Source: Salinigranum marinum
Lineage (GTDB): Archaea > Halobacteriota > Halobacteria > Halobacteriales > Haloferacaceae
Direction: 5' to 3'
Assembly: GCF_024228675.1 (NCBI RefSeq)
Contig: NZ_CP100461.1
Span: 2,973,398-3,037,397 of the forward strand
Length of the DNA: 64,000 nt
In this document: piece after piece, positions 1 to 64,000 of the stretch
How the letters are laid out: every line of letters begins with the position of its first letter
Numbering within the stretch: the stretch's first letter is position 1
Notes under the pieces: model-generated
What the model was told of the DNA's origin: nothing
Databases searched by the model: none
Seen by the model: only the letters and a program-made list of their open reading frames with translations
Made by a program: the position numbers and the translations under genes

Positions 1-324
1 GTCGTCGCCGATGTCTCCCCGACCGCCGACGTCGCGCGACTCGTCGACGGGGTCGGCACCGCGTTCCCCACGGCGCGACTCGTGTCCAAACGACAGGTCG
101 CTCGACCGGTGAAACGGACGCGGGCCGTCGCCGAGACGGTCGAATCACAGCTCACCGAACGACAGCTCGCGGCGCTGCAGGCCGCGTATCACGGGGGCTA
201 CTTCGAGCGCCCCCGCCGGCAGACCGCCGAGGACGTCGCCGAGACGATGGGCATCTCCGCGTCGACGTTCCACCAGCATCTCCGGATCGCCCTCGAAACC
301 GTCCTGACCGAGCTGTTCGACTGA
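1..324 (+). CDS. HTH-10 (bacterio-opsin activator type) regulator, C-terminal part
   Basis: The gene enters from beyond the left edge; its reading frame is open from base 1 and stops at 324, so only the last 107 residues are visible. The C-terminal half has the pattern of the haloarchaeal Bat/HTH_10 domain: LTERQLAALQAAYHGGYFE, then a conserved R-P-R-R, a V-A-E-T-M-G-I-S-AST helix-turn-helix and a closing helix HLRIALETVL. Such proteins are DNA-binding regulators. The sensor part lies outside the window, so the signal cannot be inferred. Confidence 0.85.
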   Translation, partial: VVADVSPTADVARLVDGVGTAFPTARLVSKRQVARPVKRTRAVAETVESQLTERQLAALQAAYHGGYFERPRRQTAEDVAETMGISASTFHQHLRIALETVLTELFD

Positions 325-480
325 GCGAGGCGGACGAGGACGATCCCGGGTGCGACAGACGAGCGACTGGCTCTCTCGCCGAGTCTTGCGGGAGTCACAC
401 CCGTCGGGTATCAGTTACGATACCACGACACGACTCACTTGGGTACTACACCGAGGTGGCTGTGCGGCGTTTCAGTGTGC

Positions 481-2760
481 GTGAACGTACAGTCGATACT
501 TCCGTCGTGGCTCGCGGAGAGTTACATGCGACAGTTCGCCGTCACGGTGCTCGTGATCCTCGTCGTGGTCGCGGGGGCCGGACTGTTCATTCAGGGGATG
601 GTCGAAACGGAGCTGCGAGAGGACACACAGACAGAGATGCGGACGGTCGCCGAACTGCAGGCGGCCACGTTCGACGAATGGGTTGAAGAGAACCAGAACA
701 TCGTCATGCTGCTCTCGGACCTCGAGGGAGTCGAAGGTGACGAGTCGACGGCGATCGCACAGTTGGCCGAAGAACAGGAGCAGTTGCCGGAGACGATCCA
801 GTCGATCCACCTCGTCGACCGACAGTCGGGGGCCGTCCTGGAGAGCACCGGCGACGTACAGGAGGGGACGACCCTCGACGAACTGGGCGTCAACTGGATA
901 GAGTCGTCGTTGACCGAGGCCGACAAGGGGGAGACGCTCGTCTCGAAAGGGTTCAAACAAGGTGACGAGGAACTCATCGCGTTCGCCAGTTCCGGGTCGG
1001 CGGACCGGGCAGTCGTCATCACGGTCGACGCGGCCGAACGCGCCGACGACTTCCACAACCCCATCGATGGCGGCTTCACTCAGGTCGTCGACAGCCACGG
1101 TGTCGTCGAGTTCGCCGAGGACGACGAGAACGCCCTCCGTGAGTACCGCGGTGGCCCCGACGCCGAGGCGCTCCAGCGCGGACTCGCCGGCGAGACGGGC
1201 GTGGTCGAAGCGGACGGATACCTCGTCGCGTACGCGCCCATCGAGGGAACCGACTGGGTCGTCCTGTCGCACGCGCCGGTGGGCGCGGCGTACAGCCTCG
1301 TCAGCAGCATCCAGCGAGACCTCCTGTTGCTGATCGGCCTCGTCACCGCTGGCTTCGTCGCGATGGGACTGACGATCGGCCGCGGAACGGTGCGCGCGCT
1401 GAAAGACCTCGAATCGACCGCTCAAGAGCTCGAAGGCGGCAACCTCGACGTCTCGGTCGAGACCGACCGCTCCGACGAGATCGGGCAACTGTACGGAGCG
1501 TTCGGGTCGATGCGCGACGCCATCCGCGAGCAGTTACAGGAGGCGAACGAACTCGCCGACCACCTCGACGGCAAGGCCGAGGAGTACGACGCTGCGATGC
1601 GGGAGGCCGCCGAAGGCGACATGACCGTCCGCGTCTCTCCCGAGAGCGAGAGCGAGGCGATGCGGAAGGTCGGCGAGGGCTTCAACCAGATGGTCGAGTC
1701 GGTTGAGTCTACCCTCGTGCAGGTGCGGGACTTCGCAGACAACGTCGCGAGCGCGAGCGAGGAAGTGACCGCCAGCGCCGACGAGGTGAACGAAGCCAGC
1801 GGCGAGGTCGCCGTCGCGGTCCAAGAGATTTCCGACGGCGCGGTCGAACAGGAGGAGGGCCTCGACGAGGCCGCCAGCGAGATGACCGACCTCTCGGCGA
1901 CGGTCGAGGAGATAGCCTCCTCCTCAGCAGAGGTGGCTCAGACCTCCAAGACGGCAGCCGATCGCGCCGAATCGGGGGCGGAATACGCGAACGACGCGAT
2001 GGACGAGATGCGGCGCATCGAGCAACAGAGCGAGCGGTCCGCCGCGGAGGTTGCCTCGCTCGACGAGGAGATGGAGCGCATCAGCGAGGTAGTGTCACTC
2101 ATCGAAGGAGTCGCTCAGCAGACCAACCTCCTCGCGCTCAACGCCTCAATCGAGGCGGCCGCCGCGGGGGACGCGGGTGACGGCTTCGCAGTCGTCGCAG
2201 AGGAAATCAAGGCGCTCGCCGAGGAGGTCTCGGCCTCGACCGCCGAGATCGCGGACCTCGTCGACGAGGTCCAGTCCTCGACGAGCCACGCGGTCGACGA
2301 CATGACCGAGATGCGCGAACGGGTCGCCGACGGCGCCGACACCGTCGAGGAGGCGCTCGAAGCCCTCAGCGAGATCGCCGACGACGTCACCGCGGCGAAC
2401 GCCGGCGTCCAGTCCATCAGCGACGCGACGGACGAGCAGGCGGCCACGTCCGAGCAGGTCGTCGCCGTGGTCGACGAGGTGGCGAGCATCAGCCAGCAGA
2501 CCGCCGCGGAGGCACAGTCGGTCTCGGCCGCCGCCGAGGAGCAGACCGCCTCGCTCGCGGAGGTGTCTGACAGCGCCGATTCGCTGGCGACGAGTGCGAC
2601 GGAGCTCTCGTCGGTGCTCGACGAATTCGAAGTCGGTGACGGGATGACGGCCGCGGCCGAGACCGGCGGAACGGTCGCCGCACGAACCGACGGAAGCGGC
2701 CGACCACGTCGCGACCGGCGGAACGAACCGCCCGCGGACGGCCAATCACAATCCCCTTAA
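481..2760 (+). CDS. Methyl-accepting chemotaxis transducer (Htr-like)
   Basis: Membrane transducer that relays an extracellular signal to CheA. A first membrane segment (about residues 16-37, [14 protein letters not shown]) is followed by a roughly 240-residue extracellular Cache-like sensor, a second membrane segment (about 280-302), a HAMP domain, a second HAMP-like block, and a long cytoplasmic coiled coil with the conserved hairpin tip [15 protein letters not shown] near residue 545. Glu/Gln-Glu pairs typical of methylation sites are frequent. GTG at 481 is preferred because the first membrane segment then starts after about 15 residues; a TTG at 439 is an alternative. The ligand is unknown. 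No che or fla genes are adjacent. Confidence 0.9.
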
Positions 2761-2783
2761 CCCCCGCATCCGTAGCGGCGCGC

Positions 2784-3374
2784 ATGGCCGAGATCAACGC
2801 CGTGGGGCTCAGCATGGGCGTCCTTCTGACGCTCATCGCCGTGGCGCTGCACTACTCCAAGGGGACGGGGTGGCAGTCGACCCAGGACATCTCCCAGGAG
2901 GTCCTCGACCGTCGGGCGGAGACGGTGCCGAAGACGGATTTCCCCGAGCCGATGAACCGATCGATCGGCGGTGGGGCCGCCGCCGCAGTCGCCGCCGGGG
3001 CGACGGCCGAGGGAGCCGAACTCGAAGAGGGTGGCGAGGAGACGGTCGAAGAGAGCGGCCCGGGCGACATCCCCGAGGACGAGGTCGAGTACTTCGAGGT
3101 CGAGTTCACCAAGGAGGGTGAGACCATCGAGATCGCCAACAACAAGACCGTCCTCGAATCCGGCGAGGACCACGGCTGGGACCTCCCGTACGCCTGTCGA
3201 CAGGGCTCGTGTGTCTCCTGTGCCGGACAGATCCAGGACGGGCCCTCGGAGGAGTACGTCGTCCACGACAACCAGCAGATGCTCGACGACGGCGAACTCG
3301 ACGACGGGTACACCCTCACCTGTGTTGCGTACCCCCGGGCGTCGTTCACTATCGAGACCGGGAAGGCCCCCTGA
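2784..3374 (+). CDS. Membrane-anchored 2Fe-2S ferredoxin
   Basis: Plant-type ferredoxin. The C-terminal about 95 residues hold the cluster motif CRQGSCVSC with the fourth cysteine in TLTCVAYP, giving C-X4-C-X2-C...C. Unlike the soluble haloarchaeal ferredoxin, it has an N-terminal membrane helix (GVLLTLIAVALHY) and an acidic, Ala-rich linker of about 70 residues, so the redox domain should be tethered to the membrane. The ATG lies 23 bases after the transducer gene. The electron partner cannot be seen. An oligo-T stretch follows the stop at about 3383-3389. Confidence 0.92.
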   Translation: MAEINAVGLSMGVLLTLIAVALHYSKGTGWQSTQDISQEVLDRRAETVPKTDFPEPMNRSIGGGAAAAVAAGATAEGAELEEGGEETVEESGPGDIPEDEVEYFEVEFTKEGETIEIANNKTVLESGEDHGWDLPYACRQGSCVSCAGQIQDGPSEEYVVHDNQQMLDDGELDDGYTLTCVAYPRASFTIETGKAP

Positions 3375-3602
3375 GTTCGTTCTACTTTTCCCGTGGTGCG
3401 GTGTGATCTTCCGCCTCGATCGCGTCGGAGCGCCAGCCCGCGCGAACCGAACGCACGATGGGCGGAACGGCCCACCGTCGACGGACGGCGCTGGCGGGCG
3501 GTCACCGTGCGGCGGCGGTCGACGCTACCGGAAACCGGCGTTCGTCCCCGAAGCTGTGGGGATGGCAATCGTTATACGTCGCTACGGGCTACGACTGCGT
3601 GA

Positions 3603-3675
3603 GGGCCCGTAGCTCAGTGGACAGAGTGCTTGGTTCCGGACCAAGATGTCGCGGGTTCAAATCCCGTCGGGTCCG
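3603..3675 (+). tRNA. tRNA-Arg (anticodon CCG)
   Basis: Cloverleaf read directly: acceptor GGGCCCG pairs with CGGGTCC, D arm GCTC/GAGT, anticodon stem CTTGG/CCAAG with loop TTCCGGA (anticodon CCG), T arm GCGGG/CCCGT with loop TTCAAAT, discriminator G. No CCA is encoded and no intron is seen. Bases 3662-3676, the 3' end, recur at 14763 and 26902, so this gene is the attachment site of the integrated elements and is kept intact by them. Confidence 0.95.
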
Positions 3676-3676
3676 T
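3662..3676 (+). repeat. att site 1 (attL): tRNA-Arg 3' end
   Basis: The 15-base core TCCCGTCGGGTCCGT is identical at 3662-3676, 14763-14777 and 26902-26916. To its right, about 70-85 bases are also recognisably related between copies (TCTAATCG, a GG(T/C)G(G/T)AAT block, TTTTA(A/G)TTCGG), ending in a TTCGTCAT/ATGACGAA dyad at 3727-3747. This is the left end of element 1 joined to the tRNA gene. Confidence 0.9.
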
Positions 3677-3903
3677 AGATTCTAATCGCAAGAATGCGGT
3701 GGAATTGAATCAGATTTTAATTCGGCTTCGTCATGAAATATGACGAACTCTCCTGCTGAGGGGCGTAAAACCAGTCAAATTTGCTGCCTAATGCGGAAAC
3801 GGGCCTTTCAAATGACGAATTCACTCCGTGTTCGTCACGGTATCCTCCCTGTACGCGTTTCGAGGATATCTCACAAACGCAGTTCAAGAGACTGCTGATC
3901 CGC

Positions 3904-4341
3904 TCAAGTGCTGAACTCGTCCCAGACCGCTCCCATTCGCTCGTACACCCACGGTGCAACCACTTGAGAAATCACCGTCCACAACGAAGTCGGGTACTCC
4001 CGATTCTCACCGTCTTCGTGACGAGCCTCCGGGGGTGCGTGAAAATGGTCTCGCGTGTAGTCCTCACTGTCGTGTCTATCCCACCGACACAACCACTTTT
4101 CACCGTGCTGGTCTTCGACGTACGAGATGTGGAAGTCCCCGTTCGTGTATGACTGCACCTCGATGTACGCTTCGGAGACGTACTTTCGAGGGTAGTATTG
4201 CTGTTCGAGGGAGACGACGATCGAATCAGGCCGATTCGCCGGGAACACTGTCGTATTCTCGACCCACGACTCGGACGCCAATAACGACGCAAGCTCACGA
4301 AGTAGCGCCCGGTTCGGCGTCCGGTCGTGCTGGCCGTTCAC
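3904..4341 (-). CDS. TumE-like (DUF6516-type) putative toxin
   Basis: A 145-residue soluble protein. It has the central pattern of the TumE/DUF6516 group: a YYPRKYVSEAYIEV strand region, then FHISYVEDQHG, W-L-C-R-W-D-R-H-D and a downstream D-H-F-H-A-P-P block ahead of a C-terminal helix. TumE proteins are described as toxins paired with an HTH antitoxin, and here the gene follows an HTH gene by two bases. The match is by motif only, since haloarchaeal members are divergent. It could instead be an accessory protein of unknown activity. Confidence 0.55.
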   Translation of the reverse strand: MNGQHDRTPNRALLRELASLLASESWVENTTVFPANRPDSIVVSLEQQYYPRKYVSEAYIEVQSYTNGDFHISYVEDQHGEKWLCRWDRHDSEDYTRDHFHAPPEARHEDGENREYPTSLWTVISQVVAPWVYERMGAVWDEFST

Positions 4342-4343
4342 CG

Positions 4344-4886
4344 TCAGGCGACTCCTTCGTCGACGGGGTTATCCTGTCGGGAGCGCCGGAGATCACGGAT
4401 TTCCCTGCGGATCGCGGCCCAGTTGTTCAGGTCCAGCCAGACGTTCTCGGCGTCGCCATACTCTCCGTACTCCAGCGGGTCGATCTCATCCGGTGTCTCG
4501 ACGTCGTATGTCTCCCGATACACTTCGTCCTCGGAGAGGAGTTCACCGAGTCGGTCTCGGTACTCGTCGTCATCCAGTTCTGAGAGACGGTTGAGTCGCC
4601 GCCACTCGAAGTACGACTCGTTCCGCTTGAACGTCTCCGGGTTTTCGGTCACCCGCGTCAACACGCCGATGTCTGCGAGTCGTCGCAGGTGCCGCCGGGC
4701 CGAGTTCTTCGAGCAGTCTGCTCGCTCCGCAACCTCCACAACACGGGTCGGCGTGTAGAGTTCGAGTGCGGTTCGGTACACTCGTTCGTCTGCCGGAGCG
4801 TTGTCGAGTCGTTCACCGAGGTCTTTCGAGAAGTCCGAGGAAGGTGGGCCACGTTCGTTGTCGGAGGCGTTCATACACAGTAACAC
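4344..4886 (-). CDS. Winged-HTH protein (DUF7342-like), possible antitoxin
   Basis: A 180-residue protein with an N-terminal winged helix: VYRTALELYTPTRVVEVAERADCSKNSARRHLRRLADIGVL spans the HTH (shown as two adjoining parts: TPTRVVEVAERADC and SKNSARRHLRRLADIGVL). The C-terminal part is charged and helical. Haloarchaeal DUF7342-type proteins commonly precede small unknown genes on plasmids and islands. Two bases separate its stop from the next ATG, so the two genes should be co-translated. A shorter start at the Met of MNASDNERG is possible. Confidence 0.65.
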   Translation of the reverse strand: MLLCMNASDNERGPPSSDFSKDLGERLDNAPADERVYRTALELYTPTRVVEVAERADCSKNSARRHLRRLADIGVLTRVTENPETFKRNESYFEWRRLNRLSELDDDEYRDRLGELLSEDEVYRETYDVETPDEIDPLEYGEYGDAENVWLDLNNWAAIRREIRDLRRSRQDNPVDEGVA

Positions 4887-4970
4887 GAGATGCTGGTGAA
4901 TATATTTAACGTCCGCTCGCAGATATGAGCGCTAGTCGATCAGGATGAAACCAAGAGAGACGACGACTGA

Positions 4971-5018
4971 TTAAAGATGGTCAACGTACTTTCGACGCTG
5001 TTCCATCTTCTCGCGCTC
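4971..5018 (-). pseudogene. Relic of an integrase 3' end
   Basis: Minus-strand translation gives [15 protein letters not shown] then stop. This matches the extreme C-terminus of the integrases ending at 13643 (EREKMEPQRKYLNQI) and 24709 ([15 protein letters not shown]). Nothing upstream continues the gene. It therefore looks like the last 15 codons of a third recombinase gene left inside element 1, a scar of earlier integration or recombination. Confidence 0.7.
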
Positions 5019-5019
5019 A

Positions 5020-5127
5020 CAACTTACTCAAGAACAGTGTGCTGAACGTCCAGAAGAAGTCCAGCAGTGGTTAGAGTTCGCATCCGCTCCCCATCGTCTG
5101 AAACGTCTCATTCCTCTCGAGTAGGAA
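5020..5127 (+). other. Unassigned stretch with a short open fragment
   Basis: Between the integrase relic and the next gene, one plus frame reads QEQCAERPEEVQQWLEFASA and continues for about a dozen residues to a TAG near 5124. It has no start codon and no recognised family. It may be the 3' remnant of a lost gene. The remainder of 4887-5159 shows nothing else. Confidence 0.25.
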
Positions 5128-5159
5128 CTTTGACGGAGGCGACAAGAGAGTAGAAAGCT

Positions 5160-5444
5160 ATGAGTCCGACCGTCCACGAGGTTCGAAACGCAATTCGATC
5201 GGCGACAGGCCGCTTCGAACGCGAGTTCGAGGCATCGTTCACGAAGGAGGAACTGCAGGCGATCTGTGAGGCACTCACGATCACTGTCGACGAGGCAGGG
5301 CGTCCGTCAACAACGCGGATGCGCCGGCAAATCCGGGCACAAGTCGGCATCGCGGAGTCGCTGGAGACGGCAGACGACTCCACGTTCCGGAAGGCCGAAC
5401 TCCAAGCGATCGCTGACGGAGTCGGAGCGTCGCCCGAGCCGTAG
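5160..5444 (+). CDS. Small hypothetical protein, 94 residues
   Basis: Helical, charged protein with two similar halves: FTKEELQAICEALTI near residues 27-41 and FRKAELQAIADGVG near 76-89. The (F)xKxELQAI repeat suggests two small helical hairpins of the kind found in short DNA- or protein-binding domains. No family is recognised. The ATG at 5160 is preceded by a purine-rich GAGAGTAGAAAG. It stands alone, with about 225 non-coding bases on the downstream side. Confidence 0.6.
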   Translation: MSPTVHEVRNAIRSATGRFEREFEASFTKEELQAICEALTITVDEAGRPSTTRMRRQIRAQVGIAESLETADDSTFRKAELQAIADGVGASPEP

Positions 5445-5670
5445 TCTCCAATCTCTCGATCAATGTGCCTTCTATGAGTCTCGATACGATGATTTCGGGT
5501 GCGAGCGTCTTCCCCTGACCGAGCCGCGCCCTCCATGATACCAGTGTCTCCGAGTACTACTCAGACTCTGTCAGTAACGGCGTGACCGATACAGAGAGTG
5601 TATGCAGCACAGAGAGACTGTTCCAGTAACTTGGGTCGACACCGGGAGTGCCACGGTGCCACACGGACAA

Positions 5671-7128
5671 TCAGTTCACGCTCTTCGACAGCTCAGCCCC
5701 CGCCTTGAACTTCACCCCATTGGACGCACTCGCAGCGTTTACCAAGTGTAGCACTGGTGCGTCGACGGGCACGTTCGTCACGAACCCGTATTCGTCACCC
5801 GTCACATCCCCACGACTCTCACCGTTCTGCTCTCGTCCCGGCCGCTTTCGAGCGAGGATGTCTTCTCCAACCGACTCCGAAAGCACACCAGACTTGACCA
5901 ACTCTTCGACCGGGCCAGCAGCAGGCCGTGCTCCTTGTCGCTCCCGCTCACTCAGCCCTGCCCGAGCCACTACGTCCCCGAACCCATCACCATCACTGTC
6001 ATAATCGAAACAGCACTCGATACCGACCACTCTTGCCGAGCCAGCCAGTGTCAGAACCGTCGCTGAATTCTCGTACAGGGCAACGTCGTCGATGACCCAC
6101 CCACCCGAGTAGAGAAGCTGTCCATCGCTCTCAGCACGCCCCACGTAGAACAACGCCGGGAACGGAACCGGGCACTTCGGCGGCTGGACCAGCACCTGCG
6201 CCACGAGTGTCTCGACGATTTCCGGTGACGCGCTCCCACTGCTGTTTGACGACCCAGTCCACGCTTGGTAGATTGCTTCAGTCGATGATTCAGGCCCATC
6301 CGACCCACCCTCCGCGGAGACCCGCACGGCCGCTGGGCCTCCATCAGCTTCCGGTGGCGAATTAATCACTACAACGGTGCCATCGTCAGCCCGAACGGCC
6401 TCAAGACTCCCGCCCGTCGCCACAGGCCCCGTCACCTCCGCGATAAAGTGCGGCGTCGTCCCGCACACCGCACCCGGGAACCCGCGGGGGTCATCATCAT
6501 CACAATCACCACCACCCCCCACATCACGCGACTTCGACGAGGCCTTCGAGAGCATCCCACCACCATCACCGCCCGTCAGATAGGCGATGAGCCGCTCCGG
6601 CGTCACCGCCTCACGAATGCTTCCGTTCCCACCCGGAACCTCCGCATCCGGCAGGCAGACGGTAAATCGCTCACCAACAACCGGCTTGCCACCCAGGTAC
6701 GCGACAAGCTCATCGTCCTCATCACCGTCTCCCACACCATCAGCATCCGAATCCCCATCGCCTCCCCGCAGACTATGGCTGTTACTCCGCGACGAATTGT
6801 GGTTCTGCGCCATCACCGCAGACGACGTAACCCACCCTTCCAACTCTACGCGCTCGGCAAGCGTCGGAGTCAGCCGAGCCACGTGCGGGCTCCCCGGAGC
6901 CAGCTCCCAACCCATACCCGTAACTACCGTCTCATCATCATTCCAGTCCGTCCCGGCGAACACCGCCGCAGGCGACGACCCCGTGTTCGTGACTAACGAC
7001 GCGACTTGACTCAGACAGCCACTTAGCGCGCCGATTGCGACGGCGCCGCTCGCTGTGAGTAGCGCTCGTCGACTCGTGGTAGCACGTCGCATATCATCTG
7101 CGCGACTATCTCGTCTTCGTGAATTCAT
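5671..7128 (-). CDS. Tat lipoprotein with acidic Asp/Gly-rich segments
   Basis: A 485-residue exported protein. The N-terminus has a twin-arginine signal (TTSRRALLTASGAVAIGALS) and lipobox LSGC, so it should be lipid-anchored on the cell surface. The mature part contains two Asp-rich, calcium-binding-like stretches (GGDGDSDADGVGDGDEDDE and DYDSDGDGFGD) and two WEL/GWV-type strand regions, which suggests a beta-rich surface domain. Function is unknown. A TATA-like CTTATACTAAC on the minus strand lies about 28 bases before the ATG. The start could also be the Met of MRRATTSRR. Confidence 0.75.
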   Translation of the reverse strand: MNSRRRDSRADDMRRATTSRRALLTASGAVAIGALSGCLSQVASLVTNTGSSPAAVFAGTDWNDDETVVTGMGWELAPGSPHVARLTPTLAERVELEGWVTSSAVMAQNHNSSRSNSHSLRGGDGDSDADGVGDGDEDDELVAYLGGKPVVGERFTVCLPDAEVPGGNGSIREAVTPERLIAYLTGGDGGGMLSKASSKSRDVGGGGDCDDDDPRGFPGAVCGTTPHFIAEVTGPVATGGSLEAVRADDGTVVVINSPPEADGGPAAVRVSAEGGSDGPESSTEAIYQAWTGSSNSSGSASPEIVETLVAQVLVQPPKCPVPFPALFYVGRAESDGQLLYSGGWVIDDVALYENSATVLTLAGSARVVGIECCFDYDSDGDGFGDVVARAGLSERERQGARPAAGPVEELVKSGVLSESVGEDILARKRPGREQNGESRGDVTGDEYGFVTNVPVDAPVLHLVNAASASNGVKFKAGAELSKSVN

Positions 7129-7205
7129 AATCGCGCAGTAGAGGTGGTACGTTAGTATAAGCCTGTTTATATTTACGGTATTCGTATGAATCAGCGTGTG
7201 GCAGA

Positions 7206-7317
7206 TTCGCGCCCTGTATTCAGCACGGCCACAGAGACCTCACCACTCTCTGTCAGAAGCAGCGTGCAACATACAGAGAGTGAGTTCAGCACTGAGCGCG
7301 CGTCAAATTCAGACCGA
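7206..7317. repeat. Direct repeat copy A upstream of a lipoprotein gene
   Basis: About 110 bases starting TTCGCGCCCTGTATTCAGCA recur nearly identically at 7872-7977. The copies differ at a handful of positions, and both end near ATTCAGACCG. Each lies 80-115 bases upstream of the start of a Tat lipoprotein gene on the minus strand. The minus strand is open in both copies and reads GEVSVAVLNTGRE, so the repeat may be a gene remnant rather than a promoter. Confidence 0.85.
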
Positions 7318-7362
7318 AGTCTACTGAAACAGCCAGTAGGTACGTCTGCGAGTCTACCGGTG

Positions 7363-7758
7363 CTATGTTTGAGATAGCTTACATCCGTACTCGATGCCGA
7401 CTGAGCCCGGCCCTTCGAGGGTAACCGTTTGTGTGGGTATCCAGGCCGAAAGACAGGACGGAAACTGCCAAATAAAATAGCTTCCGGCAGATTCGGAGTC
7501 GGGGTCGATCTTAGTTTTGTGCGGAGCGGTAGAAACAATTTGTTGCGTAGACCCGCCCACATCAAGCTCAAAGCGAGTACTGCTGATTGTCTCTCCTTTT
7601 TCTGTTAAAAGGCTTACCTCCCCGGAGAGTGCCCTGTTTGACCTATTAATCAACACGGACTGATAGCGAGACTCCTCCTGCAAACAGCCAGCTAACCCTA
7701 CGGCAGTCGAGAGTGAAACTCCGGTGAGCAATGCTCGTCTGGAGGGCTCAAAGGTCAC
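7363..7758 (-). CDS. Small Tat lipoprotein
   Basis: The 131-residue product starts at GTG 7758 (MTFEPSRRALLTG). It has a twin-arginine motif, hydrophobic core and lipobox LAGC, followed by about 105 residues of beta-rich sequence with one late cysteine pair candidate (PSC, YGC). The motif SRRALLT...AxGLAGCLQ resembles the signal of the larger lipoprotein downstream, and both genes carry the same repeat upstream, so the two are probably related cassettes. The longer open frame starting at 7842 would place the Tat motif too far inside. Function unknown. Confidence 0.7.
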   Translation of the reverse strand: MTFEPSRRALLTGVSLSTAVGLAGCLQEESRYQSVLINRSNRALSGEVSLLTEKGETISSTRFELDVGGSTQQIVSTAPHKTKIDPDSESAGSYFIWQFPSCLSAWIPTQTVTLEGPGSVGIEYGCKLSQT

Positions 7759-7871
7759 ATACGCGCATTGTGGATAGTTTGTAAGTAGCTTGTGTTCCAG
7801 CTGACTGTATCTTCCCTCCCCTGTGCCGAACGATGCGACCACCCCAATTGGAAGGGTGGTCCGATGCTACA

Positions 7872-7977
7872 TTCGCGCCCTGTATTCAGCACGGCCACAG
7901 AAACCTCACCACTCTCTATCAGAAGCAGCGTGCAACATACAGAGGGTGTATTCAGCACGCGCCCCGATTCAGACCGG
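7872..7977. repeat. Direct repeat copy B
   Basis: Second copy of the repeat at 7206-7317. It lies about 114 bases upstream of the GTG of the small lipoprotein gene. Substitutions relative to copy A include AGAGACC to AGAAACC and CTGTCAG to CTATCAG. A shorter related motif, CTGTATTCAGCAC, occurs again near 12640. Confidence 0.85.
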
Positions 7978-8215
7978 CGGCGGGCCGGTGATCTCAATGT
8001 TGAACCGCTCACAGAGTTCGGGCGTGATGGCCGCCGCCTTCGCCTGGTTCTCCTCCGCGGAGCCCGGGGGCAGTTCGTACGTATTCACCGGCTCGCCGCG
8101 TTCGACGAACCAGTCCTCGAACTGGGGTGAGTGGGGCATGACGAGGATCTTCGCCTCCTCGCCCGTGACGATGAACGTGACGACCGCTCGGCGGCGGCAC
8201 AGGTGTCCTCGGCGC
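7969..8215 (-). pseudogene. Possible 3' remnant of an unknown gene
   Basis: The minus frame ending at 7969 encodes TFIVTGEEAKILVMPHSPQF and a further roughly 45 residues ending in FNIEITGPPPV. It has the composition of a genuine acidic haloarchaeal protein, but there is no plausible start or domain upstream. The upstream extension of the frame is Arg-rich and out of character. It is read as the truncated C-terminus of an unidentified gene that ends inside repeat copy B. Confidence 0.4.
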
Positions 8216-8468
8216 CGGGCATGAGCAACCGCCCTTCTGGACACCGACAGTGGACCTCTCAGAGTGCTGTTCGTCGCCGGGATCAGATACTTGTCTGGAA
8301 CCGACGTATCGCACAAGTCGGCGCCCAGAAGGAGTACCAACAGAAGTCCCACCGCTGGCCGCAGCCCTTCATGACAGTCAGGATATATATAAGGAATGTT
8401 TATTATGTTATAGGTCGTACTAGTCGTTGGGAACTGGAACGCCGTATCGTTCATTCTCAGAACAATCT

Positions 8469-8786
8469 ATGACTAACTATGACGTACTCCGTGAGTTCGA
8501 GTCCGGGATCAATAACGAGCAGCTGGAACAGGCGGTTGAACGCTCGGGCAAGGCAATCGAGGCCCTGCGGAGTGAGGGGACAGCGATGTCGTACCTCGGC
8601 TCGCAGACATTCCTCAATGAGGATGGGTCGATCGGCGCGACGATGTGTCGGTACGACGCAGATTCGGAAGCGAGCCTCCGTGACCACTCTGAGCGGGCTG
8701 GCCTCGCTGTGAGCGATATCTTCGTGGTTGGCCCCCCGCACGCCGGAGTGGCCCCCAAGAGTGGTGTTGTGTCGAAGGCAGCCTGA
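8469..8786 (+). CDS. DUF4242-like small protein
   Basis: A 105-residue soluble protein. YLGSQTFLNEDG...ATMCRYDADSEASLRDHSERAGL resembles the DUF4242 (SCO4226-type, ferredoxin-like fold) group, in which a 'YL-S-x' strand is followed by an E/D-S-E-x-x-x-R-x-H-x-x-A-G-L helix. Some family members bind nickel. The ATG at 8469 directly follows AATCT. TATA-like stretches lie upstream at 8381-8391 and 8401-8414. No operon partner is present, and an IS lies 50 bases downstream. Confidence 0.6.
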   Translation: MTNYDVLREFESGINNEQLEQAVERSGKAIEALRSEGTAMSYLGSQTFLNEDGSIGATMCRYDADSEASLRDHSERAGLAVSDIFVVGPPHAGVAPKSGVVSKAA

Positions 8787-8838
8787 ACCGTAGGCTGTCC
8801 GTCCCGAGGGTCCCTGTGCTCAGATAGAATATCCACAC

Positions 8839-9905
8839 GAGGGTGTCATAGAAGAGTTCTCACACCGTGATCACGGTACTTCCCGGATTGTCTCCACGTT
8901 CGTAGTTGGTGATTGCGACGACGAGGCGAAGGCACAGGGCGAGAAATACCTGCGCCCGTGCGTGGACGCGGCCTCGGGCGTGCGTTCGCCCGAGGCCGCA
9001 GTCCTTCACTGATTCGTTGGTTCGTTCGACTCCACTACGGCGGTTGTACGTCTCATCCAACGTGGACTGCTTCAACTGAACGTCCTCGCCGTGTTCGGTG
9101 ATGCGGTCTTCGACCCTGTACTCAATGTCTTTCGGGTCATCAGCGTTCCGGGCGTTGTATGGAGCGACTGGCACGACCCCTGCGGTCAGCAGGTGGTCGT
9201 GCCAGTCGAGCGTGTCGTAGGCGCTGTCACCGACCATCCAGATCGGTGTGGCGACGGCGAGCGCGTCACGCGTGACGCGCATCGCCGTCTCTTCTGGCGC
9301 TTGCTTACTCTCGGTGAACTCCGCTCCGATCGGGATCTTTTGCCCGGTCGAGACGATCGTACAGCCGTAGCCGTAGTAGTACTCGTCGTCGGTTGGATCG
9401 TAGCACTTTGAGGCGTCTGGATCGGCGGGCATCGCCCTCACGTCTGTTGAATCGATACAGTAGGTCAAGTCGAGCAGGCCGCGCCGGGCGGCCTGCTCGA
9501 CGAGGTGGTCGAACACCTTGTCAACGACGTGTTCAAGATCGGTGAGAAAGCGATCGACCGCGTCTCTCGACGGCGGTCGATCGAATCCACAGCTCAGCCA
9601 GACGACCGTGTTCCGAAGCTCTCGTTCAACGGGACGAATGCCGTAGATGTCCTTGTAGTAGCAGTGGAGAAAGCCACGCATCAGTTCTGGTGGTTCGTGG
9701 TCTCGTGTTCGCCCCGTCTTCGCCGGGCGAACACGTCGAACTCTTCGAGAAACTCGAAAGAGAGGTGCTCGAACAGCGCTAGCGTCTCTGTCTCCACGGC
9801 ATTGAAGAACGAGTCTACCGAAGGATCATCTTGCAGGGTCGCTGAACTCATCCACCTCAGCGTTCACCCTGCTCTTTGGTGTGCTAATCGTTCTATGACA
9901 CCCTC
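8839..9905 (-). mobile_element. Insertion sequence, copy 1 (DDE transposase, 1067 bp)
   Basis: Terminal inverted repeats start GAGGGTGTCATAGAA at both ends. The element is flanked by the 9-base direct repeat TATCCACAC at 8830-8838 and 9906-9914. The same element occurs at 24850-25917 with near-identical sequence. It differs by one G in a G run (9725-9727 here, GGG against GGGG), which explains the one-base length difference and the broken transposase frame. Confidence 0.9.
8860..9851 (-). pseudogene. IS transposase, frameshifted
   Basis: The catalytic part (273 residues from MRGFLHCYYK, 9681-8860) is intact, with CIDSTDV, MVGDSAYD and a late RRSGVERTNE giving the DDE triad. The N-terminal part (9851 to about 9730, starting MSSATLQDD) is in another frame because one G is missing near 9725. 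Copy 2 reads through as 330 residues, so this copy is probably not functional by itself but could be mobilised in trans. The family resembles IS4-like DDE transposases; the exact subgroup was not settled. Confidence 0.85.
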
Positions 9906-9914
9906 TATCCACAC

Positions 9915-10160
9915 CGCTACATACCACGGCGAATATTTTGCCGGTGGTCGGCTAACCTAGTAAACAGTGCGAACCTGTTGAATAGCGGTTTTTCGTTCAG
10001 TCACTGCTGAATAGACAGCGCAGCAGCGGGTACGGAATAGGGCGTTCGTAGCATACGGATTACGGAACGGCTGTTCAGCCTGGTCGAGGTACTGTTAGCT
10101 AATTAATAATTATGTTTCTCTGCGTGAAATTTTCCTCCATTTATTCGCCTGGGCATTGTA
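9915..10160. other. Non-coding spacer between two insertion sequences
   Basis: About 245 bases with no supported gene. It contains CTGTTGAATAGC near 9979, the same string as the inner part of the terminal repeat of the IS at 12704-13634. An old end of a related IS may therefore have been left here. Nothing else was seen. Confidence 0.35.
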
Positions 10161-10161
10161 G

Positions 10162-11171
10162 GACGCTCTTGTGGCGTAGATTGTTGGCGACTCATAGCGC
10201 AGTTTCAAGGATCGTTTTGAGCGCCTCCTTGCCCGGTTTTCGGTAGACGCGACGACGAAGCTGAAGTGCTCTGAGATACGGCGTGAGTCTATCTTTCGAG
10301 ATACCTCGATGGGGCGAGAGCCACCGTCGCGCAAGCGACGCGTGGCTCTCGCAGGTATTCACGTGGATGTCTCCGTCGGCGTATTCGCCGTCGCCGTGGA
10401 CGACGTACTTGCGGTCGAATACGTCGTCGTCCTCAAGTGGTTCGTAGGCTCGAAAGCCGTCGGTGTAGACGGTGAGCGACTCCTGCTGGCGGTCGGCCAG
10501 CAGGAGTCAAATCGTCGATTCGTCGGCGGCTCTCGCCGGACAGACGTACCGCTCACCGCTCCCACGATCTACAAGAACGAACACAGGTGGCTTGTCGTCT
10601 TCGTGTGTTCCACGCCCACGCGTGGCTAGGCCACGCGAGCGCGACGGCTGGTCGCGCTCGCGGCCCTTGAGCCCGGCTTTCACGTAGAACTCGTCGATCT
10701 CGACCGGGCCTTCGAGGTGGAGTCGAGGCGCGTCCAGCGCTCGGAGGAAGCGCTGGACGCGCCGGTAGACCGTCTTGTACGAGACCTCGATTTCGACGTC
10801 TAACTGTCTCAAACTCGTGTTGAAGCGGATGTAGGTGTAGATGGCGAAGAACCACTTTCTGAGGGCCACCGCAGAGTGTTCGAAGACGGTGCCAGTCTGA
10901 TCGTTGAACGTGCGGTCGCAATTCTTACACAGGTACCGCTGAAACACCCGATAGCTGCCGTACCGAATCACCGATTCGGAACGGCAGCGTGGGCAATAGA
11001 CGCCGTCACGCCAGCGAACCTGTTCCAGCAGATTCGCTGCGCGACGCTCCGAGACGAACGTCTTGAGTGGAATCATGCTTTCGTCGGGTGGCGCGTTCGC
11101 GCCACCCTTGCCCGCTACGACTTCCAGCTACTGCTGAGAACTCACCAACAATCCTCTACCCAAGAGCGTAC
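10162..11171 (-). mobile_element. IS1595-family (ISH4-like) insertion sequence
   Basis: About 1 kb with imperfect inverted ends: GACGCTCTTG...GATTGTTGGCGA on the left and, on the opposite strand at the right, TACGCTCTTG...GATTGTTGGTGA. The single gene inside encodes an ISXO2/IS1595-type transposase with one premature stop. I could not identify a clear target duplication, so the exact ends may be off by a few bases. Confidence 0.7.
10192..11076 (-). pseudogene. IS1595-type transposase with one in-frame stop
   Basis: A 294-codon reading frame with a zinc ribbon (YCPRCRS...YLCKNCDRTF), a helical HTH-like middle part and a DDE-type core beginning VEIDEFYVKAG. At 10507-10509 a TGA interrupts it after AADESTI. 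Reading through, the frame continues in register with LLLADRQQESLTVYTDGFRAYE and ends at 10192. The stop most likely replaced CGA (Arg). Either this copy is dead or the stop is recent; no frameshift is needed. Confidence 0.85.
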
Positions 11172-11178
11172 AGGGGAT

Positions 11179-11781
11179 CTATGCCTCGCTTGACTCGAAG
11201 ACCTGCCGCACCGTTCGCAGGCCGAAAAAACGCGGAACACGGGCGGCGTATCGGTCGTACGTGTCGCCGAACTCCGCACGAAGGTGTGGCTCCTCAGCAC
11301 GAGGCAAAAGCAGTACCCAGCCCACGTGTGCCGCTGCGAGCGCGGTGACGAACACCGAATCAGCAACGAGAGCGAATCCGGTGACGCCGACGACCATGCC
11401 GAGATACTGTGGATTCCGGGTGTAGGCATACGGGCCATCGGTGTAGAGTTCACCAGTTACACCCATCGTCTCGTCCGACTGCATCGTCCGTGCTCCCCAC
11501 ACGAACACGGCCGTTCCGAGAACCGCGAGGACCCCACCGCCTCCGAGCGTCAGTGGACTGGCGAGTCCCCACCCGCCCCAATCGAGGACAGCGGTGGCAA
11601 TGAACGAAAGGTTGAACATCGCTACGAGTGTCCAGTGGCAATAGTACGCCAGCGTCCTGTCCCCGGGCGGCCACCACTCGTAGTGGGCCAGCAGCGTCCC
11701 GAGAATCAATACGTAGACACCGGCAGCCGATAACAACCCGACCCCGAACGCGATGTGTGTCGGAAACATACACGTCAGCAT
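11179..11781 (-). CDS. Isoprenylcysteine carboxyl methyltransferase-like membrane protein
   Basis: About 200 residues with five or so membrane helices and the C-terminal signature of the ICMT/PEMT-like family: GPYAYTRNPQYLGM, then EEPHLRAEFGDTYDRYAARV. These enzymes methylate lipids or small membrane substrates using S-adenosylmethionine. The true substrate is unknown. The open frame begins at 11814, but the Met of MLTCMFPTH near 11781 is a better start. It is divergent from the HTH gene at 11854, and its 3' end abuts the IS1595-type element. Confidence 0.75.
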   Translation of the reverse strand: MLTCMFPTHIAFGVGLLSAAGVYVLILGTLLAHYEWWPPGDRTLAYYCHWTLVAMFNLSFIATAVLDWGGWGLASPLTLGGGGVLAVLGTAVFVWGARTMQSDETMGVTGELYTDGPYAYTRNPQYLGMVVGVTGFALVADSVFVTALAAAHVGWVLLLPRAEEPHLRAEFGDTYDRYAARVPRFFGLRTVRQVFESSEA

Positions 11782-11825
11782 CGGCCCTCGACCCGGAACT
11801 CGATGCTGCCTCACAGGTGAGATTT

Positions 11826-11836
11826 TTATTTATACC
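11826..11836 (+). promoter_or_regulatory. TATA box for the HTH gene at 11854
   Basis: TTATTTATACC lies about 23 bases before the ATG at 11854. That spacing is typical of archaeal promoters giving a leaderless or nearly leaderless transcript. Confidence 0.55.
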
Positions 11837-11853
11837 ACTGTAACCAGCAATCG

Positions 11854-12513
11854 ATGAAGTACGCCCGATTGCGCATCCAGCACACCCAGGAGGCACGCCA
11901 TCCGATGCACGCCTTCGAGATGGAGCACGATCGGATCGAGTACGCGGAACTCCATCACTGGAACATGGTCTTCGACGACACGAACAGCTTCGTGTTTCGG
12001 GTCCGTGGTGATCCTGACCCGTTCCGTGCGAAACTGGAGTCACGGGACGCGACCGTTTCCTACAGCCTCACTCCGGTCTCGAACGGTGTCTTCTACTGTT
12101 GTGTGCGCGAACGAGTGAGGGAGACGGATGAAGGCTACATCAACGCCTTCGCCCGGGGGTCACTCGTGGTGGTGCCGCCGATAACGTTCAACCCGGACGG
12201 GACGACTGACCTGACGGTGGTGGGGACGTCTGCGGACGTGAGCGCTGCCGTCGAAAACTTGCCAACGGGCATGCATGCGACCGTTCGGTCGGTCGGGCCG
12301 TATCGGCGACGGTCCCGGGTAGGTAGCCCGCAACTCACTGACCGACAGCGGGCGGCCGTTGACGCCGCCATCGAGCACGGCTACTACAACTCACCACGGG
12401 ACGGCACTGTAGAGGATGTGGCAACTACTCTCGACATCGCACCAGGGACCGCAGCCGAGCATCTCAGAAAGGCCGAGGCGACGGTCATGCGGCACGTTCT
12501 CAGTCACGAGTGA
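11854..12513 (+). CDS. Bacterio-opsin activator-type HTH regulator
   Basis: A 219-residue protein with an N-terminal haloarchaeal sensor-like beta domain and a C-terminal HTH_10 domain: LTDRQRAAVDAAIEHGYYNS, P-R-D-G-T, then VEDVATTLDIAPGTAAEHLR and a final helix. It stands divergent from the ICMT-like methyltransferase, which is a plausible target. The same architecture appears in the core genome at 49337. No membrane segment or kinase domain is present. Confidence 0.85.
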   Translation: MKYARLRIQHTQEARHPMHAFEMEHDRIEYAELHHWNMVFDDTNSFVFRVRGDPDPFRAKLESRDATVSYSLTPVSNGVFYCCVRERVRETDEGYINAFARGSLVVVPPITFNPDGTTDLTVVGTSADVSAAVENLPTGMHATVRSVGPYRRRSRVGSPQLTDRQRAAVDAAIEHGYYNSPRDGTVEDVATTLDIAPGTAAEHLRKAEATVMRHVLSHE

Positions 12514-12703
12514 GGACGGACCGCCTGTCAGCGCTGTTCGCGGTTTTTAGATACTCAACGAAGTGTTTTGATACACACAGTTATCTGATCTGAGTAAGTC
12601 ACTATGGTAAATCTATAGAGGTCGGTGCTGCGTTCGCGCTCTGTATTCAGCACGCCCTGAATAAACTATCAGGGATAAAGGGTTCCAACAGAGCCAGATA
12701 TTT

Positions 12704-13634
12704 TGCGGTGTTGAATAGCGATCTAATCTGTCGATATCGCTGCTTTAGAAGGGTGAAGCCGAGGAATTCGATTCTGACTTATGGAAGTCGACCTCCTCGA
12801 CTTCGTTGAACGGTGTCGTCACCTAGCCAAACAAGCTTTAGGAAAGCACGCGGGCGAGCCCGCCAGCGGCGGGTTCGCCCGCTGGATCCACGTCGTTCTA
12901 CACTGCTTTCGGCTCGAAGAGGGCCATAGCTACCGTGAAACGCCGAATCGGCTGGAGTACATGGCTGAGATACGTGATGTACTCGGGCTTGATCGGGACG
13001 ATCTGCCCGAGTTCAGCACGGTCTACAAGTCGTTCGATCGGTTCAAGATGTGGGTGTGGCGGGCGTTGCTGCGCGTTTCAGCGCAGCAACACCCGCACTC
13101 TGGGCACGCGGCTCTCGACAGCACATTTTTCGACCGACGCTCAGCCTCGTCGTACTACCGCCAACGATCCGGCAGCACCGTCCAGACACTGAAAGTGACG
13201 ACGCTAACCGATGTAGAGTCTCTTGCCGTCCTCGACGTTCATATCTCGGCACGGTGGAAGCACGATACGAAGACAGGGCCGCAGGTCGTCCGCCGGAACG
13301 CGGACGACCTGCTGTCCGTGGCGGCTGACAAAGCCTTCCACAACTGGATCACGAAATACGAGTTCTACGCACTCGGTGTCGATCCACTCATCTTACAGCG
13401 TGGATCGAAGCCGCTCACGGTAGGTCATAACGCGTTCATCCGGACAAAAGGCTACTCTCAGCGCTGGATGGCCGAAACCTCGTACTCGACAACGAAGCGC
13501 TCGCTCGGCGACGCCGTGCGAGCGCTTGGCTGGTATCGGCAGTTCCGTGAAATCGTCCTCATGTTCGCCATCACTAACATAGAACCGCTTTGTGAGCCGC
13601 TCTGACTATGACTCAGAGGCTATTCAACACGGCA
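12704..13634 (+). mobile_element. IS5-family (ISH1-like) insertion sequence, 931 bp
   Basis: Ends are TGCGGTGTTGAATAGC at the left and, inverted at the right, TGCCGTGTTGAATAGC. The element is flanked by the 8-base target duplication AGATATTT (12696-12703 and 13635-13642). It carries one intact transposase gene and appears complete. It is inserted immediately beside the stop codon of the element-1 integrase without damaging it. Confidence 0.92.
12781..13605 (+). CDS. IS5-family transposase
   Basis: A 274-residue DDE transposase. An N-terminal helical domain is followed by ALDSTFFDRR (first Asp), LKVTTLTDVESLAVLDVH, then VAADKAFHN (second Asp) and RWMAETSYSTTKRSLGDAVR (Glu and flanking basic residues), ending REIVLMFAITNI. 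These are hallmarks of the haloarchaeal ISH1/IS5 group. The frame is intact and the IS has matching ends, so it may be active. Confidence 0.92.
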   Translation: MEVDLLDFVERCRHLAKQALGKHAGEPASGGFARWIHVVLHCFRLEEGHSYRETPNRLEYMAEIRDVLGLDRDDLPEFSTVYKSFDRFKMWVWRALLRVSAQQHPHSGHAALDSTFFDRRSASSYYRQRSGSTVQTLKVTTLTDVESLAVLDVHISARWKHDTKTGPQVVRRNADDLLSVAADKAFHNWITKYEFYALGVDPLILQRGSKPLTVGHNAFIRTKGYSQRWMAETSYSTTKRSLGDAVRALGWYRQFREIVLMFAITNIEPLCEPL

Positions 13635-13642
13635 AGATATTT

Positions 13643-14656
13643 TTAAATCTGGTTGAGGTACTTCCGCTGCGGTTCCATCTTCTCACGCTCGGTCCGCCGG
13701 TCGTAGTGTTCGTCCAGAACCGCTGTCGGCACGTTCGCTCTTGCACTCACCACTGGCTCCGGGACATCCGAGTTCAACCACTGCGTGATTGCACCACGAC
13801 GAACAGCATGCGGTGACACTGATGACGGACAGGCGAACGACTGACTGCGGTCAATGGCTGTCTCACACTCAGAAAGGTCTCGTTTGTGTAGACACTCACC
13901 AGTGAACTCACAGGGCCGAGTCATCGAGTAGACGTAACTCTGAATCGTGGTGAGATGTGCCCTCCCTTGTGCAGTGGAAACGAGAGGGTTCCGACCGTAC
14001 TCGTCGATAGTGTCTGGCCGCCGGTCTGCAATCCACGCGTCCAGCACTGAACAAGTGCCTGCTGAGAGGGCAATGAATCGTTCGCCGTTGAATTTGTTCT
14101 TGATTAGCGTTTCTGTGTCGGGTCTATGCCGCACAGATAGCGACATCTCTTGTGCATCGTAATCGTCCACGTCCAGTGCGTGAATCGCGCCTCTTCGAAG
14201 CAGAGCGTGCCAAATGAGGAGAAAGGTGACATGGCGCTCTGAGGCGTACTCGTAGGTAGAGAGATACTCAACAATTCCGTCAGCGACTTTCGAGTCCAAC
14301 ATCACGTCCCGTGAATTCTCGCCGTCGGCAAGACTCGGAGAGACGACCTTGGACCACAAATCGGCAGGAACGGCATCGATAGTTCCGCACCAGCGAATGA
14401 ACACTCTGAGCGTGTCCATCTGTGATTTCTCACTCGGAGGCGCAAGGTCGCCGTCTGCCCGCCGCCACAATCGGTAGCGGTGTAGGGTCCGTCCGGTCAG
14501 CTCGTTCAGGTTGTCGATGTCCTGTTCAGCACACCATCGAATGAAATGGCCGAGTCGGGACGAGTGTGCGTACTGGGTCGCTTTCGCTAACTCGCTCTTG
14601 CGATCTTCGAGATACAATTCTACTGCTTCGTCGGGTCGGAGTGGTTCGAGTGCCAT
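13643..14656 (-). CDS. Tyrosine recombinase (integrase) of element 1
   Basis: A 337-residue site-specific recombinase, probably catalysing integration and excision at tRNA-Arg. An N-terminal SAM-like core-binding domain (MALEPLRPDEAVELYLEDRK) is followed by the catalytic domain: Arg in LLRRGAIHALDVDD, then HAVRR (His about 283, Arg about 286) and the nucleophile Tyr about 318 in [13 protein letters not shown]. The stop lies beside the IS5 copy and the start about 107 bases from att site 2. An alternative start adds six residues (14674). A decayed homologue sits at the same place in element 2. Confidence 0.92.
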   Translation of the reverse strand: MALEPLRPDEAVELYLEDRKSELAKATQYAHSSRLGHFIRWCAEQDIDNLNELTGRTLHRYRLWRRADGDLAPPSEKSQMDTLRVFIRWCGTIDAVPADLWSKVVSPSLADGENSRDVMLDSKVADGIVEYLSTYEYASERHVTFLLIWHALLRRGAIHALDVDDYDAQEMSLSVRHRPDTETLIKNKFNGERFIALSAGTCSVLDAWIADRRPDTIDEYGRNPLVSTAQGRAHLTTIQSYVYSMTRPCEFTGECLHKRDLSECETAIDRSQSFACPSSVSPHAVRRGAITQWLNSDVPEPVVSARANVPTAVLDEHYDRRTEREKMEPQRKYLNQI

Positions 14657-14741
14657 GGCTCTGTGTCGATGCAAATCGTGTGAACCAACGACCCGTCTCC
14701 GCGAATCCTAATCGCTGGACTGCGCGGCGATTAATTCAGGA

Positions 14742-14760
14742 TCGTCATACGGTATGACGA
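14742..14760. promoter_or_regulatory. Palindrome beside att site 2 (left arm)
   Basis: TCGTCATAC and GTATGACGA form a perfect 9-base dyad around one base. It ends two bases before the att core. The same half-site occurs on the other side of each core, so this is a likely recombinase or accessory-factor binding site. It also lies in the integrase promoter region and could act as its operator. Confidence 0.6.
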
Positions 14761-14762
14761 AT

Positions 14763-14777
14763 TCCCGTCGGGTCCGT
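14763..14777 (+). repeat. att site 2 (junction of elements 1 and 2)
   Basis: Identical copy of the tRNA-Arg tail core TCCCGTCGGGTCCGT with no tRNA gene body upstream. The left flank carries an element right end (integrase side), and the right flank carries an element left end with a dyad TTCGTCATG/CATGACGAA at 14829-14849. It is therefore the shared boundary of tandem elements. Confidence 0.9.
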
Positions 14778-15061
14778 GGCATCTAATCGCAGGAGGGTGG
14801 TGGAATTGGCTCGAAGTTTTAGTTCGGTTTCGTCATGCTACATGACGAACTATCGTCCTGAAGATCAAAATGCGGCACTACCTGCCGTTTGTTCGGGGAC
14901 CATCCCTCCGCGAATGGCGAATTCGCGCGGGATTCGTTACGAGGGAGATAGAGTCAGTCTGATCAGACCAGAACTCACCGAACGAATCGCAGTCGTCGAA
15001 TGGTTTCCCAGCTGACCTGTGCATCGGTATCGTCGGGGCACCGTAATCGGATCGGGTCACA

Positions 15062-15355
15062 TCACCGTCGGAGGGAGACGTGGAGCACGAGCAATCCGAG
15101 TCCGACTGCCAGTGACTCGATGATGTGGACAGTGGTCAGATCGAGGGCGAAGAAATTGAACAGGACACCTTCGATGAACACACCGACCGTGATGACGGCG
15201 AACCCGAGCGTGGCATCCCGGAGGAACCGTTCTCCCGTTCGTCGATAGGCCTGATAACTCACCCACGAGACACCGGCACCCAGCAGGAACACGCCGACTC
15301 TGACGACAGAGAGCACGAGTGTCGGAAAGTCAGCCACCGTTCTCACCTCCAGCAT
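15062..15355 (-). CDS. DUF7521-like membrane protein A
   Basis: A 97-residue protein with three predicted membrane helices (LSVVRVGVFLLGAGVSWVSY; LGFAVITVGVFIEGVLF; ESLAVGLGLLVLHV). The pattern YQAYRRTGERFLRDATLGFA-ITVG-FIEGVLF matches its upstream neighbour, so the two are paralogues of a haloarchaeal three-helix family often encoded beside ArsR-type regulators. Its start overlaps the upstream gene by 26 bases, which indicates one transcript. Role unknown. Confidence 0.75.
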   Translation of the reverse strand: MLEVRTVADFPTLVLSVVRVGVFLLGAGVSWVSYQAYRRTGERFLRDATLGFAVITVGVFIEGVLFNFFALDLTTVHIIESLAVGLGLLVLHVSLRR

Positions 15356-15665
15356 CCCTCCTGTCACTCCGCCTGAGTTCGTCCGGCGAATAGCCGTTCG
15401 TCCGTCCGTACAACGAGTACAGGATGACCAACATCCCGACGGCGACGATACTCGTCTGCACGGTACCCGCCCAGAAGATGGAGAAGTGGAGCACGTCGAA
15501 GAGGATCCCTTCGATAACGGCGCCGAGACTGATAATCGCGAACCCGACCGCGAGATACAGCATCGCCTCGCTTCCCGAGCGTCGATAGCCACGGTAGGCA
15601 GTGCCTGCGATGAGCAGGCCGATGGCCATCGTGACGGCCTTCGCGATGACGAGTTCGATGTGCAT
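15330..15665 (-). CDS. DUF7521-like membrane protein B
   Basis: About 111 residues and three membrane helices, with AYRGYRRSGSEAMLYLAVGF and IISLGAVIEGILFDVLHF aligning with the paralogue downstream. The ATG overlaps the stop of the HTH gene (ATGATG), so translation is coupled. The C-terminal tail is charged (SPDELRRSDRRD). Two adjacent ATG codons make the exact start uncertain by one residue. Confidence 0.75.
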   Translation of the reverse strand: MHIELVIAKAVTMAIGLLIAGTAYRGYRRSGSEAMLYLAVGFAIISLGAVIEGILFDVLHFSIFWAGTVQTSIVAVGMLVILYSLYGRTNGYSPDELRRSDRRDAGGENGG

Positions 15666-16039
15666 CATCCACCTCGCATCTCGTTCCACATCCGGGTCAA
15701 CCGGTCCGCAGCGTCCTCACGGAGTCGAACCTGCACATCAAGATCACCATCGACCAGATCCACGTCGATGTGCTCGAGGTTCGCCTCGTAGACGCTGTGG
15801 TGGTGACCCCCGCTCGGGTCGATCTCCGTCCGTTCGACGAGGAAGTCGAACGCCTCGAGTCGTTCGACGCGCCGGTACACCGTTGGGAGCGACATCTCGT
15901 GTCGTTCGCTCAGGGTTTTCGCTGACATGGCTTCACGACTGGTTGCGACCAGGATGGTCCGAGCGTACTCGTCCGCCAGCAGGTCGAAGAGGACCACCTC
16001 GGCGTCTTCGTCCTCGTCTGCGGACGCAACCTCGGTCAC
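15665..16039 (-). CDS. ArsR-like winged-HTH regulator
   Basis: A 124-residue DNA-binding protein: FDLLADEYARTILVATSREA, MSAKTLSERHEMSLPTVYRR and VERLEAFDFLVERTEI form the winged helix, followed by a strand-rich HHHSVYEANLEHIDVDL part that could bind a ligand. The GTG at 16039 is chosen because a TATA box sits 26 bases upstream. It heads a three-gene unit with two DUF7521-like membrane proteins, a common haloarchaeal arrangement, and it probably controls that unit. Confidence 0.8.
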   Translation of the reverse strand: MTEVASADEDEDAEVVLFDLLADEYARTILVATSREAMSAKTLSERHEMSLPTVYRRVERLEAFDFLVERTEIDPSGGHHHSVYEANLEHIDVDLVDGDLDVQVRLREDAADRLTRMWNEMRGG

Positions 16040-16058
16040 ACATGAGGGTTCGAAACCA

Positions 16059-16068
16059 ACATATAAAT
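16059..16068 (-). promoter_or_regulatory. TATA box of the HTH-DUF7521 unit
   Basis: On the minus strand TTTATATG lies about 26 bases before the GTG at 16039. This fits a leaderless archaeal promoter and supports the chosen start. Confidence 0.6.
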
Positions 16069-16153
16069 GCTGTGGGTAGATATTCCGACCCGGAAAGTCT
16101 GCTCTTGGGGCTTTATCACTGTCCTCCGTACCGCCAACTGGAGGGTGAGCACG

Positions 16154-16912
16154 ATGTCCAAAGCAGATCTCGACCGTCGGACGTTCCTCGGAACCGCCGG
16201 AACGACGGCTGTCACGATACTCGCGGGATGTACAGGTGCGGCACCGAACAACCAGGCCGCAGACGGGACGGCGACGGCGGCTTCGGAGGCGGAACACACA
16301 GAGAGTGGACACGGTCACGAAGAGGACAGCCACCACGAGACCGAAGGACACGGCGAAGCGGAGGCTCACCACGAGGACGAAGAACATCACGACGAGGAGA
16401 CCGCAACGGACCATCACGAGGAGGCCGAGCACCACGAAGGCGAAGAAACTCACACCGAAGGCGGTCACAGCGGAGGCGGTCCATTCGAGCACGCCACGGT
16501 GAACATGCAGACGACATCGAGTGGTCAGCACTTCCACCCGCACGTCGCGTGGGTCGAACCCGGTGGGACCGTCACCTTCGTCAACGAGAGTGGGACCCAC
16601 ACCGCGACGGCGTACCACCCGGACAACGACAAGCCCCAGCGGGTTCCCGACGGTGCCGAGCCGTTCGACAGCGGCCTCCTGACAGAGGAGGGGGCGACGT
16701 GGGAACACACCTTCGAGACCGAAGGCGTGTACGACGTCTACTGTGAACCCCACGAACAGCTGGGGATGATCGGCACCGTCGTCGTCGGTAAACCCGACCC
16801 CCACGACCAGCCCGGCCTGGCCGACCCCCAGAGTGAAATGTCTGGAGAGGTCGCCTCGAAGGTCCAGCGTCTGAACGAGCAGGTCAACACCATGCTCGGT
16901 CACGAGCACTGA
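16154..16912 (+). CDS. His-rich halocyanin-type cupredoxin, Tat lipoprotein
   Basis: A 252-residue surface copper protein. The Tat signal DRRTFLGTAGTTAVTILAGC ends in a lipobox. Residues about 38-110 are extremely His/Glu-rich (repeats such as HHEDEEHHDEE), a probable metal-buffering spacer. The cupredoxin fold follows, with ligands in GTHTATAYHP (His) and YCEPHEQLGM (Cys, His, Met). Plain halocyanins lack such a long His/Glu spacer, so binding of extra copper or zinc is likely. It lies divergent from the HTH unit on the metal island. Confidence 0.9.
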   Translation: MSKADLDRRTFLGTAGTTAVTILAGCTGAAPNNQAADGTATAASEAEHTESGHGHEEDSHHETEGHGEAEAHHEDEEHHDEETATDHHEEAEHHEGEETHTEGGHSGGGPFEHATVNMQTTSSGQHFHPHVAWVEPGGTVTFVNESGTHTATAYHPDNDKPQRVPDGAEPFDSGLLTEEGATWEHTFETEGVYDVYCEPHEQLGMIGTVVVGKPDPHDQPGLADPQSEMSGEVASKVQRLNEQVNTMLGHEH

Positions 16913-17114
16913 GAACCGGATCACGTTCCCGACGCGTGTCAGCTGCACGTTCGACCGGATGCAGTATTCTCCTTCACGTCGTCCACGCAATCGCTGCAAA
17001 CGAGACGGAAGACCGGTTTGGGAGATTTCGAAGCCCACTGTGGTTCCTGCCGTAACTCAAACTGGTGCTGTAGTCACCTGAAATGGTAAGCACCTCTCGT
17101 GAACACACACATCC

Positions 17115-17645
17115 ATGCACTCCAGACGGCGTCTCCTCATTGCCTTGGCTGCCCCCGCTGGGACGACCCTCGTGGGGTGTCTCTCGGGAGCAACCGACAG
17201 CACCGGTACAGGTGACAGCGACACCGCGACTCCCGATTGTACGGCCACGCCGCCACCGAAACCAACCGACGCGGCGACGTCCGCCCGGGCGTATCCCGAC
17301 CGTCCAACGGAACTCACCAGCGAGTCGATCGAGGGGTTCCTGAGCGCATACGAAAGAGCCTACCAGTACAACGATGCGCTCGCTGCCAGTCCCAACAAGA
17401 TCGGACGCACCAACGAGTTCACCGTCTTCGTCCAGTCGGTCTCCGTGGACGCCGAAAACGAGGGGTTCACGGCGACCGTATCGGGCCAGTACGAGTCCGA
17501 CTTCCTCGATACGTCGGCGTCAACCGTGACTCCGGAGACGGCGACAGAGACTCCTCTCCCAGCAGGACGCGGGCCCTTCGAGGCCTCGTACGTGATAACG
17601 GATCGCCTGCTCCGGCGCGAGGGCGTCGTCCACGAGTGCTGGTGA
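17115..17645 (+). CDS. Tat lipoprotein, unknown function
   Basis: A 176-residue exported protein: twin arginines in SRRRLLIALAAPAGTTLVGC, a lipobox, a Thr/Asp-rich spacer, then a compact domain with TSESIEGFLSAYERAYQYND and FTVFVQSVSVDAENEGF. Similar short lipoproteins are frequent in haloarchaea and have no assigned role. The final residues VVHECW include a lone cysteine. It is followed directly by a truncated ATPase remnant on the other strand. Confidence 0.75.
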   Translation: MHSRRRLLIALAAPAGTTLVGCLSGATDSTGTGDSDTATPDCTATPPPKPTDAATSARAYPDRPTELTSESIEGFLSAYERAYQYNDALAASPNKIGRTNEFTVFVQSVSVDAENEGFTATVSGQYESDFLDTSASTVTPETATETPLPAGRGPFEASYVITDRLLRREGVVHECW

Positions 17646-17648
17646 TCG

Positions 17649-17810
17649 CTATCCCGACGAGACGGACAGGTCGACACCGCGGAGTCGCCGGGCGTTGATC
17701 GCGACGATCACCGTTCTCAGCGACATGAAGACCGCTCCGATTGCCGGGGAGAGGGGGATACCGACAGGTGCGAGGACCCCTGCCGCGAGCGGGAGCGCGA
17801 ACACGTCCCA
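17649..17810 (-). pseudogene. C-terminal remnant of a heavy-metal P-type ATPase
   Basis: The minus frame reads [20 protein letters not shown] followed by [20 protein letters not shown] and ends [10 protein letters not shown]. This is the conserved last two membrane helices of P1B ATPases (CopA/CopB/ZntA type). Upstream the frame loses all similarity, so about 50 codons are all that remains. It marks a deleted metal exporter on this island. Confidence 0.8.
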
Positions 17811-18203
17811 GAAGCGCCTCGGATCACGTTCAACAAACAGACCCGTCGAGTTCGAGCGAACCAACGGACGACCGTCGTCGTTCCGCGTGCCGATCTCCCG
17901 GCGGGAGGGTACGTGGTCATCCATCATGGGCGGCACGAAGGCAACGCGAACAGTGGAAACAGCCACACGCACGGTGGAGGTGACCACCATATCATCGGCC
18001 ATTCCGAGTACCTCGAACCGGGCCACTACGGTGGTCTCAAGATACCAGTTTCCCCGCCTGGAACTGGTGAGAAAACGTTGACCGCAATGCTTCACGAGGA
18101 CAACGGTGACCGAGTATTCGAACACCCCGGCGGAGACCTCCACTACACGTCGCCGGACGGGTCCGGTCCAGTCCGAGACGTCGCTGAAGTGACGTTCAGG
18201 TGA
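17811..18203 (+). pseudogene. DUF7282-domain fragment, 5' truncated
   Basis: The plus frame contains [26 protein letters not shown], then [16 protein letters not shown] and [12 protein letters not shown] with a final VRDVAEVTF. This is the order of motifs in the haloarchaeal DUF7282 beta domain of exported proteins. No start codon or signal peptide precedes it, and its first codons meet the ATPase remnant. The inserted stretch [14 protein letters not shown] is His-rich. It is probably a deletion relic. Confidence 0.65.
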
Positions 18204-18326
18204 GCGGCCCCCGACTGACCTTCCGAATTCGTCGACCCGATACCGAGAGGCGTGCTCACAGCTGGTTGACCATCCGTACCGATCATCACCGACGTTCGAG
18301 TCGTGATATCGATCCGCTGATGATGC

Positions 18327-18842
18327 TTACGACATCGGGGGGGATTCTTCGGACTCTACCCGTTCTTTGAAGAAGACGAGCTCCTTGTTAGTGTGTTCGT
18401 AGAGCTCGGTTTCCCCGTCGAGTACGGTCGTGAACAGCCATCTCAACGTGTGTCCCCAACGGTTATTCGGAAAGTCCATCCAGACGGCATGAGACATCCG
18501 AGTTCCGGCCTCAGTCTCCTCCAGTCGGATGGTGCCACCCTCAGGGATTCGAACGGTGACGAGCCCGCGCAGGAACGGGTAGTAGGCCGTCCCGGTCCAT
18601 ACTGCCACGTTCGGATAGTCGATGTAGGGGAACCGACCGTGCAGGTTGGCGTACATCCCGGCGACCTCTTCGCGCTGATGGAACGTTGCGCCTTCACGCG
18701 GGCGGTTATCAGAGGTGTCGTATTCGAGCCCGTAGTGTTCCTCGGGATTCGATGCTGTCCAGTGGACGGGGTCGGTCACGTATTCCCAGACGTTCTCGGG
18801 AGAAGCATCGATGACAATCTCGGCTTCGTCGGTGAGATACAT
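18327..18842 (-). CDS. SRPBCC (START/polyketide-cyclase fold) protein
   Basis: A 171-residue soluble protein with the SRPBCC opening EIVIDASPENVWEYVTDPVH and strands such as VAVWTGTAYYPFLRG and GTIRLEETEAGTRMSHAVWM before a long C-terminal helix. Such proteins bind hydrophobic ligands in a deep pocket. The ATG at 18842 is preceded by GGAG at a suitable distance; a GTG at 18857 is the alternative. It follows the small membrane gene by some 20 bases and is probably co-transcribed with it. Confidence 0.75.
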   Translation of the reverse strand: MYLTDEAEIVIDASPENVWEYVTDPVHWTASNPEEHYGLEYDTSDNRPREGATFHQREEVAGMYANLHGRFPYIDYPNVAVWTGTAYYPFLRGLVTVRIPEGGTIRLEETEAGTRMSHAVWMDFPNNRWGHTLRWLFTTVLDGETELYEHTNKELVFFKERVESEESPPMS

Positions 18843-18863
18843 TGATTCTCCGTTCACCTGCTG

Positions 18864-19163
18864 TTACCGAGCGAAGACGTTGTACAGTCGTGCGAAGGCG
18901 TACACGAGGACGAAGCTGACAACGGCCGCTTCGGCCATTCCCGCAGCGGTTCCGACGACGGTCGGTTCGAAGAACAGATGCCACTGTTGCATCGCCACCA
19001 CCGCACTCCCGTAGACACCGATCGCTCCGAACACGCCGAGCAGGAGCATCACCACGGCGGAGACGACTGCTGCAGCGCCCGCGAACGCCAGTGCGTCGAG
19101 GTGCATCACACCGGCGGTTGGTCCCATCTCGTACGTGTCCTGGTTTTCGGTCGCCGTGCTCAT
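18864..19163 (-). CDS. DUF5676/holin-like small membrane protein
   Basis: A 99-residue protein with two to three membrane helices: GVMHLDALAFAGAAAVVSAV, VMLLLGVFGAIGVYG and AEAAVVSFVLVYAFARLYNV. The order 'HLD...A...G...LLLG...Y' then a C-terminal 'FARLYN' resembles the DUF5676 membrane family seen near metal-resistance genes. The open frame extends far upstream, but the Met of MSTATENQ at 19163 is the sensible start. First gene of a two-gene unit. Confidence 0.65.
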   Translation of the reverse strand: MSTATENQDTYEMGPTAGVMHLDALAFAGAAAVVSAVVMLLLGVFGAIGVYGSAVVAMQQWHLFFEPTVVGTAAGMAEAAVVSFVLVYAFARLYNVFAR

Positions 19164-19484
19164 GGCTGAAGATACGCTCGACTGGTTCAATCGACTTTCT
19201 CTTACTATTCGAAAGCGGGATCTCCTCGTCAACACGTTTCGGATGAGATGCGAGTCGAAATTGCGACACTGCACTCCGCTCTGCACGGTTGAGCTGTATG
19301 AATCACCAGTAGCGACTGCCAGCTGGGGCCAGTGAGCTTCGGTAATCAATAACAAGGGTCGTGATTTGAGGACCGAAGACCAAGATCGTGTCCGGAGTAA
19401 ACCTTCGAATGAGTGATTCGGAGGATACGTCGCCTCATTTAATGAAGAACAACTGACAAAGCTGATGGCCGTGATGATGTAGAT
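19164..19484. other. Divergent intergenic region
   Basis: 321 bases between the small membrane gene (minus) and the YHS permease (plus). No credible gene was seen. It must hold both promoters; a weak A/T-rich stretch lies at about 19436-19450. Confidence 0.4.
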
Positions 19485-20888
19485 ATGCAAGCCGCCCTCC
19501 TCGACGGGATTCTCGAATCCCTGCGGATCGGTTTCGGGTTCCTCTGGACGGCAGCCTGGGCGATCATCATGGGGCTGGTGATCACGAGCCTCGTCCAAGT
19601 CTACGTCTCGAAAGACCGGATGGCCCAACTCCTCGGGGAGGAGAACCCTAGTGGACTCGTGAAGGCGACGGCGTTCGGTGCCGCGAGTAGCGGCTGTAGC
19701 TTCGGCGCCGTCGCGATCGGGAAAGGACTGTTCAAGAAAGGCGCACACGCGGTGAACGTCCTCGCGTTCATGTTCGCCTCGACGAACCTCATCGTCGAAC
19801 TCGGACTGATGATCTTCATCCTCCTCGGCTGGGAGTTTCTGGTTGCCGAACTCCTCGGCGGCGTCATCCTCATCGCCGTGATGGCTCTCTTGGTGCATCT
19901 GACCCTCCCCGAGAACCTCTTCGATCAGGTACGGCAGGAACTGAACGAACGCGACCACGACCGGGGAATCACCGAGGACCCGACCTGCGGGATGGAAGGC
20001 AAAGACGAGTATTCACTCACGACTGACGGGGGTGAGACACTGAAGTTCTGCTCGCAGGGCTGTATGGAAACCTATCAGCAAGAAATCGCCAGTAGTGGTG
20101 GGTGGCGTGACGAACTCCTCTCGTGGGGTGGCTGGTACAAGCTCGGCAACCAGTACCGGAAGGAATGGTCGATGATCTGGAAGGACGTCGTCGCGGGCTT
20201 TCTCGTCTCGGGATTCGTCATCGTGTTCGTCCCCCAGTGGATGTGGAACGCGCTGTTCCTCCAGGGGGATGGAGTGCTCGTGAGTGCCGAGAACGCCGTG
20301 GTAGGTGTGTCGATTGCGGTCATCAGCTTCGTCGGAAGTATGGGCAACGTTCCCTTCGCTGTCGCGCTCTGGGGAGGCGGTATCAGCTTCGCGGGCGTCA
20401 TCGCGTTCGTCTACGCCGACCTCATCACCATCCCCGTTCTCAACGTCTACCGGAAGTACTACGGCTGGGAGGTGATGCTGTACATCCTCGGTATCTTTTT
20501 TGTGACGATGGCGTTCACCGGCTTCCTCATGGAGGAACTGTTCACCATCCTCGGAATCGTTCCGGACCTCGCTGGTGGACAGACTGCGCGTGAACAGACG
20601 TACTTCGAACTCAACTACACGTTCTACCTCAACCTCGTCGCGTTCGTACTCTCCGGATTCCTCCTCTACGTCTACCGTCGTGGGCTCGGGGCGCCTGGAC
20701 AGTACCGCGACCCGGTCTGCGGGATGCGGACCGACGACAGCGGTCCGAGCATCACTCACGACGGCGAGACGTACTACTTCTGTTCGAACCAGTGCAAGCG
20801 GTCGTTCGAGGAACATCCGACCGAGTTTGCAGGGAGTCAGGAACAGACATCTGACGTGCGGTCGTCACAGGGTCATGAGCATCACTGA
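19485..20888 (+). CDS. DUF318-type permease with two YHS/TRASH metal domains
   Basis: A 467-residue membrane protein related to the YraQ/ArsP-like permeases (two halves of about four helices, with TAFGAASSGCSFGAVAIGKG and AVISFVGSMGNVPFAVALWG as paired signature loops). Two YHS-type metal-binding domains are built in: DPTCGMEGKDEYS...FCSQGCMETY between the halves and DPVCGMRTDDSG...YFCSNQCKRSFEEH at the C-terminus. The tail ends in HEHH. The combination points to transport of a soft metal or metalloid ion such as copper or an arsenical; the direction is not evident. Confidence 0.85.
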   Translation: MQAALLDGILESLRIGFGFLWTAAWAIIMGLVITSLVQVYVSKDRMAQLLGEENPSGLVKATAFGAASSGCSFGAVAIGKGLFKKGAHAVNVLAFMFASTNLIVELGLMIFILLGWEFLVAELLGGVILIAVMALLVHLTLPENLFDQVRQELNERDHDRGITEDPTCGMEGKDEYSLTTDGGETLKFCSQGCMETYQQEIASSGGWRDELLSWGGWYKLGNQYRKEWSMIWKDVVAGFLVSGFVIVFVPQWMWNALFLQGDGVLVSAENAVVGVSIAVISFVGSMGNVPFAVALWGGGISFAGVIAFVYADLITIPVLNVYRKYYGWEVMLYILGIFFVTMAFTGFLMEELFTILGIVPDLAGGQTAREQTYFELNYTFYLNLVAFVLSGFLLYVYRRGLGAPGQYRDPVCGMRTDDSGPSITHDGETYYFCSNQCKRSFEEHPTEFAGSQEQTSDVRSSQGHEHH

Positions 20889-21017
20889 ACAGGTCACATA
20901 GAACTTCTCCACACAACCTCCACCAGCACTCTTGCTCCATACAATCAAAACTGGTAGGAGGGTGACGGGATAACGACAGAGCATGAACCAGACACACGTC
21001 GGAGCGAGGGGTGGGCG

Positions 21018-21602
21018 ATGAACCGGCGTCGGGCCGATCTGATCGTGGGCCTTCTCGTCGTTGTAGTCCTCGTCGTCGGTGGCGCACTCACGGTGCAAGC
21101 CTACCAACAGCAGCGTGTCCTGGGCGGTATGGGGACGATGATGGGAGGCTCGATGGCGACCGTCCACGGAACCAATCCACTCTGGTACGCCCTTGGAACC
21201 CTGCTCGTCGCCGCTATCGTCGGCGTCCTGTACCTTACCGTCCGTGACAGCCTCGGCGTCTCGGGTGGGAGTGACCAGTTCCCGAGGGAGCCGATCGGTT
21301 CTGACGGACGAACACTCGACAGTCAGGCCGCAGACGAGTCGTCGAAGCGGACACAGAACCCGGAGGAGCAGCCTCGCGAACGCGTCCTCGATCTCCTGCC
21401 GGAAGACGAACGACGAATCCTCGAGCCGGTTCTCACCTCCCCCGGAATCACGCAGATCGAACTACGGGACCGCTCGGACTTCTCGAAGAGCAAGGTGAGC
21501 CAGACTGTGAGTGAACTCGAAAAACGCGGGCTCCTGTACCGAGAACAACAGGGACGAACATATCGGATCTACCCGAGCGAGAGCCTGTCACAAGACGAGT
21601 GA
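21018..21602 (+). CDS. Membrane-anchored winged-HTH protein with Met-rich loop
   Basis: A 194-residue protein with two membrane helices: LIVGLLVVVVLVVGGALTVQ and NPLWYALGTLLVAAIVGVLY. The extracellular loop between them has GGMGTMMGGSMATVHG, a Met/His-rich cluster that could bind copper. The cytoplasmic C-terminus is a winged helix (LTSPGITQIELRDRSDFSKS, KVSQTVSELEKRGLL, YREQQGRTYRIYP). It therefore looks like a one-component membrane sensor. It lies 130 bases after the YHS permease on the same strand, which it may control. Confidence 0.8.
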   Translation: MNRRRADLIVGLLVVVVLVVGGALTVQAYQQQRVLGGMGTMMGGSMATVHGTNPLWYALGTLLVAAIVGVLYLTVRDSLGVSGGSDQFPREPIGSDGRTLDSQAADESSKRTQNPEEQPRERVLDLLPEDERRILEPVLTSPGITQIELRDRSDFSKSKVSQTVSELEKRGLLYREQQGRTYRIYPSESLSQDE

Positions 21603-21657
21603 GCCATCTGCTAACGATTGTCAAACAATTAAGCTGGTAGAGATCGTACGGAAAGAC

Positions 21658-21825
21658 ATGTGCAGCCGCCACGCCGCACATCTCATCGCGGAGTACGAGG
21701 CGACGCGGCTTGCCCGCGAAGAGAACGAGGAAACGAGCGACACTCCGAGCACGACGGAGTCGGAGCAACAGTCGAGTGAACGGACCGGCGCGATAGCGGC
21801 TGTAGTCGCTTGGATTTCTCGGTGA
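21658..21825 (+). CDS. Small hypothetical protein, 55 residues
   Basis: Starts MCSRHAAHLIAEYEATRLAR, with a CxxH near the N-terminus, a Ser/Thr/Glu-rich middle and a short hydrophobic C-terminus. The composition fits a haloarchaeal gene. A dyad ATTGT-CAA-ACAAT lies about 30 bases upstream. No family is recognised and the gene may be spurious. Confidence 0.4.
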   Translation: MCSRHAAHLIAEYEATRLAREENEETSDTPSTTESEQQSSERTGAIAAVVAWISR

Positions 21826-21871
21826 CTACCGAATCGTCAGGGGCGATTCTCTCCCGGAGCCGACAGCATGC

Positions 21872-22615
21872 TTAGTCGGCGGCCCGTGCCTGTCCACTGC
21901 GCTGGGTTTGACCCATCTCGGCGGGATTCTTCATGCCCTCCTTGACGCCGAAGTGGACCAGCGTGGCGTTGACGGGGAACGCGAAGACGAAACCGACCGA
22001 TAGTGAGAACACGAGTGCGCCCCAGAACAGCAGGTCACCGATATGGGCTTGACTGGCGATCAGCAGGTCCGTCCCGATGGCGGCGATCTCCATGACAGTG
22101 ATGCTCGGCGTCTCGCTGTAGAGGGCGTCGAGCATCGCCTCGCCGAATCCGACGCCCTCCTGCATGAGGGGGCCGACGGTGAGCGCGTAGCCGAACGTGT
22201 ATGCGAGCGCGAACGTCCCCGCCGTGACGAGGAGCGTACTCTGCAAGGCGAGCAGCCCGGCGAGGAGTACGAATCCGAGGACTTCACCGGCTCCACAGCC
22301 GGAGTAGCAGTGGGCGGTCGAGCGGAAGCCCCGCCGCCACAGCGAGTCGTTGCTGATCTGGGTGCGTCCGGAGTACCAGTAGACGGCGAGTCCGAACGGC
22401 CCGGAGTAGAGGACGACCAGTGTCCAGACCGCTTTCATCAGCGACGGCAACGCCTGGTTTCGCTCGCGGAGATCCCACCAGAGGGTGCCGACGGACGCGA
22501 CGACTAGCAGCGCCCAGACGCCCATCACGAAGGGATCCGACAGAATCGGCTTCATCACGTGGCGAACCGGTGCGAGTGTGTGTTCGATCTGTGTGAGCAG
22601 GTTCTGGAGTGGCAT
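21872..22615 (-). CDS. DUF4396-like membrane protein
   Basis: A 247-residue protein with about six membrane helices. The signature HCYSGCGAGEVLGFVLLAGL identifies the DUF4396 family, whose members commonly lie beside heavy-metal genes. Other features are LVVLYSGPFGLAVYWYSGR near the N-terminus and a C-terminal FPVNATLVHFGVKEGMKNPA. The paired Cys and His in the signature could coordinate metal. ATG 22615 was chosen; upstream extension of the frame is not protein-like. Confidence 0.8.
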   Translation of the reverse strand: MPLQNLLTQIEHTLAPVRHVMKPILSDPFVMGVWALLVVASVGTLWWDLRERNQALPSLMKAVWTLVVLYSGPFGLAVYWYSGRTQISNDSLWRRGFRSTAHCYSGCGAGEVLGFVLLAGLLALQSTLLVTAGTFALAYTFGYALTVGPLMQEGVGFGEAMLDALYSETPSITVMEIAAIGTDLLIASQAHIGDLLFWGALVFSLSVGFVFAFPVNATLVHFGVKEGMKNPAEMGQTQRSGQARAAD

Positions 22616-22917
22616 GGTCGCGTTGACGAGAGCGACGTCTCTCTCGTTACTGCTTGCAGTCGCGGGGCGTATGCTCCTGCAAGACATGAGTGAGGTTGGC
22701 CATTTTACTCGATTGTGGTTAACAATCCAAACCGCGAGCGCCCCCCGGGAGTAGAGGTGCCGAACTCGGAGCCCATCGAATTCGCCGGCGATGAACGATC
22801 TCTCTCGAGAAAAACGATTAGATCGCGTTATACACGTTCTCGAACGGTCTCCTGTGCAGGTTCGCGCCCACGCCGATAACTCCTGAGGGGTCCTATGGGT
22901 AATCGAGGAGAAAGCCA
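22616..22917. promoter_or_regulatory. Divergent intergenic region with dyad
   Basis: 302 bases between the DUF4396-like gene and the secreted protein gene. GATTGT and ACAATC form a dyad with a 5-base spacer at 22711-22727. A similar GATTGT-CAA-ACAAT occurs at 21616-21629. It could be the operator of a local regulator; the evidence is thin. Confidence 0.35.
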
Positions 22918-23220
22918 ATGACCAACATCAGAATCGGACGCTGGCTGCTGGTGGTGCTCGCAATCGTCGGACTCGCGCTCACCGCGAGCGTGGTCAGCGC
23001 ACACGGTGACGACCCGACCGGTGAGGACGCTCCCCCCTACGACGGGACCGCCGCAGAGTGGGCGGCCTGGATGGAGACGCATATGACCGACCACATGGGA
23101 CCGGGTAGCGTTGAGTGGATGGAATCGCACATGGGCGTGACTATCGACGAGATGGCCCATGTCATGGCTGACAGCGACTACGACGACCACAGGAGGTACG
23201 GGCAGGGACGGGGGTGCTGA
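22918..23220 (+). CDS. Secreted Met/His-rich small protein
   Basis: A 100-residue protein with a Sec-type signal (RIGRWLLVVLAIVGLALTAS, cleavage near VVSA-HG). The mature part is rich in Met and His: AAWMETHMTDHMGPGSVEWM followed by ESHMGVTIDEMAHVMAD. This spacing of HM pairs is typical of periplasm-type copper-binding proteins. The mature chain even begins with His, a candidate copper ligand. It lies in the metal block upstream of two SHOCT genes. Confidence 0.75.
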   Translation: MTNIRIGRWLLVVLAIVGLALTASVVSAHGDDPTGEDAPPYDGTAAEWAAWMETHMTDHMGPGSVEWMESHMGVTIDEMAHVMADSDYDDHRRYGQGRGC

Positions 23221-23286
23221 ACCCGGTTCGCTGGCTACCCCTGAGCGGATGACTGAACGTCACACGACTACACAAACACACCAATC

Positions 23287-23640
23287 ATGAACCAGATCAC
23301 CGATGCTGTCGGACGGATCGTGCGTCGAATGACGATACTCGCCATCCCCCTGCTCGCGGGCGCGAGCGGTACCGCTGCTGCTCACAGTGGAGGGAGCTAC
23401 GGTGGCGGGATGATGGGTGGCGGCTGGGGGCTCTTCGGTGGGACGATGGGCCTCTGGGGCCTCCTCTGGATGGGCCTCCTGATCGCCATCCCCGTCTACC
23501 TCGCCTACGCGCTCCTCACGCGCAACTCGGACAGCCGAGAGGGTCGGCCACTGTCGGTCCTTCGTGAGCGCTACGCTCGTGGAGAACTCTCCGAAGAGGA
23601 GTTCGAGCAGCGACGAACCAAGCTCGAACAAACAGGATGA
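23287..23640 (+). CDS. SHOCT-domain membrane protein A
   Basis: A 117-residue protein with an N-terminal signal-like helix, a Gly/Met-rich SYGGGMMGGGWGLFGGTMG segment, one strong membrane helix (WGLLWMGLLIAIPVYLAYAL) and a C-terminal SHOCT motif, LRERYARGELSEEEFEQRRT. SHOCT motifs are short oligomerisation modules. The Gly-Met-rich stretch echoes the neighbouring genes and could bind copper. A paralogue lies at 24164. Confidence 0.8.
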   Translation: MNQITDAVGRIVRRMTILAIPLLAGASGTAAAHSGGSYGGGMMGGGWGLFGGTMGLWGLLWMGLLIAIPVYLAYALLTRNSDSREGRPLSVLRERYARGELSEEEFEQRRTKLEQTG

Positions 23641-23731
23641 GACAGACGGTCAAAGGCCAAGAATATCTATTTTGGAGGATCGACCCTCAACTGCATGAAG
23701 AACCCGCAAAATTAAACCCTCAGATACAGTA

Positions 23732-24157
23732 GTGTTTAGTATAGGACATATAATACAAACTACTGTGAATGGAGCGTTCGGCGAAACCGTCGAGGCTGCG
23801 GTCGCCGCACTCGAAGACGAGGGTTTCGGAGTCCTCTGCGACATCGATGTGCAGGCGACGCTCAAGGAGAAGCTCGGCAAGGAGTGCCGGCAGTACCGAA
23901 TCCTCGGTGCATGCAATCCGGCACTGGCACACGAGGGGCTGGCCGAGGAGATCGAACTCGGGGCGCTCCTCCCGTGTAACGTCATCGTTTACGAGACCGA
24001 CGACGGCGGCGTCGTCGTGAGTGCGGTCGACCCGCAGCAGTTGGTCGGGATTGCCGAGAACGCTGTTCTCGACTCGATCGCGACCGAGGTTCACGAGCGG
24101 TACGAGCGCGTCTTGTCGACCATCACCGACGAACTCGGAGCCAGGTCGGAGGTCTGA
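23732..24157 (+). CDS. DUF302-domain protein
   Basis: A 141-residue soluble protein. The DUF302 core is visible as ETVEAAVAALEDEGFGVLCD, I-D-V-Q-A-T-L-K-E-K-L and YRILGACNPALAHEGLAEEI with LLPCNVIVYE. DUF302 proteins are frequent beside heavy-metal and sulfur genes; the ACNP and LPCN cysteines may bind a ligand. It is followed seven bases later by the second SHOCT gene. The initiation codon is GTG at 23732. Confidence 0.85.
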   Translation: MFSIGHIIQTTVNGAFGETVEAAVAALEDEGFGVLCDIDVQATLKEKLGKECRQYRILGACNPALAHEGLAEEIELGALLPCNVIVYETDDGGVVVSAVDPQQLVGIAENAVLDSIATEVHERYERVLSTITDELGARSEV

Positions 24158-24163
24158 TTCCAG

Positions 24164-24517
24164 ATGTCTTCGTCGAACCAATTCGACACCACAATTATCA
24201 TTCTCCTGATCCTCGGGGCGATCATCATCTTCCCGTTGCTCACGATGGGGATGGGATTCGGCGGAATGATGGGATACGGCGGCATGATGGACGGGTACGA
24301 GAGTGTCGGTGGTTGGTGGCCACTCGTCGGAATGGTCATGCAGCTCGTCTTCCTTCTCGTCCTCCTTGGTGGGGGAGATCTCGTCTATCGGCGCGTGACC
24401 GGCGCTCAAGACGCTCGAAACCCGGCGATGGAGGAATTGCGCATGGCGTACGCTCGTGGCAACCTCACCGATGAAGAGTTCGAGAGACGTCAAGAGAAGC
24501 TGGAACGATCGAAATGA
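24164..24517 (+). CDS. SHOCT-domain membrane protein B
   Basis: A 117-residue paralogue of the protein at 23287. A first membrane helix (IIILLILGAIIIFPLLTM) is followed by a Gly/Met-rich stretch GMGFGGMMGYGGMMDGY, a second helix (LVGMVMQLVFLLVLLGGG) and the SHOCT motif LRMAYARGNLTDEEFERRQE. It is co-transcribed with the DUF302 gene. The Met-rich segment again suggests interaction with copper at the membrane. Confidence 0.8.
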   Translation: MSSSNQFDTTIIILLILGAIIIFPLLTMGMGFGGMMGYGGMMDGYESVGGWWPLVGMVMQLVFLLVLLGGGDLVYRRVTGAQDARNPAMEELRMAYARGNLTDEEFERRQEKLERSK

Positions 24518-24849
24518 CGACCGAAGATGGTCTTGAGTTTTAATCAGTAACAAAATCCGACAACAATCCTCACCAGGGTGTCTTATAACTCGCACTTCCG
24601 AGATACTGCTCGAATTTACAGGCCGTTGAATAAAGTCATTATCTGTGGTTATCCCCGACGATGAAGACGTGGTCTGCGCGTTATTTGGAATAAATCACGG
24701 TACTCGCATTACACCTGTGCCAGGTATCGTCTCCGCTGTTCCATCTTTTCTCGTTCCGTCCGCCGGTCGTAGTGTTCGTCCAGAACCGCCGTGGAGACGT
24801 TCGCTCGTGCGCTCACCACTGGCTCGGGCACGTCCGAGTTCAACCAGTG

Positions 24850-25917
24850 GAGGGTGTCATAGAAGAGTTCTCACACCGTGATCACGGTACTTCCCGGATT
24901 GTCTCCACGTTCGTAGTTGGTGATTGCGACGACGAGGCGAAGGCACAGGGCGAGAAATACCTGCGCCCGTGCGTGGACGCGGCCTCGGGCGTGCGTTCGC
25001 CCGAGGCCGCAGTCCTTCACTGATTCGTTGGTTCGTTCGACTCCACTACGGCGGTTGTACGTCTCATCCAACGTGGACTGCTTCAACTGAACGTCCTCGC
25101 CGTGTTCGGTGATGCGGTCTTCGACCCTGTACTCAATGTCTTTCGGGTCATCAGCGTTCCGGGCGTTGTATGGAGCGACTGGCACGACCCCTGCGGTCAG
25201 CAGGTGGTCGTGCCAGTCGAGCGTGTCGTAGGCGCTGTCACCGACCATCCAGATCGGTGTGGCGACGGCGAGCGCGTCACGCGTGACGCGCATCGCCGTC
25301 TCTTCTGGCGCTTGCTTACTCTCGGTGAACTCCGCTCCGATCGGGATCTTTTGCCCGGTCGAGACGATCGTACAGCCGTAGCCGTAGTAGTACTCGTCGT
25401 CGGTTGGATCGTAGCACTTTGAGGCGTCTGGATCGGCGGGCATCGCCCTCACGTCTGTTGAATCGATACAGTAGGTCAAGTCGAGCAGGCCGCGCCGGGC
25501 GGCCTGCTCGACGAGGTGGTCGAACACCTTGTCAACGACGTGTTCAAGATCGGTGAGAAAGCGATCGACCGCGTCTCTCGACGGCGGTCGATCGAATCCA
25601 CAGCTCAGCCAGACGACCGTGTTCCGAAGCTCTCGTTCAACGGGACGAATGCCGTAGATGTCCTTGTAGTAGCAGTGGAGAAAGCCACGCATCAGTTCTG
25701 GTGGTTCGTGGTCTCGTGTTCGCCCCGTCTTCGCCGGGGCGAACACGTCGAACTCTTCGAGAAACTCGAAAGAGAGGTGCTCGAACAGCGCTAGCGTCTC
25801 TGTCTCCACGGCATTGAAGAACGAGTCTACCGAAGGATCATCTTGCAGGGTCGCTGAACTCATCCACCTCAGCGTTCACCCTGCTCTTTGGTGTGCTAAT
25901 CGTTCTATGACACCCTC
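24850..25917 (-). mobile_element. Insertion sequence, copy 2 (intact transposase)
   Basis: Same element as at 8839-9905 with ends GAGGGTGTCAT...ATGACACCCTC. CCAGTG is present on both sides (24844-24849 and 25918-25923), giving a 6-base apparent target duplication against nine bases at copy 1. It lies inside the integrase gene of element 2; the element-1 gene shows the uninterrupted sequence (GTTCAACCA followed by GTGATTGCACCA-like sequence). Confidence 0.9.
24871..25863 (-). CDS. DDE transposase, intact, 330 residues
   Basis: Full-length transposase of the IS. The N-terminal helical region starts MSSATLQDDPSVDSF, and the catalytic core has LTYCIDSTDVRAMP (first Asp), IWMVGDSAYDTLDWH (second Asp) and NRRSGVERTNESVKD (Glu). 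It ends in a short basic and hydrophobic tail. The frame is uninterrupted because the G run near 25735 has four G, unlike copy 1, so this copy may be active and could mobilise both. Confidence 0.9.
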   Translation of the reverse strand: MSSATLQDDPSVDSFFNAVETETLALFEHLSFEFLEEFDVFAPAKTGRTRDHEPPELMRGFLHCYYKDIYGIRPVERELRNTVVWLSCGFDRPPSRDAVDRFLTDLEHVVDKVFDHLVEQAARRGLLDLTYCIDSTDVRAMPADPDASKCYDPTDDEYYYGYGCTIVSTGQKIPIGAEFTESKQAPEETAMRVTRDALAVATPIWMVGDSAYDTLDWHDHLLTAGVVPVAPYNARNADDPKDIEYRVEDRITEHGEDVQLKQSTLDETYNRRSGVERTNESVKDCGLGRTHARGRVHARAQVFLALCLRLVVAITNYERGDNPGSTVITV

Positions 25918-26879
25918 CCAGTGGGTAATGGCACCACAACGAACGGCGTGGGGGGACACCGATGACGGACAGGCGAACGACTGACTACGATCAATTGCTG
26001 CTTTGCACTCCGAAATATCTCGGTCATGTGGACATTCGCCTGTAAACGCACAGGGTCGAGTCATCGAGTAAACGTAGCTCTGAATCGTGGTGAGATGCGC
26101 CCGACCCTTGGCAGTAGACACGAGTGGGGTCCGACCGTACTCGTCAACCGGATCTGGTCGACGGTCTGCAATCCACGCGTCCAGCACAGAACACGTCTCC
26201 GCCGAGAGCGCGATGAACCGTTCGCCGTTGAATTTGTTCTTGATTGGTGTTCCTGTTTCGGGACGGTGCCGCACATCTAGCGACATCTCCTGTGGGTCGT
26301 AGTCGTCCACGTCCAGCGCGTGAATCGCACCTCTCCTGAGCAAAGCATGTCAAATCAGGAGAAAAGTCGCGTGCCGCTCAGAAGCATACTCGTAGGTAGA
26401 GAGGTAGTCGAGAATCCCATCTGCGACCTCGGAGTCAAGCATCACGTCACGAGAGTTCTCCCCGTCAGCCAAACTTGGAGAGACGACTTTGGATCATAGG
26501 TCGGTCGGAACCGCGTCAATCGTTCCACACCAACGGATGAATACGCGGAGTGTATCCATCTGTGACTTCTCAGTCGGTGGTGCGAGGTCGCCATCTACAC
26601 GCCGCCACAGTCGGTAGCGGTGCAGCGTCCGTCCGGTGAGTTCGTTCAGCTTAGCGATATCCTGTTCGTCACACCATCGAATGAAGTGGCCCAGTCTAGA
26701 TGAGTGTGCGTACTGGGTCGCTTTTGCTAGTTCGCTCTTGCGGTCTTCGAGGTACAGTTCGACGGCTGTTTCTGGGTCGAGTGGTTCGAGTGCCATGGCT
26801 CTGTGTCGATGCAAACCGGAGTCAACAACGACTCGAACCTGAAACCGTAATCGCCAGACAGCGCGGCGATTAATTCAGC

Positions 26880-26900
26880 TTCGTCAGACACTATGACGAA
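26880..26900. promoter_or_regulatory. Dyad beside att site 3 (left arm)
   Basis: TTCGTCA and TGACGAA arms, with a 7-base spacer, end one base before the core at 26902. It corresponds to the palindrome at 14742-14760 but is less perfect. Confidence 0.5.
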
Positions 26901-26901
26901 T

Positions 26902-26916
26902 TCCCGTCGGGTCCGT
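26902..26916 (+). repeat. att site 3 (right boundary of element 2)
   Basis: Third identical copy of TCCCGTCGGGTCCGT. The left flank is the element right end (integrase start, then GCGCGGCGATTAATTCAG). The right flank GGCATCTAATCG...ATTTTAATTCGGATTCATCATG resembles the element left ends after copies 1 and 2, with a degenerate dyad at 26968-26988. Confidence 0.9.
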
Positions 26917-27202
26917 GGCATCTAATCGAAAGATAGCGGCGTAATCGGACCAAAATTTTAATTCGGATTCATCATGCGCCACGACGAACTCGAAGGGTTG
27001 AACGATTCCAGTGAGCCTCAGTCATCCACCTGCGACCAAGTCGAACCCGGGCGGTCCGTGTCGAATTACGTCAAGTCGAAAAGACGCGGCCCGGAGCTCG
27101 CGTAACTCAGGCACAGGCGCAGAAGCCGGGAACGTCACTCGACGACAGTCGTGTCACCCGCATGCCAGCCCACAAGGTCTCCAGTAGTTGGCACCCTGCG
27201 CA
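26917..27202. other. Left-end arm of a presumed third element, then non-coding
   Basis: The first roughly 75 bases align by eye with the element left ends at 3677 and 14778. After that no gene was recognised before 27203. It is read as the remnant of another integration whose right end has been lost. Confidence 0.5.
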
Positions 27203-27334
27203 CTACGAGTCGGCGAAGAACGCGTCGTACTCCGCGACGAACGACCGCAACTCCCGTCGCGTCGGCGCCTTGTCGTGACGCATGAAGTAACTCGAGACTG
27301 AATTCGCTAACACGAGGGCTGCACCGTCGGACAT
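27203..27334 (-). CDS. Small hypothetical protein, 43 residues
   Basis: Starts MSDGAALVLANSVSSYFMRH, with a C-terminal helix PTRRELRSFVAEYDAFFADS. The sequence is compact, acidic at the ends and protein-like, unlike the upstream extension of the frame. No family is recognised. Its 5' end overlaps the relic of a membrane protein on the other strand, so one of the two is probably out of context after a rearrangement. Confidence 0.45.
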   Translation of the reverse strand: MSDGAALVLANSVSSYFMRHDKAPTRRELRSFVAEYDAFFADS

Positions 27335-27622
27335 GCCCTCTATCTCGCACTCGGGCTGACACCGACGTTCGTTGCGCTCGCACGGGAAATCGGCCCGGTC
27401 GGTGCGTTCCGCTACGGTCTCCGCTGGCTTGTGAGTCATCCGACTCCTGCACTGGCGATGGGCCTGCTGAGTCTCGTCGTTCTCGTGCTTACCGCACTCT
27501 TGACGATCGCGTTCGTCCTGACGTTTGCCGGTGTTGCGTTCCCGTTACAGGTTGCTGTCGTCGAGACAGTCGACAGCCAGACAGCCGACGCGTCGACCTC
27601 GACAACGGTCGCCGCGTGCTAG
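27318..27622 (+). pseudogene. Membrane-protein fragment
   Basis: An open plus frame without a good start encodes ALYLALGLTPTFVALAREIG, FRYGLRWLVSHPTPALAMGL and a strong membrane helix LSLVVLVLTALLTIAFVLTF, ending in a short Ser/Thr-rich tail. The sequence is coherent but begins abruptly after a TAA. It is therefore taken as the 3' part of a truncated membrane gene; a GTG at 27431 could start a short version. Confidence 0.4.
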
Positions 27623-27669
27623 CACGATTTAGTTACCAAATCGGTAGTCCTCTCGAGCGGGTCGTGTCT

Positions 27670-27747
27670 GAACGTCTTCGCCGTCTGGTGGAATCGATGT
27701 CAAAGTTGATACGACCGTTCGACGAGTACTTCGGCGAGCGCGACTGA
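27670..27747 (+). pseudogene. Possible 3' remnant of an arsC-like gene
   Basis: The 26-codon frame ends PFDEYFGERD-stop, matching the C-terminus LFDEYFGEREQGR of the LMW-phosphatase/ArsC-like gene at 33276. Upstream bases show no further similarity. Its position next to arsM suggests that an arsenate reductase gene was once part of this cluster. Confidence 0.45.
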
Positions 27748-27798
27748 TTGCACGGTCGAACCGAGCCATGTCGGTTCGCCGGGGAGCGGGAAACGGAT

Positions 27799-28608
27799 TC
27801 AGGTCGGCTTGACGGCTTCGATGGTCGCTGAGACCACGTATTCACTCACGTCTCGTTCCGCGTCCCACTCGCGGATGAACTCCTCACTCCCCTCGTCCGA
27901 TTCGATTCGAATCGCTTCGAACCCGGCGTTCGAGAGCATTCGTTTCACGTCCGGTATCGGTGACGCACCCGCAATACAGGAGGCAACCGATTCGGGGTCA
28001 GCGTGGACATCGTCCGGCAACTCGGCGGTCAGGACAACGTCCGAGATGGCGAGTCGCCCACCAGCACGAAGCGCGCGATAGCCCTCGTGGAACACCTGCT
28101 GTTTGTCCGGGGAGAGGTTGACCACGCAGTTCGAGATGATGACGTCGACCGTCCCGTCAGCAACTGGAAGGTGTTCAATCTCGCCGAGTCGGAACTCCAC
28201 GTTGTTCGCATCGTTCTTCGTGACGTTGTCGCGGGCTTTCTCGACCATCTCCGGCGTCATATCGACGCCGATGACGTGTCCGGTCTCTTCGACTTCGTGA
28301 GCAGCGAGAAAACAGTCGAAGCCCGCGCCGGAGCCGAGGTCGAGGACGGTCTCGCCGGGTTGCAGGGAGGCGATCCCGTTCGGATTTCCACAACCGAGGC
28401 CCAAGTTCGCGCCGTCGGCAACGGCGGCTTCCTCGTCTTCGGAGTACCCGAGTTGCTGCGTCAGGTCCTCCTCTGCAGTGGTATCTGATCCGCTACAGCA
28501 ACTCGACGATTCGCTCGCAATCCGCGCGTATCGTTGTCGGACTGCTCGCCGCTGTTCGTCAGGAGCTAGCCTCTCAGTCACCGAGTCCGATGGAGACGGT
28601 TCACGCAT
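27799..28608 (-). CDS. arsM: Arsenite S-adenosylmethionine methyltransferase (ArsM)
   Basis: A 269-residue class I methyltransferase that methylates As(III). SAM site VLDLGSGAGFDCFLAAHEV, then VIGVDMTPEMVEKARDN. Family cysteines are present: SSSCC near the N-terminus, SNCVVNLSPDK and VASCIAGASP. The N-terminal QQLGYSEDEEAAVADGANLG and LGCGNP block is also diagnostic. The gene overlaps arsR by eight bases with an ATG inside the arsR stop region, so they form one unit. A longer start at 28629 is possible. Confidence 0.93.
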   Translation of the reverse strand: MREPSPSDSVTERLAPDEQRRAVRQRYARIASESSSCCSGSDTTAEEDLTQQLGYSEDEEAAVADGANLGLGCGNPNGIASLQPGETVLDLGSGAGFDCFLAAHEVEETGHVIGVDMTPEMVEKARDNVTKNDANNVEFRLGEIEHLPVADGTVDVIISNCVVNLSPDKQQVFHEGYRALRAGGRLAISDVVLTAELPDDVHADPESVASCIAGASPIPDVKRMLSNAGFEAIRIESDEGSEEFIREWDAERDVSEYVVSATIEAVKPT

Positions 28609-28975
28609 CCGGCTCACCTCGTGTCTCATCGAGCGTGTTCAGGAGGGTCGTCGCTCGCGGAGTCGCAGCGTAGTATCGCCACCGTCCGTCTTTGCGTCGA
28701 GACACGAGGCCGGCGGTGTAGAGCCGTGAGAGCGCCTGACTGATGGCGCTCTGACTGACGCCGAGTGCAGGTTCGAGTTCACAGACGCAGACGCCACCGT
28801 CCGCGTCGGCGATGAGTCTGAGTGCCTCGTAGCGCGTGTCGTTTCCGAGGGCCGCGAGAACCTGTACGTCCGAGGCGAGTTCCGACTCCGTCAGTGAGTG
28901 GTGTGTAGTAGTACAACACTCTCTGTCGGACTGAACGTTCTCGTTCTGGGTCGATGGGGACGATTGCTGACTCAT
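28601..28975 (-). CDS. arsR: ArsR-family metalloregulator
   Basis: A 124-residue repressor with a winged helix: ASDVQVLAALGNDTRYEALR, GGVCVCELEPALGVSQSAIS and QALSRLYTAGLVSRRKDGRW. The CVCEL pair at the start of the recognition region is the classic As(III)/Sb(III)-sensing site. A further Cys pair (RECCTTTHH) lies at the N-terminus. It probably represses itself and arsM. The start MSQQSS (28975) is chosen over an upstream Met at 28999. Confidence 0.92.
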   Translation of the reverse strand: MSQQSSPSTQNENVQSDRECCTTTHHSLTESELASDVQVLAALGNDTRYEALRLIADADGGVCVCELEPALGVSQSAISQALSRLYTAGLVSRRKDGRWRYYAATPRATTLLNTLDETRGEPDA

Positions 28976-29071
28976 CTTAGTAGATTCTAATATTAGCAAG
29001 TGCTAATGTAAGCGTTTCGCAGGAGGGTGATATACACCGGAGAGATCTAGCGTGAAAGTTCTGTACGTGGA

Positions 29072-29421
29072 TCAGTCGAATTCCGGTGAGGCGTGTGAGG
29101 TGGAACTGTTGTTCTGACACGACTCGTGTCCGTGCGTCGCGGCGTGGTGATGATACCAGTGGATGAACTGTTCGAGGCCGAAGAACGAGCAGAAGCCACC
29201 GATGAACGAGAGGAACAGCGAAAGCGTGTTTTCGCTCCCTGCCTCTCCGATCGCCTGGGCGGGTGATGCAAGAGGGCACCGCCGATGAGTCCGCCCGCGG
29301 CCAGTGCGATCAGCGCTAACAACAGGCGGTCGACCAGTTCGTCGCGGACGAAGAGCGTGAGGACGCCGATCCACGCGATGAGGCTGATTCCAACAGTCGC
29401 CGCGACGATCCAACCGAGCGA
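29072..29421 (-). pseudogene. ZIP-family metal transporter, frameshifted and truncated
   Basis: Two minus frames join into one ZIP-like protein. The first part has GSLGWIVAATVGISLIAWIG, VLTLFVRDELVDRLLLALIA and LAAGGLIGGALLHH. Then the frame is lost and continues with EAIGEAGSENTLSLFLSFIG and FFGLEQFIHWYHHH, ending in a His-rich tail and stop. Bases around 29262-29268 appear to be deleted (expected HLLPEAIG). The C-terminal helices are also missing, so the gene is not functional. Confidence 0.75.
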
Positions 29422-29565
29422 CCCCGTATCAATGAATCAGCATATCCGGTCGGTCGTGTTCCGCGCTGCCGGGACCGACCCCAGTCGGGAGTTCCTCCGT
29501 CGAGCCGTCGCAGTGACGTGCGTCGACGAAGGTCCAGCCGTTCAGTCGCCCGGGCGAGGCCGGCG

Positions 29566-30195
29566 TCATCTCGCCGCTTTGAGACCGACGAACGAGCCCT
29601 CCCCGAACCCCTCCGCGATGGGTTCCGGGCCGTCGATCTCGTCGACCCAGTGGTAGATCGTCTGGACGAAGTCGAACTCGGTGAAACCGGCGGCTTCGAG
29701 CGCCTCGACGAGTTCCTCCGTCGAGACGAACACCGCGTCCCGGTAGAACGGGTTCGTCTCCTTCGTTTCGAGATATCGCTGCCCGACGGGGCTGTCCTCG
29801 TCGATGTATCCGATCACGAGCGTGCCGGACGGCCCGAGCACCCGTTCCGCCTCCGCGAGCGTCCGAGGAACGTCGTCGACGAAACAGATCGTGGTCACGA
29901 TCAGTGCGGTATCGAAGCTGTCGTCCGCGAACGGGAGGTGTTCAGCGACGCCGCGAACCACGTCGATTCCCCGGGCGCGCGCGTATCCGAGCATCTCCTG
30001 GGCCGGGTCGATGCCGACCTGCATGCCCAGTGGGGCCGCGAACCGCCCGCTTCCGACGCCGATCTCGACCCGGTATCCGGTCGTCTCCAGGAGACGTCCC
30101 AAGGCCGCTATCTCCGACTGATACGCGTCTTCGTGTTCCTCGAACCAGTTGTCGTACCGTTCGGTGTGCGCCTCGAACGGAGCTGTCTTCGGCAT
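29566..30195 (-). CDS. Class I SAM-dependent methyltransferase
   Basis: A 209-residue soluble methyltransferase: VEIGVGSGRFAAPLGMQVGI is the SAM-binding motif I with the acidic D of GIDPAQEML next. Later motifs are GVAEHLPFADDSFDTALIVT and RVLGPSGTLVIGYIDEDSP. The N-terminus FEAHTERYDNWFEEHEDAYQ is typical of a ubiE-like subgroup. The substrate is unknown; its position beside arsenic and aminotransferase remnants does not tell. ATG 30195 (MPKTAPFE) is the natural start. Confidence 0.88.
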   Translation of the reverse strand: MPKTAPFEAHTERYDNWFEEHEDAYQSEIAALGRLLETTGYRVEIGVGSGRFAAPLGMQVGIDPAQEMLGYARARGIDVVRGVAEHLPFADDSFDTALIVTTICFVDDVPRTLAEAERVLGPSGTLVIGYIDEDSPVGQRYLETKETNPFYRDAVFVSTEELVEALEAAGFTEFDFVQTIYHWVDEIDGPEPIAEGFGEGSFVGLKAAR

Positions 30196-30302
30196 GGTTA
30201 CACGGACGACACGTAGCCATACCAAGATTCGCCCCGACGAGGCCGACAGAACAGATCACCTGAGAAACACTCGTTACCGAACCCGTCGTCGTTGAGGGGA
30301 CG

Positions 30303-30917
30303 GACGAACCCTCGACGATCGAGGAGGGTGGCGCTGGGTTCGAGGGGATCAAACTCCTGCTCTGTGAGGACCCGCTGCTACCGATCGCCGAACGGTACAC
30401 GGAGACGAGACTCCGCCCCGAGGAGGGGTTCCGGTTCGACCTGCGCGAGCTGGGACTCCCGTCGGAGACGACGTTGGCAGTCGTCGTCAACCCGAACAAC
30501 CCGAACGGCGGGTCGTTCGACGTGGAGGCGCTTCCGGACCTGCTCGAAGCCAACTCCCGGGCGTGGGTTCTGGTCGACGAGGCGTTCGTCGACTTCGTCG
30601 ACGGGTCGGTCGTGCAGCTGGTCCCCGAGTACGACAGCCGCCTCGTGGCCCGAAGGCTGTCGAAAACCCACGGTTTGGCGGGCTTTCGCGTGGGATACAC
30701 GGTCGCGACGCTCGGACACGAGACGAAGGTCCGCGACCGGATCGAGCGACTCCGGCCGTGGACGGAGGAACTGGTCGACGGGCTCCGGTCGCAGGGCGTC
30801 ACGACGTGCCCGACGGAGACGTACCTCTTCCTCGCGGATCTCAGCCCCCACGACGCCGGTGAGGTCGCGACGCGGTTACGTGAGCGGGTCGTCGAGGGGC
30901 TCGCCGAGACACTGTGA
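30303..30917 (+). pseudogene. Truncated HisC/CobD-like aminotransferase
   Basis: The plus frame shows the large-domain segment of a PLP aminotransferase: CEDPLLPIAERYTETRLRPE, LAVVVNPNNPNGGSFDVEAL, WVLVDEAFVDFVDGS and RRLSKTHGLAGFRVGY with the PLP-binding Lys, then a C-terminal domain ending LAETL. The first 80-100 residues of a normal enzyme are missing or scrambled and no start precedes the frame. It may survive as a fragment from an internal GTG near 30474 but cannot be a full enzyme. Confidence 0.7.
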
Positions 30918-31019
30918 TCGCGAGACGCTAGACGACCGACCGGCTTCGCTCGACCGCCTGGAGGGCGGATACTGGTCGTGGGCCGTCAGGTGGAGCCGTG
31001 TGGCGTCGGACGCGAGCGG

Positions 31020-31139
31020 TCAGAACTCTCTGCCGGTCGCTTCCTCCGCGGTCTCCTCGATACCCTCCGAGATCGCTTCGTCGACGCCGCCGGACAGGTA
31101 CCCTTCGATCGCTTCCGAGAGTATCTTGAGTAGATTCAT
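31020..31139 (-). CDS. 39-residue microprotein
   Basis: Reads MNLLKILSEAIEGYLSGGVD and ends EEATGREF, an acidic amphipathic helix-rich peptide. A TATA box lies 20-27 bases upstream of the ATG on the same strand, as for leaderless haloarchaeal genes, and the codon usage fits. Function is unknown. The region 30918-31310 holds no other gene. Confidence 0.6.
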   Translation of the reverse strand: MNLLKILSEAIEGYLSGGVDEAISEGIEETAEEATGREF

Positions 31140-31155
31140 ACGGCCGGCTCGTCCG

Positions 31156-31165
31156 GGACATATAA
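31156..31165 (-). promoter_or_regulatory. TATA box of the microprotein gene
   Basis: Minus-strand CTTATATG lies some 20-27 bases before the ATG at 31139. The spacing implies a leaderless transcript. Confidence 0.55.
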
Positions 31166-31310
31166 GAAGATAACGTGTCGCAAGTCCGACTCGAAAACGG
31201 GTCGCTACCTGTCAAAAGCGCGCCCGAGTGTCGCACGACGCGGGGCCCGACGAGAGTTCGGACACCGACGTTCGACAGAACTATTTACTCGTACAGTGTA
31301 GATCTGCTCG

Positions 31311-31730
31311 ATGGATCACCTCGACGAGATCAGCATCGAGGAACTGCAACGGGCACTCGACGAGGTAGAGGGAAAGAAGCCGACGCAGCGACTGTTAGCC
31401 GCGATCGCGTACAAGAACGGCGTCACACAGACGGAGCTGGCGGAGTGGTACGGCGTCCAGCGGCGGACGATCTACAACTGGCTCAAACGGCTCGAAGCCG
31501 AACCGCTTGATGCGGCCGTCGAGGACGCGCGCCGGCCGGGACGACCGCGACGACTGTCCAGCGAGCAACAGAACGAACTGGAGCGGACGCTCCACGGAGC
31601 GCCTGCGGAGGCGGGCTACGACGAAGCCGAGTGGACGCCCGCACTCGTTCAGCAGTTCCTCCGGGACGCGTTCGACGTGGACTACTCGCTCCCCAGTTGC
31701 CGGCGGTTCATGAACGAGGCAGGGGTCTGA
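31311..31730 (+). CDS. IS630-type transposase N-terminal (HTH) part
   Basis: A 139-residue protein resembling the first half of haloarchaeal IS630-family transposases: a KPTQRLLAAIAYKNGVTQTE / LAEWYGVQRRTIYNWLKRLE helix-turn-helix, then RRPGRPRRLSSEQQNELERT and a second HTH ending YSLPSCRRFMNEAGV. The catalytic DDE half is absent and the stop falls exactly at the usual domain boundary. It is either the orfA product of a split transposase whose orfB is lost, or a domesticated DNA-binding protein. Confidence 0.75.
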   Translation: MDHLDEISIEELQRALDEVEGKKPTQRLLAAIAYKNGVTQTELAEWYGVQRRTIYNWLKRLEAEPLDAAVEDARRPGRPRRLSSEQQNELERTLHGAPAEAGYDEAEWTPALVQQFLRDAFDVDYSLPSCRRFMNEAGV

Positions 31731-31949
31731 AGGGTAGTTCACTCGCCCGCCGGTGACCGGTGATCCCTCGAAGGACCTAGACGGCGGCCGCGGTCGCTCG
31801 GAGATCAACCTCCCCCCATCGAGCCCGTCTATCCGGTGAAAAGCGAGCAACGACATCTGACAGTTACTAGTGACGAGCGTCGGTTCGCTCGACCGATCCA
31901 CCCGCGGTTCGCGCCGAACGTTCATCACCCCGGGGTGAGACACCAGGTC

Positions 31950-33203
31950 ATGTCCAGTACGGCGTCGCTCTCGGAGCCGCGAGTGCTCGCGCACACGAAG
32001 CGCCGCCTCTTCCCCGACGCGGACGAGCCGAACACGTACTCGGTCGTCGACACACAGTTCGCGATGGACGAGTGGCGCTCCGGCGAGTCGATCCCCCCGG
32101 ACGTTCACGAACGGCTCGCCCCGTTCAACCACGTCCGGGTCGGATCGGGCTATCCGGATCTCGTTGGCGTCCGACTGCTGGAGTCGGAGCTCCTGGCGGT
32201 CGAGCGGTTCGGCGACCAGCCCCCGCTGATCGCCGTCGAGGCGAAAGGGCGGACGAGGTCGGGTGCGGTCGACGTCGAGCGCGGCGTCGTGCAGGCGTAC
32301 GACCGCCTCCACGAGGCCAACGCCGCCTACCTCGCGGCACCGGTTCGAGCGATCTCGCCGTCGGCACGGACGCTGGCTCGCGAACTCAACGTCGGCGTGC
32401 TCGGGGTCGAGACGGACGGAGCCGTCGAGGCGCTGGAGGTGCCGCGCGTCGTCGGGAACCGGACCGCCGACGACGCGACGGCCATCCGGTTTCAGGCCAC
32501 CGCACAGGGGGTCGCGAACAGGTCGTTCGGACTGAACCACCCGAAGAACTACCTCGCGTACCCGCTGGCGCTATCCCACGACGGCGACGCGGAGACAGTG
32601 CTCGCCGACCGGGTCGTCCGAGCGACCGACGACGCCCGCCGGGGGGCGGCGTTTCTCGGGCTGGTCGACGACCGCCCCGACGGAGTACGGCTCACCGCGC
32701 TCGGTGAGGAAGTCGTCAGGTTCGCGCTCGACCGGTACGGCTCGGTCGACGCGGCGCTGGGTGCCGTCGAGGAGTGGAAACGGTCGCGACGGCGGTTCTG
32801 CGACCTCGCGCCCGAGTGGGGGCTGCTCACACGGCGCGTCGTCTGGGCGTATCCGGCGACGCGACTGCTCGTCGAGGAACTCCAGACGATGCACGACGAC
32901 GGGATCGCCGAGCCCACGCTCGTCGACCTCGTCGAGTGGCTCCACGTTCAGCACCCGACGTTCACCGTCGAACTGTTCGTCCGCGGGACCGACGACGCGC
33001 GCTCGCGGGTGCTCGACGCCGACGGTGACCTCCGCCGCGCGACGCTCGAAGACGGCAACGTCTACCACGCGCCGACCGTCTTTCAGCTGAAGGCGATGCT
33101 GTACCACGCGGGCGTCCTCACCGAGCGGGGTGCCGAGCCACACCGGCTCGACCCTACGACCGACGTGTGGCGGCTGCGGAACCCGCTGGACGCCCGCCGG
33201 TGA
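31950..33203 (+). CDS. PD-(D/E)XK nuclease-like protein with C-terminal helical region
   Basis: A 417-residue soluble protein. Residues about 60-120 look like a PD-(D/E)XK fold: GSGYPDLVGV (Pro-Asp 69-70), PPLIAVEAKG (E97-A-K99) and GVVQAYDRLHEANAAYLAAP with a Gln in the following helix. The remaining 280 residues are mostly helical, with a winged-helix-like stretch (GAAFLGLVDDRPDGVRLTAL). The start at 31950 (MSSTASLSE) gives a normal acidic N-terminus. Haloarchaeal relatives are unannotated; a role in DNA cleavage, repair or defence is inference only. Confidence 0.65.
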   Translation: MSSTASLSEPRVLAHTKRRLFPDADEPNTYSVVDTQFAMDEWRSGESIPPDVHERLAPFNHVRVGSGYPDLVGVRLLESELLAVERFGDQPPLIAVEAKGRTRSGAVDVERGVVQAYDRLHEANAAYLAAPVRAISPSARTLARELNVGVLGVETDGAVEALEVPRVVGNRTADDATAIRFQATAQGVANRSFGLNHPKNYLAYPLALSHDGDAETVLADRVVRATDDARRGAAFLGLVDDRPDGVRLTALGEEVVRFALDRYGSVDAALGAVEEWKRSRRRFCDLAPEWGLLTRRVVWAYPATRLLVEELQTMHDDGIAEPTLVDLVEWLHVQHPTFTVELFVRGTDDARSRVLDADGDLRRATLEDGNVYHAPTVFQLKAMLYHAGVLTERGAEPHRLDPTTDVWRLRNPLDARR

Positions 33204-33275
33204 TGAGGGAGCGCTCCGGAGCGGTACGGAGAGCACATAGCGACACCTAACAACGACCCGCCTCGACTCGTCAGC

Positions 33276-33728
33276 ATGAACGACGAGACAGTCAGCTTCG
33301 CGTTCGTCTGCGTCCAGAACGCCGGCCGGAGCCAGATGTCGACCGCCTTCGCCGAACGCGAACGCGACCGTCGCGGCCTCGGCGACCGAGTCGAGATCGT
33401 TACGGGCGGCACGCATCCGGCCGACCACGTCCACGACGGGGTGGTCGTGGTCATGCGAGAACTCGATATCGACCTCTCCGACCGCACGCCGCGCGAGGTG
33501 TCCACGGCGGAGCTGGAGGCGTGCGACGTCGTGGCGACGATGGGCTGTTCGACGCTCGAACTCGACGCCGTCGTCGACGTCCGGGACTGGGCGCTCGCCG
33601 ACCCCGACGGGCAGGATCTCGACGCGGTCCGTACGATCCGTGACGAGATCGAAGGGCGCGTGGTCGCGCTGTTCGACGAGTACTTCGGCGAACGGGAGCA
33701 GGGACGGTCGACCGCCGAGTCGGCCTGA
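33276..33728 (+). CDS. Low-molecular-weight phosphatase / ArsC-like protein
   Basis: A 150-residue protein. The N-terminal loop CVQNAGRSQM (C12-X5-R18) is the P-loop of LMW tyrosine phosphatases and thioredoxin-type arsenate reductases. GGTHPADHVHDGVVVVMREL and DLSDRTPREVSTAELEACDV follow the ArsC pattern, with DWALADPDGQD providing the catalytic Asp. Arsenate reduction is the likelier role given the haloarchaeal subgroup and the arsenic genes 5 kb away, but phosphatase activity cannot be excluded. Confidence 0.8.
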   Translation: MNDETVSFAFVCVQNAGRSQMSTAFAERERDRRGLGDRVEIVTGGTHPADHVHDGVVVVMRELDIDLSDRTPREVSTAELEACDVVATMGCSTLELDAVVDVRDWALADPDGQDLDAVRTIRDEIEGRVVALFDEYFGEREQGRSTAESA

Positions 33729-33822
33729 CCTCGGTCCGGTTCTCCCCCACGTAGTCTGTCGCGACCGTTCGGCTGGCATCCGCGTCCGGTCCGCGTCTGG
33801 ATCCGCGGTCCAGCGTCGGCCG

Positions 33823-34005
33823 CTACCGTCGGACCGTAACCGGATTCGCGGCCGAGACGAACGGCTCTTCCCCGGCGGCGGCGAGCGAGAGCCGTCCGTC
33901 CTCGTCACGACGCTGTTCCCAGACCGGCAGGACGGGAATCCCGTAGTCCGCGGGGCACCTGTACCGGGACGCGATCAGCCACGTGCGGGCACGCATCTCG
34001 CTCAC
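33823..34005 (-). CDS. Small protein coupled to the DUF5059 gene
   Basis: A 60-residue protein, MSEMRARTWLIASRYRCPAD... ending FVSAANPVTVRR, beginning at a GTG that overlaps the TGA of the upstream gene (GTGA). It contains one Cys and a WEQRRDEDGRL stretch. The stop-start overlap and its composition support real translation. Function unknown; it would be co-expressed with the cupredoxin lipoprotein. Confidence 0.55.
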   Translation of the reverse strand: MSEMRARTWLIASRYRCPADYGIPVLPVWEQRRDEDGRLSLAAAGEEPFVSAANPVTVRR

Positions 34006-36473
34006 CCCTCGACGACGACCGTGCCGACCATGCTGGCGGCCTCGTGGGGGATACAGAAGTACTCGTGCGTGCCGGCGGTCTCGAAGGTGTGGACGTACGA
34101 CTGGCCCGACTGGACCGCACCGCGACCCTCGTCCCATCCCGTCTCCGCCGCCGACCGGGAGTCGAAGCCGCCCGACGCCCAGTACGCGGCGCCGTCGGGG
34201 ATATCCCCCTCGTAGGCGGTGACCGAGTGTGGTTCGCCGGCGGCGTGCGTCCAGGCGACCGTCTCTCCGACCGAGATCGTGAGTTCCTGGGGGGCGTACG
34301 CGACGGCGTTCATCTCCACTACGTGGTCGGCGTCCTCGGGGACGCCTTCGACGACGTTCGGGCCGCCTTGCAGGTCGGCGTCGCCGCCCGAGCCCTCGTT
34401 GGACCCCGCGGCCCCGCTCACGGGCGCGTCGTCGAGCGCGCCGGCGACGGCGAACTGCGCACGGAGGGTCGAGTCCGCGAACGCCGACAGCGTCTGGGTC
34501 GACAGTGACTCGATGAACGTCTCCAGCCTCGCCTCGAACGTCTCGTACGCGCCCTCGTCGGCCTCCTCGAGGAGGTCGTGCACCCGCGCCTCCTCGAAGT
34601 CGGCGAAGACGCCCTGGGCGAGCGCCCCCGCCGACTCGCCGAACGACCCGCCCGCCGCGCCGATGACGGCGTACATCGCCGCGACCGCCTGTTCGTCGAA
34701 TGCCTGCGCGGCCGCAGTCACGTCTCCGCCGTCCGAGGCGGCGACCCGAATCTCGCTCAGTTCCGTCTCGAACGTCTCGTACAGTTCCTCGTCGGCATCT
34801 TCGAGCGCCTCGTGGAAGCCGCCCGCGCCGGCCTCGAAGCCCGCGAAGGCCCCTTCGACGACGGTTCCTGCGCGCTCCGTGCGGCCGAGCACGGCGAGTC
34901 CACTCGCATCGAAGCCGCGGGCGGCCATGACACCGGCCTCCGCGCCGGAGACGTGAGCGACGGTTCCGGCCTGGGTCTCGAACTGCAGCAGGGTGTCCAT
35001 CGCACCGGCGAGGTGCGTGTCGGCCGCGTCCTCATCGCCGGCGTCGAGGGCATCGATGGCACCGACGAGGTGCTCTTCCTCGAACGTCTCGTACAGCTCC
35101 GTCGACGTGGATTCGAGCGTCTCGTGGAAGTCAGCCTCGTTCGCCTCGAACGTCCCGAACAGTCCCTGTGCGACCGCCCGTGCTCCCGAGAGGTCGCCCG
35201 TCTCGAACAGTTCGCGGGCGTCACCGAGCCGCGCGCGGAAGTAGCCCGCTTCGAGGACCGCCGGTTCGGGACCCGAACCGAGCGCCATCACGCCGGTCAC
35301 GAGGCTCTCGTGGATGGTCGAGATGGCCGACTCCACGGCCGCGTCGTCGCCCGCGTCGATCGCTTCGATGAGTGCGCTGAGTCCCTCGTCCTCGAAGCCG
35401 GTGTACGCCGCTTCGCTGGCCGCTTCGAGCGCCTCGTGCGCCCGGGCGCCCTCGAAGTGCTGGAAGACAGACTGAACGGCCGAGCGTGCCGCCTCGACCT
35501 CACCCGCGGCGTAGAGCCAACCGGCGTCGTCGACGCGAGCCCGATAGAGCGTGAGCGCGGCGGCGTGAGCGAATTCGGTCGACGGGCCGCCCGTACTCGC
35601 GAGCGCCGCGGCGTCGAACGCCTCCGCCTGGTACGTCGACAGGTGGCCCGTCCCGGCGACCGCGGGAGCGCCGACGACGGCGTACGAGCCCGCAACGGCG
35701 GCCGCGAGGGCGTCGTCGGCCGCCGAGCGGACGGTCTCGACGTCGTCCGACCCGGCGGCCTCGACGACCGCCTCGATCCGGCCTTCGAACGCCTCGTACG
35801 ACTCGGCGTCCGCCTCCTCGATCATCTCGTACGCCTCGCTGGCCTCGAACGATTCCATCGCTCGCTCGGCGACGGTGGCCGCGGCGTTCGCGTCGACCGG
35901 AGCCACCACGGCCGCGTTCTTCACCCGGCTCCCCAGGAGCTGGAGATCGAATGCCGCCGCCGTCCGCGCGTCGGTCTGTCCGCGGATGGCGGATTGGAGC
36001 TGCTGGTCCGCGTCGCTCGCGGCGTCGCGCGCGGCGGCGAGCGACTCCGATCCCAGTGCCTCGCCCAGTTCGCCGAGGTTCGACTCGAACGACTCGTACA
36101 CCCGCTCGTTCGTCGCCTCCAGCTGTTCGTGTGCGCCCCACTCGCCCGACGACCCCTCGAAGCGCGCGAACACGTCCCGGGCGGCGGCGGCTCCGTCGGC
36201 GTACGAACCGGCGGTGCCGAGCGCGACGGCGTCGTACAGCCGGGCCCGCATCGCGTTCCACTCCGCGGCGACGGCAGTCGTGGCGCTCGCCGTCGGGGCT
36301 GACTCCGGCGTCTCGGTCGACGACTGCGTCGAGGAACCGCCCGCCGATCCCCCCGACGCGTCGTCCGTCGCCGTATCCGTCGTGGTCGAGTCCGCCGCGT
36401 TACAGCCGGCGAGGCCACCCACCGCGAGGGCGGCACCGGTCGTCCTGAGCAGGTCGCGTCTGGTCTGTCGCAT
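34002..36473 (-). CDS. DUF5059 repeat lipoprotein with C-terminal cupredoxin
   Basis: An 823-residue surface protein. The Tat signal QTRRDLLRTTGAALAVGGLA has lipobox LAGC. Residues about 70-690 consist of roughly six helical repeats of about 100 residues, each with an '(A/R)...FE...E...YE(T/A)FE' pattern. The last about 110 residues form a halocyanin-type domain with ligands in EPHSVTAYE (His) and FCIPHEAASM (Cys, His, Met). Three TTTAGG-N4-CCTAAA boxes precede it, the first abutting the start codon. A role in iron or copper handling at the cell surface is inferred. Confidence 0.88.
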   Translation of the reverse strand: MRQTRRDLLRTTGAALAVGGLAGCNAADSTTTDTATDDASGGSAGGSSTQSSTETPESAPTASATTAVAAEWNAMRARLYDAVALGTAGSYADGAAAARDVFARFEGSSGEWGAHEQLEATNERVYESFESNLGELGEALGSESLAAARDAASDADQQLQSAIRGQTDARTAAAFDLQLLGSRVKNAAVVAPVDANAAATVAERAMESFEASEAYEMIEEADAESYEAFEGRIEAVVEAAGSDDVETVRSAADDALAAAVAGSYAVVGAPAVAGTGHLSTYQAEAFDAAALASTGGPSTEFAHAAALTLYRARVDDAGWLYAAGEVEAARSAVQSVFQHFEGARAHEALEAASEAAYTGFEDEGLSALIEAIDAGDDAAVESAISTIHESLVTGVMALGSGPEPAVLEAGYFRARLGDARELFETGDLSGARAVAQGLFGTFEANEADFHETLESTSTELYETFEEEHLVGAIDALDAGDEDAADTHLAGAMDTLLQFETQAGTVAHVSGAEAGVMAARGFDASGLAVLGRTERAGTVVEGAFAGFEAGAGGFHEALEDADEELYETFETELSEIRVAASDGGDVTAAAQAFDEQAVAAMYAVIGAAGGSFGESAGALAQGVFADFEEARVHDLLEEADEGAYETFEARLETFIESLSTQTLSAFADSTLRAQFAVAGALDDAPVSGAAGSNEGSGGDADLQGGPNVVEGVPEDADHVVEMNAVAYAPQELTISVGETVAWTHAAGEPHSVTAYEGDIPDGAAYWASGGFDSRSAAETGWDEGRGAVQSGQSYVHTFETAGTHEYFCIPHEAASMVGTVVVEG

Positions 36474-36475
36474 GT

Positions 36476-36563
36476 TTTAGGCTCACCTAAACAATACAAA
36501 AGCCCGTCGAAGTTTAGGCCACCCTAAACCAAAACGATTATATTTTTTAGGCCGCCCTAAAAA
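36476..36563. promoter_or_regulatory. Three DtxR/IdeR-like boxes
   Basis: TTTAGG-N4-CCTAAA occurs at 36476-36491, 36513-36528 and 36546-36561, with longer matching arms in the second and third copies. Spacing is 33-37 bases centre to centre. The motif resembles operators of DtxR-family iron regulators. The first box touches the start of the DUF5059 gene; the other side could serve the plus-strand gene at 36670. Confidence 0.75.
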
Positions 36564-36669
36564 GACGATGCAGAACCGAGACACCGTCGCGCGTTCGGGT
36601 GGTGAACGCGCTCGCGTCGGCCGAGATGGACGCCGGGACGTCGGAGTCGAGGCCGTGGGTGACTGACCG

Positions 36670-36978
36670 ATGCGACGCGGGACCCTCCGCCGGCTTCGCC
36701 ACGCGATCGACGCGATCGCGTCGCCGAACGGCGACTACCTCGTCAGGTGCGCGCGAACGGGCGTCCGACCGTTCCCGGTTTCGGGTCGACGCTTCCGGTC
36801 GCGGAACCACGCCGTCGTGGCCGCCCGACTAGCGACCCGGTTCCGGGGACGGTTGCGGCGGTACGATCCCGACACCGCCGTGTACGACCTCGTCGTCTGC
36901 GACGCTGGCGCGCACGAACGGGGACCGACCGACCGACAGCGAGAGCCCACGGCGGCCTCGAACGGGGGTCGAAGGTGA
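36670..36978 (+). CDS. DUF7552-like small protein
   Basis: A 102-residue basic protein: LRHAIDAIASPNGDYLVRCA, RTGVRPFPVSGRRFRSRNHA and DPDTAVYDLVVCD. This matches a short haloarchaeal family (DUF7552) of unknown role, usually encoded just before a coiled-coil DUF7260-type gene, as here. The C-terminal tail is low complexity. Its stop overlaps the next GTG. Confidence 0.7.
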   Translation: MRRGTLRRLRHAIDAIASPNGDYLVRCARTGVRPFPVSGRRFRSRNHAVVAARLATRFRGRLRRYDPDTAVYDLVVCDAGAHERGPTDRQREPTAASNGGRR

Positions 36979-37748
36979 CCGACTGCTGTCCCGTCGGACG
37001 GGCACGGCGGCGCGTCGCGGACGAACTGGAGCGGACGCGGGAGAAACAGCGGGCGCTCGACCGGTTCGAGTCCGACGTGCGTTCGATCACCGCCACGCCA
37101 GCAGGGGGACAGGGGACAGCCGTGGACGGCTTCGTCGCGACGGGAGCGGACCGGACCGCGGGCCACCGGCAGGTCCGACGCGCGTTCGAAGAGCACGTCC
37201 GTCCGCTGAGCGGCGACGCGCTCGAAACGCCCACGACGGTCCACGAAGCCATCGCGACGGAGTTCAGCCGGGACGTCGCCGTCGCGCTCGCGACCGTAGA
37301 TGGCGGGCTCCCGTCGCGGCTCAAACAGGCCGTGCTCGACGAGTCGGCACGGCGACGCGACGAGATGGCCCTCACCGAGCGGGCGCTCGACCGGGAGCGG
37401 CAGTCGCTCGACGCGGCGTGTGAGCACCTCGACGAGGTCCGCGCGTGGCTCGACGACCGCGTCGACGTTCGGCTGTCGACCCGCGAGTTCGGAACGCTCG
37501 TGGCGTGGCACGGTCGGCTCGACGACCACCACGGGACGCTCGACGACGTCGCGGCGCGGCGACAACGGCACCTCGACCGAACGACGGCGATGGACGTCAC
37601 CGTCGCGCTGAGTCACCGGACCCTGGCCGAGTATCTGTACGCCGAACGGTCGGCGACGTTCCCCGTGCTCGACGCCTGTGCCTCGTTGGCGGCGGCGTGT
37701 ACAGCGGCCCAGCGCGGCATCCGGACCCATCTGTTCGGGAGCGCGTGA
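36975..37748 (+). CDS. DUF7260-like coiled-coil protein
   Basis: A 257-residue protein, largely helical: RVADELERTREKQRALDRFE near the start, ERALDRERQSLDAACEHLDE in the middle and a C-terminal helical pair. GTG at 36975 overlaps the TGA of the DUF7552-like gene, so the two are translationally coupled. No membrane segment. The family is common in haloarchaea and has no known function. Confidence 0.75.
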   Translation: MTDCCPVGRARRRVADELERTREKQRALDRFESDVRSITATPAGGQGTAVDGFVATGADRTAGHRQVRRAFEEHVRPLSGDALETPTTVHEAIATEFSRDVAVALATVDGGLPSRLKQAVLDESARRRDEMALTERALDRERQSLDAACEHLDEVRAWLDDRVDVRLSTREFGTLVAWHGRLDDHHGTLDDVAARRQRHLDRTTAMDVTVALSHRTLAEYLYAERSATFPVLDACASLAAACTAAQRGIRTHLFGSA

Positions 37749-37908
37749 GGACGAGAGCTGACGACCCGTAGGGCCGACGTCCAGCGGGAGTCGGCCGAGG
37801 GCGAGTCGGCCTCGCGACTGAGTGGACGATCCGACAGTCACGGCTCGCAAACGTACCATTCGGGCGGTATTTTGAAGTGGAGCGACCTCCTGCGTGTACT
37901 GGTAATCG

Positions 37909-39105
37909 ATGCTAAACGTACGGAGGTTCGGGGGACGGGCGGCGCTCGTGACGGTGATGGTACTGCTCGTGGTCTCGGCGGCGACACCGGCGAACGCCGC
38001 GGTGGGCGACGCCGACGAGGTGACACAGACCGGGAGCAACTACGTCGGTGGGCAGGTCGTCTCCGCGAGCGGGCAGGCGGTCGCCGACGCCACGGTGACG
38101 ATCCCGACGAAGGACGGCCGGCTCGTGGCGACGACGAACGGTGCGGGCGAGTATCTCATCAACCTCCGGGACGCCACCTTGCCCGACGAGGTGCTGGTCG
38201 TCGCTGAGGGCGAGGGCTACGTGAGCACGTCGCGGGTCGTCGAAGCCGGGAGCCGCGAGATAGACATCACCCTCCTGCGGACGGGCAGACAGCTGTTCAC
38301 CGTGTTCAGCGAGACGTACCACCTGGGAGACGACTTCGTCGAGCGCGGCGACATCAACGGCGCGCTCAGCGAAACCGTCGACGGCGAGACGCTCGAGCGG
38401 AGCGTCGTCATCGGGGAGATCCAGACGATGGCCGAGTTCGCGACGATGTTCTTCGTCCTCCAGGGATCGGAGATCGAGAAGCCGGTGTATCTCAACGGCC
38501 AACAGATCGGCACGCTGGACCAGTCGGACCCCGACGGGTCGACGAGCACACACGAGATCGTCTTCGAGCCCACGGCGCTCAGGCCCGGTCCGAACACGAT
38601 CCGTATCGAGAGCCGCGAGGACAACTTCGAGGTCTCGAACGTCCGGCTCCGACTCGAGGACGTCCCGGCGGACACGCAGAACCCGGAGCTGTCGATCGAG
38701 AGTCCCGACGGCCTCACGGCGGGCGGGTCGGGCTCCTTCGCGGTCGAGGCGAGCGACAACGACCGCATCCAGCACCTGATCGTCACGCTCTGGGACGGGA
38801 CCGAGCCGGTCGTCCACCGGACGACGGCGGGCGAACCGGTGTCGTTCTCACAAGCGTTCGACCGCGCGGGGACGTACACGCTCTCGGTCCAGGTGACCGA
38901 CGGCTCGGGCAACCTCGACACGGCGACCCGTGAGATCACGGTCCAGGAGCCGACCCCGACGCCGGAACCGACGCCAACCCCGACACCCACGGCGACCGCC
39001 ACGGTGACGCCGACGTCCGAACCGACCACGGTTCCCGGCTTCGGCCCCGGCGTGGCTATCCTCGCGCTGCTCGTCGTCGGCTTCCTCGCCCGACGCCGCA
39101 ACTGA
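37909..39105 (+). CDS. PGF-CTERM surface protein with Ig-like/carboxypeptidase-regulatory domains
   Basis: A 398-residue secreted protein. Sec signal (GRAALVTVMVLLVVSAATPA), then a carboxypeptidase-regulatory-like domain (GGQVVSASGQAVADATVTIP), a middle domain with FSETYHLGDDFVERGDINGA, an Ig/PKD-like C-terminal domain ending TREITV, a Pro-Thr-rich linker, and the PGF-CTERM signal (VPGFGPGVAILALLVVGFLA plus RRRN). It should be processed by archaeosortase A and lipid-anchored to the S-layer region. Ligand unknown. Confidence 0.92.
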   Translation: MLNVRRFGGRAALVTVMVLLVVSAATPANAAVGDADEVTQTGSNYVGGQVVSASGQAVADATVTIPTKDGRLVATTNGAGEYLINLRDATLPDEVLVVAEGEGYVSTSRVVEAGSREIDITLLRTGRQLFTVFSETYHLGDDFVERGDINGALSETVDGETLERSVVIGEIQTMAEFATMFFVLQGSEIEKPVYLNGQQIGTLDQSDPDGSTSTHEIVFEPTALRPGPNTIRIESREDNFEVSNVRLRLEDVPADTQNPELSIESPDGLTAGGSGSFAVEASDNDRIQHLIVTLWDGTEPVVHRTTAGEPVSFSQAFDRAGTYTLSVQVTDGSGNLDTATREITVQEPTPTPEPTPTPTPTATATVTPTSEPTTVPGFGPGVAILALLVVGFLARRRN

Positions 39106-39200
39106 TCGACGACGAGTGCCCCCCACGGCTCGCCCCGGTCGAACCGAACGCGGCGGTGGGGGCGCGACTCGTCGTGTCGGTCGGTGGAACGGCAACGTTG

Positions 39201-39719
39201 ATGCGTCCGGGTCGTCCACGAGCGTCCACGACTCTGGAGGGACTCGACGATCTCGACCGGGCGATCATCGGCGCGCTCCAGCGCGACGCGCGTCACGCCT
39301 CGTCGGGCGACATCGCCGAGGCGATGGACGTCTCCGCGTCGACGATTCGCAAGCGGATCCAGCGGCTCGAATCCGAAGGGATCGTCACCGGCTACCACGC
39401 GACGGTCGACTACGAGCGAGCGGGCTACCCGCTGGCGGTGCTGTTGTTCTGTACCGCGCCCATCCCGGAGCGCGAGGAACTGGCCGCCCGGGCGCTCGGC
39501 GTCGACGGCGTCGTCGGAATCAAGGAGATCGCCACGAGCGAGGAGAACCTGCTCGTCACTGTCGTCGCCGAGAACACGGACGAACTGACTGCGATCGCCC
39601 GACGCCTCGCGGAGTTCGGACTCACGATCGGCGAGGAAGAACTCGTTCGGGGCGACGAGACGGTCCCGTTCTACCGCTTCACCGGCACCGAAGACGACGA
39701 GGAGCGGCCGGCGGCCTGA
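39201..39719 (+). CDS. Lrp/AsnC-family regulator
   Basis: A 172-residue protein. HTH: LDDLDRAIIGALQRDARHAS, SGDIAEAMDVSASTIRKRIQ, RLESEGIVTGYHATVDYERA, followed by a ligand-binding RAM-like domain (PLAVLLFCTAPIPEREELAA, GVVGIKEIATSEENLLVTVV). Such regulators usually sense amino acids or metals. The ATG at 39201 is the first with a family-like N-terminus. Convergent with copA downstream. Confidence 0.85.
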   Translation: MRPGRPRASTTLEGLDDLDRAIIGALQRDARHASSGDIAEAMDVSASTIRKRIQRLESEGIVTGYHATVDYERAGYPLAVLLFCTAPIPEREELAARALGVDGVVGIKEIATSEENLLVTVVAENTDELTAIARRLAEFGLTIGEEELVRGDETVPFYRFTGTEDDEERPAA

Positions 39720-39785
39720 CCGCGCCGACGGACCACCCGCCGGCCGGCGGCCATCGCCTGCCGGCCGCTCGTGACGACGCCCGCC

Positions 39786-42425
39786 CTATCGCCGCAGGAA
39801 GCCGAGGAGCCGGTAGTCGTGGTCCGGCGTATACCTTCGAAAGAGGAGGCTGTTCGTCAGGACCGACACGCTCGACACCGCCATCGCGCCGGCGGCGAGC
39901 ACGGGCTGGAGCAACCCCAGAGAGGCGAGCGGAATCATCGCGGTGTTGTAGCCGAGCGCCCAGAAGAGGTTCTGTTTGATCTTCGCGAGCGTCCCCTCCG
40001 AGATCCGGATGGCCTTCACCACGTCGACCGGGTCGTCGCGCATCAGCGTCACGTCGGCGGCCTCGATGGCGACGTCGGTCCCCGAGCCGATGGCACAGCC
40101 GACCGAGGCCACCGCGAGCGCGGGCGCGTCGTTGACGCCGTCTCCGACCATCATCACCCGCCGCCCCGACTCCTGGATCGACTCGACGGCGTCGGACTTC
40201 TCGTCGGGGAGCACCTCCGCACGGACGTTCTCGGGGTCGATCCCGACCGCCTCGGCGACCGCGCGCGCGGTGCGCTCGTTGTCGCCCGTGAGCAACATCA
40301 CGTCGGTGCCGCGGTCGCGGAGGGCCGCGACGGCCTCCTTCGCCGTCTCCTTGACCGTGTCCGCCGTGGCGACGACGCCGAGGAGTTCCCCGTCCGTCGT
40401 GCCGGTGGGCACGCTCGTGCCGGCGGGCACGCTCGTGCCAGCAGGCACGCTCGCGACCAACATCGCCGTCTTGCCCGCGGTTTCGAACTGCTCCATCGCT
40501 TCTGTCGCCGGGGCGGGATCGACGCCCGCGTCGGTGACGAGTTTTCGGTTGCCGACGAGGATCTCCCGCCCATCGACCGTCGCCCGGACGCCGTGACCCG
40601 GGACGTTCTCGAACGACTCGGGAGCGGACAGAGAGAGACCGCGCTCCTCGGCCGCGGCGACGATGGCGCGGGCCAAGGGATGTTCGCTCCCCGACTCGGC
40701 GCTCGCGGCGAGTCGAAGCACCTCCCGCTCGCTCGGTTCGGGGCGGGCGGCGATCTGGCCGCCGTCGGCGACCGCGTCGGCGTCCGCGCGGCCCAGCGGG
40801 ACGACGTCGGTGAGACGCATCTCACCCGTCGTGAGCGTCCCCGTCTTGTCGAAGACGACCGTGTCGACGTCCCGCGCGCGTTCGAGGATGTCGCCACCCT
40901 TGAACAGGACGCCGTGTCTGGCACCGATCGTCGTCCCGACCATCGTCGCGGCGGGCGTCGCGAGGCCGAGCGCGCAGGGGCAGGCGATGAGCACGGCGGA
41001 GGCGAACACGACGACGGCGAACTCGAAGGGGGAGAGCGCGGCCGGGCCGCCGCCGACGAGCCCCCACAGCGGCAGGGCGTTCACTAGGCCGGCCAGTGCG
41101 TCGGGGAAGAGGAACCACGCGACCGCCCACGCGAGCGCGTTGACGATGACCGCGGGGACGAAGTACGCCGAGATGCGGTCGGCGACGCTCTGGATCTCGG
41201 GCTGGCGGCTCTGTGCCTCCTTGACCGTGCGGACGATCCCTTGGAGCGCCGTCTCGGAGCCGACCTTCGTCGCCTCGACCACGAGGAGCCCGTTCTCGTT
41301 GATCGTCGAGCCGACCACCTCGTCGCCCTCGCGCTTTTCGACCGGGACGGACTCGCCGGTAATCATCGACTCGTCGACCGCGCTCTCGCCCTCGACGACG
41401 ACCCCGTCCGTGGGGATCTGCTCGCCGGGGCGGACCTTCATCCGGTCGCCGACCTCGACGTCCTCTAAGGAGACCTCGCGCTCGGTTCCGTCGTCGTCGA
41501 CCAGGGTGGCGGTGTCGGCCTCCATCTCCAACAGCGTGCGGAGCGCCTCGCTCGCCTGGCTTTTCGAGCGGGCTTCGAGGTAGTTCCCCAGCGTGATGAA
41601 CACGAGGATGAGCGCGGCCGTGTCGAAGTACAGCCCCTCGCTCGCGAGGACGCCCAGGAGGACGACGACCGAGTAGAGGTACGCCGTCGACGACCCCAGC
41701 GCGATGAGCACGTCCATGTTCGCCGTCCGATTCTTCACGAGCGCCTTGTACGAGTTCTCGTAGAAGGGCCGGCCGAGCACCAGCTGGACGGGCGTCGCCA
41801 GGAGGAACTCGACCCAGCCGAACGGGAGGCCGAAGACGGTCTCGGGGAGGACGCCCCCGCCGAAGAGGAACCGCTCGATCAGGAAGACGAGGAGGGGAGC
41901 CGACAGCGCCGCGCCGAACAGGGTCAGTCGGAGCTGGCGGCGGCGCTCCTCGTCGCGTGCGGCGTCGCGTCGTTCCTCGGCCGACTCCCCCGCCGCTCCG
42001 TCGTCCTCGCGGACGGGCGTGTAGCCGGCCGACTCGATCGCCGCGTAGAGGTCGCGACGGTCGGCGTCGACCGGGTTGTACGTGATCCGCGCCTCGTCGG
42101 TCGCGGCGTTCACCTGCGCGTCGACGACGCCCGGCGTCCGTTCGAGCGCGCCCCCCACCGTGTCGGCGCAGTTCGTACACGTCATGTCCGTGATGGCGAC
42201 AGAGAGCGTCTCGGCGACCGGCGTGTAGCCGGCCTCTTCGACCGCCTCGTAGATCCGCGCGAGCGAGGCCCGGTCGGGGTCGTACTCGACGCTCCCCTCG
42301 TCGGTGGCGACGTTGACCGTCACGTCCTCGACGCCGTCGAGCGCCCCCACCGCGTCCGTGATGGTCGCCGCGCAGTTCGCACAGCTCATCCCCCCGATCT
42401 CGAGTCGGCTGCGTCGGTGGCTCAT
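39786..42425 (-). CDS. copA: Copper-exporting P1B-type ATPase
   Basis: An 879-residue transporter with two N-terminal heavy-metal domains ([13 protein letters not shown] and [12 protein letters not shown]), eight membrane helices, the metal motif [13 protein letters not shown], the phosphorylation site DKTGTLT and the hinge [11 protein letters not shown]. It exports Cu(I) from the cytoplasm. An unusual three-fold 18-base repeat in the P/N region (40392-40445) encodes VPAGTS-like hexapeptides. The AsnC-TRASH gene lies 93 bases upstream on the same strand. Confidence 0.95.
40390..40447. repeat. Three-copy 18-bp tandem repeat inside copA
   Basis: The plus strand reads GTGCCGGTGGGCACGCTC, then GTGCCGGCGGGCACGCTC, then GTGCCAGCAGGCACGCTC, three imperfect 18-base units in frame. 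They encode SVPAGT-type hexapeptides in a surface loop of the ATPase. Likely a slippage-prone microsatellite. Confidence 0.8.
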
Positions 42426-42468
42426 TACCTGTCCCTACGTGCCCCGTATTCAATCGGTTTGTCCTTTG

Positions 42469-42499
42469 GATCGTTCAGTAGATGAGTGCCCGAACGATC
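42469..42499. promoter_or_regulatory. Inverted repeat between the copper regulator and copA
   Basis: GATCGTTC and GAACGATC, separated by 15 bases, lie in the 93-base gap before copA. Possible binding site of the AsnC-TRASH regulator. Confidence 0.5.
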
Positions 42500-42518
42500 G
42501 AATACAAAGCGGAACCCG

Positions 42519-43118
42519 TCAGCCGGCTCCCTCTTTGAGTTCGGCGTACTTCTCGCGGAAACGCGTCTCACAGGAGGGACAGCAGAACTGGTAGAGGTCG
42601 CCGTCGATCCGGGTCGAGACGCCCTCCGTGTCGACCGTGTTCCCGCACTGGACGCAGGTGAGTCCGAACTCGGTCCCGCCGAGGTCGGGCGACCAGTCGA
42701 CGCCGGAGAGAAGCGTCACGTCGTACGACCCGATCGCCGCCTCGTCGACGACGTCGAACAGCCACGCGGCGAAGTCGCTGTCGGGGACACGGGCCTGAAA
42801 CACCAGGTGCGACTCGGCGGTCGTGAAGACGTGCTCGACCGAACCGCTGTCGAGGAGCGCCTGGCGGACCGCCGAAACCGCGGTCGTCGCGCGATCGACC
42901 TCGAGGTCGACGAGGACGGGCGTCCCGCCGTGGAGCTGTGTGCGGTCGACGTCGAGCGTGAACCGACGGATGACTCCCACGTCGCGGAGTCGAGCGACGC
43001 GGTCGGAGACCGCCGGCGGGGAGAGGTCGACGGCCTCCGCGAGGTCGCTGTACGGTCGCCGCGCGTCGTCCAGGAGGAGCCTGAGGATTTCGAAGTCGGT
43101 CTCGTCGAGGTCACGCAT
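42519..43118 (-). CDS. AsnC-type copper regulator with TRASH domain
   Basis: A 199-residue protein: N-terminal HTH (LDETDFEILRLLLDDARRPY, SDLAEAVDLSPPAVSDRVAR), a central RAM-like part and a C-terminal TRASH metal finger LTCVQCGNTVDTEG...YQFCCPSCETRFREKY. In Halobacterium a protein of this architecture (VNG1179C) controls a copper ATPase, and here it is directly upstream of copA. The ATG at 43118 excludes a non-coding upstream extension. Confidence 0.9.
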   Translation of the reverse strand: MRDLDETDFEILRLLLDDARRPYSDLAEAVDLSPPAVSDRVARLRDVGVIRRFTLDVDRTQLHGGTPVLVDLEVDRATTAVSAVRQALLDSGSVEHVFTTAESHLVFQARVPDSDFAAWLFDVVDEAAIGSYDVTLLSGVDWSPDLGGTEFGLTCVQCGNTVDTEGVSTRIDGDLYQFCCPSCETRFREKYAELKEGAG

Positions 43119-43336
43119 ACGCACAGTGTGGACGCACGGAACAAAAGTTGACGGGGCGATAAACTTCGGATTCGAAGCGTCAGTGGCGGGCTCTGTCGTG
43201 GGGAACGACACTCCGAGGCTCGTGACGCCGGGTCGACCGCCACCCCCGAGCGCGCGGGCGCTTCTGCCCGCGTTTTCCGCCATCGGGCCGTGTCAATTTC
43301 TCTCACGATGAGTGTTACCGTGATGGCCCAAAAATC

Positions 43337-43352
43337 ACCCAACTAGTTGGGT
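43337..43352. promoter_or_regulatory. 16-bp palindrome upstream of a zinc-finger gene
   Basis: ACCCAACTAGTTGGGT is a perfect palindrome, followed by TATA-like GATATATCC near 43359-43367 and a gene start at 43416. It is likely an operator of the downstream small gene or of the copper regulator on the other side. Confidence 0.55.
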
Positions 43353-43415
43353 AGTGTAGATATATCCGTTCAGCCCTCATATGCAAATAGGGCAGAACCC
43401 CTGCCACCATCCATC

Positions 43416-43568
43416 ATGAGTCACTGCACATACTGCGACACGTTCGTGTCGACTGACTTCGTTCGGGTGTTCGGCGACGAGAACGGGCGTGTGTACGCGT
43501 GCCCGAACTGTACGGCCAACGCCGGCATCCAGCAGGTGAGTGCCGAACGCAAGGCGACGATGGCCTGA
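43416..43568 (+). CDS. DUF7563-like small zinc-finger protein
   Basis: A 50-residue protein with two CxxC pairs: SHCTYCDTFVSTDFVRVFGD and YACPNCTANAG, a treble-clef/zinc-ribbon pattern. Conserved haloarchaeal small zinc fingers of this kind may be regulators or RNA-binding modules. The TATA box and palindrome upstream support expression. 43569-43832 downstream is empty of genes. Confidence 0.75.
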   Translation: MSHCTYCDTFVSTDFVRVFGDENGRVYACPNCTANAGIQQVSAERKATMA

Positions 43569-43832
43569 GACGTTCCGGCCGGTCGCAGTGTCGAACGGTC
43601 CCGGAGTCCGACAAGGTCCCCCGAATCGCCTCAATGAACCCTTCGAAACCGCGCTGCTAGACCCCGCAGCGGCGACGTGACCCGTCCGAGAGACCGCCGT
43701 CGACACGCCGCACCCGTCGGTGAGGAGCGGCTACCTCCACGCGTTCGACGGGACGGGCGCACCGCTTTCGAGGGTAGCTCCGAGAAAATCGGGTAGTCGT
43801 TGTGTCGCCGAACGGCGACGTACTGAACTGTC

Positions 43833-44027
43833 TTACAGCCGCGTCAGATTCGCCGCGCGCGGACCCTTGGGGGAGTCCTGAATCTCGAACTCGACTTCCT
43901 GTCCCTCTTCGAGGTCCGGGCCGCCGACGTCTTCCATGTGGAAGAACACGTCGTCATCCGAGTCCTCAGTGTCGATGAAACCGTAGCCGCCAGTGTCGTT
44001 GAAGAAATCAACCGTGCCTTTCGCCAT
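43833..44027 (-). CDS. cspA: Cold-shock domain protein
   Basis: A 64-residue CSD protein: MAKGTVDFFNDTGGYGFIDT contains RNP1 (GYGFI) and EDSDDDVFFHMEDVGG contains RNP2 (DVFFHM). It is acidic in the haloarchaeal manner. Binds single-stranded nucleic acid, usually an RNA chaperone. The upstream extension of the frame is not family-like, so ATG 44027 is used. Confidence 0.95.
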   Translation of the reverse strand: MAKGTVDFFNDTGGYGFIDTEDSDDDVFFHMEDVGGPDLEEGQEVEFEIQDSPKGPRAANLTRL

Positions 44028-44312
44028 TGCATCTCGATGGAGGAGCACTGGCCGGATAACACTTGCGAAAGAATCGGCAGCCGAACGGCCGTTCAACCGA
44101 CGGTCGACCACTTCGAAACGGGCTGCCCACAGATATTCGACATACATACAGTTATCTCGTTTGGCGTGCCCGATTCGGGCCGAACGGGAGCTGCGTTCTG
44201 TCGTATCGGTGGTTCGGGCGGGCGGTGGCGGCGCGTGCCGTCGAAGCCGGCCCGACGGCGGATCTCGGTCGGAACGGGCCCGAACCGACGGTTCGGAGCG
44301 GACGTGGCGTGG

Positions 44313-44588
44313 CTACTCGTCGTCCGTGCTCGACGGTCCGCCGAGCCACAGCTTGAGCCAGTCGGCGAGCGGACCGCGCATCCCGTCGACGGTGACGGTG
44401 ACGCTCCCGTTGAATCGCCAGGTCGCACGCTCCGGGTCGTCGCCGTACGAGAGCGGGACGTCGAGCGTGAGCTCGTTGGCCGTGAGACGTATCGCCTCCT
44501 CGCGGTCGATCTCCTCGTCGAGGACCTGTTCGACGACGTCCAGCCACGTCCGTCCGGGCGGGTCCAGCTCGGGCACCTGTCCGTCCAT
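44313..44588 (-). CDS. Small protein C of a three-gene unit
   Basis: A 91-residue acidic protein: TWLDVVEQVLDEEIDREEAI, LTLDVPLSYGDDPERATWRF, NGSVTVTVDGMRGPLADWLK. Its middle resembles the protein at 45080 (DVEVP-like strand, then D-P-E-R/A-x-W-R-F/L-(N/D)-G-S-V-x-V), so the two are related. No family is recognised. It is separated from the previous gene by about 106 bases. Confidence 0.65.
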   Translation of the reverse strand: MDGQVPELDPPGRTWLDVVEQVLDEEIDREEAIRLTANELTLDVPLSYGDDPERATWRFNGSVTVTVDGMRGPLADWLKLWLGGPSSTDDE

Positions 44589-44694
44589 ACGGGCGCTTGG
44601 TTCCCGAGCCTACTTGTGTTTGTGTTCCGGGCACGACCTGCGCGGGGCTGGTCGGCCGGTCGTCGATCCCGGTCGCCGGACGCGGGCCGGCCGC

Positions 44695-45087
44695 CTACCG
44701 GAACGTCCGGTCGACGGCCTCGACGGCCGCCGCGAGCTCGCGGCCGACGGCCCCGAGGACGCCGCCGAGACGCGACTCGATCGGGGCGACACCGAGCCGA
44801 CGGGAGACGACCCCCGGCTGTGCCTCCGCGCCGGCGACCGCTACGGTCCGGTCGCGGACACGTACCTCCACGGTGAGGTCCGTGGTCCGCAGCAGGTCGG
44901 TCAGACGGTCGGCCTCGCCGCCGGGGATCCCACCGAGCGCCCGCAGCGCGGCGGACAGCGACGGGAACTCCACGAACAGCCGCTCGCCGGTCGACCGGAC
45001 CGCCGCCTCCGCCCCGTTCACCGTGAGCGTGAGGTCGGTCGCCACCGACAGCGGGGCTCTCGGCTCCGCCTCGGTCGGGTTACTCAC
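44695..45087 (-). CDS. Small protein B of a three-gene unit
   Basis: A 130-residue protein starting at a GTG that overlaps the TAA of the previous gene. LSVATDLTLTVNGAEAAVRS is beta-rich, and FVEFPSLSAALRALGGIPGG and SRLGGVLGAVGRELAAAVEA are helical; the region DLTVEVRVRDRTVAVAGAEA resembles the beta pairs of its neighbours. Stop-start overlap suggests co-translation. Unknown function. Confidence 0.65.
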   Translation of the reverse strand: MSNPTEAEPRAPLSVATDLTLTVNGAEAAVRSTGERLFVEFPSLSAALRALGGIPGGEADRLTDLLRTTDLTVEVRVRDRTVAVAGAEAQPGVVSRRLGVAPIESRLGGVLGAVGRELAAAVEAVDRTFR

Positions 45088-45301
45088 GTTCGCGGGTGGT
45101 GACACGGACCGACCCATCGAGCCGCCAGTGAGCGTGTTCGGCGTCCGAACCGGTCCCGCTCGGCACCTCGACCTCCATGTCCTCGAACTCGTAGATAATC
45201 TCCGCACCCCGGCCTGTCAGCCGATCGTAGAGGCTGATCGCCAGGTCGGGCCACGTCGTCGTCTCGTCGATACGCTCCTCGGGACTGGTAGAGTCAGCCA
45301 T
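45080..45301 (-). CDS. Small protein A of a three-gene unit
   Basis: A 73-residue acidic protein: TWPDLAISLYDRLTGRGAEI, YEFEDMEVEVPSGTGSDAEH, WRLDGSVRV. It shares a common pattern with protein C (44313): helix, a 'D/E-V-x-V-P' strand, then W-R-(L/F)-(D/N)-G-S-V. The start is MADST (45301); 45313 adds four residues. The unit is divergent from the CdrL-like gene. Confidence 0.65.
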   Translation of the reverse strand: MADSTSPEERIDETTTWPDLAISLYDRLTGRGAEIIYEFEDMEVEVPSGTGSDAEHAHWRLDGSVRVTTRERE

Positions 45302-45432
45302 ACGACGAGACAAGGACTGTCAACACATATACCTTTGTTTCACCGCGGCTCCGGGCAGGGACGTGACAGCCGTCGAATACGTGTCTGACGCGGCCTCGGA
45401 AACTAAGTACCGGTCATACGAAGGGGACGGAC

Positions 45433-46002
45433 ATGGCGAAGGAGACCGTCCGGTATCCGGACGCGCTGGTGGCTCGGATCGAAGCGTTCGTGACGGATTC
45501 GACCGCGTTCGAGTCGAAGTCCGAGTACCACCGGTTCGCCTCCGAGTTCCTCCTCTCGCTGCTCGACCCCGACCACGAGCCTTCGGTGCTCGGCTACGGC
45601 GAGATATTCGACGACCTGGGAGCCGAACTCGACGACGCCCTTGCCGTCGGTGACGGCGACGAGGAACGGTTCTTGGAGACGTACATCCGGGTCCGTCGGC
45701 ATCTCCTGCACGGGGAGCTCGACGAGGCGCGGGCGACCGTCGACGAGGCGTACGACGTCACCGACCGGGAGGCGCTGTTGCTCGACGAACTCATCGGCCA
45801 GTCACAGCGGGCCGGTGCGGAACCGGGTCACTCGCCCGTGGGACGGCGGGCGGTCGGCCCCGAACCGCGCGCGTCCACGAACGGCCGCTCCCGGAAGACG
45901 GAGGCGAACGGAACGACCGCGAGCGAGACAGGGCCGGTCGAGACGACCGGCGAGACGGACACCGTGGCCGCCGACGAGACGCCGGTCGAGTCCGAACACT
46001 GA
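45433..46002 (+). CDS. CdrL-like ribbon-helix-helix regulator
   Basis: A 189-residue protein whose first roughly 45 residues are a ribbon-helix-helix: MAKETVRYPDALVARIEAFV then FESKSEYHRFASEFLLSLLD. This matches CdrS/CdrL proteins, which in Haloferax and Halobacterium regulate the cell-division gene ftsZ2. The following helical region and a long Thr/Glu-rich tail are variable. Not beside ftsZ here, so it is a paralogue with a possibly different target. Confidence 0.75.
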   Translation: MAKETVRYPDALVARIEAFVTDSTAFESKSEYHRFASEFLLSLLDPDHEPSVLGYGEIFDDLGAELDDALAVGDGDEERFLETYIRVRRHLLHGELDEARATVDEAYDVTDREALLLDELIGQSQRAGAEPGHSPVGRRAVGPEPRASTNGRSRKTEANGTTASETGPVETTGETDTVAADETPVESEH

Positions 46003-46080
46003 GCGGTCCGTCCGACGAACCCCTCGTGGACGATGGGAGCGCTCGGGCGGCCGTCGACGCGTCCACCGAGGTCGCCGGCG

Positions 46081-46281
46081 TCAGTGTCGCCCGTGTTCAC
46101 GGGTCTCGGCCTGTTCTTCGACCGATGCGAGCGCCGCCTCCTGTTCGCCGCGAGCGAGCCCTCCGGACTCGGCGTGGCGTCCGGTGTACTGTCTGCTCGG
46201 GATCAGCTCCCAGACGTCCCTGTCGACGTCGGGTGCTCGGTCGCGTCGGATCGCCACGAGGAGGGACTTGTGCGGGGCCAT
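46081..46281 (-). CDS. Small conserved-looking protein, 66 residues
   Basis: Reads MAPHKSLLVAIRRDRAPDVD, RDVWELIPSRQYTGRHAESG and GLARGEQEAALASVEEQAET. The sequence is coherent, with a likely C-terminal helix. No family is assigned with confidence. The 46282-46658 stretch upstream carries no credible gene. Confidence 0.6.
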   Translation of the reverse strand: MAPHKSLLVAIRRDRAPDVDRDVWELIPSRQYTGRHAESGGLARGEQEAALASVEEQAETREHGRH

Positions 46282-46658
46282 ACGGTCCGATATCGGCCCG
46301 AACGGCGTAACGCGAGGGGACGAGTTACCTGTCTCTATCGCGGCCCGTCGTCGATCGATCGTCGTCGTCCACCGACCGTCGCCGTCCGACCGCGCCCGCG
46401 GTCGCGATCGCTGCCCGCACAGCGGGGTGAAAGTGAGAGACAGCGTCCACACCCACCGCCCCGTGAGGTGTTCTCCACCCGAAGACAGGGGGTCGTCGCG
46501 GATGGAGTGGAAGGGAGAAAGACGGGCGAGCGGGACCGGGGGAACGTCGGATGGGCGTCCGACGCGTCCGGTGTCGGGATCGCGGCCCCGAACGCCGTCG
46601 AGGCGGACCGCGACGCCCGACATGCGCGTTGAAGTGGGTACGGCGAGAACACTGCGGT
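46282..46658. other. Stretch without a recognised gene
   Basis: About 375 bases; all open frames here are shadows with poor amino-acid composition. Presumably it holds the divergent promoters of the flanking genes. Confidence 0.4.
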
Positions 46659-47459
46659 GTGAGCCGTCGACCGACGCGTGGACCGACGTCCACCGATCGT
46701 GACGCCGGAGCGAGCGGCGGGACCGACGGTGAGGTGGACGGGACGCCCCGGCAGATCGGGATCACCTGTTCTCCCGACCACGTCGTGTTCTCGACCGTCG
46801 CCGCACGGCTCGTCGAGCGGGGGTACGCGGTCACGTTCTTCGACGCCGAGCGAGCCGTCCACGACGATCACCTCGGCCCACTGTCGCTGTTCGTGAACAA
46901 GCGGACGCGGCCGGCGTCGGTCGAATCCCTCCTGCGGGCCGAGCGGTCGGGCGTTCCGACGTGGAACAGTGCGACCGGCGTCTCCGCCTGCGTCTCGCGC
47001 TTCTCACAGCTCTGTCTGCTCGATAGCGTCGGCTTTGCGGTCCCCACGGCCTCCCGGTCGAAGCCCTCGGGCGAGTACGTCGCCAAGAACCTCTACCACT
47101 GGAACATGTCGCCCGAACTCAACGGCGAGGGTGACCTCTACGAGGAGTACCTCCCGGCGGAGCCGGTCGACTACAAGTACTACGTCGTCGACGATGGCGA
47201 CGAGGTCCACGCGCGCGTCCTCCGCGCCACGTCGAAACTGTTCGGCGAGAAGCGGGTGCTCGGCGAAGCCGACCCCGTGCCGGCCCACGTCGACCGGATC
47301 CACGACCTCATGCACCGCGTCGGGATGCGCGCCGTCGGCGTCGACCTCGTCCGCGTCGACGACGACTGGTACGCGGTCGACCTCAACCCATGTCCCAGCT
47401 TTCGCAGGACCGGTCTGGAGGCCGCGCTCGTCGACTCCATCGTCGCCTGCGCGCGGTGA
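46659..47459 (+). CDS. ATP-grasp (RimK-like) protein
   Basis: A 266-residue protein. VFSTVAARLVERGYAVTFFD is the N-terminal fold; KPSGEYVAKNLYHWNMSPEL and DLYEEYLPAEPVDYKYYVVD are the nucleotide-binding and grasp region; RAVGVDLVRVDDDWYAVDLN holds the Mg-binding D and N (D-x-N-P). ATP-grasp enzymes join a carboxylate to an amine or thiol. The substrate is unknown. It is transcribed in the same direction as comB, 230 bases further on. Confidence 0.85.
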   Translation: MSRRPTRGPTSTDRDAGASGGTDGEVDGTPRQIGITCSPDHVVFSTVAARLVERGYAVTFFDAERAVHDDHLGPLSLFVNKRTRPASVESLLRAERSGVPTWNSATGVSACVSRFSQLCLLDSVGFAVPTASRSKPSGEYVAKNLYHWNMSPELNGEGDLYEEYLPAEPVDYKYYVVDDGDEVHARVLRATSKLFGEKRVLGEADPVPAHVDRIHDLMHRVGMRAVGVDLVRVDDDWYAVDLNPCPSFRRTGLEAALVDSIVACAR

Positions 47460-47689
47460 GTCGCCGTCGCCGTGGAAACTGTGTATATATCTCAATGGAT
47501 CCGTTCTAGTAAACGTTTATTCGCCACAGGCGGAGAGTAAGCTACCTAGCCGATGTCAACGTGTTTTTCGTGGGGGTCCAGGGGACGCCACGTTCGATCC
47601 AAGCGAGCACCGTTCGGCGGCGAACGCTCCGTCCAGCGGCGCAGGGGAGAGGCGAGACCGGCACCGACCGCCGCACGCAGGGGCGAGCC

Positions 47690-48439
47690 GTGAGCCGCGA
47701 CGCGCCCACGAACGGGCTCGACGGCCGGCTCATCGAGCGCTGCGAGGAGATCCCGGCGGAGCCGCCCACCGGGGACTACGTCGTCGTCGACGTGCTCCAC
47801 TTCTCGAACACCGTGATCGAACTGTTCGAGAACGGTGCCGACTACGTCCACATCACGGACGAACGCGGCGAGGAGCCGGCGTTCAAGGCCGAACGGCCCG
47901 AAGCCCGGATCGGCGGGGCGACGACCCCGGCGTACGAGCCCGAGCCCGGTTACGACTTCTTCAACTCCCCGAGCTTCGTCCAGGACCTCGACGTCGAAGG
48001 GCGCCCGGTGAGCATGACCTCGTCGAACGGCGGGCGCACCGTGGCCCGCCTGCGCGCGGTCGTCGACCCCGCGAGCGAGGTGTACGTCGGGTCGACGATG
48101 AACGCGGGGGCGGTCGCAGACCACCTCCGCGGGAACGGCCGGACCACGTATCTGGTCAGCGCGGGCTCGCGCGGTGACGTCGCGATCGAGGACCACGTCG
48201 GGGCGACGCTCATCAGTCGTGCGCTCGACGGCATCCCGCTGGCGACGGCCGAACGCGAGGTGTTCCGCCGACAGGTGAAAGTCGCCAAGGGACCCGGCTA
48301 CGCCCAGAAGAACGAACTCCGCCGGCGGGACGTCTGTGAGTACGCGCTCGCGTTCGACAGCCGCGCGGTCGTGCCGCGACTCGCGGACGATTCGCTGGTG
48401 GACGCGGCGCGACCGGAGACCGAACACGCCGCCGACTGA
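47690..48439 (+). CDS. 2-phosphosulfolactate phosphatase-like (ComB family)
   Basis: A 249-residue protein: DYVVVDVLHFSNTVIELFEN, RIGGATTPAYEPEPGYDFFN, and MTSSNGGRTVARLRAV...VYVGSTMNAGAVAD match ComB. ComB dephosphorylates 2-phosphosulfolactate in coenzyme M synthesis. Haloarchaea are not methanogens, so the haloarchaeal enzyme may serve sulfolactate metabolism or another phosphate ester. GTG 47690 gives the family-length start. TATA-like GTATATATC lies at about 47482. Confidence 0.8.
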   Translation: MSRDAPTNGLDGRLIERCEEIPAEPPTGDYVVVDVLHFSNTVIELFENGADYVHITDERGEEPAFKAERPEARIGGATTPAYEPEPGYDFFNSPSFVQDLDVEGRPVSMTSSNGGRTVARLRAVVDPASEVYVGSTMNAGAVADHLRGNGRTTYLVSAGSRGDVAIEDHVGATLISRALDGIPLATAEREVFRRQVKVAKGPGYAQKNELRRRDVCEYALAFDSRAVVPRLADDSLVDAARPETEHAAD

Positions 48440-48485
48440 ACGGGACGAACGGCTTTACCCGCCCGCGACCACCCTCCGGACACGA

Positions 48486-49253
48486 ATGAGATTCGGTGCC
48501 GCGCTCGACCTCCGATACGACCAGTCGTTCGAGGCGTTCGTCGAATTCCTCGCCACGCAGGGGCTCTCACACGTCGAGATCAGGCAGGGCTACCTCGACG
48601 TCCACCCCGACGCGCCGACGGCCGACCGCGTCCGCGACGTCGCGGCCGAAGCCGACGTGACCGTGACGCTCCACGCGCCGTTCCGCGACTGCGATCTCGG
48701 AAACCTCAACGATCGGCTCCGCGAGGCGACGGTCGACGCCGTCCGCGACTCGCTCGACTTCGCCGCCGCCGCGGGTGCGGAAGCCGTCGTCGTCCACGGT
48801 GGGGCGGCCCGGCCGCGCTACCCCGAGCGCGTCCAAGAGCGCTCCCGCGAGCAGGCGGTCCGGTCGCTCCGTGCCTGTGCGGCGCACGCCGCCGCGGCCG
48901 GGGTGCCCCTCTGTGTCGAGAACCAGCGCGACACGTCCTCGAAGCGCCGGCACACGGCGACGCCCGACCGACTCGCGGCGCTCCTCGACGACGTGGACGC
49001 CGACCCGTCGGTGCTGAAAGTGACCCTCGACGTCGGCCACGCGAAGGTCGCGGGCGTCGACCCCCGGGCGTTCGTCGACGCCGTCGGCGACCGCATCGCC
49101 GTCGCGCACCTCCACGACAACGACGGCCGCGACGACGACCACAACCCCCTCCCGGGGTTTCGGGACGTCGCCGCGGCGGTCGGCGCACCGTTCAACGTGC
49201 TGGAGATGAAGTCGCTGGCGGACATCGAGCGGTGCGTCGCGGCCGTGGACTGA
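48486..49253 (+). CDS. Sugar phosphate isomerase/epimerase (AP-endonuclease-2 fold)
   Basis: A 255-residue TIM-barrel protein. MRFGAALDLRYDQSFEAFVE, VTLHAPFRDCDLGNLNDRLR, AVVVHGGAARPRYPERVQER, VPLCVENQRD, LKVTLDVGHAKVAGVDPRAF and VAHLHDNDGRDDDHNPLPG carry the metal-binding His, Glu, Asp and His typical of xylose-isomerase-like enzymes. The substrate is unknown. It follows comB by 46 bases. Confidence 0.85.
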   Translation: MRFGAALDLRYDQSFEAFVEFLATQGLSHVEIRQGYLDVHPDAPTADRVRDVAAEADVTVTLHAPFRDCDLGNLNDRLREATVDAVRDSLDFAAAAGAEAVVVHGGAARPRYPERVQERSREQAVRSLRACAAHAAAAGVPLCVENQRDTSSKRRHTATPDRLAALLDDVDADPSVLKVTLDVGHAKVAGVDPRAFVDAVGDRIAVAHLHDNDGRDDDHNPLPGFRDVAAAVGAPFNVLEMKSLADIERCVAAVD

Positions 49254-49336
49254 TCGGCTTCCCGCGATGGGTGACGGTCCACGCTCGAAGGTGGCCGGCG
49301 GTACTGTTCTGTGTGCGGCGGTCCATACCCTCGCGT

Positions 49337-49990
49337 ATGGCGCTCGCGAAACTGATCGTCGACCTTCCGTCGGGGACGTGGATCGGCGAGGTGTCAGCCG
49401 CTCACCCCGACGCCGTCTTTCGGGTGCTGGCCGCGGTGCCGGCCGACGAGACCGGGGTCGGACTGCTCGAGATCACGTCGGGGGAGCTGTCCGCGATCCT
49501 CGCCGCGATCAAGGACCACGAGGGGATCGACGTCGTCGAGGTGTTACAGGCGACCGGGAACGAGGCGCTCGTCCAGTTCGAGACGTCACAGCCGTTCTTG
49601 CTCATGGCCGTCCGCAACTCCATGGTACCGCTGGAACTCCCCTTGCGGATCGCCGCCGGACGGGCGAACCTGGAGCTGACCGTCGCGCACGGGCGGCTGT
49701 CGGAGCTCACCGCCCAGCTCGAGTCGTTTGGGATGTCGTACGAGGTCGAGTCCCTGCGACAGTCGCCCGCCTCTGCCGATCTGCTGAGCGAGAAACAGCG
49801 GGCACTCCTCGTCGCGGCCGTCGACCGGGGCTACTACGACACCCCGCGGACGTGTACGCTCACCGAACTCGCCGAGGGGCTGGGGCTCGCGAAATCGATG
49901 CTGAGCGAGCGGCTCCACCGCGTCGAGGGGACGGTGATGAAGGAGTTCGCCACCGGGGTGGAGGTGACCGGCTCCGACTCGATCGCGTGA
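49337..49990 (+). CDS. Bacterio-opsin activator-type HTH regulator
   Basis: A 217-residue regulator with an N-terminal sensor-like beta domain (AKLIVDLPSGTWIGEVSAAH) and a C-terminal HTH_10 domain: LLSEKQRALLVAAVDRGYYD, TPRTCTLTELAEGLGLAKSM and LSERLHRVEGTVMKEF. Same architecture as the gene at 11854. It starts at 49337 and has a strongly acidic N-terminus. The regulated genes are unknown. Confidence 0.88.
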   Translation: MALAKLIVDLPSGTWIGEVSAAHPDAVFRVLAAVPADETGVGLLEITSGELSAILAAIKDHEGIDVVEVLQATGNEALVQFETSQPFLLMAVRNSMVPLELPLRIAAGRANLELTVAHGRLSELTAQLESFGMSYEVESLRQSPASADLLSEKQRALLVAAVDRGYYDTPRTCTLTELAEGLGLAKSMLSERLHRVEGTVMKEFATGVEVTGSDSIA

Positions 49991-50053
49991 GCGGCGTCGG
50001 CGTGGATAGCCAGGAGGTACTCGACGGACCGTCGGGCGAGGCGCGCGCCGTCG

Positions 50054-50566
50054 TCAGGCCAGTTCCGACTCCGTCTCCCGGTCGGGTCGACTCGCCCGCG
50101 TGCGACGACGAAGTCCCCCCCGGACCAGTCCGACGGCGTGCCGCGGCCGCGCGAGCCGGCCGGTCGGTCGGTCGGCGTCACCGGTCGATCCACCCACCAG
50201 AACCCGTTCGACGCGGCGTTCGAGCGTCCGCTCGTCGATCTCGCCGGCGACGTACGCCGCGGCGAGTTCGTCCAGCGGATCGGGACGGCGGTCCGACGCG
50301 GTGACGCGCCGATCGAGGCGGCGCGCAACGACGCCGACGCCGACCGCGAGCCCGCCCGTCGTGAGTACGCCGACGACGGCGAACACTGCGAGACCGACGG
50401 CCGGCGCGTCGCCCGTCAGGAGCAGCGCGAGACCGGCGACGACGACGCTGGCCCCGAGCACCGACAGCCCCAGGAGGAGCAAGCCGACCGCGACGGCGGT
50501 AGCGAGTAGGTAGAGCACGGCTCTGATCACCGCGAGCGTTCGGGGGTGCCTCACCGCGGAGTCCAT
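50054..50566 (-). CDS. Membrane protein with SHOCT-like C-terminal motif
   Basis: A 170-residue protein with two to three membrane helices (RAVLYLLATAVAVGLLLLGL, VAGLALLLTGDAPAVGLAVF, VGVLTTGGLAVGVGVVARRL) and the motif DPLDELAAAYVAGEIDERTL-E-R-R-V-E-R-V-L, a SHOCT-like oligomerisation element. Convergent with the HTH gene. Unknown role. Confidence 0.75.
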   Translation of the reverse strand: MDSAVRHPRTLAVIRAVLYLLATAVAVGLLLLGLSVLGASVVVAGLALLLTGDAPAVGLAVFAVVGVLTTGGLAVGVGVVARRLDRRVTASDRRPDPLDELAAAYVAGEIDERTLERRVERVLVGGSTGDADRPTGRLARPRHAVGLVRGGLRRRTRASRPDRETESELA

Positions 50567-50709
50567 ACCATGAGTACCACCGGCCGTCACATAGCTGTAT
50601 CCACGGTCGGGCGGTGCTCCGACCACACGGAGGGGCCCGGATCCGAGGGCGGCGAGCGATTCGGGCGGTCCCCGACAGGCGTTTCACACGCGGTCCCGTT
50701 ACGAGGGGC

Positions 50710-51699
50710 GTGAACGTCCCCGACGCTGTCGCCGCGGTCGTCGCTCGCGAGTTCCCCGACAGCGAGGTCCACGCCGTCGAGCGGCTCGCCGGCGGCTGCA
50801 AGGACACCTACCGCGTCGAACTCTGCGACCGGGCGGTCGTCGTCGCGTTCCCCCGGGAGGCGTGGTACGCGCGGCGGTTCGCACTCGAACCGGCGCTGAT
50901 GCGGCTCGTCCGGCGGGAGACGACGGTGCCCGTCCCGCGGGTGCTCGCGAGCGACGCCTCCGGACGAGTGGGCAGGTCGTACCACGTCACGACGGCCATC
51001 GACGCCGCGGATCTCGACGGTCGGTTCGCGTCGCTCTCGCGCGAGACGCAGGTCGCACTCATAGAGGCGGCCGGACGCGCGCTGGCCGAACTCCACGACG
51101 AGGTCCGGTTCGATGCCGTCGGCCCGCTCGTCGCAGCCGACACGGACAGGGGCGTGGCGGTCGATCCCCGGCCGTCGTGGCCCGCGTTCCTCGAGGAACT
51201 CGTCGATACGTGGGTCGGGGAACTCGACGGGAGCCGGTTCGCCGATCTGACGGCGACGTTCGAGGGAGTGTTGACGCCGGCGTCGTTCCCCTCCCTGGAT
51301 CCGGCGCCGGTCTGTCTCCACTTCGACTACGCGCCGGGGAACCTCCTCGCCCGCGGAGGCGACCTCGTCGGCGTCGTCGACTGGGGGTTCGCCGTCGCCG
51401 GCCACGCCGAGTACGACCTCTTCGAGTTCGAGAAGAACTTCCTGCTCGGCCAGTTCGACTCGCCCGCGGTGCGGGACGAACTGCGGCCGCACGTGTACGC
51501 CGGCTACCGCGACGTGCGTGGCTTCGAGCCGGGGTGGGAGCGCCGACGCGCGTTCTACCGGGTGGCGTACAAACTCGCGAGCATGCGGTCGTTCCATCGC
51601 TGGGCCGGCGGACAAAGCGACCGCGCGCGCGCCGCGCTGGCGGCGCGGCTCCGTGCGGAGTTGGAGGCGGATCTCGAACGGCTCCGCCGGTACGAGTGA
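50710..51699 (+). CDS. Aminoglycoside phosphotransferase-like kinase
   Basis: A 329-residue protein of the APH/choline-kinase fold. Nucleotide loop RLAGGCKDTYRVELCDRAVV, catalytic LHFDYAPGNLLARGGDLVGV (D-x-x-x-x-N) and VVDWGFAVAGHAEYDLFEFE (metal-binding D). Unusually the Brenner-type H-x-D is present as H-F-D. The substrate may be a small alcohol or amine. GTG 50710 is the start. Confidence 0.85.
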   Translation: MNVPDAVAAVVAREFPDSEVHAVERLAGGCKDTYRVELCDRAVVVAFPREAWYARRFALEPALMRLVRRETTVPVPRVLASDASGRVGRSYHVTTAIDAADLDGRFASLSRETQVALIEAAGRALAELHDEVRFDAVGPLVAADTDRGVAVDPRPSWPAFLEELVDTWVGELDGSRFADLTATFEGVLTPASFPSLDPAPVCLHFDYAPGNLLARGGDLVGVVDWGFAVAGHAEYDLFEFEKNFLLGQFDSPAVRDELRPHVYAGYRDVRGFEPGWERRRAFYRVAYKLASMRSFHRWAGGQSDRARAALAARLRAELEADLERLRRYE

Positions 51700-51789
51700 G
51701 ACAACGTGCTATATGAACGCGTGCGGTGCTGTGCGAGGTGCGTACCGCACCACAGTACCACGATATGTGTCCCGACCGTCTACGGAGGT

Positions 51790-52233
51790 ATGGCACAGGC
51801 AACCCCACAGCCAGACGAGATCGCGGCGAAGATGAAGCAGATCAAGATGATGCTGCTGGTCGGCGCGGTGTTCGCCGCCGTCGGCTACCTGCTCGTCGGG
51901 AGCGCGCTGTTCTTCGAACTCACGCAGTTCCACCCGCTGTTGAACGACTTCTTCGCGACCCAGACGGGACACAGCCTCGCGGGTGGCGGCCCCGACCGCG
52001 CCGGCGACGCCGCGCTCAACGCACAGCTCGCGACCATCCACCAGTGGCCGTCGACCCTGCTCTGGCTGAAGCTCGGCGGCGTCGCCCACATCCTGACGGG
52101 CATCTTCATCGCGCTCGCGGCCATCGTCCGCGCGCTGTCGATGATGCCCGACCGTCTCGGCTCACTCATGACCGCGACCGCGGGGACGACGCAGGGGCGG
52201 AGAAGCGAGAGCGCGACCCCGGCGGACGACTGA
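51790..52233 (+). CDS. Small membrane protein
   Basis: A 147-residue protein with two predicted helices (MMLLVGAVFAAVGYLLVGSA; GGVAHILTGIFIALAAIVRA) and a large extracytoplasmic loop between them. Conserved-looking but unassigned. The ATG at 51790 has a purine-rich GGAGGT just upstream, a good ribosome-binding site. Confidence 0.7.
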   Translation: MAQATPQPDEIAAKMKQIKMMLLVGAVFAAVGYLLVGSALFFELTQFHPLLNDFFATQTGHSLAGGGPDRAGDAALNAQLATIHQWPSTLLWLKLGGVAHILTGIFIALAAIVRALSMMPDRLGSLMTATAGTTQGRRSESATPADD

Positions 52234-52373
52234 ACCGACCGCGGAAGAACCGGAGAGGCGTTTTCCGATCCGGCGTGCGGAGCGGGGGCGGACCGGACGG
52301 CCCCGGCGTACGCCGGACTCAACCCTGAGAACCGACACCGCAGCTTCAAGTCGTCGGCGACGCGAAGACCGCT

Positions 52374-52457
52374 ATGGACCGACAACAGCTGGTCGCGCTC
52401 GTGCTCGCCGGGCTGATGCTCTCGTCGTCCGTCGTCGCGGTCGCGTCGATCCTCTGA
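52374..52457 (+). CDS. 27-residue membrane microprotein
   Basis: Encodes MDRQQLVALVLAGLMLSSSV and ends VAVASIL, a charged N-terminus followed by one membrane helix. Peptides of this shape recur in haloarchaeal genomes by memory, but I could not check this. It is easily missed by gene finders because of its size. The stop is eight bases from the end of the next gene on the opposite strand. Confidence 0.6.
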   Translation: MDRQQLVALVLAGLMLSSSVVAVASIL

Positions 52458-52464
52458 CGCCGGC

Positions 52465-52854
52465 TCAGTCGTCGTGGTCGTCGCCGTCGCAGTCGGCGGC
52501 GTGCTCGCGGAGGAGCTCCAGCGGAACGTCGTCGAGGACGGCCGTGCTGGTCGCTTCGAGGACGAGCGGCGGCGCGCAGTCGGCCTCGTACGCTTCGAGC
52601 CACCGGCCGACACAGACGCACCACCGGTCGCCCGGGTGGAGACCGGGGAAGTCGAACTCGGGGCGGGGCGTGACGAGGTCGTTGCCCCGTTCGCGGCTGA
52701 ACTCGAGGAACTCCTGGGTGACGACGGCACACATCTCGTGTCGCCCGCGGTCGTCGTCGAGGTGCCGGCAGTGGCCGTCGCGGAGGTAGCCCGTCTCGGG
52801 CGCGACGCTACAGGGCTCCAATGCGGTCCCGAGGACGTTCTCGTCGGTGGACAT
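52465..52854 (-). CDS. DUF2237-family protein
   Basis: A 129-residue protein. NVLGTALEPCSVAPETGYLR, CAVVTQEFLEFSRERGNDLV, F-P-G-L-H-P-G-D-R-W-C-V-C and RWLEAYEADCAPPLVLEATS are signature blocks of DUF2237, a Cys-rich family of unknown function whose cysteines may bind metal. ATG 52854 removes a non-conserved upstream extension. Confidence 0.88.
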   Translation of the reverse strand: MSTDENVLGTALEPCSVAPETGYLRDGHCRHLDDDRGRHEMCAVVTQEFLEFSRERGNDLVTPRPEFDFPGLHPGDRWCVCVGRWLEAYEADCAPPLVLEATSTAVLDDVPLELLREHAADCDGDDHDD

Positions 52855-52989
52855 GCCCGTGGGTTGGGTCGGGAGGAGAAAAGTCCGGTGCCGGGAGGAG
52901 CGCACGACCGCCGACAGCCACGCGGGGGCAGACAGCGTCGTCTGACCGGTTTTGTGTTCGTATTTTCGGTTCTGAATAAGCAGTGCGCA

Positions 52990-53000
52990 TCTTATATATT
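52990..53000 (+). promoter_or_regulatory. TATA box of the KaiC-like gene
   Basis: CTTATATATTA lies about 28 bases before the ATG at 53024, a standard spacing for a leaderless or nearly leaderless archaeal transcript. Confidence 0.6.
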
Positions 53001-53023
53001 AGTAGAGGGCCAGTTGAAACAAG

Positions 53024-53722
53024 ATGAGCAGAGGACGAGATCCTGCTCGGTCCACGCGCGAGTTGACGGACGGAGTGACGGTCTCGACGTTCGAACCGGG
53101 GTCGAACGTGCTCGTCCGCGACTCCTCGCTGGCCGGCAAACGTGGGCTCGCACTCGCGCTGTTGGCGGCGCTCCCGGTCGACGAGTGCCCGGTCGTGCTG
53201 TCGGCCGCCACCGACCCCGAACGGCTCCAGCGGCGGCTGGTCGACGCGGGGAACGCCGACCTGGGCGGCCGCTGGTACGTGATCGACGCGGTTCAGTCGC
53301 GGGTCGACGGTGAACGGATCGCGTGTCCCGACGGCGGCGATCGACGGACGTGGTACGTCGCGTCCCCCGGCGATCTGACCGGGGTCGGTATGTCGACGAG
53401 TCGGACGCTGTCGGCGGTCACCGAAACGGGCAACGGTCCGCGCATCCTCGTCGACAGCCTCTCGACGCTGTTGCAGTACAGTTCGTCCGAGCGCGTCTAC
53501 CGATTCCTGCACGTCTGCAACGGTCGCGTGGCCGCCGTCGGCGGGGTCAGTATCCAGGTGACCCACTCCGACGCACACGCCGCGCGAACGGTCGGAACGC
53601 TCGCACATCTGTTCGACGTCCACGCCGGGGACGACGAGACGGTCACGGTGCGCACCGGCGGTTCGTCCGCGGCGTCGCTCCCGATGGGCGAGTTGCTCTC
53701 GAACCTGACCGCGATGGCGTAA
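53024..53722 (+). CDS. RecA/KaiC-like protein (DUF7504 type)
   Basis: A 232-residue protein related to KaiC-type ATPases but lacking a canonical P-loop: SNVLVRDSSLAGKRGLALAL takes its place. Further blocks are PVVLSAATDPERLQRRLVDA and PRILVDSLSTLLQYSSSERV. Such haloarchaeal proteins are often linked to signalling or motility. The degenerate P-loop suggests a non-ATPase or regulatory role. Confidence 0.75.
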   Translation: MSRGRDPARSTRELTDGVTVSTFEPGSNVLVRDSSLAGKRGLALALLAALPVDECPVVLSAATDPERLQRRLVDAGNADLGGRWYVIDAVQSRVDGERIACPDGGDRRTWYVASPGDLTGVGMSTSRTLSAVTETGNGPRILVDSLSTLLQYSSSERVYRFLHVCNGRVAAVGGVSIQVTHSDAHAARTVGTLAHLFDVHAGDDETVTVRTGGSSAASLPMGELLSNLTAMA

Positions 53723-54001
53723 CGACGGCTGAGCGTGCCGGTGGGCTCGGCGGCCGCGGGCCGGCCGGCGGATGCGTTCCGGCGCTTGCCGCCACCGAAC
53801 TGTTGATCCTCCAGCGCGGCGTCCAGATTCATCACGTGTTCGACCGAACAGAACTGAGAATGTGATCCGATTTGTCCGGCAAATGTCTCATCCGAAGGCA
53901 TAGCTTATTACAATACCACTGTTTATTCGGGGACGCGACTGCGAACACGTACATCAGATGCATGACCACCAATATTCCACACAAGACGACGGACGGATCG
54001 A

Positions 54002-54382
54002 ATGAACGGTGAGAAGTTGATACCGGGCGAGGTCGACCCGGGCGAGGGGAGCGTCGTTATCAACGAGGGACGCGAGACGGCCACCGTCGACGTGGCCAAC
54101 ACGGGCGACCGGCCGATCCAGGTCGGCTCGCACTTTCACTTCTTCGAGGCGAACCGCGCGCTGTCGTTCCCTCGCGAGGACGCGTTCGGCAAGCGCCTCG
54201 ACATCCCCGCCGGCACGGCCGTGCGGTTCGAACCCGGTGACGAGGTCGAGGTCGATCTGGTGACCTTCGGGGGGAAACGGAGAGTCAGCGGGCTGAACAA
54301 CCTCACGAACGGAGCCACGAGCCGGGATGCTCCCGAGAAGGCGCTCGAACGCGCCCGCGACGGCGGCTTCGAGGGGGCGTAG
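54002..54382 (+). CDS. ureB: Urease subunit beta
   Basis: A 126-residue subunit of the nickel enzyme that hydrolyses urea to ammonia and carbamate. [40 protein letters not shown] and [20 protein letters not shown] are family signatures. First gene of ureBCAGDEF, the operon order found in haloarchaea. A TATA-like CTTATTAC lies near 53905, and the last codon is six bases from ureC. Confidence 0.97.
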
Positions 54383-54387
54383 CGTCG

Positions 54388-56100
54388 ATGGCACGCGACC
54401 TCTCGAAGAAGCAGTACACGGATCTGTACGGACCCACCGAAGGGAGCCGCGTCCGTCTCGGCGACACGAGCCTGATCGCCGAGGTCCAGACGGACCTGGG
54501 AACGCCGGGCGACGAGGCGGTGTTCGGCGGCGGCAAGACGCTCAGGGACGGCATGGGCATGGCACCCGGTGTCACCGCCGAGGAGGGGGCGCTCGACTGG
54601 GTGTTGACGAACGCGACCGTCATCGACCCGATGCTGGGGATCATAAAGGGCGACATCGGCATCAAAGACGGCCTGATCGCCGGCGTCGGCAAGGCCGGCA
54701 ACCCCAACACGATGGACGGGGTCGACCCCGACCTCGTGGTGGGCGCTTCGACCGACGTGTACCCCGCCGAGGGGCTGATCGCCACCGCGGGCGCGCTCGA
54801 CATCCACGTCCACTTCAACAGCGCGCAGTTGGCAGAGCACGCGCTCGCCTCGGGCATCACGACGATGCTCGGCGGCGGCTACGGCGGCGGCGCGACGACC
54901 GTCACGACCGGCCCCGTGAACATCGAACGCTTCCTGCAGGCCGCCGAGGACTGGCCGGTCAACGTCGGCTTCTACGGCAAGGGCAACTCCTCGGCCAAAG
55001 GGGGACTGTACGAGCAGGTCGAAGCCGGGGCGTGCGGGCTCAAACTCCACGAGGACTGGGGGTCGACGCCGGCGGTCATCGATACCTGTCTGGAAGTCGC
55101 CGACGAGGAGGACGTTCAGACGTGTATCCACACCGACACGCTGAACGAGTCGGGGTTCGTCGAGGACACGTTCGACGCCATCGACGGCCGGACGATGCAC
55201 ATGTTCCACATCGAAGGCGCGGGCGGCGGCCACGCCCCGGACATCCTCGAACTCGTCGGCGAACCGAACGCCCTGCCGTCGTCGACGAACCCCTCGATGC
55301 CCTTCACGACGAACACGTTCGACGAGCACCTCGACATGGTGATGGTCTGTCACCACCTCAACCCCGACGTCCCCGAGGACGTCTCCTTCGCCGAGTCGCG
55401 CATTCGCCACGAGACGCTCGCCGCCGAGGACGTCCTCCACGACATGGGTGCGGTGAGCATGATGACGACCGACTCGCAGGCGATGGGCCGGATGGCCGAG
55501 CTCGTCTGTCGAACGTGGCAAACCGCCGATAAGATGAAGAAACAGCGCGGTCCCCTGCCCGGCGACGACGGGGCCGAAAACGACAACGAGCGGATCCTGC
55601 GATACATCGCGAAGTACACCATCAACCCCGCCATCACGGCGGGGATCGACGACTACGTCGGCTCGCTGGAGACGGGGAAAATCGCCGACATCTGCCTGTG
55701 GGATCCCGCGTTCTTCGGTATCAAACCCGATCTCGTCATGAAGGGCGGCTTCCCCGCGCTGTCGAAGATGGGAGAGGCCAACGGCTCGTTGATGACCTGC
55801 GAGCCGATCATGCAGCGACCGCGCGCGGGTGCGGTCGGGAAGGCGAAGAACGCGCTCAGCTTGGCGTTCGTCTCACAGGCCGGCTTCGAGAACGAGGTCG
55901 GCGAGGAGTACGGCCTCACGAAGGAAGTGGTTCCGGTCAAGGGCACCAGGAACCTCGCGAAGGACAGCATGGTCCGCAACGACTACTGCCCCGAGGGCGT
56001 CGCGGTCGACTCCGAGACGTTCGAGGTGACGATCGACGGTGAGGTCGTCACCTGCGATCCCGCCGAGGAGATCTCGCTCGCACAGCGGTACACACTCTGA
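54388..56100 (+). CDS. ureC: Urease subunit alpha (catalytic)
   Basis: A 570-residue subunit carrying the di-nickel site. H140 and H142 in [12 protein letters not shown], the carbamylated lysine K219 in GLKLHEDWG with H221 nearby, later His in [14 protein letters not shown] and the mobile flap [16 protein letters not shown] with its catalytic His are all present. It has the normal length of about 570 residues. It should act in the cytoplasm as an (alpha-beta-gamma)3 complex. Confidence 0.98.
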
Positions 56101-56122
56101 TCCACCCAGACACGCTACACCA

Positions 56123-56452
56123 ATGCAACTCACCCCAAAAGATCGAGAACGCCTGACGGTGTTCATGGCCGCAGAGCTCGCCCGTCGCCGCAAGGAGCGC
56201 GGGCTGAAACTCAACCACCCCGAGGCAGTCGCGTACATCTCCGACTGGGTGTTCGAACGGGGTCGCGAGGGTGAATCCGTGGCGGACATCCGCGCGGAGG
56301 CGACCGGACTCCTCTCGAGAGCGGACGTGATGGAGGGCGTCCCGGAGATGATCGACATGATCCAGGTCGAGCCGACGTTCCCCGACGGGACGAAGCTGGT
56401 CACGATCCACGATCCCATCCGACGGGACGAACCGCTGGAGGTGGGCGAGTGA
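56123..56452 (+). CDS. ureA: Urease subunit gamma
   Basis: A 109-residue structural subunit: [40 protein letters not shown] and [20 protein letters not shown] are family blocks. ATG 56123 is the natural start. It lies after ureC rather than before ureB, a haloarchaeal gene order. The stop overlaps the GTG of ureG. Confidence 0.97.
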
Positions 56453-57111
56453 GCCGGACCGAAGAGGAAAGCGAGACCACCGGCCGCCCCCGAACCTACC
56501 GCGACGTGCCGGTCGTCGGCATCGGCGGTCCCGTCGGCTCCGGCAAGACCTCGCTCATCCAGCGGCTCGTCCCCTACCTCCAGACCGGCGACCGGCAGCT
56601 CGGGCTCATCGCCAACGACATCCTCACCCAGGAGGACGCCACGGTGCTCAAGGAGGCGTTCGCCGGCGAGATCCCCGACGATCTCGTCCAGGGCGTCGAG
56701 ACCGGCGCGTGTCCACACACCGGAATCAGGGAAGACCCCACGATGAACCTCGACAAGGTAACCGAGTACGCCCAAGCCTACCCGGATCTCGACCTCGTCC
56801 TCCTCGAGTCCGGCGGCGACAACCTCGCGGCGACGTTCAACCCCGAACTCGCGGACTACTTCATCTACGTCATCTCCGTGGCGGAGGGGGACGATATCCC
56901 CCGAAAACGCGGCCCCGGCGTCGTCGACTGTGATCTCCTCGTCATCAACAAGACGGACCTCGCGCCGCACGTCGGCGCGGACCTCGACGTGATGGAACGC
57001 GACACCGAGGAGGTCAGGGGAGGACGGCCGTACGTCCTCACCGACTGCAAGGACGAGACGGGGATCGAAGCGGTCGCCGAGTACGTCGAGCGGGAGGTGC
57101 TGTTCGCGTAG
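56449..57111 (+). CDS. ureG: Urease accessory GTPase UreG
   Basis: A 220-residue SIMIBI-class GTPase that drives nickel insertion into urease. P-loop [34 protein letters not shown], the CPH nickel-binding motif in [14 protein letters not shown], and [17 protein letters not shown] at 56449 overlaps the ureA stop, indicating coupled translation. Confidence 0.97.
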
Positions 57112-58071
57112 ATGGCGGCCTCGACGCCGGGACCCGCGGAGGAGGCGACCCCACCGGCCGGGTTCGAGACGTACGCCAGGGAGTCGCTCCCGCAGTCGCC
57201 CGCCGGCGCGGTGGGGAAGGGCGGCGAACTCGACCTGCAGTTCGCCCGCGGGCGCGACGGGCAGTCACGGCTGGTGTACGACCGCGCAACCGTCCCATTT
57301 CACCTCACCGGCGGGCTGTACCACGACGAGTCCCTCCCCGAGATCGCCTCCGCGTACGTCCAGGACCCCACGGGCGGCATCGCCCAGGGCGACCGCTACG
57401 AGGCACGCATCGAGGTCGGCCCCGACGCCCGCGCGCACGTCTCGACCGGGAGCGCCACCAAGGTGCTCCGGATGGAGCGCAACTACGGGTCGTCGCATCT
57501 GACCGTCACCGTCGACGACGGTGGCTACCTCGAGTATCTGCCGGACCCGACCATCCTCCACCGCGACGCGCGCTTCTGGGGGACCGTCGATATCGAACTC
57601 GGCACCGACGCCGCGATCTGTCTCTGGGACGTCGTCGTGCCCGGCCGCCTCGCCCGGGACGAGGCGTTCGCGTTCGACCGCCTCCACACGAGCGTCGAAG
57701 CGCGGGGACCCGACGGCGAGCTGTTCGCCGACACGCTCGCGCTCGACGGGGGCGACCACCTCCGAGGACCGGGCCTGTTCGGCGAGTTCCGCGTCGTGGG
57801 GACGTGTTACGTCGTCGCACCCGACCACGATGACGTCGGGGGCCTGGCCGACGACCTCCACGCGTGCGTCCAACGCGACGCGAACGAGGACGCGAGCGAC
57901 GACGAACCCAGAGCCGTCGGCGGCGCGTCAGTCCTCCCGCGGGAGGCCGGCGTCGCCGTCCGGGTGCTCGGCGACCGCGCGAGCGACGTAACCGACCGCT
58001 TCGCCAGCGTCTGGGACGGTGCGCGACGGGCGCTGGTCGGGGCGAGCGCGCCCGACGCGAGGAAGTTCTGA
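57112..58071 (+). CDS. ureD: Urease accessory protein UreD
   Basis: A 319-residue scaffold for nickel insertion. QSRLVYDRATVPFHLTGGLY, DPTGGIAQGDRYEARIEVGP and HVSTGSATKVLRMERNYGSS are recognisable UreD/UreH blocks. It starts immediately after the ureG stop and its own stop overlaps the next ATG (ATGA). No transport function is seen. Confidence 0.93.
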   Translation: MAASTPGPAEEATPPAGFETYARESLPQSPAGAVGKGGELDLQFARGRDGQSRLVYDRATVPFHLTGGLYHDESLPEIASAYVQDPTGGIAQGDRYEARIEVGPDARAHVSTGSATKVLRMERNYGSSHLTVTVDDGGYLEYLPDPTILHRDARFWGTVDIELGTDAAICLWDVVVPGRLARDEAFAFDRLHTSVEARGPDGELFADTLALDGGDHLRGPGLFGEFRVVGTCYVVAPDHDDVGGLADDLHACVQRDANEDASDDEPRAVGGASVLPREAGVAVRVLGDRASDVTDRFASVWDGARRALVGASAPDARKF

Positions 58072-58673
58072 TGCTCGTCGCACGCGGCCCGGTCGAACCC
58101 GAAGCCGGCGGCGACGCCGACTCGGCGGTCGACGGCGGCGTCGTCGTCGACGACACCCAGCGTCGGCGCTCGCGCTTCCGAACCCGGACGACGACCGGTG
58201 AGGAGGTCGGCGTCGTCGTCGAGGACGCCCCGGTGCTCGCTCCCGGTGACCTGCTGCGGACCGACGACGGACGGCACCTCGTCGTCGAACTGGAGCCGAC
58301 CGAGGCGCTCGTCGTCGAACTGCCCGCCGGGGCGACACCGGCGAGGATGGTCGCCGGGGGACACGCGATCGGCAACAAGCACTGGGACCTCGTGGTCCGC
58401 GACGGTCGGGTGTACGTCCCGGCGGCCGGCGAAGCCGACCACCGACGAGCGTTCCTGGAGTCGTGGCTACCCGCGGCCGCCGAGGTCCGGGTCGAACCGG
58501 TCGAGCCGACGACGTTCGACGGCTCACACCACAACGACCACTCGCACGGACACGGCGATGGGTCGACACACTCGCACGCCCACGGCGACGGCCACAACCA
58601 CACACACGATCACGCCGGGCTCACCGTCGACGGCGTGCGGCGCGCCGCTGGCGGAGGTGACGACGATGAGTGA
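58071..58673 (+). CDS. ureE: Urease accessory protein UreE (nickel chaperone)
   Basis: A 200-residue metallochaperone. The N-terminal peptide-binding domain (SRFRTRTTTGEEVGVVVEDA, VLAPGDLLRTDDGRHLVVEL) is followed by the nickel domain (IGNKHWDLVVRDGRVYVPAA) and a His-rich tail with SHGHGDGSTHSHAHGDGHNH. The tail can bind several nickel ions. The ATG overlaps the ureD stop. Confidence 0.95.
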   Translation: MLVARGPVEPEAGGDADSAVDGGVVVDDTQRRRSRFRTRTTTGEEVGVVVEDAPVLAPGDLLRTDDGRHLVVELEPTEALVVELPAGATPARMVAGGHAIGNKHWDLVVRDGRVYVPAAGEADHRRAFLESWLPAAAEVRVEPVEPTTFDGSHHNDHSHGHGDGSTHSHAHGDGHNHTHDHAGLTVDGVRRAAGGGDDDE

Positions 58674-59409
58674 CGCTGAGGCCGAGACGGACGTCGAAAC
58701 GACGCCGTCCGACGGGACCGACGCCGATGCGTCGCTCGCGGCGTTCCAGTTCGCGGACTCGTTCCTGCCCGTCGGGACGTACACCCTCTCGTACGGCCTC
58801 GAACAGTTCGCCGCGGCCGAGCGCGTCGACGACGCCGACAACCTCCACGCCCTCCTGGTCGACTACCTCCGTCGACAGGTGGGCCCCTGCGACGTCGTCG
58901 CGCTCGCGGCGGCGTGGGAACGCGCCGACGATGAGGACGCGCTCGACCGACTCGCCGCGGTCGACGAGCGCCAGCGGTCGGTCACCCTCCCGAAGGAGTT
59001 CCGCGAGAGCTCCGAGAAATCCGGCCGCCGCCTGCTCGAACTCGTGGTGGAGACGACCGACGACCGGGTGGTGAAAGCGTACCACGACCGGGTCGTCGCG
59101 GGCGAGGTGCCGGGGAACCACGCGGTCGCGCTGGGGCTCGTCGCCAGACGGGAAGGGATCACCCGCGACCGGGCGTGTCTGCTCGCGTGTCACTCGTTCG
59201 TCGTCGGGTTGCTGGGGGCGGCACAGCGGCTCGTCCGCCTGACGCACACCGACGCCCAGCGGCTCCTCACCGAGCTTCGTCCAGTCATCGCCGACGTGTG
59301 TGAGGCGTACGCCGGCCGCGACCCGGCGGCGATGGCCCCGTTCGCGCCGCTCGTCGACGTGATGGGGATGAAACACGAGCGCGCCCAGCGGCGGCTGTTC
59401 GTCAGCTGA
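58666..59409 (+). CDS. ureF: Urease accessory protein UreF
   Basis: A 247-residue helical protein acting with UreD and UreG in nickel insertion. LAAFQFADSFLPVGTYTLSY, GLEQFAAAERVDDADNLHAL and EVPGNHAVALGLVARREGIT match UreF. The N-terminal acidic tail is a haloarchaeal addition. It overlaps ureE by eight bases and is the last gene of the operon; no nickel transporter follows. Confidence 0.93.
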   Translation: MSDAEAETDVETTPSDGTDADASLAAFQFADSFLPVGTYTLSYGLEQFAAAERVDDADNLHALLVDYLRRQVGPCDVVALAAAWERADDEDALDRLAAVDERQRSVTLPKEFRESSEKSGRRLLELVVETTDDRVVKAYHDRVVAGEVPGNHAVALGLVARREGITRDRACLLACHSFVVGLLGAAQRLVRLTHTDAQRLLTELRPVIADVCEAYAGRDPAAMAPFAPLVDVMGMKHERAQRRLFVS

Positions 59410-59485
59410 CCGCTCGACGGTGCCTGGGGCCGGTCCAGGTCCGGGTGTGCTCACGCGGGCCGCACGTCCATCGCCCGCGTGTCGA

Positions 59486-60220
59486 TCACGCGTGCCGTTC
59501 GATCGCGTCTTCGAGGCGGTCGCGGAGGGCCGCGTCGTCCGCGTCGGTGATCGTGACCGAGGTCTTCCGCTCGTCCGTGTCGGCGAGTTCGCTCAGGAGC
59601 CCGCCCCGGCGGTCGATCTCGACGAAGACGGTGAGTTCATCGGCGCTGGGACGACAGACGAGTTCGACCTCGTCGACCCGCCCGGCGAACGGCCCGTCCG
59701 AGGGCCGGAACTCGAACTCCTGGACGAAGGGACCGGGACTGTAGCGACCGTAGGGGTCGGCCTCGCACTCCGCCGAGCGGAACGAGAAGCCGAGCCCCTC
59801 CATCGCGTCGAAGAGCGCACGCATCCGCGGCGTCGGCTGGACGTCGAGGTAGTCTTTGTCCTCGGGGTCGACAGCCATCGAGATGTCCAGTTCGGTCTCG
59901 ACCCATACGTCCACGCGGCCGAGCGTGACGGGCGTCGCGTACGGGATCTCGACCGCCGTCGTCCGGACCTCGCTCTGTCCGGGCTCGATGCTGAGGCCGT
60001 CCGAGAGGTGGAGCCGGTCGATCGTCACCGTCTTGTAGCCGTCATCCGTGGCGTACTGCGTCTCGAGTTCGAGTTCGATGCGCTCGACCGTCTGCTCGAC
60101 CGAGCCGCCGTCGATGTGGATCTCCGCGTCGACCGACTGGCCGGGTTCGACCGTCGTGGACTGGAGGGCCGTGTCGACCGTCGCGTTACCGATACCGATG
60201 CTCGCGAGGACCTTCTTCAT
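59486..60220 (-). CDS. Spo0M-like (arrestin-fold) protein
   Basis: A 244-residue protein of the SpoOM family: MKKVLASIGIGNATVDTALQ, GQSVDAEIHIDGGSVEQTVE, HLSDGLSIEPGQSEVRTTAV and DVWVETELDISMAVDPEDKD. In Bacillus, Spo0M controls sporulation and division; haloarchaeal members have no proven role. The start at 60220 is the family start; an upstream frame extension is spurious. Convergent with ureF. Confidence 0.9.
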   Translation of the reverse strand: MKKVLASIGIGNATVDTALQSTTVEPGQSVDAEIHIDGGSVEQTVERIELELETQYATDDGYKTVTIDRLHLSDGLSIEPGQSEVRTTAVEIPYATPVTLGRVDVWVETELDISMAVDPEDKDYLDVQPTPRMRALFDAMEGLGFSFRSAECEADPYGRYSPGPFVQEFEFRPSDGPFAGRVDEVELVCRPSADELTVFVEIDRRGGLLSELADTDERKTSVTITDADDAALRDRLEDAIERHA

Positions 60221-60412
60221 GCGTCCGATGCCGGTGCCGCGACCGTCATATGTCTTCTGTGATCGCCCGTCAGCGAGCCAGTGACCCCGTGCGGTCCGGT
60301 CGAGTTCCGGAGCCGCGGACGGAAGATCGAGTCCGGCGACGCCGCGGTCGGCCGCCCGTTCTACGAACATGTTCGGAGCGGAACTGACGACGGTGCCCCG
60401 CGTTCTTCGGGT

Positions 60413-60808
60413 ATGAGCACGACACTCACCGAGCAGACAGCGGCGGCACGGCAGACGACGGTGACCGTCAGGTGTACCGGCCACGTACGGACGGCCATCG
60501 GGACACCCGAACTGTCCTTTACTTTCGAGGGCGACACGCTCCGGGAGTTCCTCGACGCCTTCTTCGAGGCGTACGACGTCTCCGACCTCCTCATCGCCGA
60601 GACTGACGACGCGGCCACGGCCCGCGGCTGGGCGAAGGTCGACGAGGTGCCGGGGACGTGGCGTAAGAACCCGGAGGGCGAGAACACGCGGTGTTACGCC
60701 CGGGTGTGTGTCAACGGGCGGTTCAACGAGAACCTCGCCGGCCTCGACACCGAACTGGACGACGGCGACCGCGTGGCGCTCATCTACCCGTTCATGTTCT
60801 GTTGCTGA
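60413..60808 (+). CDS. MoaD/ThiS-like beta-grasp protein ending in Cys-Cys
   Basis: A 131-residue protein with an N-terminal Thr/Gln tail, then VRCTGHVRTAIGTPELSFTF, EGDTLREFLDAFFEAYDVSD and ENLAGLDTELDDGDRVALIY, the layout of MoaD and ThiS. However, the C-terminus is PFMFCC instead of the GG needed for activation by E1-like enzymes. It may therefore be a scaffold or metal-binding derivative rather than a sulfur carrier. Confidence 0.75.
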   Translation: MSTTLTEQTAAARQTTVTVRCTGHVRTAIGTPELSFTFEGDTLREFLDAFFEAYDVSDLLIAETDDAATARGWAKVDEVPGTWRKNPEGENTRCYARVCVNGRFNENLAGLDTELDDGDRVALIYPFMFCC

Positions 60809-60962
60809 TCGGCGAACACGCTCGAACGGGTCGGAGACCGCTGGAACGGCGTGGGTCGTCCCCGCGTCGTGGACGAGAGCACGCAGCGGGTCCCGAAGCG
60901 ACGCTGCCGTGGCGAGATCGAAAACTGCGAAACGTGAGTCGACGCGCCGAGCGTCGAACGGG

Positions 60963-61832
60963 TCAGTACCGCGACGGCAGGAACGCGAGACCGATGAGGA
61001 AGACGATGGAGACGCCCGAGAGGATGGTGATCCCCCAGAGCCCGTTCTTCTGCTCGGTGAACGAGTCGATCTCGTTCGTCTGCGCGTTGTAGCCCTCGAA
61101 GTCCTGCGTGAGGACGACCGTCGTGTTGGTCGGGAAGTGCGCGAGGTACGTCTGCCCGTCCAGGGTGACGTTCGCGTGGTTACCGACCTCGACGGTGTTC
61201 TGTTGCGGCGCGTTCCACGAGAGCGTCACCGCGTCGCTCGCGACGTCGATCCGCGTCTGGTTACCGTCGAGCGGGAGCGAGTCGCTCTCGGAGTACTGCT
61301 GCTCGGCGGGCGTGGGGAAGTACTCGTTCGCCGGCACGAGCGTCGAGGAGTTGTTTTCGGTGACGATGACGAACTCCTGTCCGTCCCGGGTGACGGTCTC
61401 GTTGTCGGCAGCGGTGTCGTTGGCGAGGATGCCAGAGCGGTCGATGGACTCACGCAGCGTGAACGACGAGGGATCCGACTCGTTGGGGACGACGACCTGC
61501 CAGTCGTCACCCTCGTAGGTCACGGTCGAGTCGTTGTCCCACGTCTCGGTGTACAGCGCGGATTGGTTCGTCCAGGCGATGGTCGCGGAGTGGGTGACCG
61601 TGACGCCGCCCCCACCGCCGTGTCCGCCGCCGCCGCTTTCTTCTTCCTCGGTGACGACCTCAGTCGCGGTGTACTGCTGGCCGCCGAGCCTGAACGTATC
61701 GCCCTGTGAGAGGGAGTATTCGGGGTTCTCGAAACCGATCGTCGGTTCCTCTGCGGTCGCGATGAGCGAGTACGACGCCGCCCCCACGACCAGGAAGAAC
61801 GCGACGTAGATTGCCGCGGCGCGTCGTTGCAT
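60963..61832 (-). CDS. Membrane-anchored extracellular protein
   Basis: A 289-residue protein with an N-terminal helix (AAAIYVAFFLVVGAASYSLI) and a C-terminal helix (GLWGITILSGVSIVFLIGLA); the ~230 residues between are extracellular, with a Gly/His spacer GGGGHGGGGGVTVTHSATIA. The two helices may make a bitopic pair. Unknown function; similar two-helix haloarchaeal proteins are of the conserved hypothetical type. The start MQRRAAA (61832) is favoured over MVFAPT. Confidence 0.7.
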   Translation of the reverse strand: MQRRAAAIYVAFFLVVGAASYSLIATAEEPTIGFENPEYSLSQGDTFRLGGQQYTATEVVTEEEESGGGGHGGGGGVTVTHSATIAWTNQSALYTETWDNDSTVTYEGDDWQVVVPNESDPSSFTLRESIDRSGILANDTAADNETVTRDGQEFVIVTENNSSTLVPANEYFPTPAEQQYSESDSLPLDGNQTRIDVASDAVTLSWNAPQQNTVEVGNHANVTLDGQTYLAHFPTNTTVVLTQDFEGYNAQTNEIDSFTEQKNGLWGITILSGVSIVFLIGLAFLPSRY

Positions 61833-61916
61833 AGTCGGAGCAAAGACCACGCGGTGTATAACGGTTACTGAACTCTCGCGGACGACCAGCGCAACCCACG
61901 GCCCCGGCGGCCGTCG

Positions 61917-62240
61917 TCACGCCGAGTCGTCACGACGCTCGAACCGGTGGCGGACGACGGGCGACTCGTCGTCCCACTCGAACGAGTCGTGGACCGCCTC
62001 GAGGCGGCGGCGGTACGCCGCCAGGTCCGCCGATCCCTCCGCGCGAGCGTCGGCGTCGGTGAGGTCACCCAGCGTCCGTTCGTCGACGCTCGTCACGACG
62101 AACTCGACGCCGTCGACCTCGAACGTGTCGCCCTCGTCGGCGTAGCGGTCGCCACGGTGCAGTTGCGTCAGTTCGTCGTCGAGCGCCATCTGTTCGACCC
62201 GATCGTTCGGCAGGAGGACGCTGGCGTCGATGTGTGCCAT
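61917..62240 (-). CDS. ASCH-domain-like protein
   Basis: A 107-residue protein: VLLPNDRVEQMALDDELTQL, HRGDRYADEGDTFEVDGVEF and VVTSVDERTLGDLTDADARA form the ASCH beta barrel, a fold implicated in RNA or nucleoside binding. The C-terminal DSFEWDDESPVVRHRFERRD is acidic. Unknown substrate. Divergent from the HxlR regulator across an about 135-base gap. Confidence 0.7.
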   Translation of the reverse strand: MAHIDASVLLPNDRVEQMALDDELTQLHRGDRYADEGDTFEVDGVEFVVTSVDERTLGDLTDADARAEGSADLAAYRRRLEAVHDSFEWDDESPVVRHRFERRDDSA

Positions 62241-62376
62241 ACCGGGAAGGAGGACCAGACGGACAAAAAGCCGGCGCGCCGGTCCACGTCAGGACCGCCG
62301 AGGTGACAACATCAGTAACAGAGCGATAGCTGATGCGAAAACGAACCACTATACCACCCGCCCGCGTACGTCGCGT

Positions 62377-62757
62377 ATGGCAACGAATCGAACCCCCGAT
62401 CCCGACGAGCGCTACAGCGAGGAGGCGTGCGTCGTCATCGACTCGCTCGAACAGATCGGCTCGCAGTGGCGACTCATCGTCCTCCACGACCTCCAGGAGG
62501 GCGAAAAGCGGTTCAACGAACTCAAGCGCTCGACGGGATCGAGCGCACGGACCCTCTCGCGCGTGCTCGACGACCTCCAGGAGATGGGCTTCGTCGACCG
62601 TCGGCTCGAAGAGGACGCCCCGGTCGCGACGTACTACTCGCTGACCGAGAAGGGGTGCTCGCTCTCGCCGGTGTTCGACGCGATCGAGCGCTGGGCCGAG
62701 ACGTGGCTCGACGGCGACGACGACGCCGCCGAAGCCGTCGACTCGCTCACGTCCTGA
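62377..62757 (+). CDS. HxlR-family winged-HTH regulator
   Basis: A 126-residue protein with the HxlR pattern: ACVVIDSLEQIGSQWRLIVL, HDLQEGEKRFNELKRSTGSS and ARTLSRVLDDLQEMGFVDRR, then a wing AP-VATYYSLTEKGCSLSPVF. The N-terminal Cys (EACVVID) is in the position used for redox or aldehyde sensing in some members. Start at 62377; TATA-like CTATACC lies about 25 bases upstream. Confidence 0.9.
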   Translation: MATNRTPDPDERYSEEACVVIDSLEQIGSQWRLIVLHDLQEGEKRFNELKRSTGSSARTLSRVLDDLQEMGFVDRRLEEDAPVATYYSLTEKGCSLSPVFDAIERWAETWLDGDDDAAEAVDSLTS

Positions 62758-62781
62758 GGGCCGGTTCCCGGATGTCCACAG

Positions 62782-63174
62782 TCACGTGTCCCGCCAGCCC
62801 CGGAGTTTGATCCGCTCGCCCACGTCGTTCGTCCAGTAGAGTTCGACGATCATCCCGCTGTCCGCGCGGACGGTTCCCGTGTCCCCCTCGGCGACGAGGC
62901 CGTCCCACGCGACACGACGGCGGACGCCGTCGACGGTCACGACGAGATCGGCCGCCGAGACGGCGTCGCCGCCAGTGTGGGCGATCCGGACGTGCGAACC
63001 GTTGACCCGGTCGAGCGTCCAATCGGCGTCCGGAGCGTCGGCACCGGTGGACGACGGCCCGCTGACGCCGGCGAGGACGACGCCGACCACGCCCACGACG
63101 ATGAACAGCGCGAGGACGGCCCCGAGAACGTTCAGGAGGCGGTCGCCGTCGCCGTCACCGTCGGTGTCAGTCAT
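62782..63174 (-). CDS. Type IV pilin-like protein
   Basis: A 130-residue protein with an N-terminal acidic tail (MTDTDGDGDGDRLL) followed by a long hydrophobic helix (LGAVLALFIVVGVVGVVLAG) and a beta domain with VRIAHTGGDAVSAADLVVTV. HTGGD blocks are typical of archaeal flagellin/pilin-like (DUF1628) folds. The prepilin cleavage site is unclear. Possibly an adhesion pilin or a bitopic surface protein. Confidence 0.7.
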   Translation of the reverse strand: MTDTDGDGDGDRLLNVLGAVLALFIVVGVVGVVLAGVSGPSSTGADAPDADWTLDRVNGSHVRIAHTGGDAVSAADLVVTVDGVRRRVAWDGLVAEGDTGTVRADSGMIVELYWTNDVGERIKLRGWRDT

Positions 63175-63353
63175 CAGCCACCCCGTCGTGTCGCTCGGAG
63201 TGCAACGACGCCGTGATCGGTGCCCGAGCCATGTCTGGCGAGACATCGGCCTCACGGTACAAAAGGTGTCGTGCGGTCGGCGGGCGTACGAGGACCTATT
63301 CTCGAAACGCCCGACGGATGGCGTCGGCTGGTCGGGGGATATCAGACGAAAGA

Positions 63354-63429
63354 AGCCAAGGGCCGGATTTGAACCGGCGATGATCCGCTCTGCAGGCGGA
63401 CGCGTTAGGCCGGACTCTGCCACCTTGGC
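63354..63429 (-). tRNA. tRNA-Cys (anticodon GCA)
   Basis: The minus strand folds as a cloverleaf: acceptor GCCAAGG/CCTTGGC, anticodon stem TCCGC/GCGGA with loop CTGCAGA (anticodon GCA), T arm GCCGG/CCGGC with TTCAAAT. Discriminator U73 is as usual for tRNA-Cys. It carries no CCA and no integrated element nearby. Confidence 0.93.
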
Positions 63430-64000
63430 GCGACCGGAACTATTCCGGAGAACCGCTTAAGCCTCACGCTTCGCTCGGGACAGAGACACCGCGGTCACTG
63501 CGTCGAGTCGGCCCGACTAGCACACCGTTCCCCAGGGTTCACGGAGGGTGTCGCTGTCGCTCGGAGCTGAACTCAGAACAGTAGTCCGTCCCGGAACTCT
63601 CCGGCGGGACCGCGAACGCGGTCCGGTGACTCTCTCGAATCAGTCTGTATCCCCGAGTGAAAGTCTGTATCCCCGAGTGAAAACCAGTGCGCGCCCGCGA
63701 CAGACACGGCGGATCGGGACGCTCTCGTTCGTGCGTACTGACACGCCGGACACCCCCCGGGCGCGTCTCGGATGTCCAAAACCCCGGAACTACAAACCCT
63801 CAAAATCCCAAAATTCCAAAAGCAGTCAAAAACCCCGCGAGTCCCGAGTGCCTCGCCGGAGACGGTCAGAACGAACCGGTCTTGATCGGCCCTGCGCTCT
63901 CGGGTGGCACTCTTCCGTGTCCCGTCGCCGAGCGACGGCTCATAACTGCAGAGCGACGACCGACGACTGATGATCGCCGTGCGAGCCAGAACCGAGCCGA
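63430..64000. other. Stretch without a recognised gene
   Basis: 571 bases with no supported gene on either strand; the frames present are shadows with Arg/Ser-rich composition. It holds a 20-base direct tandem repeat (63642-63681) and an A/C-rich tract with repeated CCCAAAA/CCCTCAAA pieces at about 63778-63836. Confidence 0.5.
63642..63681. repeat. Two-copy 20-bp tandem repeat
   Basis: AGTCTGTATCCCCGAGTGAA occurs twice back to back (63642-63661 and 63662-63681) in non-coding DNA. No function is evident; it may be slippage-prone. Confidence 0.8.

Follow-up and report, generated by a model that had tools for sequence, protein, structure and literature searches.

The window, a stretch of 64,000 nucleotides of the Salinigranum marinum chromosome, contained a block of seven genes at positions 19485-24517. 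All seven were present and intact judged by reading frames and Pfam profiles, and every gene family named in an earlier note on this DNA was recovered at its position. The first gene (19485-20888, forward strand) encoded an ArsP_1-type permease (PF03773, E 4.8e-57) carrying two YHS domains, one central and one C-terminal (PF04945, 55.3 bits in two stretches). It was followed by a membrane-anchored MarR-like regulator (21018-21602, forward strand), which matched MarR_2 and DUF7343 at residues 129-184. A DUF4396 membrane protein with an HCxxGC motif (PF14342, E 3.8e-29) was located on the reverse strand at 21872-22615, and its likely start, 22615, was set by the 89% identical protein of locus L083. 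The other genes, all on the forward strand, encoded a secreted Met/His-rich small protein (22918-23220), SHOCT protein 1 (23287-23640; PF09851, E 1.5e-10), a DUF302 protein (23732-24157; PF03625, E 2.2e-26) and SHOCT-like protein 2 (24164-24517; PF09851, E 4.9e-5, slightly below the Pfam cut-off). The DUF302 protein matched the solved structures 1j3m and 1q9u, both of unknown function.

On the reverse strand, a small membrane protein with a QWHLFFEPT motif (18864-19190; 84% identity to L083) was divergent from the permease and recurred as a neighbour in 16 loci. A second recurring neighbour was an SRPBCC-family protein (18327-18857, reverse strand; 80% to L083). The P-type ATPase regarded in the earlier note as only a remnant was indeed one, comprising about 50 C-terminal residues of a CopA-type Cu-ATPase (74% identity; TIGR01511 positions 499-542), but it was situated outside the block at 17661-17810, reverse strand. 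A His-rich blue-copper protein of the plastocyanin/azurin type (PF00127, E 4.5e-11) was encoded at 16154-16912, forward strand. Next to it were a winged-helix gene and two genes for DUF7521 membrane proteins (15062-16009, reverse strand), which also adjoined plastocyanin in plasmid loci. An intact Cu-type P-type ATPase, CopA (39813-42425, reverse strand), was present 15 kb downstream of the block, scoring 625 bits with TIGR01525 and 534 bits with TIGR01511, above the cut-offs, and sharing 74% identity with a plasmid CopA. It was accompanied by an Lrp/AsnC-type regulator (42525-43118, reverse strand) with 67% identity to a plasmid copper-island regulator.

Mobile element at the tRNA-Arg gene

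Two tandem elements were found at the tRNA-Arg (CCG) gene (3603-3675, forward strand), and the block was cargo of the second, a setting missed in the earlier note. An exact 15-mer att core was present at 3662, 14763 and 26902. At 3662, 14 of its 15 bases were shared into the tRNA end. The forward-strand copies at 14763-14777 and 26902-26916 marked the left and right ends of element 2, and an integrase gene adjoined the copy of the tRNA 3' end at the far end, as in tRNA-targeted integrative elements. The integrase of this element (24709-26814, reverse strand) was 81-87% identical to the integrase at 13643-14674 and was broken by an IS at 24850-25917. A composite transposon formed by two IS copies was considered and rejected; each copy had its own flanking repeat (TATCCACAC; CCAGTG), indicating independent insertions. 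Three genomes of the same genus held the tRNA together with an integrase or its remnant, and the copper block was absent there.

Permease and candidate extracytoplasmic ligands

With 193.8 bits against a Pfam gathering cut-off of 32.3 bits for PF03773, the permease belonged to ArsP_1. Its nearest NCBIfam model was NF033936, the SO_0444 Cu/Zn efflux family, with 75.1 bits (E 5.3e-21) against a curated cut-off of 300 bits, so that it was not a SO_0444 member by that rule. The same model was also the best NCBIfam match for most of its bacterial homologues. Shewanella oneidensis needs SO_0444 to grow when stressed by Zn or Cu (PMC3219624), and a family member in Nitratiruptor is induced by Cu and Cd (PMC10092412). 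The likeness consisted in an ArsP_1-type permease tied to copper stress, whereas the two YHS domains were an addition of the haloarchaeal protein. In both copies a D+3Cys site (D165/C168/C189/C193 and D409/C412/C433/C437) was invariant in haloarchaea. The membrane residue Cys71 was invariant as well, bacterial homologues included, and the second repeat of the permease had a GSMGN motif. A sequence search for a solved structure matching the permease found none. The AlphaFold2 model of the permease, calculated from 37 haloarchaeal homologues of 80-88% identity, had a pLDDT of 43, and the helical model of the secreted protein one of 60. Both models were too poor for the transport path to be tested on them.

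The MarR-like regulator, as read from its sequence, comprised a transmembrane segment, a Met-rich outside loop, a second transmembrane segment and a cytoplasmic winged helix. Residues M38, M41, M42, M46 and H50 were invariant across 25 distinct sequences. Matches of this regulator in PADLOC were only weak winged-helix similarities and were discarded. The secreted protein had H29, M52, M56, M60, M68, M79, M83 and C100 invariant in 21 sequences; signal cleavage was predicted just before the invariant His (VSA|HG), and the invariant Cys was C-terminal. Its earlier description as His-rich held (6.1% His), but it was equally Met-rich (7.1% Met). SHOCT protein 1 showed a signal-like N-terminus (AAA|H), a GGGMMGGG segment, a transmembrane segment and a cytoplasmic SHOCT domain. 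SHOCT-like protein 2 had a Met-rich outside loop between two transmembrane segments, followed by the cytoplasmic SHOCT domain; M28, M30, M35, M36, M41 and M57 were invariant and Met accounted for 8.6% of the residues. In the outside segments, 21 of 28 Met/His positions were invariant compared with 43 of 125 other residues (p 1e-4, alignment columns treated as independent). This conservation was not significant for the two SHOCT proteins taken alone.

Neighbourhood in haloarchaea and relation to known copper islands

Permease loci were compared in 80 haloarchaeal cases, or 58 after dereplication. Among the 80 loci, a Cu-ATPase was present in 50, an HMA protein in 40, a cupredoxin in 34, the secreted protein in 40 and the MarR-like regulator in 42, with 39 of these 42 also having the secreted protein. 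Within the DNA covered at each locus, at least one copper marker was detected in 40 of the 58 dereplicated loci and none in the other 18, some loci being short; one distant haloarchaeal homologue had no adjoining copper genes. Close-type DUF302 genes were situated within 10 kb of the permease in 11 of 37 cases, and DUF302 genes of the other class in 0 of 55 (Fisher p 1.6e-5), a grouping far beyond chance. DUF4396 was present in only 3 of the 80 loci; it is an optional passenger rather than the core part assumed before. The window block kept the core order of the haloarchaeal copper-resistance islands (permease, MarR, secreted protein, SHOCT, DUF302, SHOCT), while of a Cu-ATPase it held only the CopA C-terminus, the intact CopA being outside the element. 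A version of the module of about 18 kb was 98-99% identical between several genera. The order of genes is conserved among haloarchaea to a degree that chance does not explain, so that the proposal was not refuted by lack of a conserved neighbourhood, one of the two refuting outcomes named in the earlier note. Most MarR-type loci had a motif of about ACTTTSGAATG some 85 bases 5' of the permease, and it also occurred in the divergent promoter; at two mismatches, the count in the window did not exceed chance expectation and the motif is noted only.

The same core gene order was found on Haloarcula marismortui pNG600, for which CopA homologues had been noted previously (PMC4187130), and on the Haloarcula litorea plasmid unnamed2, with permeases 85-89% identical. 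These plasmid islands carried P-type ATPases, an HMA chaperone, thioredoxin and plastocyanin, whereas the chromosomal window copy inside the tRNA-Arg element had lost thioredoxin (no hit at E 1e-3 anywhere in the window), one plastocyanin and CopA except for the 50 residues. Products annotated in plasmid regions included a copper-translocating ATPase, plastocyanin, a multicopper oxidase and a four-helix-bundle copper-binding protein. Bacterial permease homologues with 37-40% identity were likewise located in classical copper islands, where they adjoined CopA, CueR, multicopper oxidase, PCu(A)C or pumps of the CusCBA type. On Sulfitobacter indolifex pDSM14862_f, a plasmid of Indioceanicola profundi and Alteromonas macleodii pKD01, the permease stood beside CopA, CueR, multicopper oxidase, DUF411 or CusCBA; unlike the window block, these three islands had neither YHS domains nor the SHOCT/DUF302/MarR set. 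A Streptomyces homologue had no adjoining copper genes. The copper response of Halobacterium (yvgX CopA, HMA chaperones and the Lrp/TRASH regulator VNG1179C; PMC3551603) comprises parts of the same kind as CopA and AsnC at 39813-43118. In contrast, the regulator of the block is a separate MarR-like protein anchored in the membrane, and a permease takes the place of the ATPase. A literature search, mostly outside subscription journals, yielded no paper on the module as one unit.

Interpretation as a probable copper-resistance module

Taken from the sequence, the block is likely (probability about 0.7) a trimmed, mobile haloarchaeal resistance module for Cu(I), possibly also Ag(I), carried as cargo by the tRNA-Arg-targeted element. 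Copper as the metal is well supported by inference, and the permease is a probable Cu(I)/soft-metal efflux protein. The haloarchaeal neighbourhoods and the copper islands around bacterial homologues support the earlier proposal of copper or soft-metal resistance. Two of its qualifications were not upheld. The system had been described as possibly of a type not assigned to a defined pathway, but the same genes elsewhere adjoin CopA, a CopZ-like protein, plastocyanin and multicopper oxidase. A complete efflux pump had been reported as lacking, but the permease itself probably has this role and an intact CopA is encoded 15 kb away.

Export of another soft metal (Zn, Cd or Hg) by a broad metal-resistance set, with the copper genes as co-travellers, appears unlikely. 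Consistent with it are the requirement for SO_0444 under both Zn and Cu (PMC3219624) and the induction of a permease relative by Cd (PMC10092412). Genes for a ZIP transporter and for a cation-translocating ATPase whose annotation does not specify Cu also occur in the islands. However, cupredoxins and multicopper oxidases were the recurring neighbours, and the outside ligands were Met and His with almost no Cys, a combination that, by established metal chemistry, fits Cu(I)/Ag(I) better than Zn/Cd.

The loss of CopA, thioredoxin and one plastocyanin could also have left a decayed block that no longer confers resistance, as the CopA remnant, the IS within the integrase and the missing thioredoxin might indicate. 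This is very improbable given that all seven frames were full length with their invariant ligand residues retained, that some partners were missing from other loci too, and that the plastocyanin gene and CopA remain in the genome. Hardly any weight falls on an ArsP-type exporter of methylarsenite produced by the ArsM-like methyltransferase encoded at 27799-28629. The permease does share the Pfam family of ArsP, PF03773, and ArsM-like and ArsR-like genes occur 3-4 kb from the block, but both lie past the right end of element 2, marked by the att core at 26902, and each was weakly matched in only 1 of 80 permease loci. Organoarsenical export would also leave the YHS domains and the copper neighbours unexplained.

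For a copper-resistance module, the following working can be proposed. Excess outside Cu(I) would bind to the MarR-like protein at the invariant Met/His residues of its outside loop, which may alter its cytoplasmic winged helix and switch on the block. In the cytoplasm, copper would be taken up at the D+3Cys site of each YHS domain and moved out by the permease without ATP, via a path containing Cys71. Once outside, copper might be retained by the secreted protein and by both SHOCT membrane proteins through their Met-rich faces, and then handed to plastocyanin where one exists. Inside, DUF302 and, elsewhere, thioredoxin might act in thiol or copper handling, the weakest step of the scheme. Its specific form remains tentative and rather doubtful: a copper exporter that works without ATP and is gated by two copper-sensing YHS domains in the cytoplasm, a membrane-embedded one-component regulator reading extracytoplasmic Cu(I)/Ag(I) via M38, M41, M42, M46 and H50, and Met-rich proteins with an N-terminal His as an outside buffer. 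If the YHS-gated exporter were real, the ATPase would be optional.

No new kind of system is revealed by the block. If the copper reading is right, haloarchaeal genera would share a copper-resistance island in nearly unchanged form, and DUF302, the SHOCT membrane proteins and the membrane-bound MarR-like regulator would acquire a testable function. Archaea would gain a direct sensor of outside copper in one polypeptide.

Gene content and conservation of the block

The seven genes that an earlier note had grouped as a metal-handling block (19485-24517) were all present as described, based on gene calls and domain matches. The permease, comprising 467 amino acids, matched ArsP_1 and carried one YHS domain in its middle loop and one at its C-terminus. 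The following gene encoded a MarR-type winged helix preceded by an N-terminal membrane hairpin. The DUF4396 gene, probably starting at 22615, was located on the opposite strand to the rest of the block. Downstream followed a secreted protein of 100 amino acids, a SHOCT protein (SHOCT1), a DUF302 protein and a second SHOCT-like protein (SHOCT2). No second plastocyanin was present after the block; the integrase end and an IS came next. The P-type ATPase remnant seen earlier represented the final ~50 residues of CopA (17661-17810). A DUF7282 protein fragment (17913-18203), His-rich at its start, is probably a leftover of another cargo gene.

With one genome searched per species, 80 haloarchaeal loci with permease identities of 79-88% were retained, and neighbours were counted in DNA up to 10 kb either side of the permease. 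The MarR-like regulator was present in 42 of the 80 loci, accompanied by the secreted protein (39/42), SHOCT1 (36/42), DUF302 (32/42) and SHOCT2 (30/42). Across 60 genomes from the family, 11 of the 37 close-type DUF302 genes lay within 10 kb of a permease, but none of the 55 genes of the other type did (p = 1.6e-5). With these results, the proposed grouping of the families was kept. DUF4396, listed as a component, was a passenger here, since just 3 of the 80 loci carried it and its genes were mostly found elsewhere. Annotated plasmid regions carried more complete sets that include CopA, HMA chaperone, AsnC regulator, thioredoxin, plastocyanin, DoxX, universal stress protein and multicopper oxidase or four-helix-bundle copper protein. 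The closest fuller relative with DUF4396 at the same position was on a Haloarcula litorea plasmid. No match to thioredoxin was found in the window copy.

Evidence for copper as the probable substrate

The suggestion of copper or soft-metal resistance was narrowed to copper with a probability of about 0.7, as four lines of sequence evidence point there: haloarchaeal neighbours, bacterial islands, SO_0444 likeness and ligands. Collapsing near-identical loci left 58, with a Cu-type ATPase in 30, an HMA protein in 21 and a cupredoxin in 20; 40 had at least one of these. Bacterial permease homologues were 37-40% identical, and those of Sulfitobacter (CopA, CueR, multicopper oxidase, SCO, DUF411), Indioceanicola (heavy-metal ATPase, PCu(A)C, multicopper oxidase) and Alteromonas (CusA-type pump, DUF411) belonged to classical copper islands. 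No copper genes were found beside the Streptomyces homologue. The nearest curated family was the SO_0444 Cu/Zn efflux transporter, but the permease scored well below the model cut-off, and therefore likeness and not membership is claimed. The SO_0444 gene is needed under Zn or Cu stress (PMC3219624).

Membrane Cys71 of the permease, in an SSxCS motif, was invariant from bacteria through haloarchaea. Both YHS domains retained the Asp and the three Cys residues that are considered copper ligands (PMC4626032). In the outside loop of the regulator, M38, M41, M42, M46 and H50 were present in 25 of 25 distinct sequences, while adjacent residues varied. In the secreted protein, a Met array was conserved, as was a His at the N-terminus of the predicted mature form. 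Pooled over the outside segments of four proteins, 21 of 28 Met/His columns were invariant, compared with 43 of the 125 columns holding other residues (p = 1e-4); for the SHOCT proteins taken alone, the excess was not significant. Membrane topologies and the cleavage positions of signal peptides come from direct reading of the sequence rather than from a dedicated prediction program. Both exported proteins, the secreted protein (22918-23220) and SHOCT1 (23287-23640), had a conserved His directly after the predicted signal-peptide cleavage site; some copper proteins use an N-terminal His as ligand.

The window also contained an intact CopA (39813-42425) and an Lrp/AsnC regulator (42525-43118), both related to the pair found in the plasmid islands. 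Two further heavy-metal ATPases of the genome scored above the cut-off for the family. The AsnC gene, which CopA adjoins here (39813-43118), was at the same place in the same-genus genomes G048 and G027, where no CopA match was found beside it in the 20-40 kb read.

Mobility and spread

The 3' end of the tRNA-Arg (CCG), TCCCGTCGGGTCCG, together with the T that follows it, was repeated exactly at 14763 and 26902, giving att cores at 3662-3676, 14763-14777 and 26902-26916. The latter two lay within a longer conserved att region, each immediately upstream of one of two related integrase genes, 13643-14674 and 24709-26814; an IS at 24850-25917 interrupts the second gene. Based on these repeats and adjoining integrases, two elements, each with its own integrase, form a tandem array, and the block is cargo of the second (14763-26902). 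In three same-genus genomes, the same tRNA was followed by an integrase or integrase remnant and no copper block was found there. The genus is probably Salinigranum, as the permeases of the same-genus genome G027 had the same coordinates as those on Salinigranum rubrum plasmids. The IS copies at 8839-9905 and 24850-25917 were near-identical (~1.07 kb) and point the same way, 16 kb from each other. Each is flanked by a repeat of its own, and one splits the integrase of the copper element. The first element also held an 88-base direct repeat (7205-7292 and 7871-7958, 94% identical).

Beyond 26902 the G+C content stays low until about 30 kb, and the core at this position is followed by the element-end sequence; a third, partial element carrying the ArsM/ArsR-like genes may therefore be present. 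The ArsM-like methyltransferase and ArsR-like regulator (27799-28999) adjoin the copper element and are possibly a separate arsenic set.

An ~18 kb version of the island, on plasmids and contigs of five genera (loci L018-L025, L032 and L084), was 98-99% identical between Haloarcula, Halorhabdus, Halorussus, Halosegnis and Halohasta (11 kb), indicating recent cross-genus spread. In Halorientalis, the same island was 96% identical.

Proposed function

Judging by anatomy and conservation, the anchored regulator would sense metal outside the cell, Met-rich proteins would buffer it there, and the permease would act in efflux, with its YHS domains capturing metal. The specific sensing mechanism is a tentative proposal and may well be wrong in this form. 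A near-palindromic ACTTTSGAATG-like element, possibly an operator or core promoter, lay ~85 bases upstream of the permease gene in most loci of the MarR type and was also found in the divergent promoter (window: 19217, minus strand, and 19400, plus; haloarchaeal locus L083: 10733, minus, 10916, plus, and 15064, minus).

Plasmid-borne CopA in haloarchaea was already noted on pNG600 (PMC4187130), and an Acidihalobacter heavy-metal cluster flanked by DUF302 and DUF4396 proteins was reported (PMC7760498). The literature search found no paper treating the module as a unit. The block is probably a mobile set of copper-resistance genes, unusual in the architecture of its regulator and exporter.
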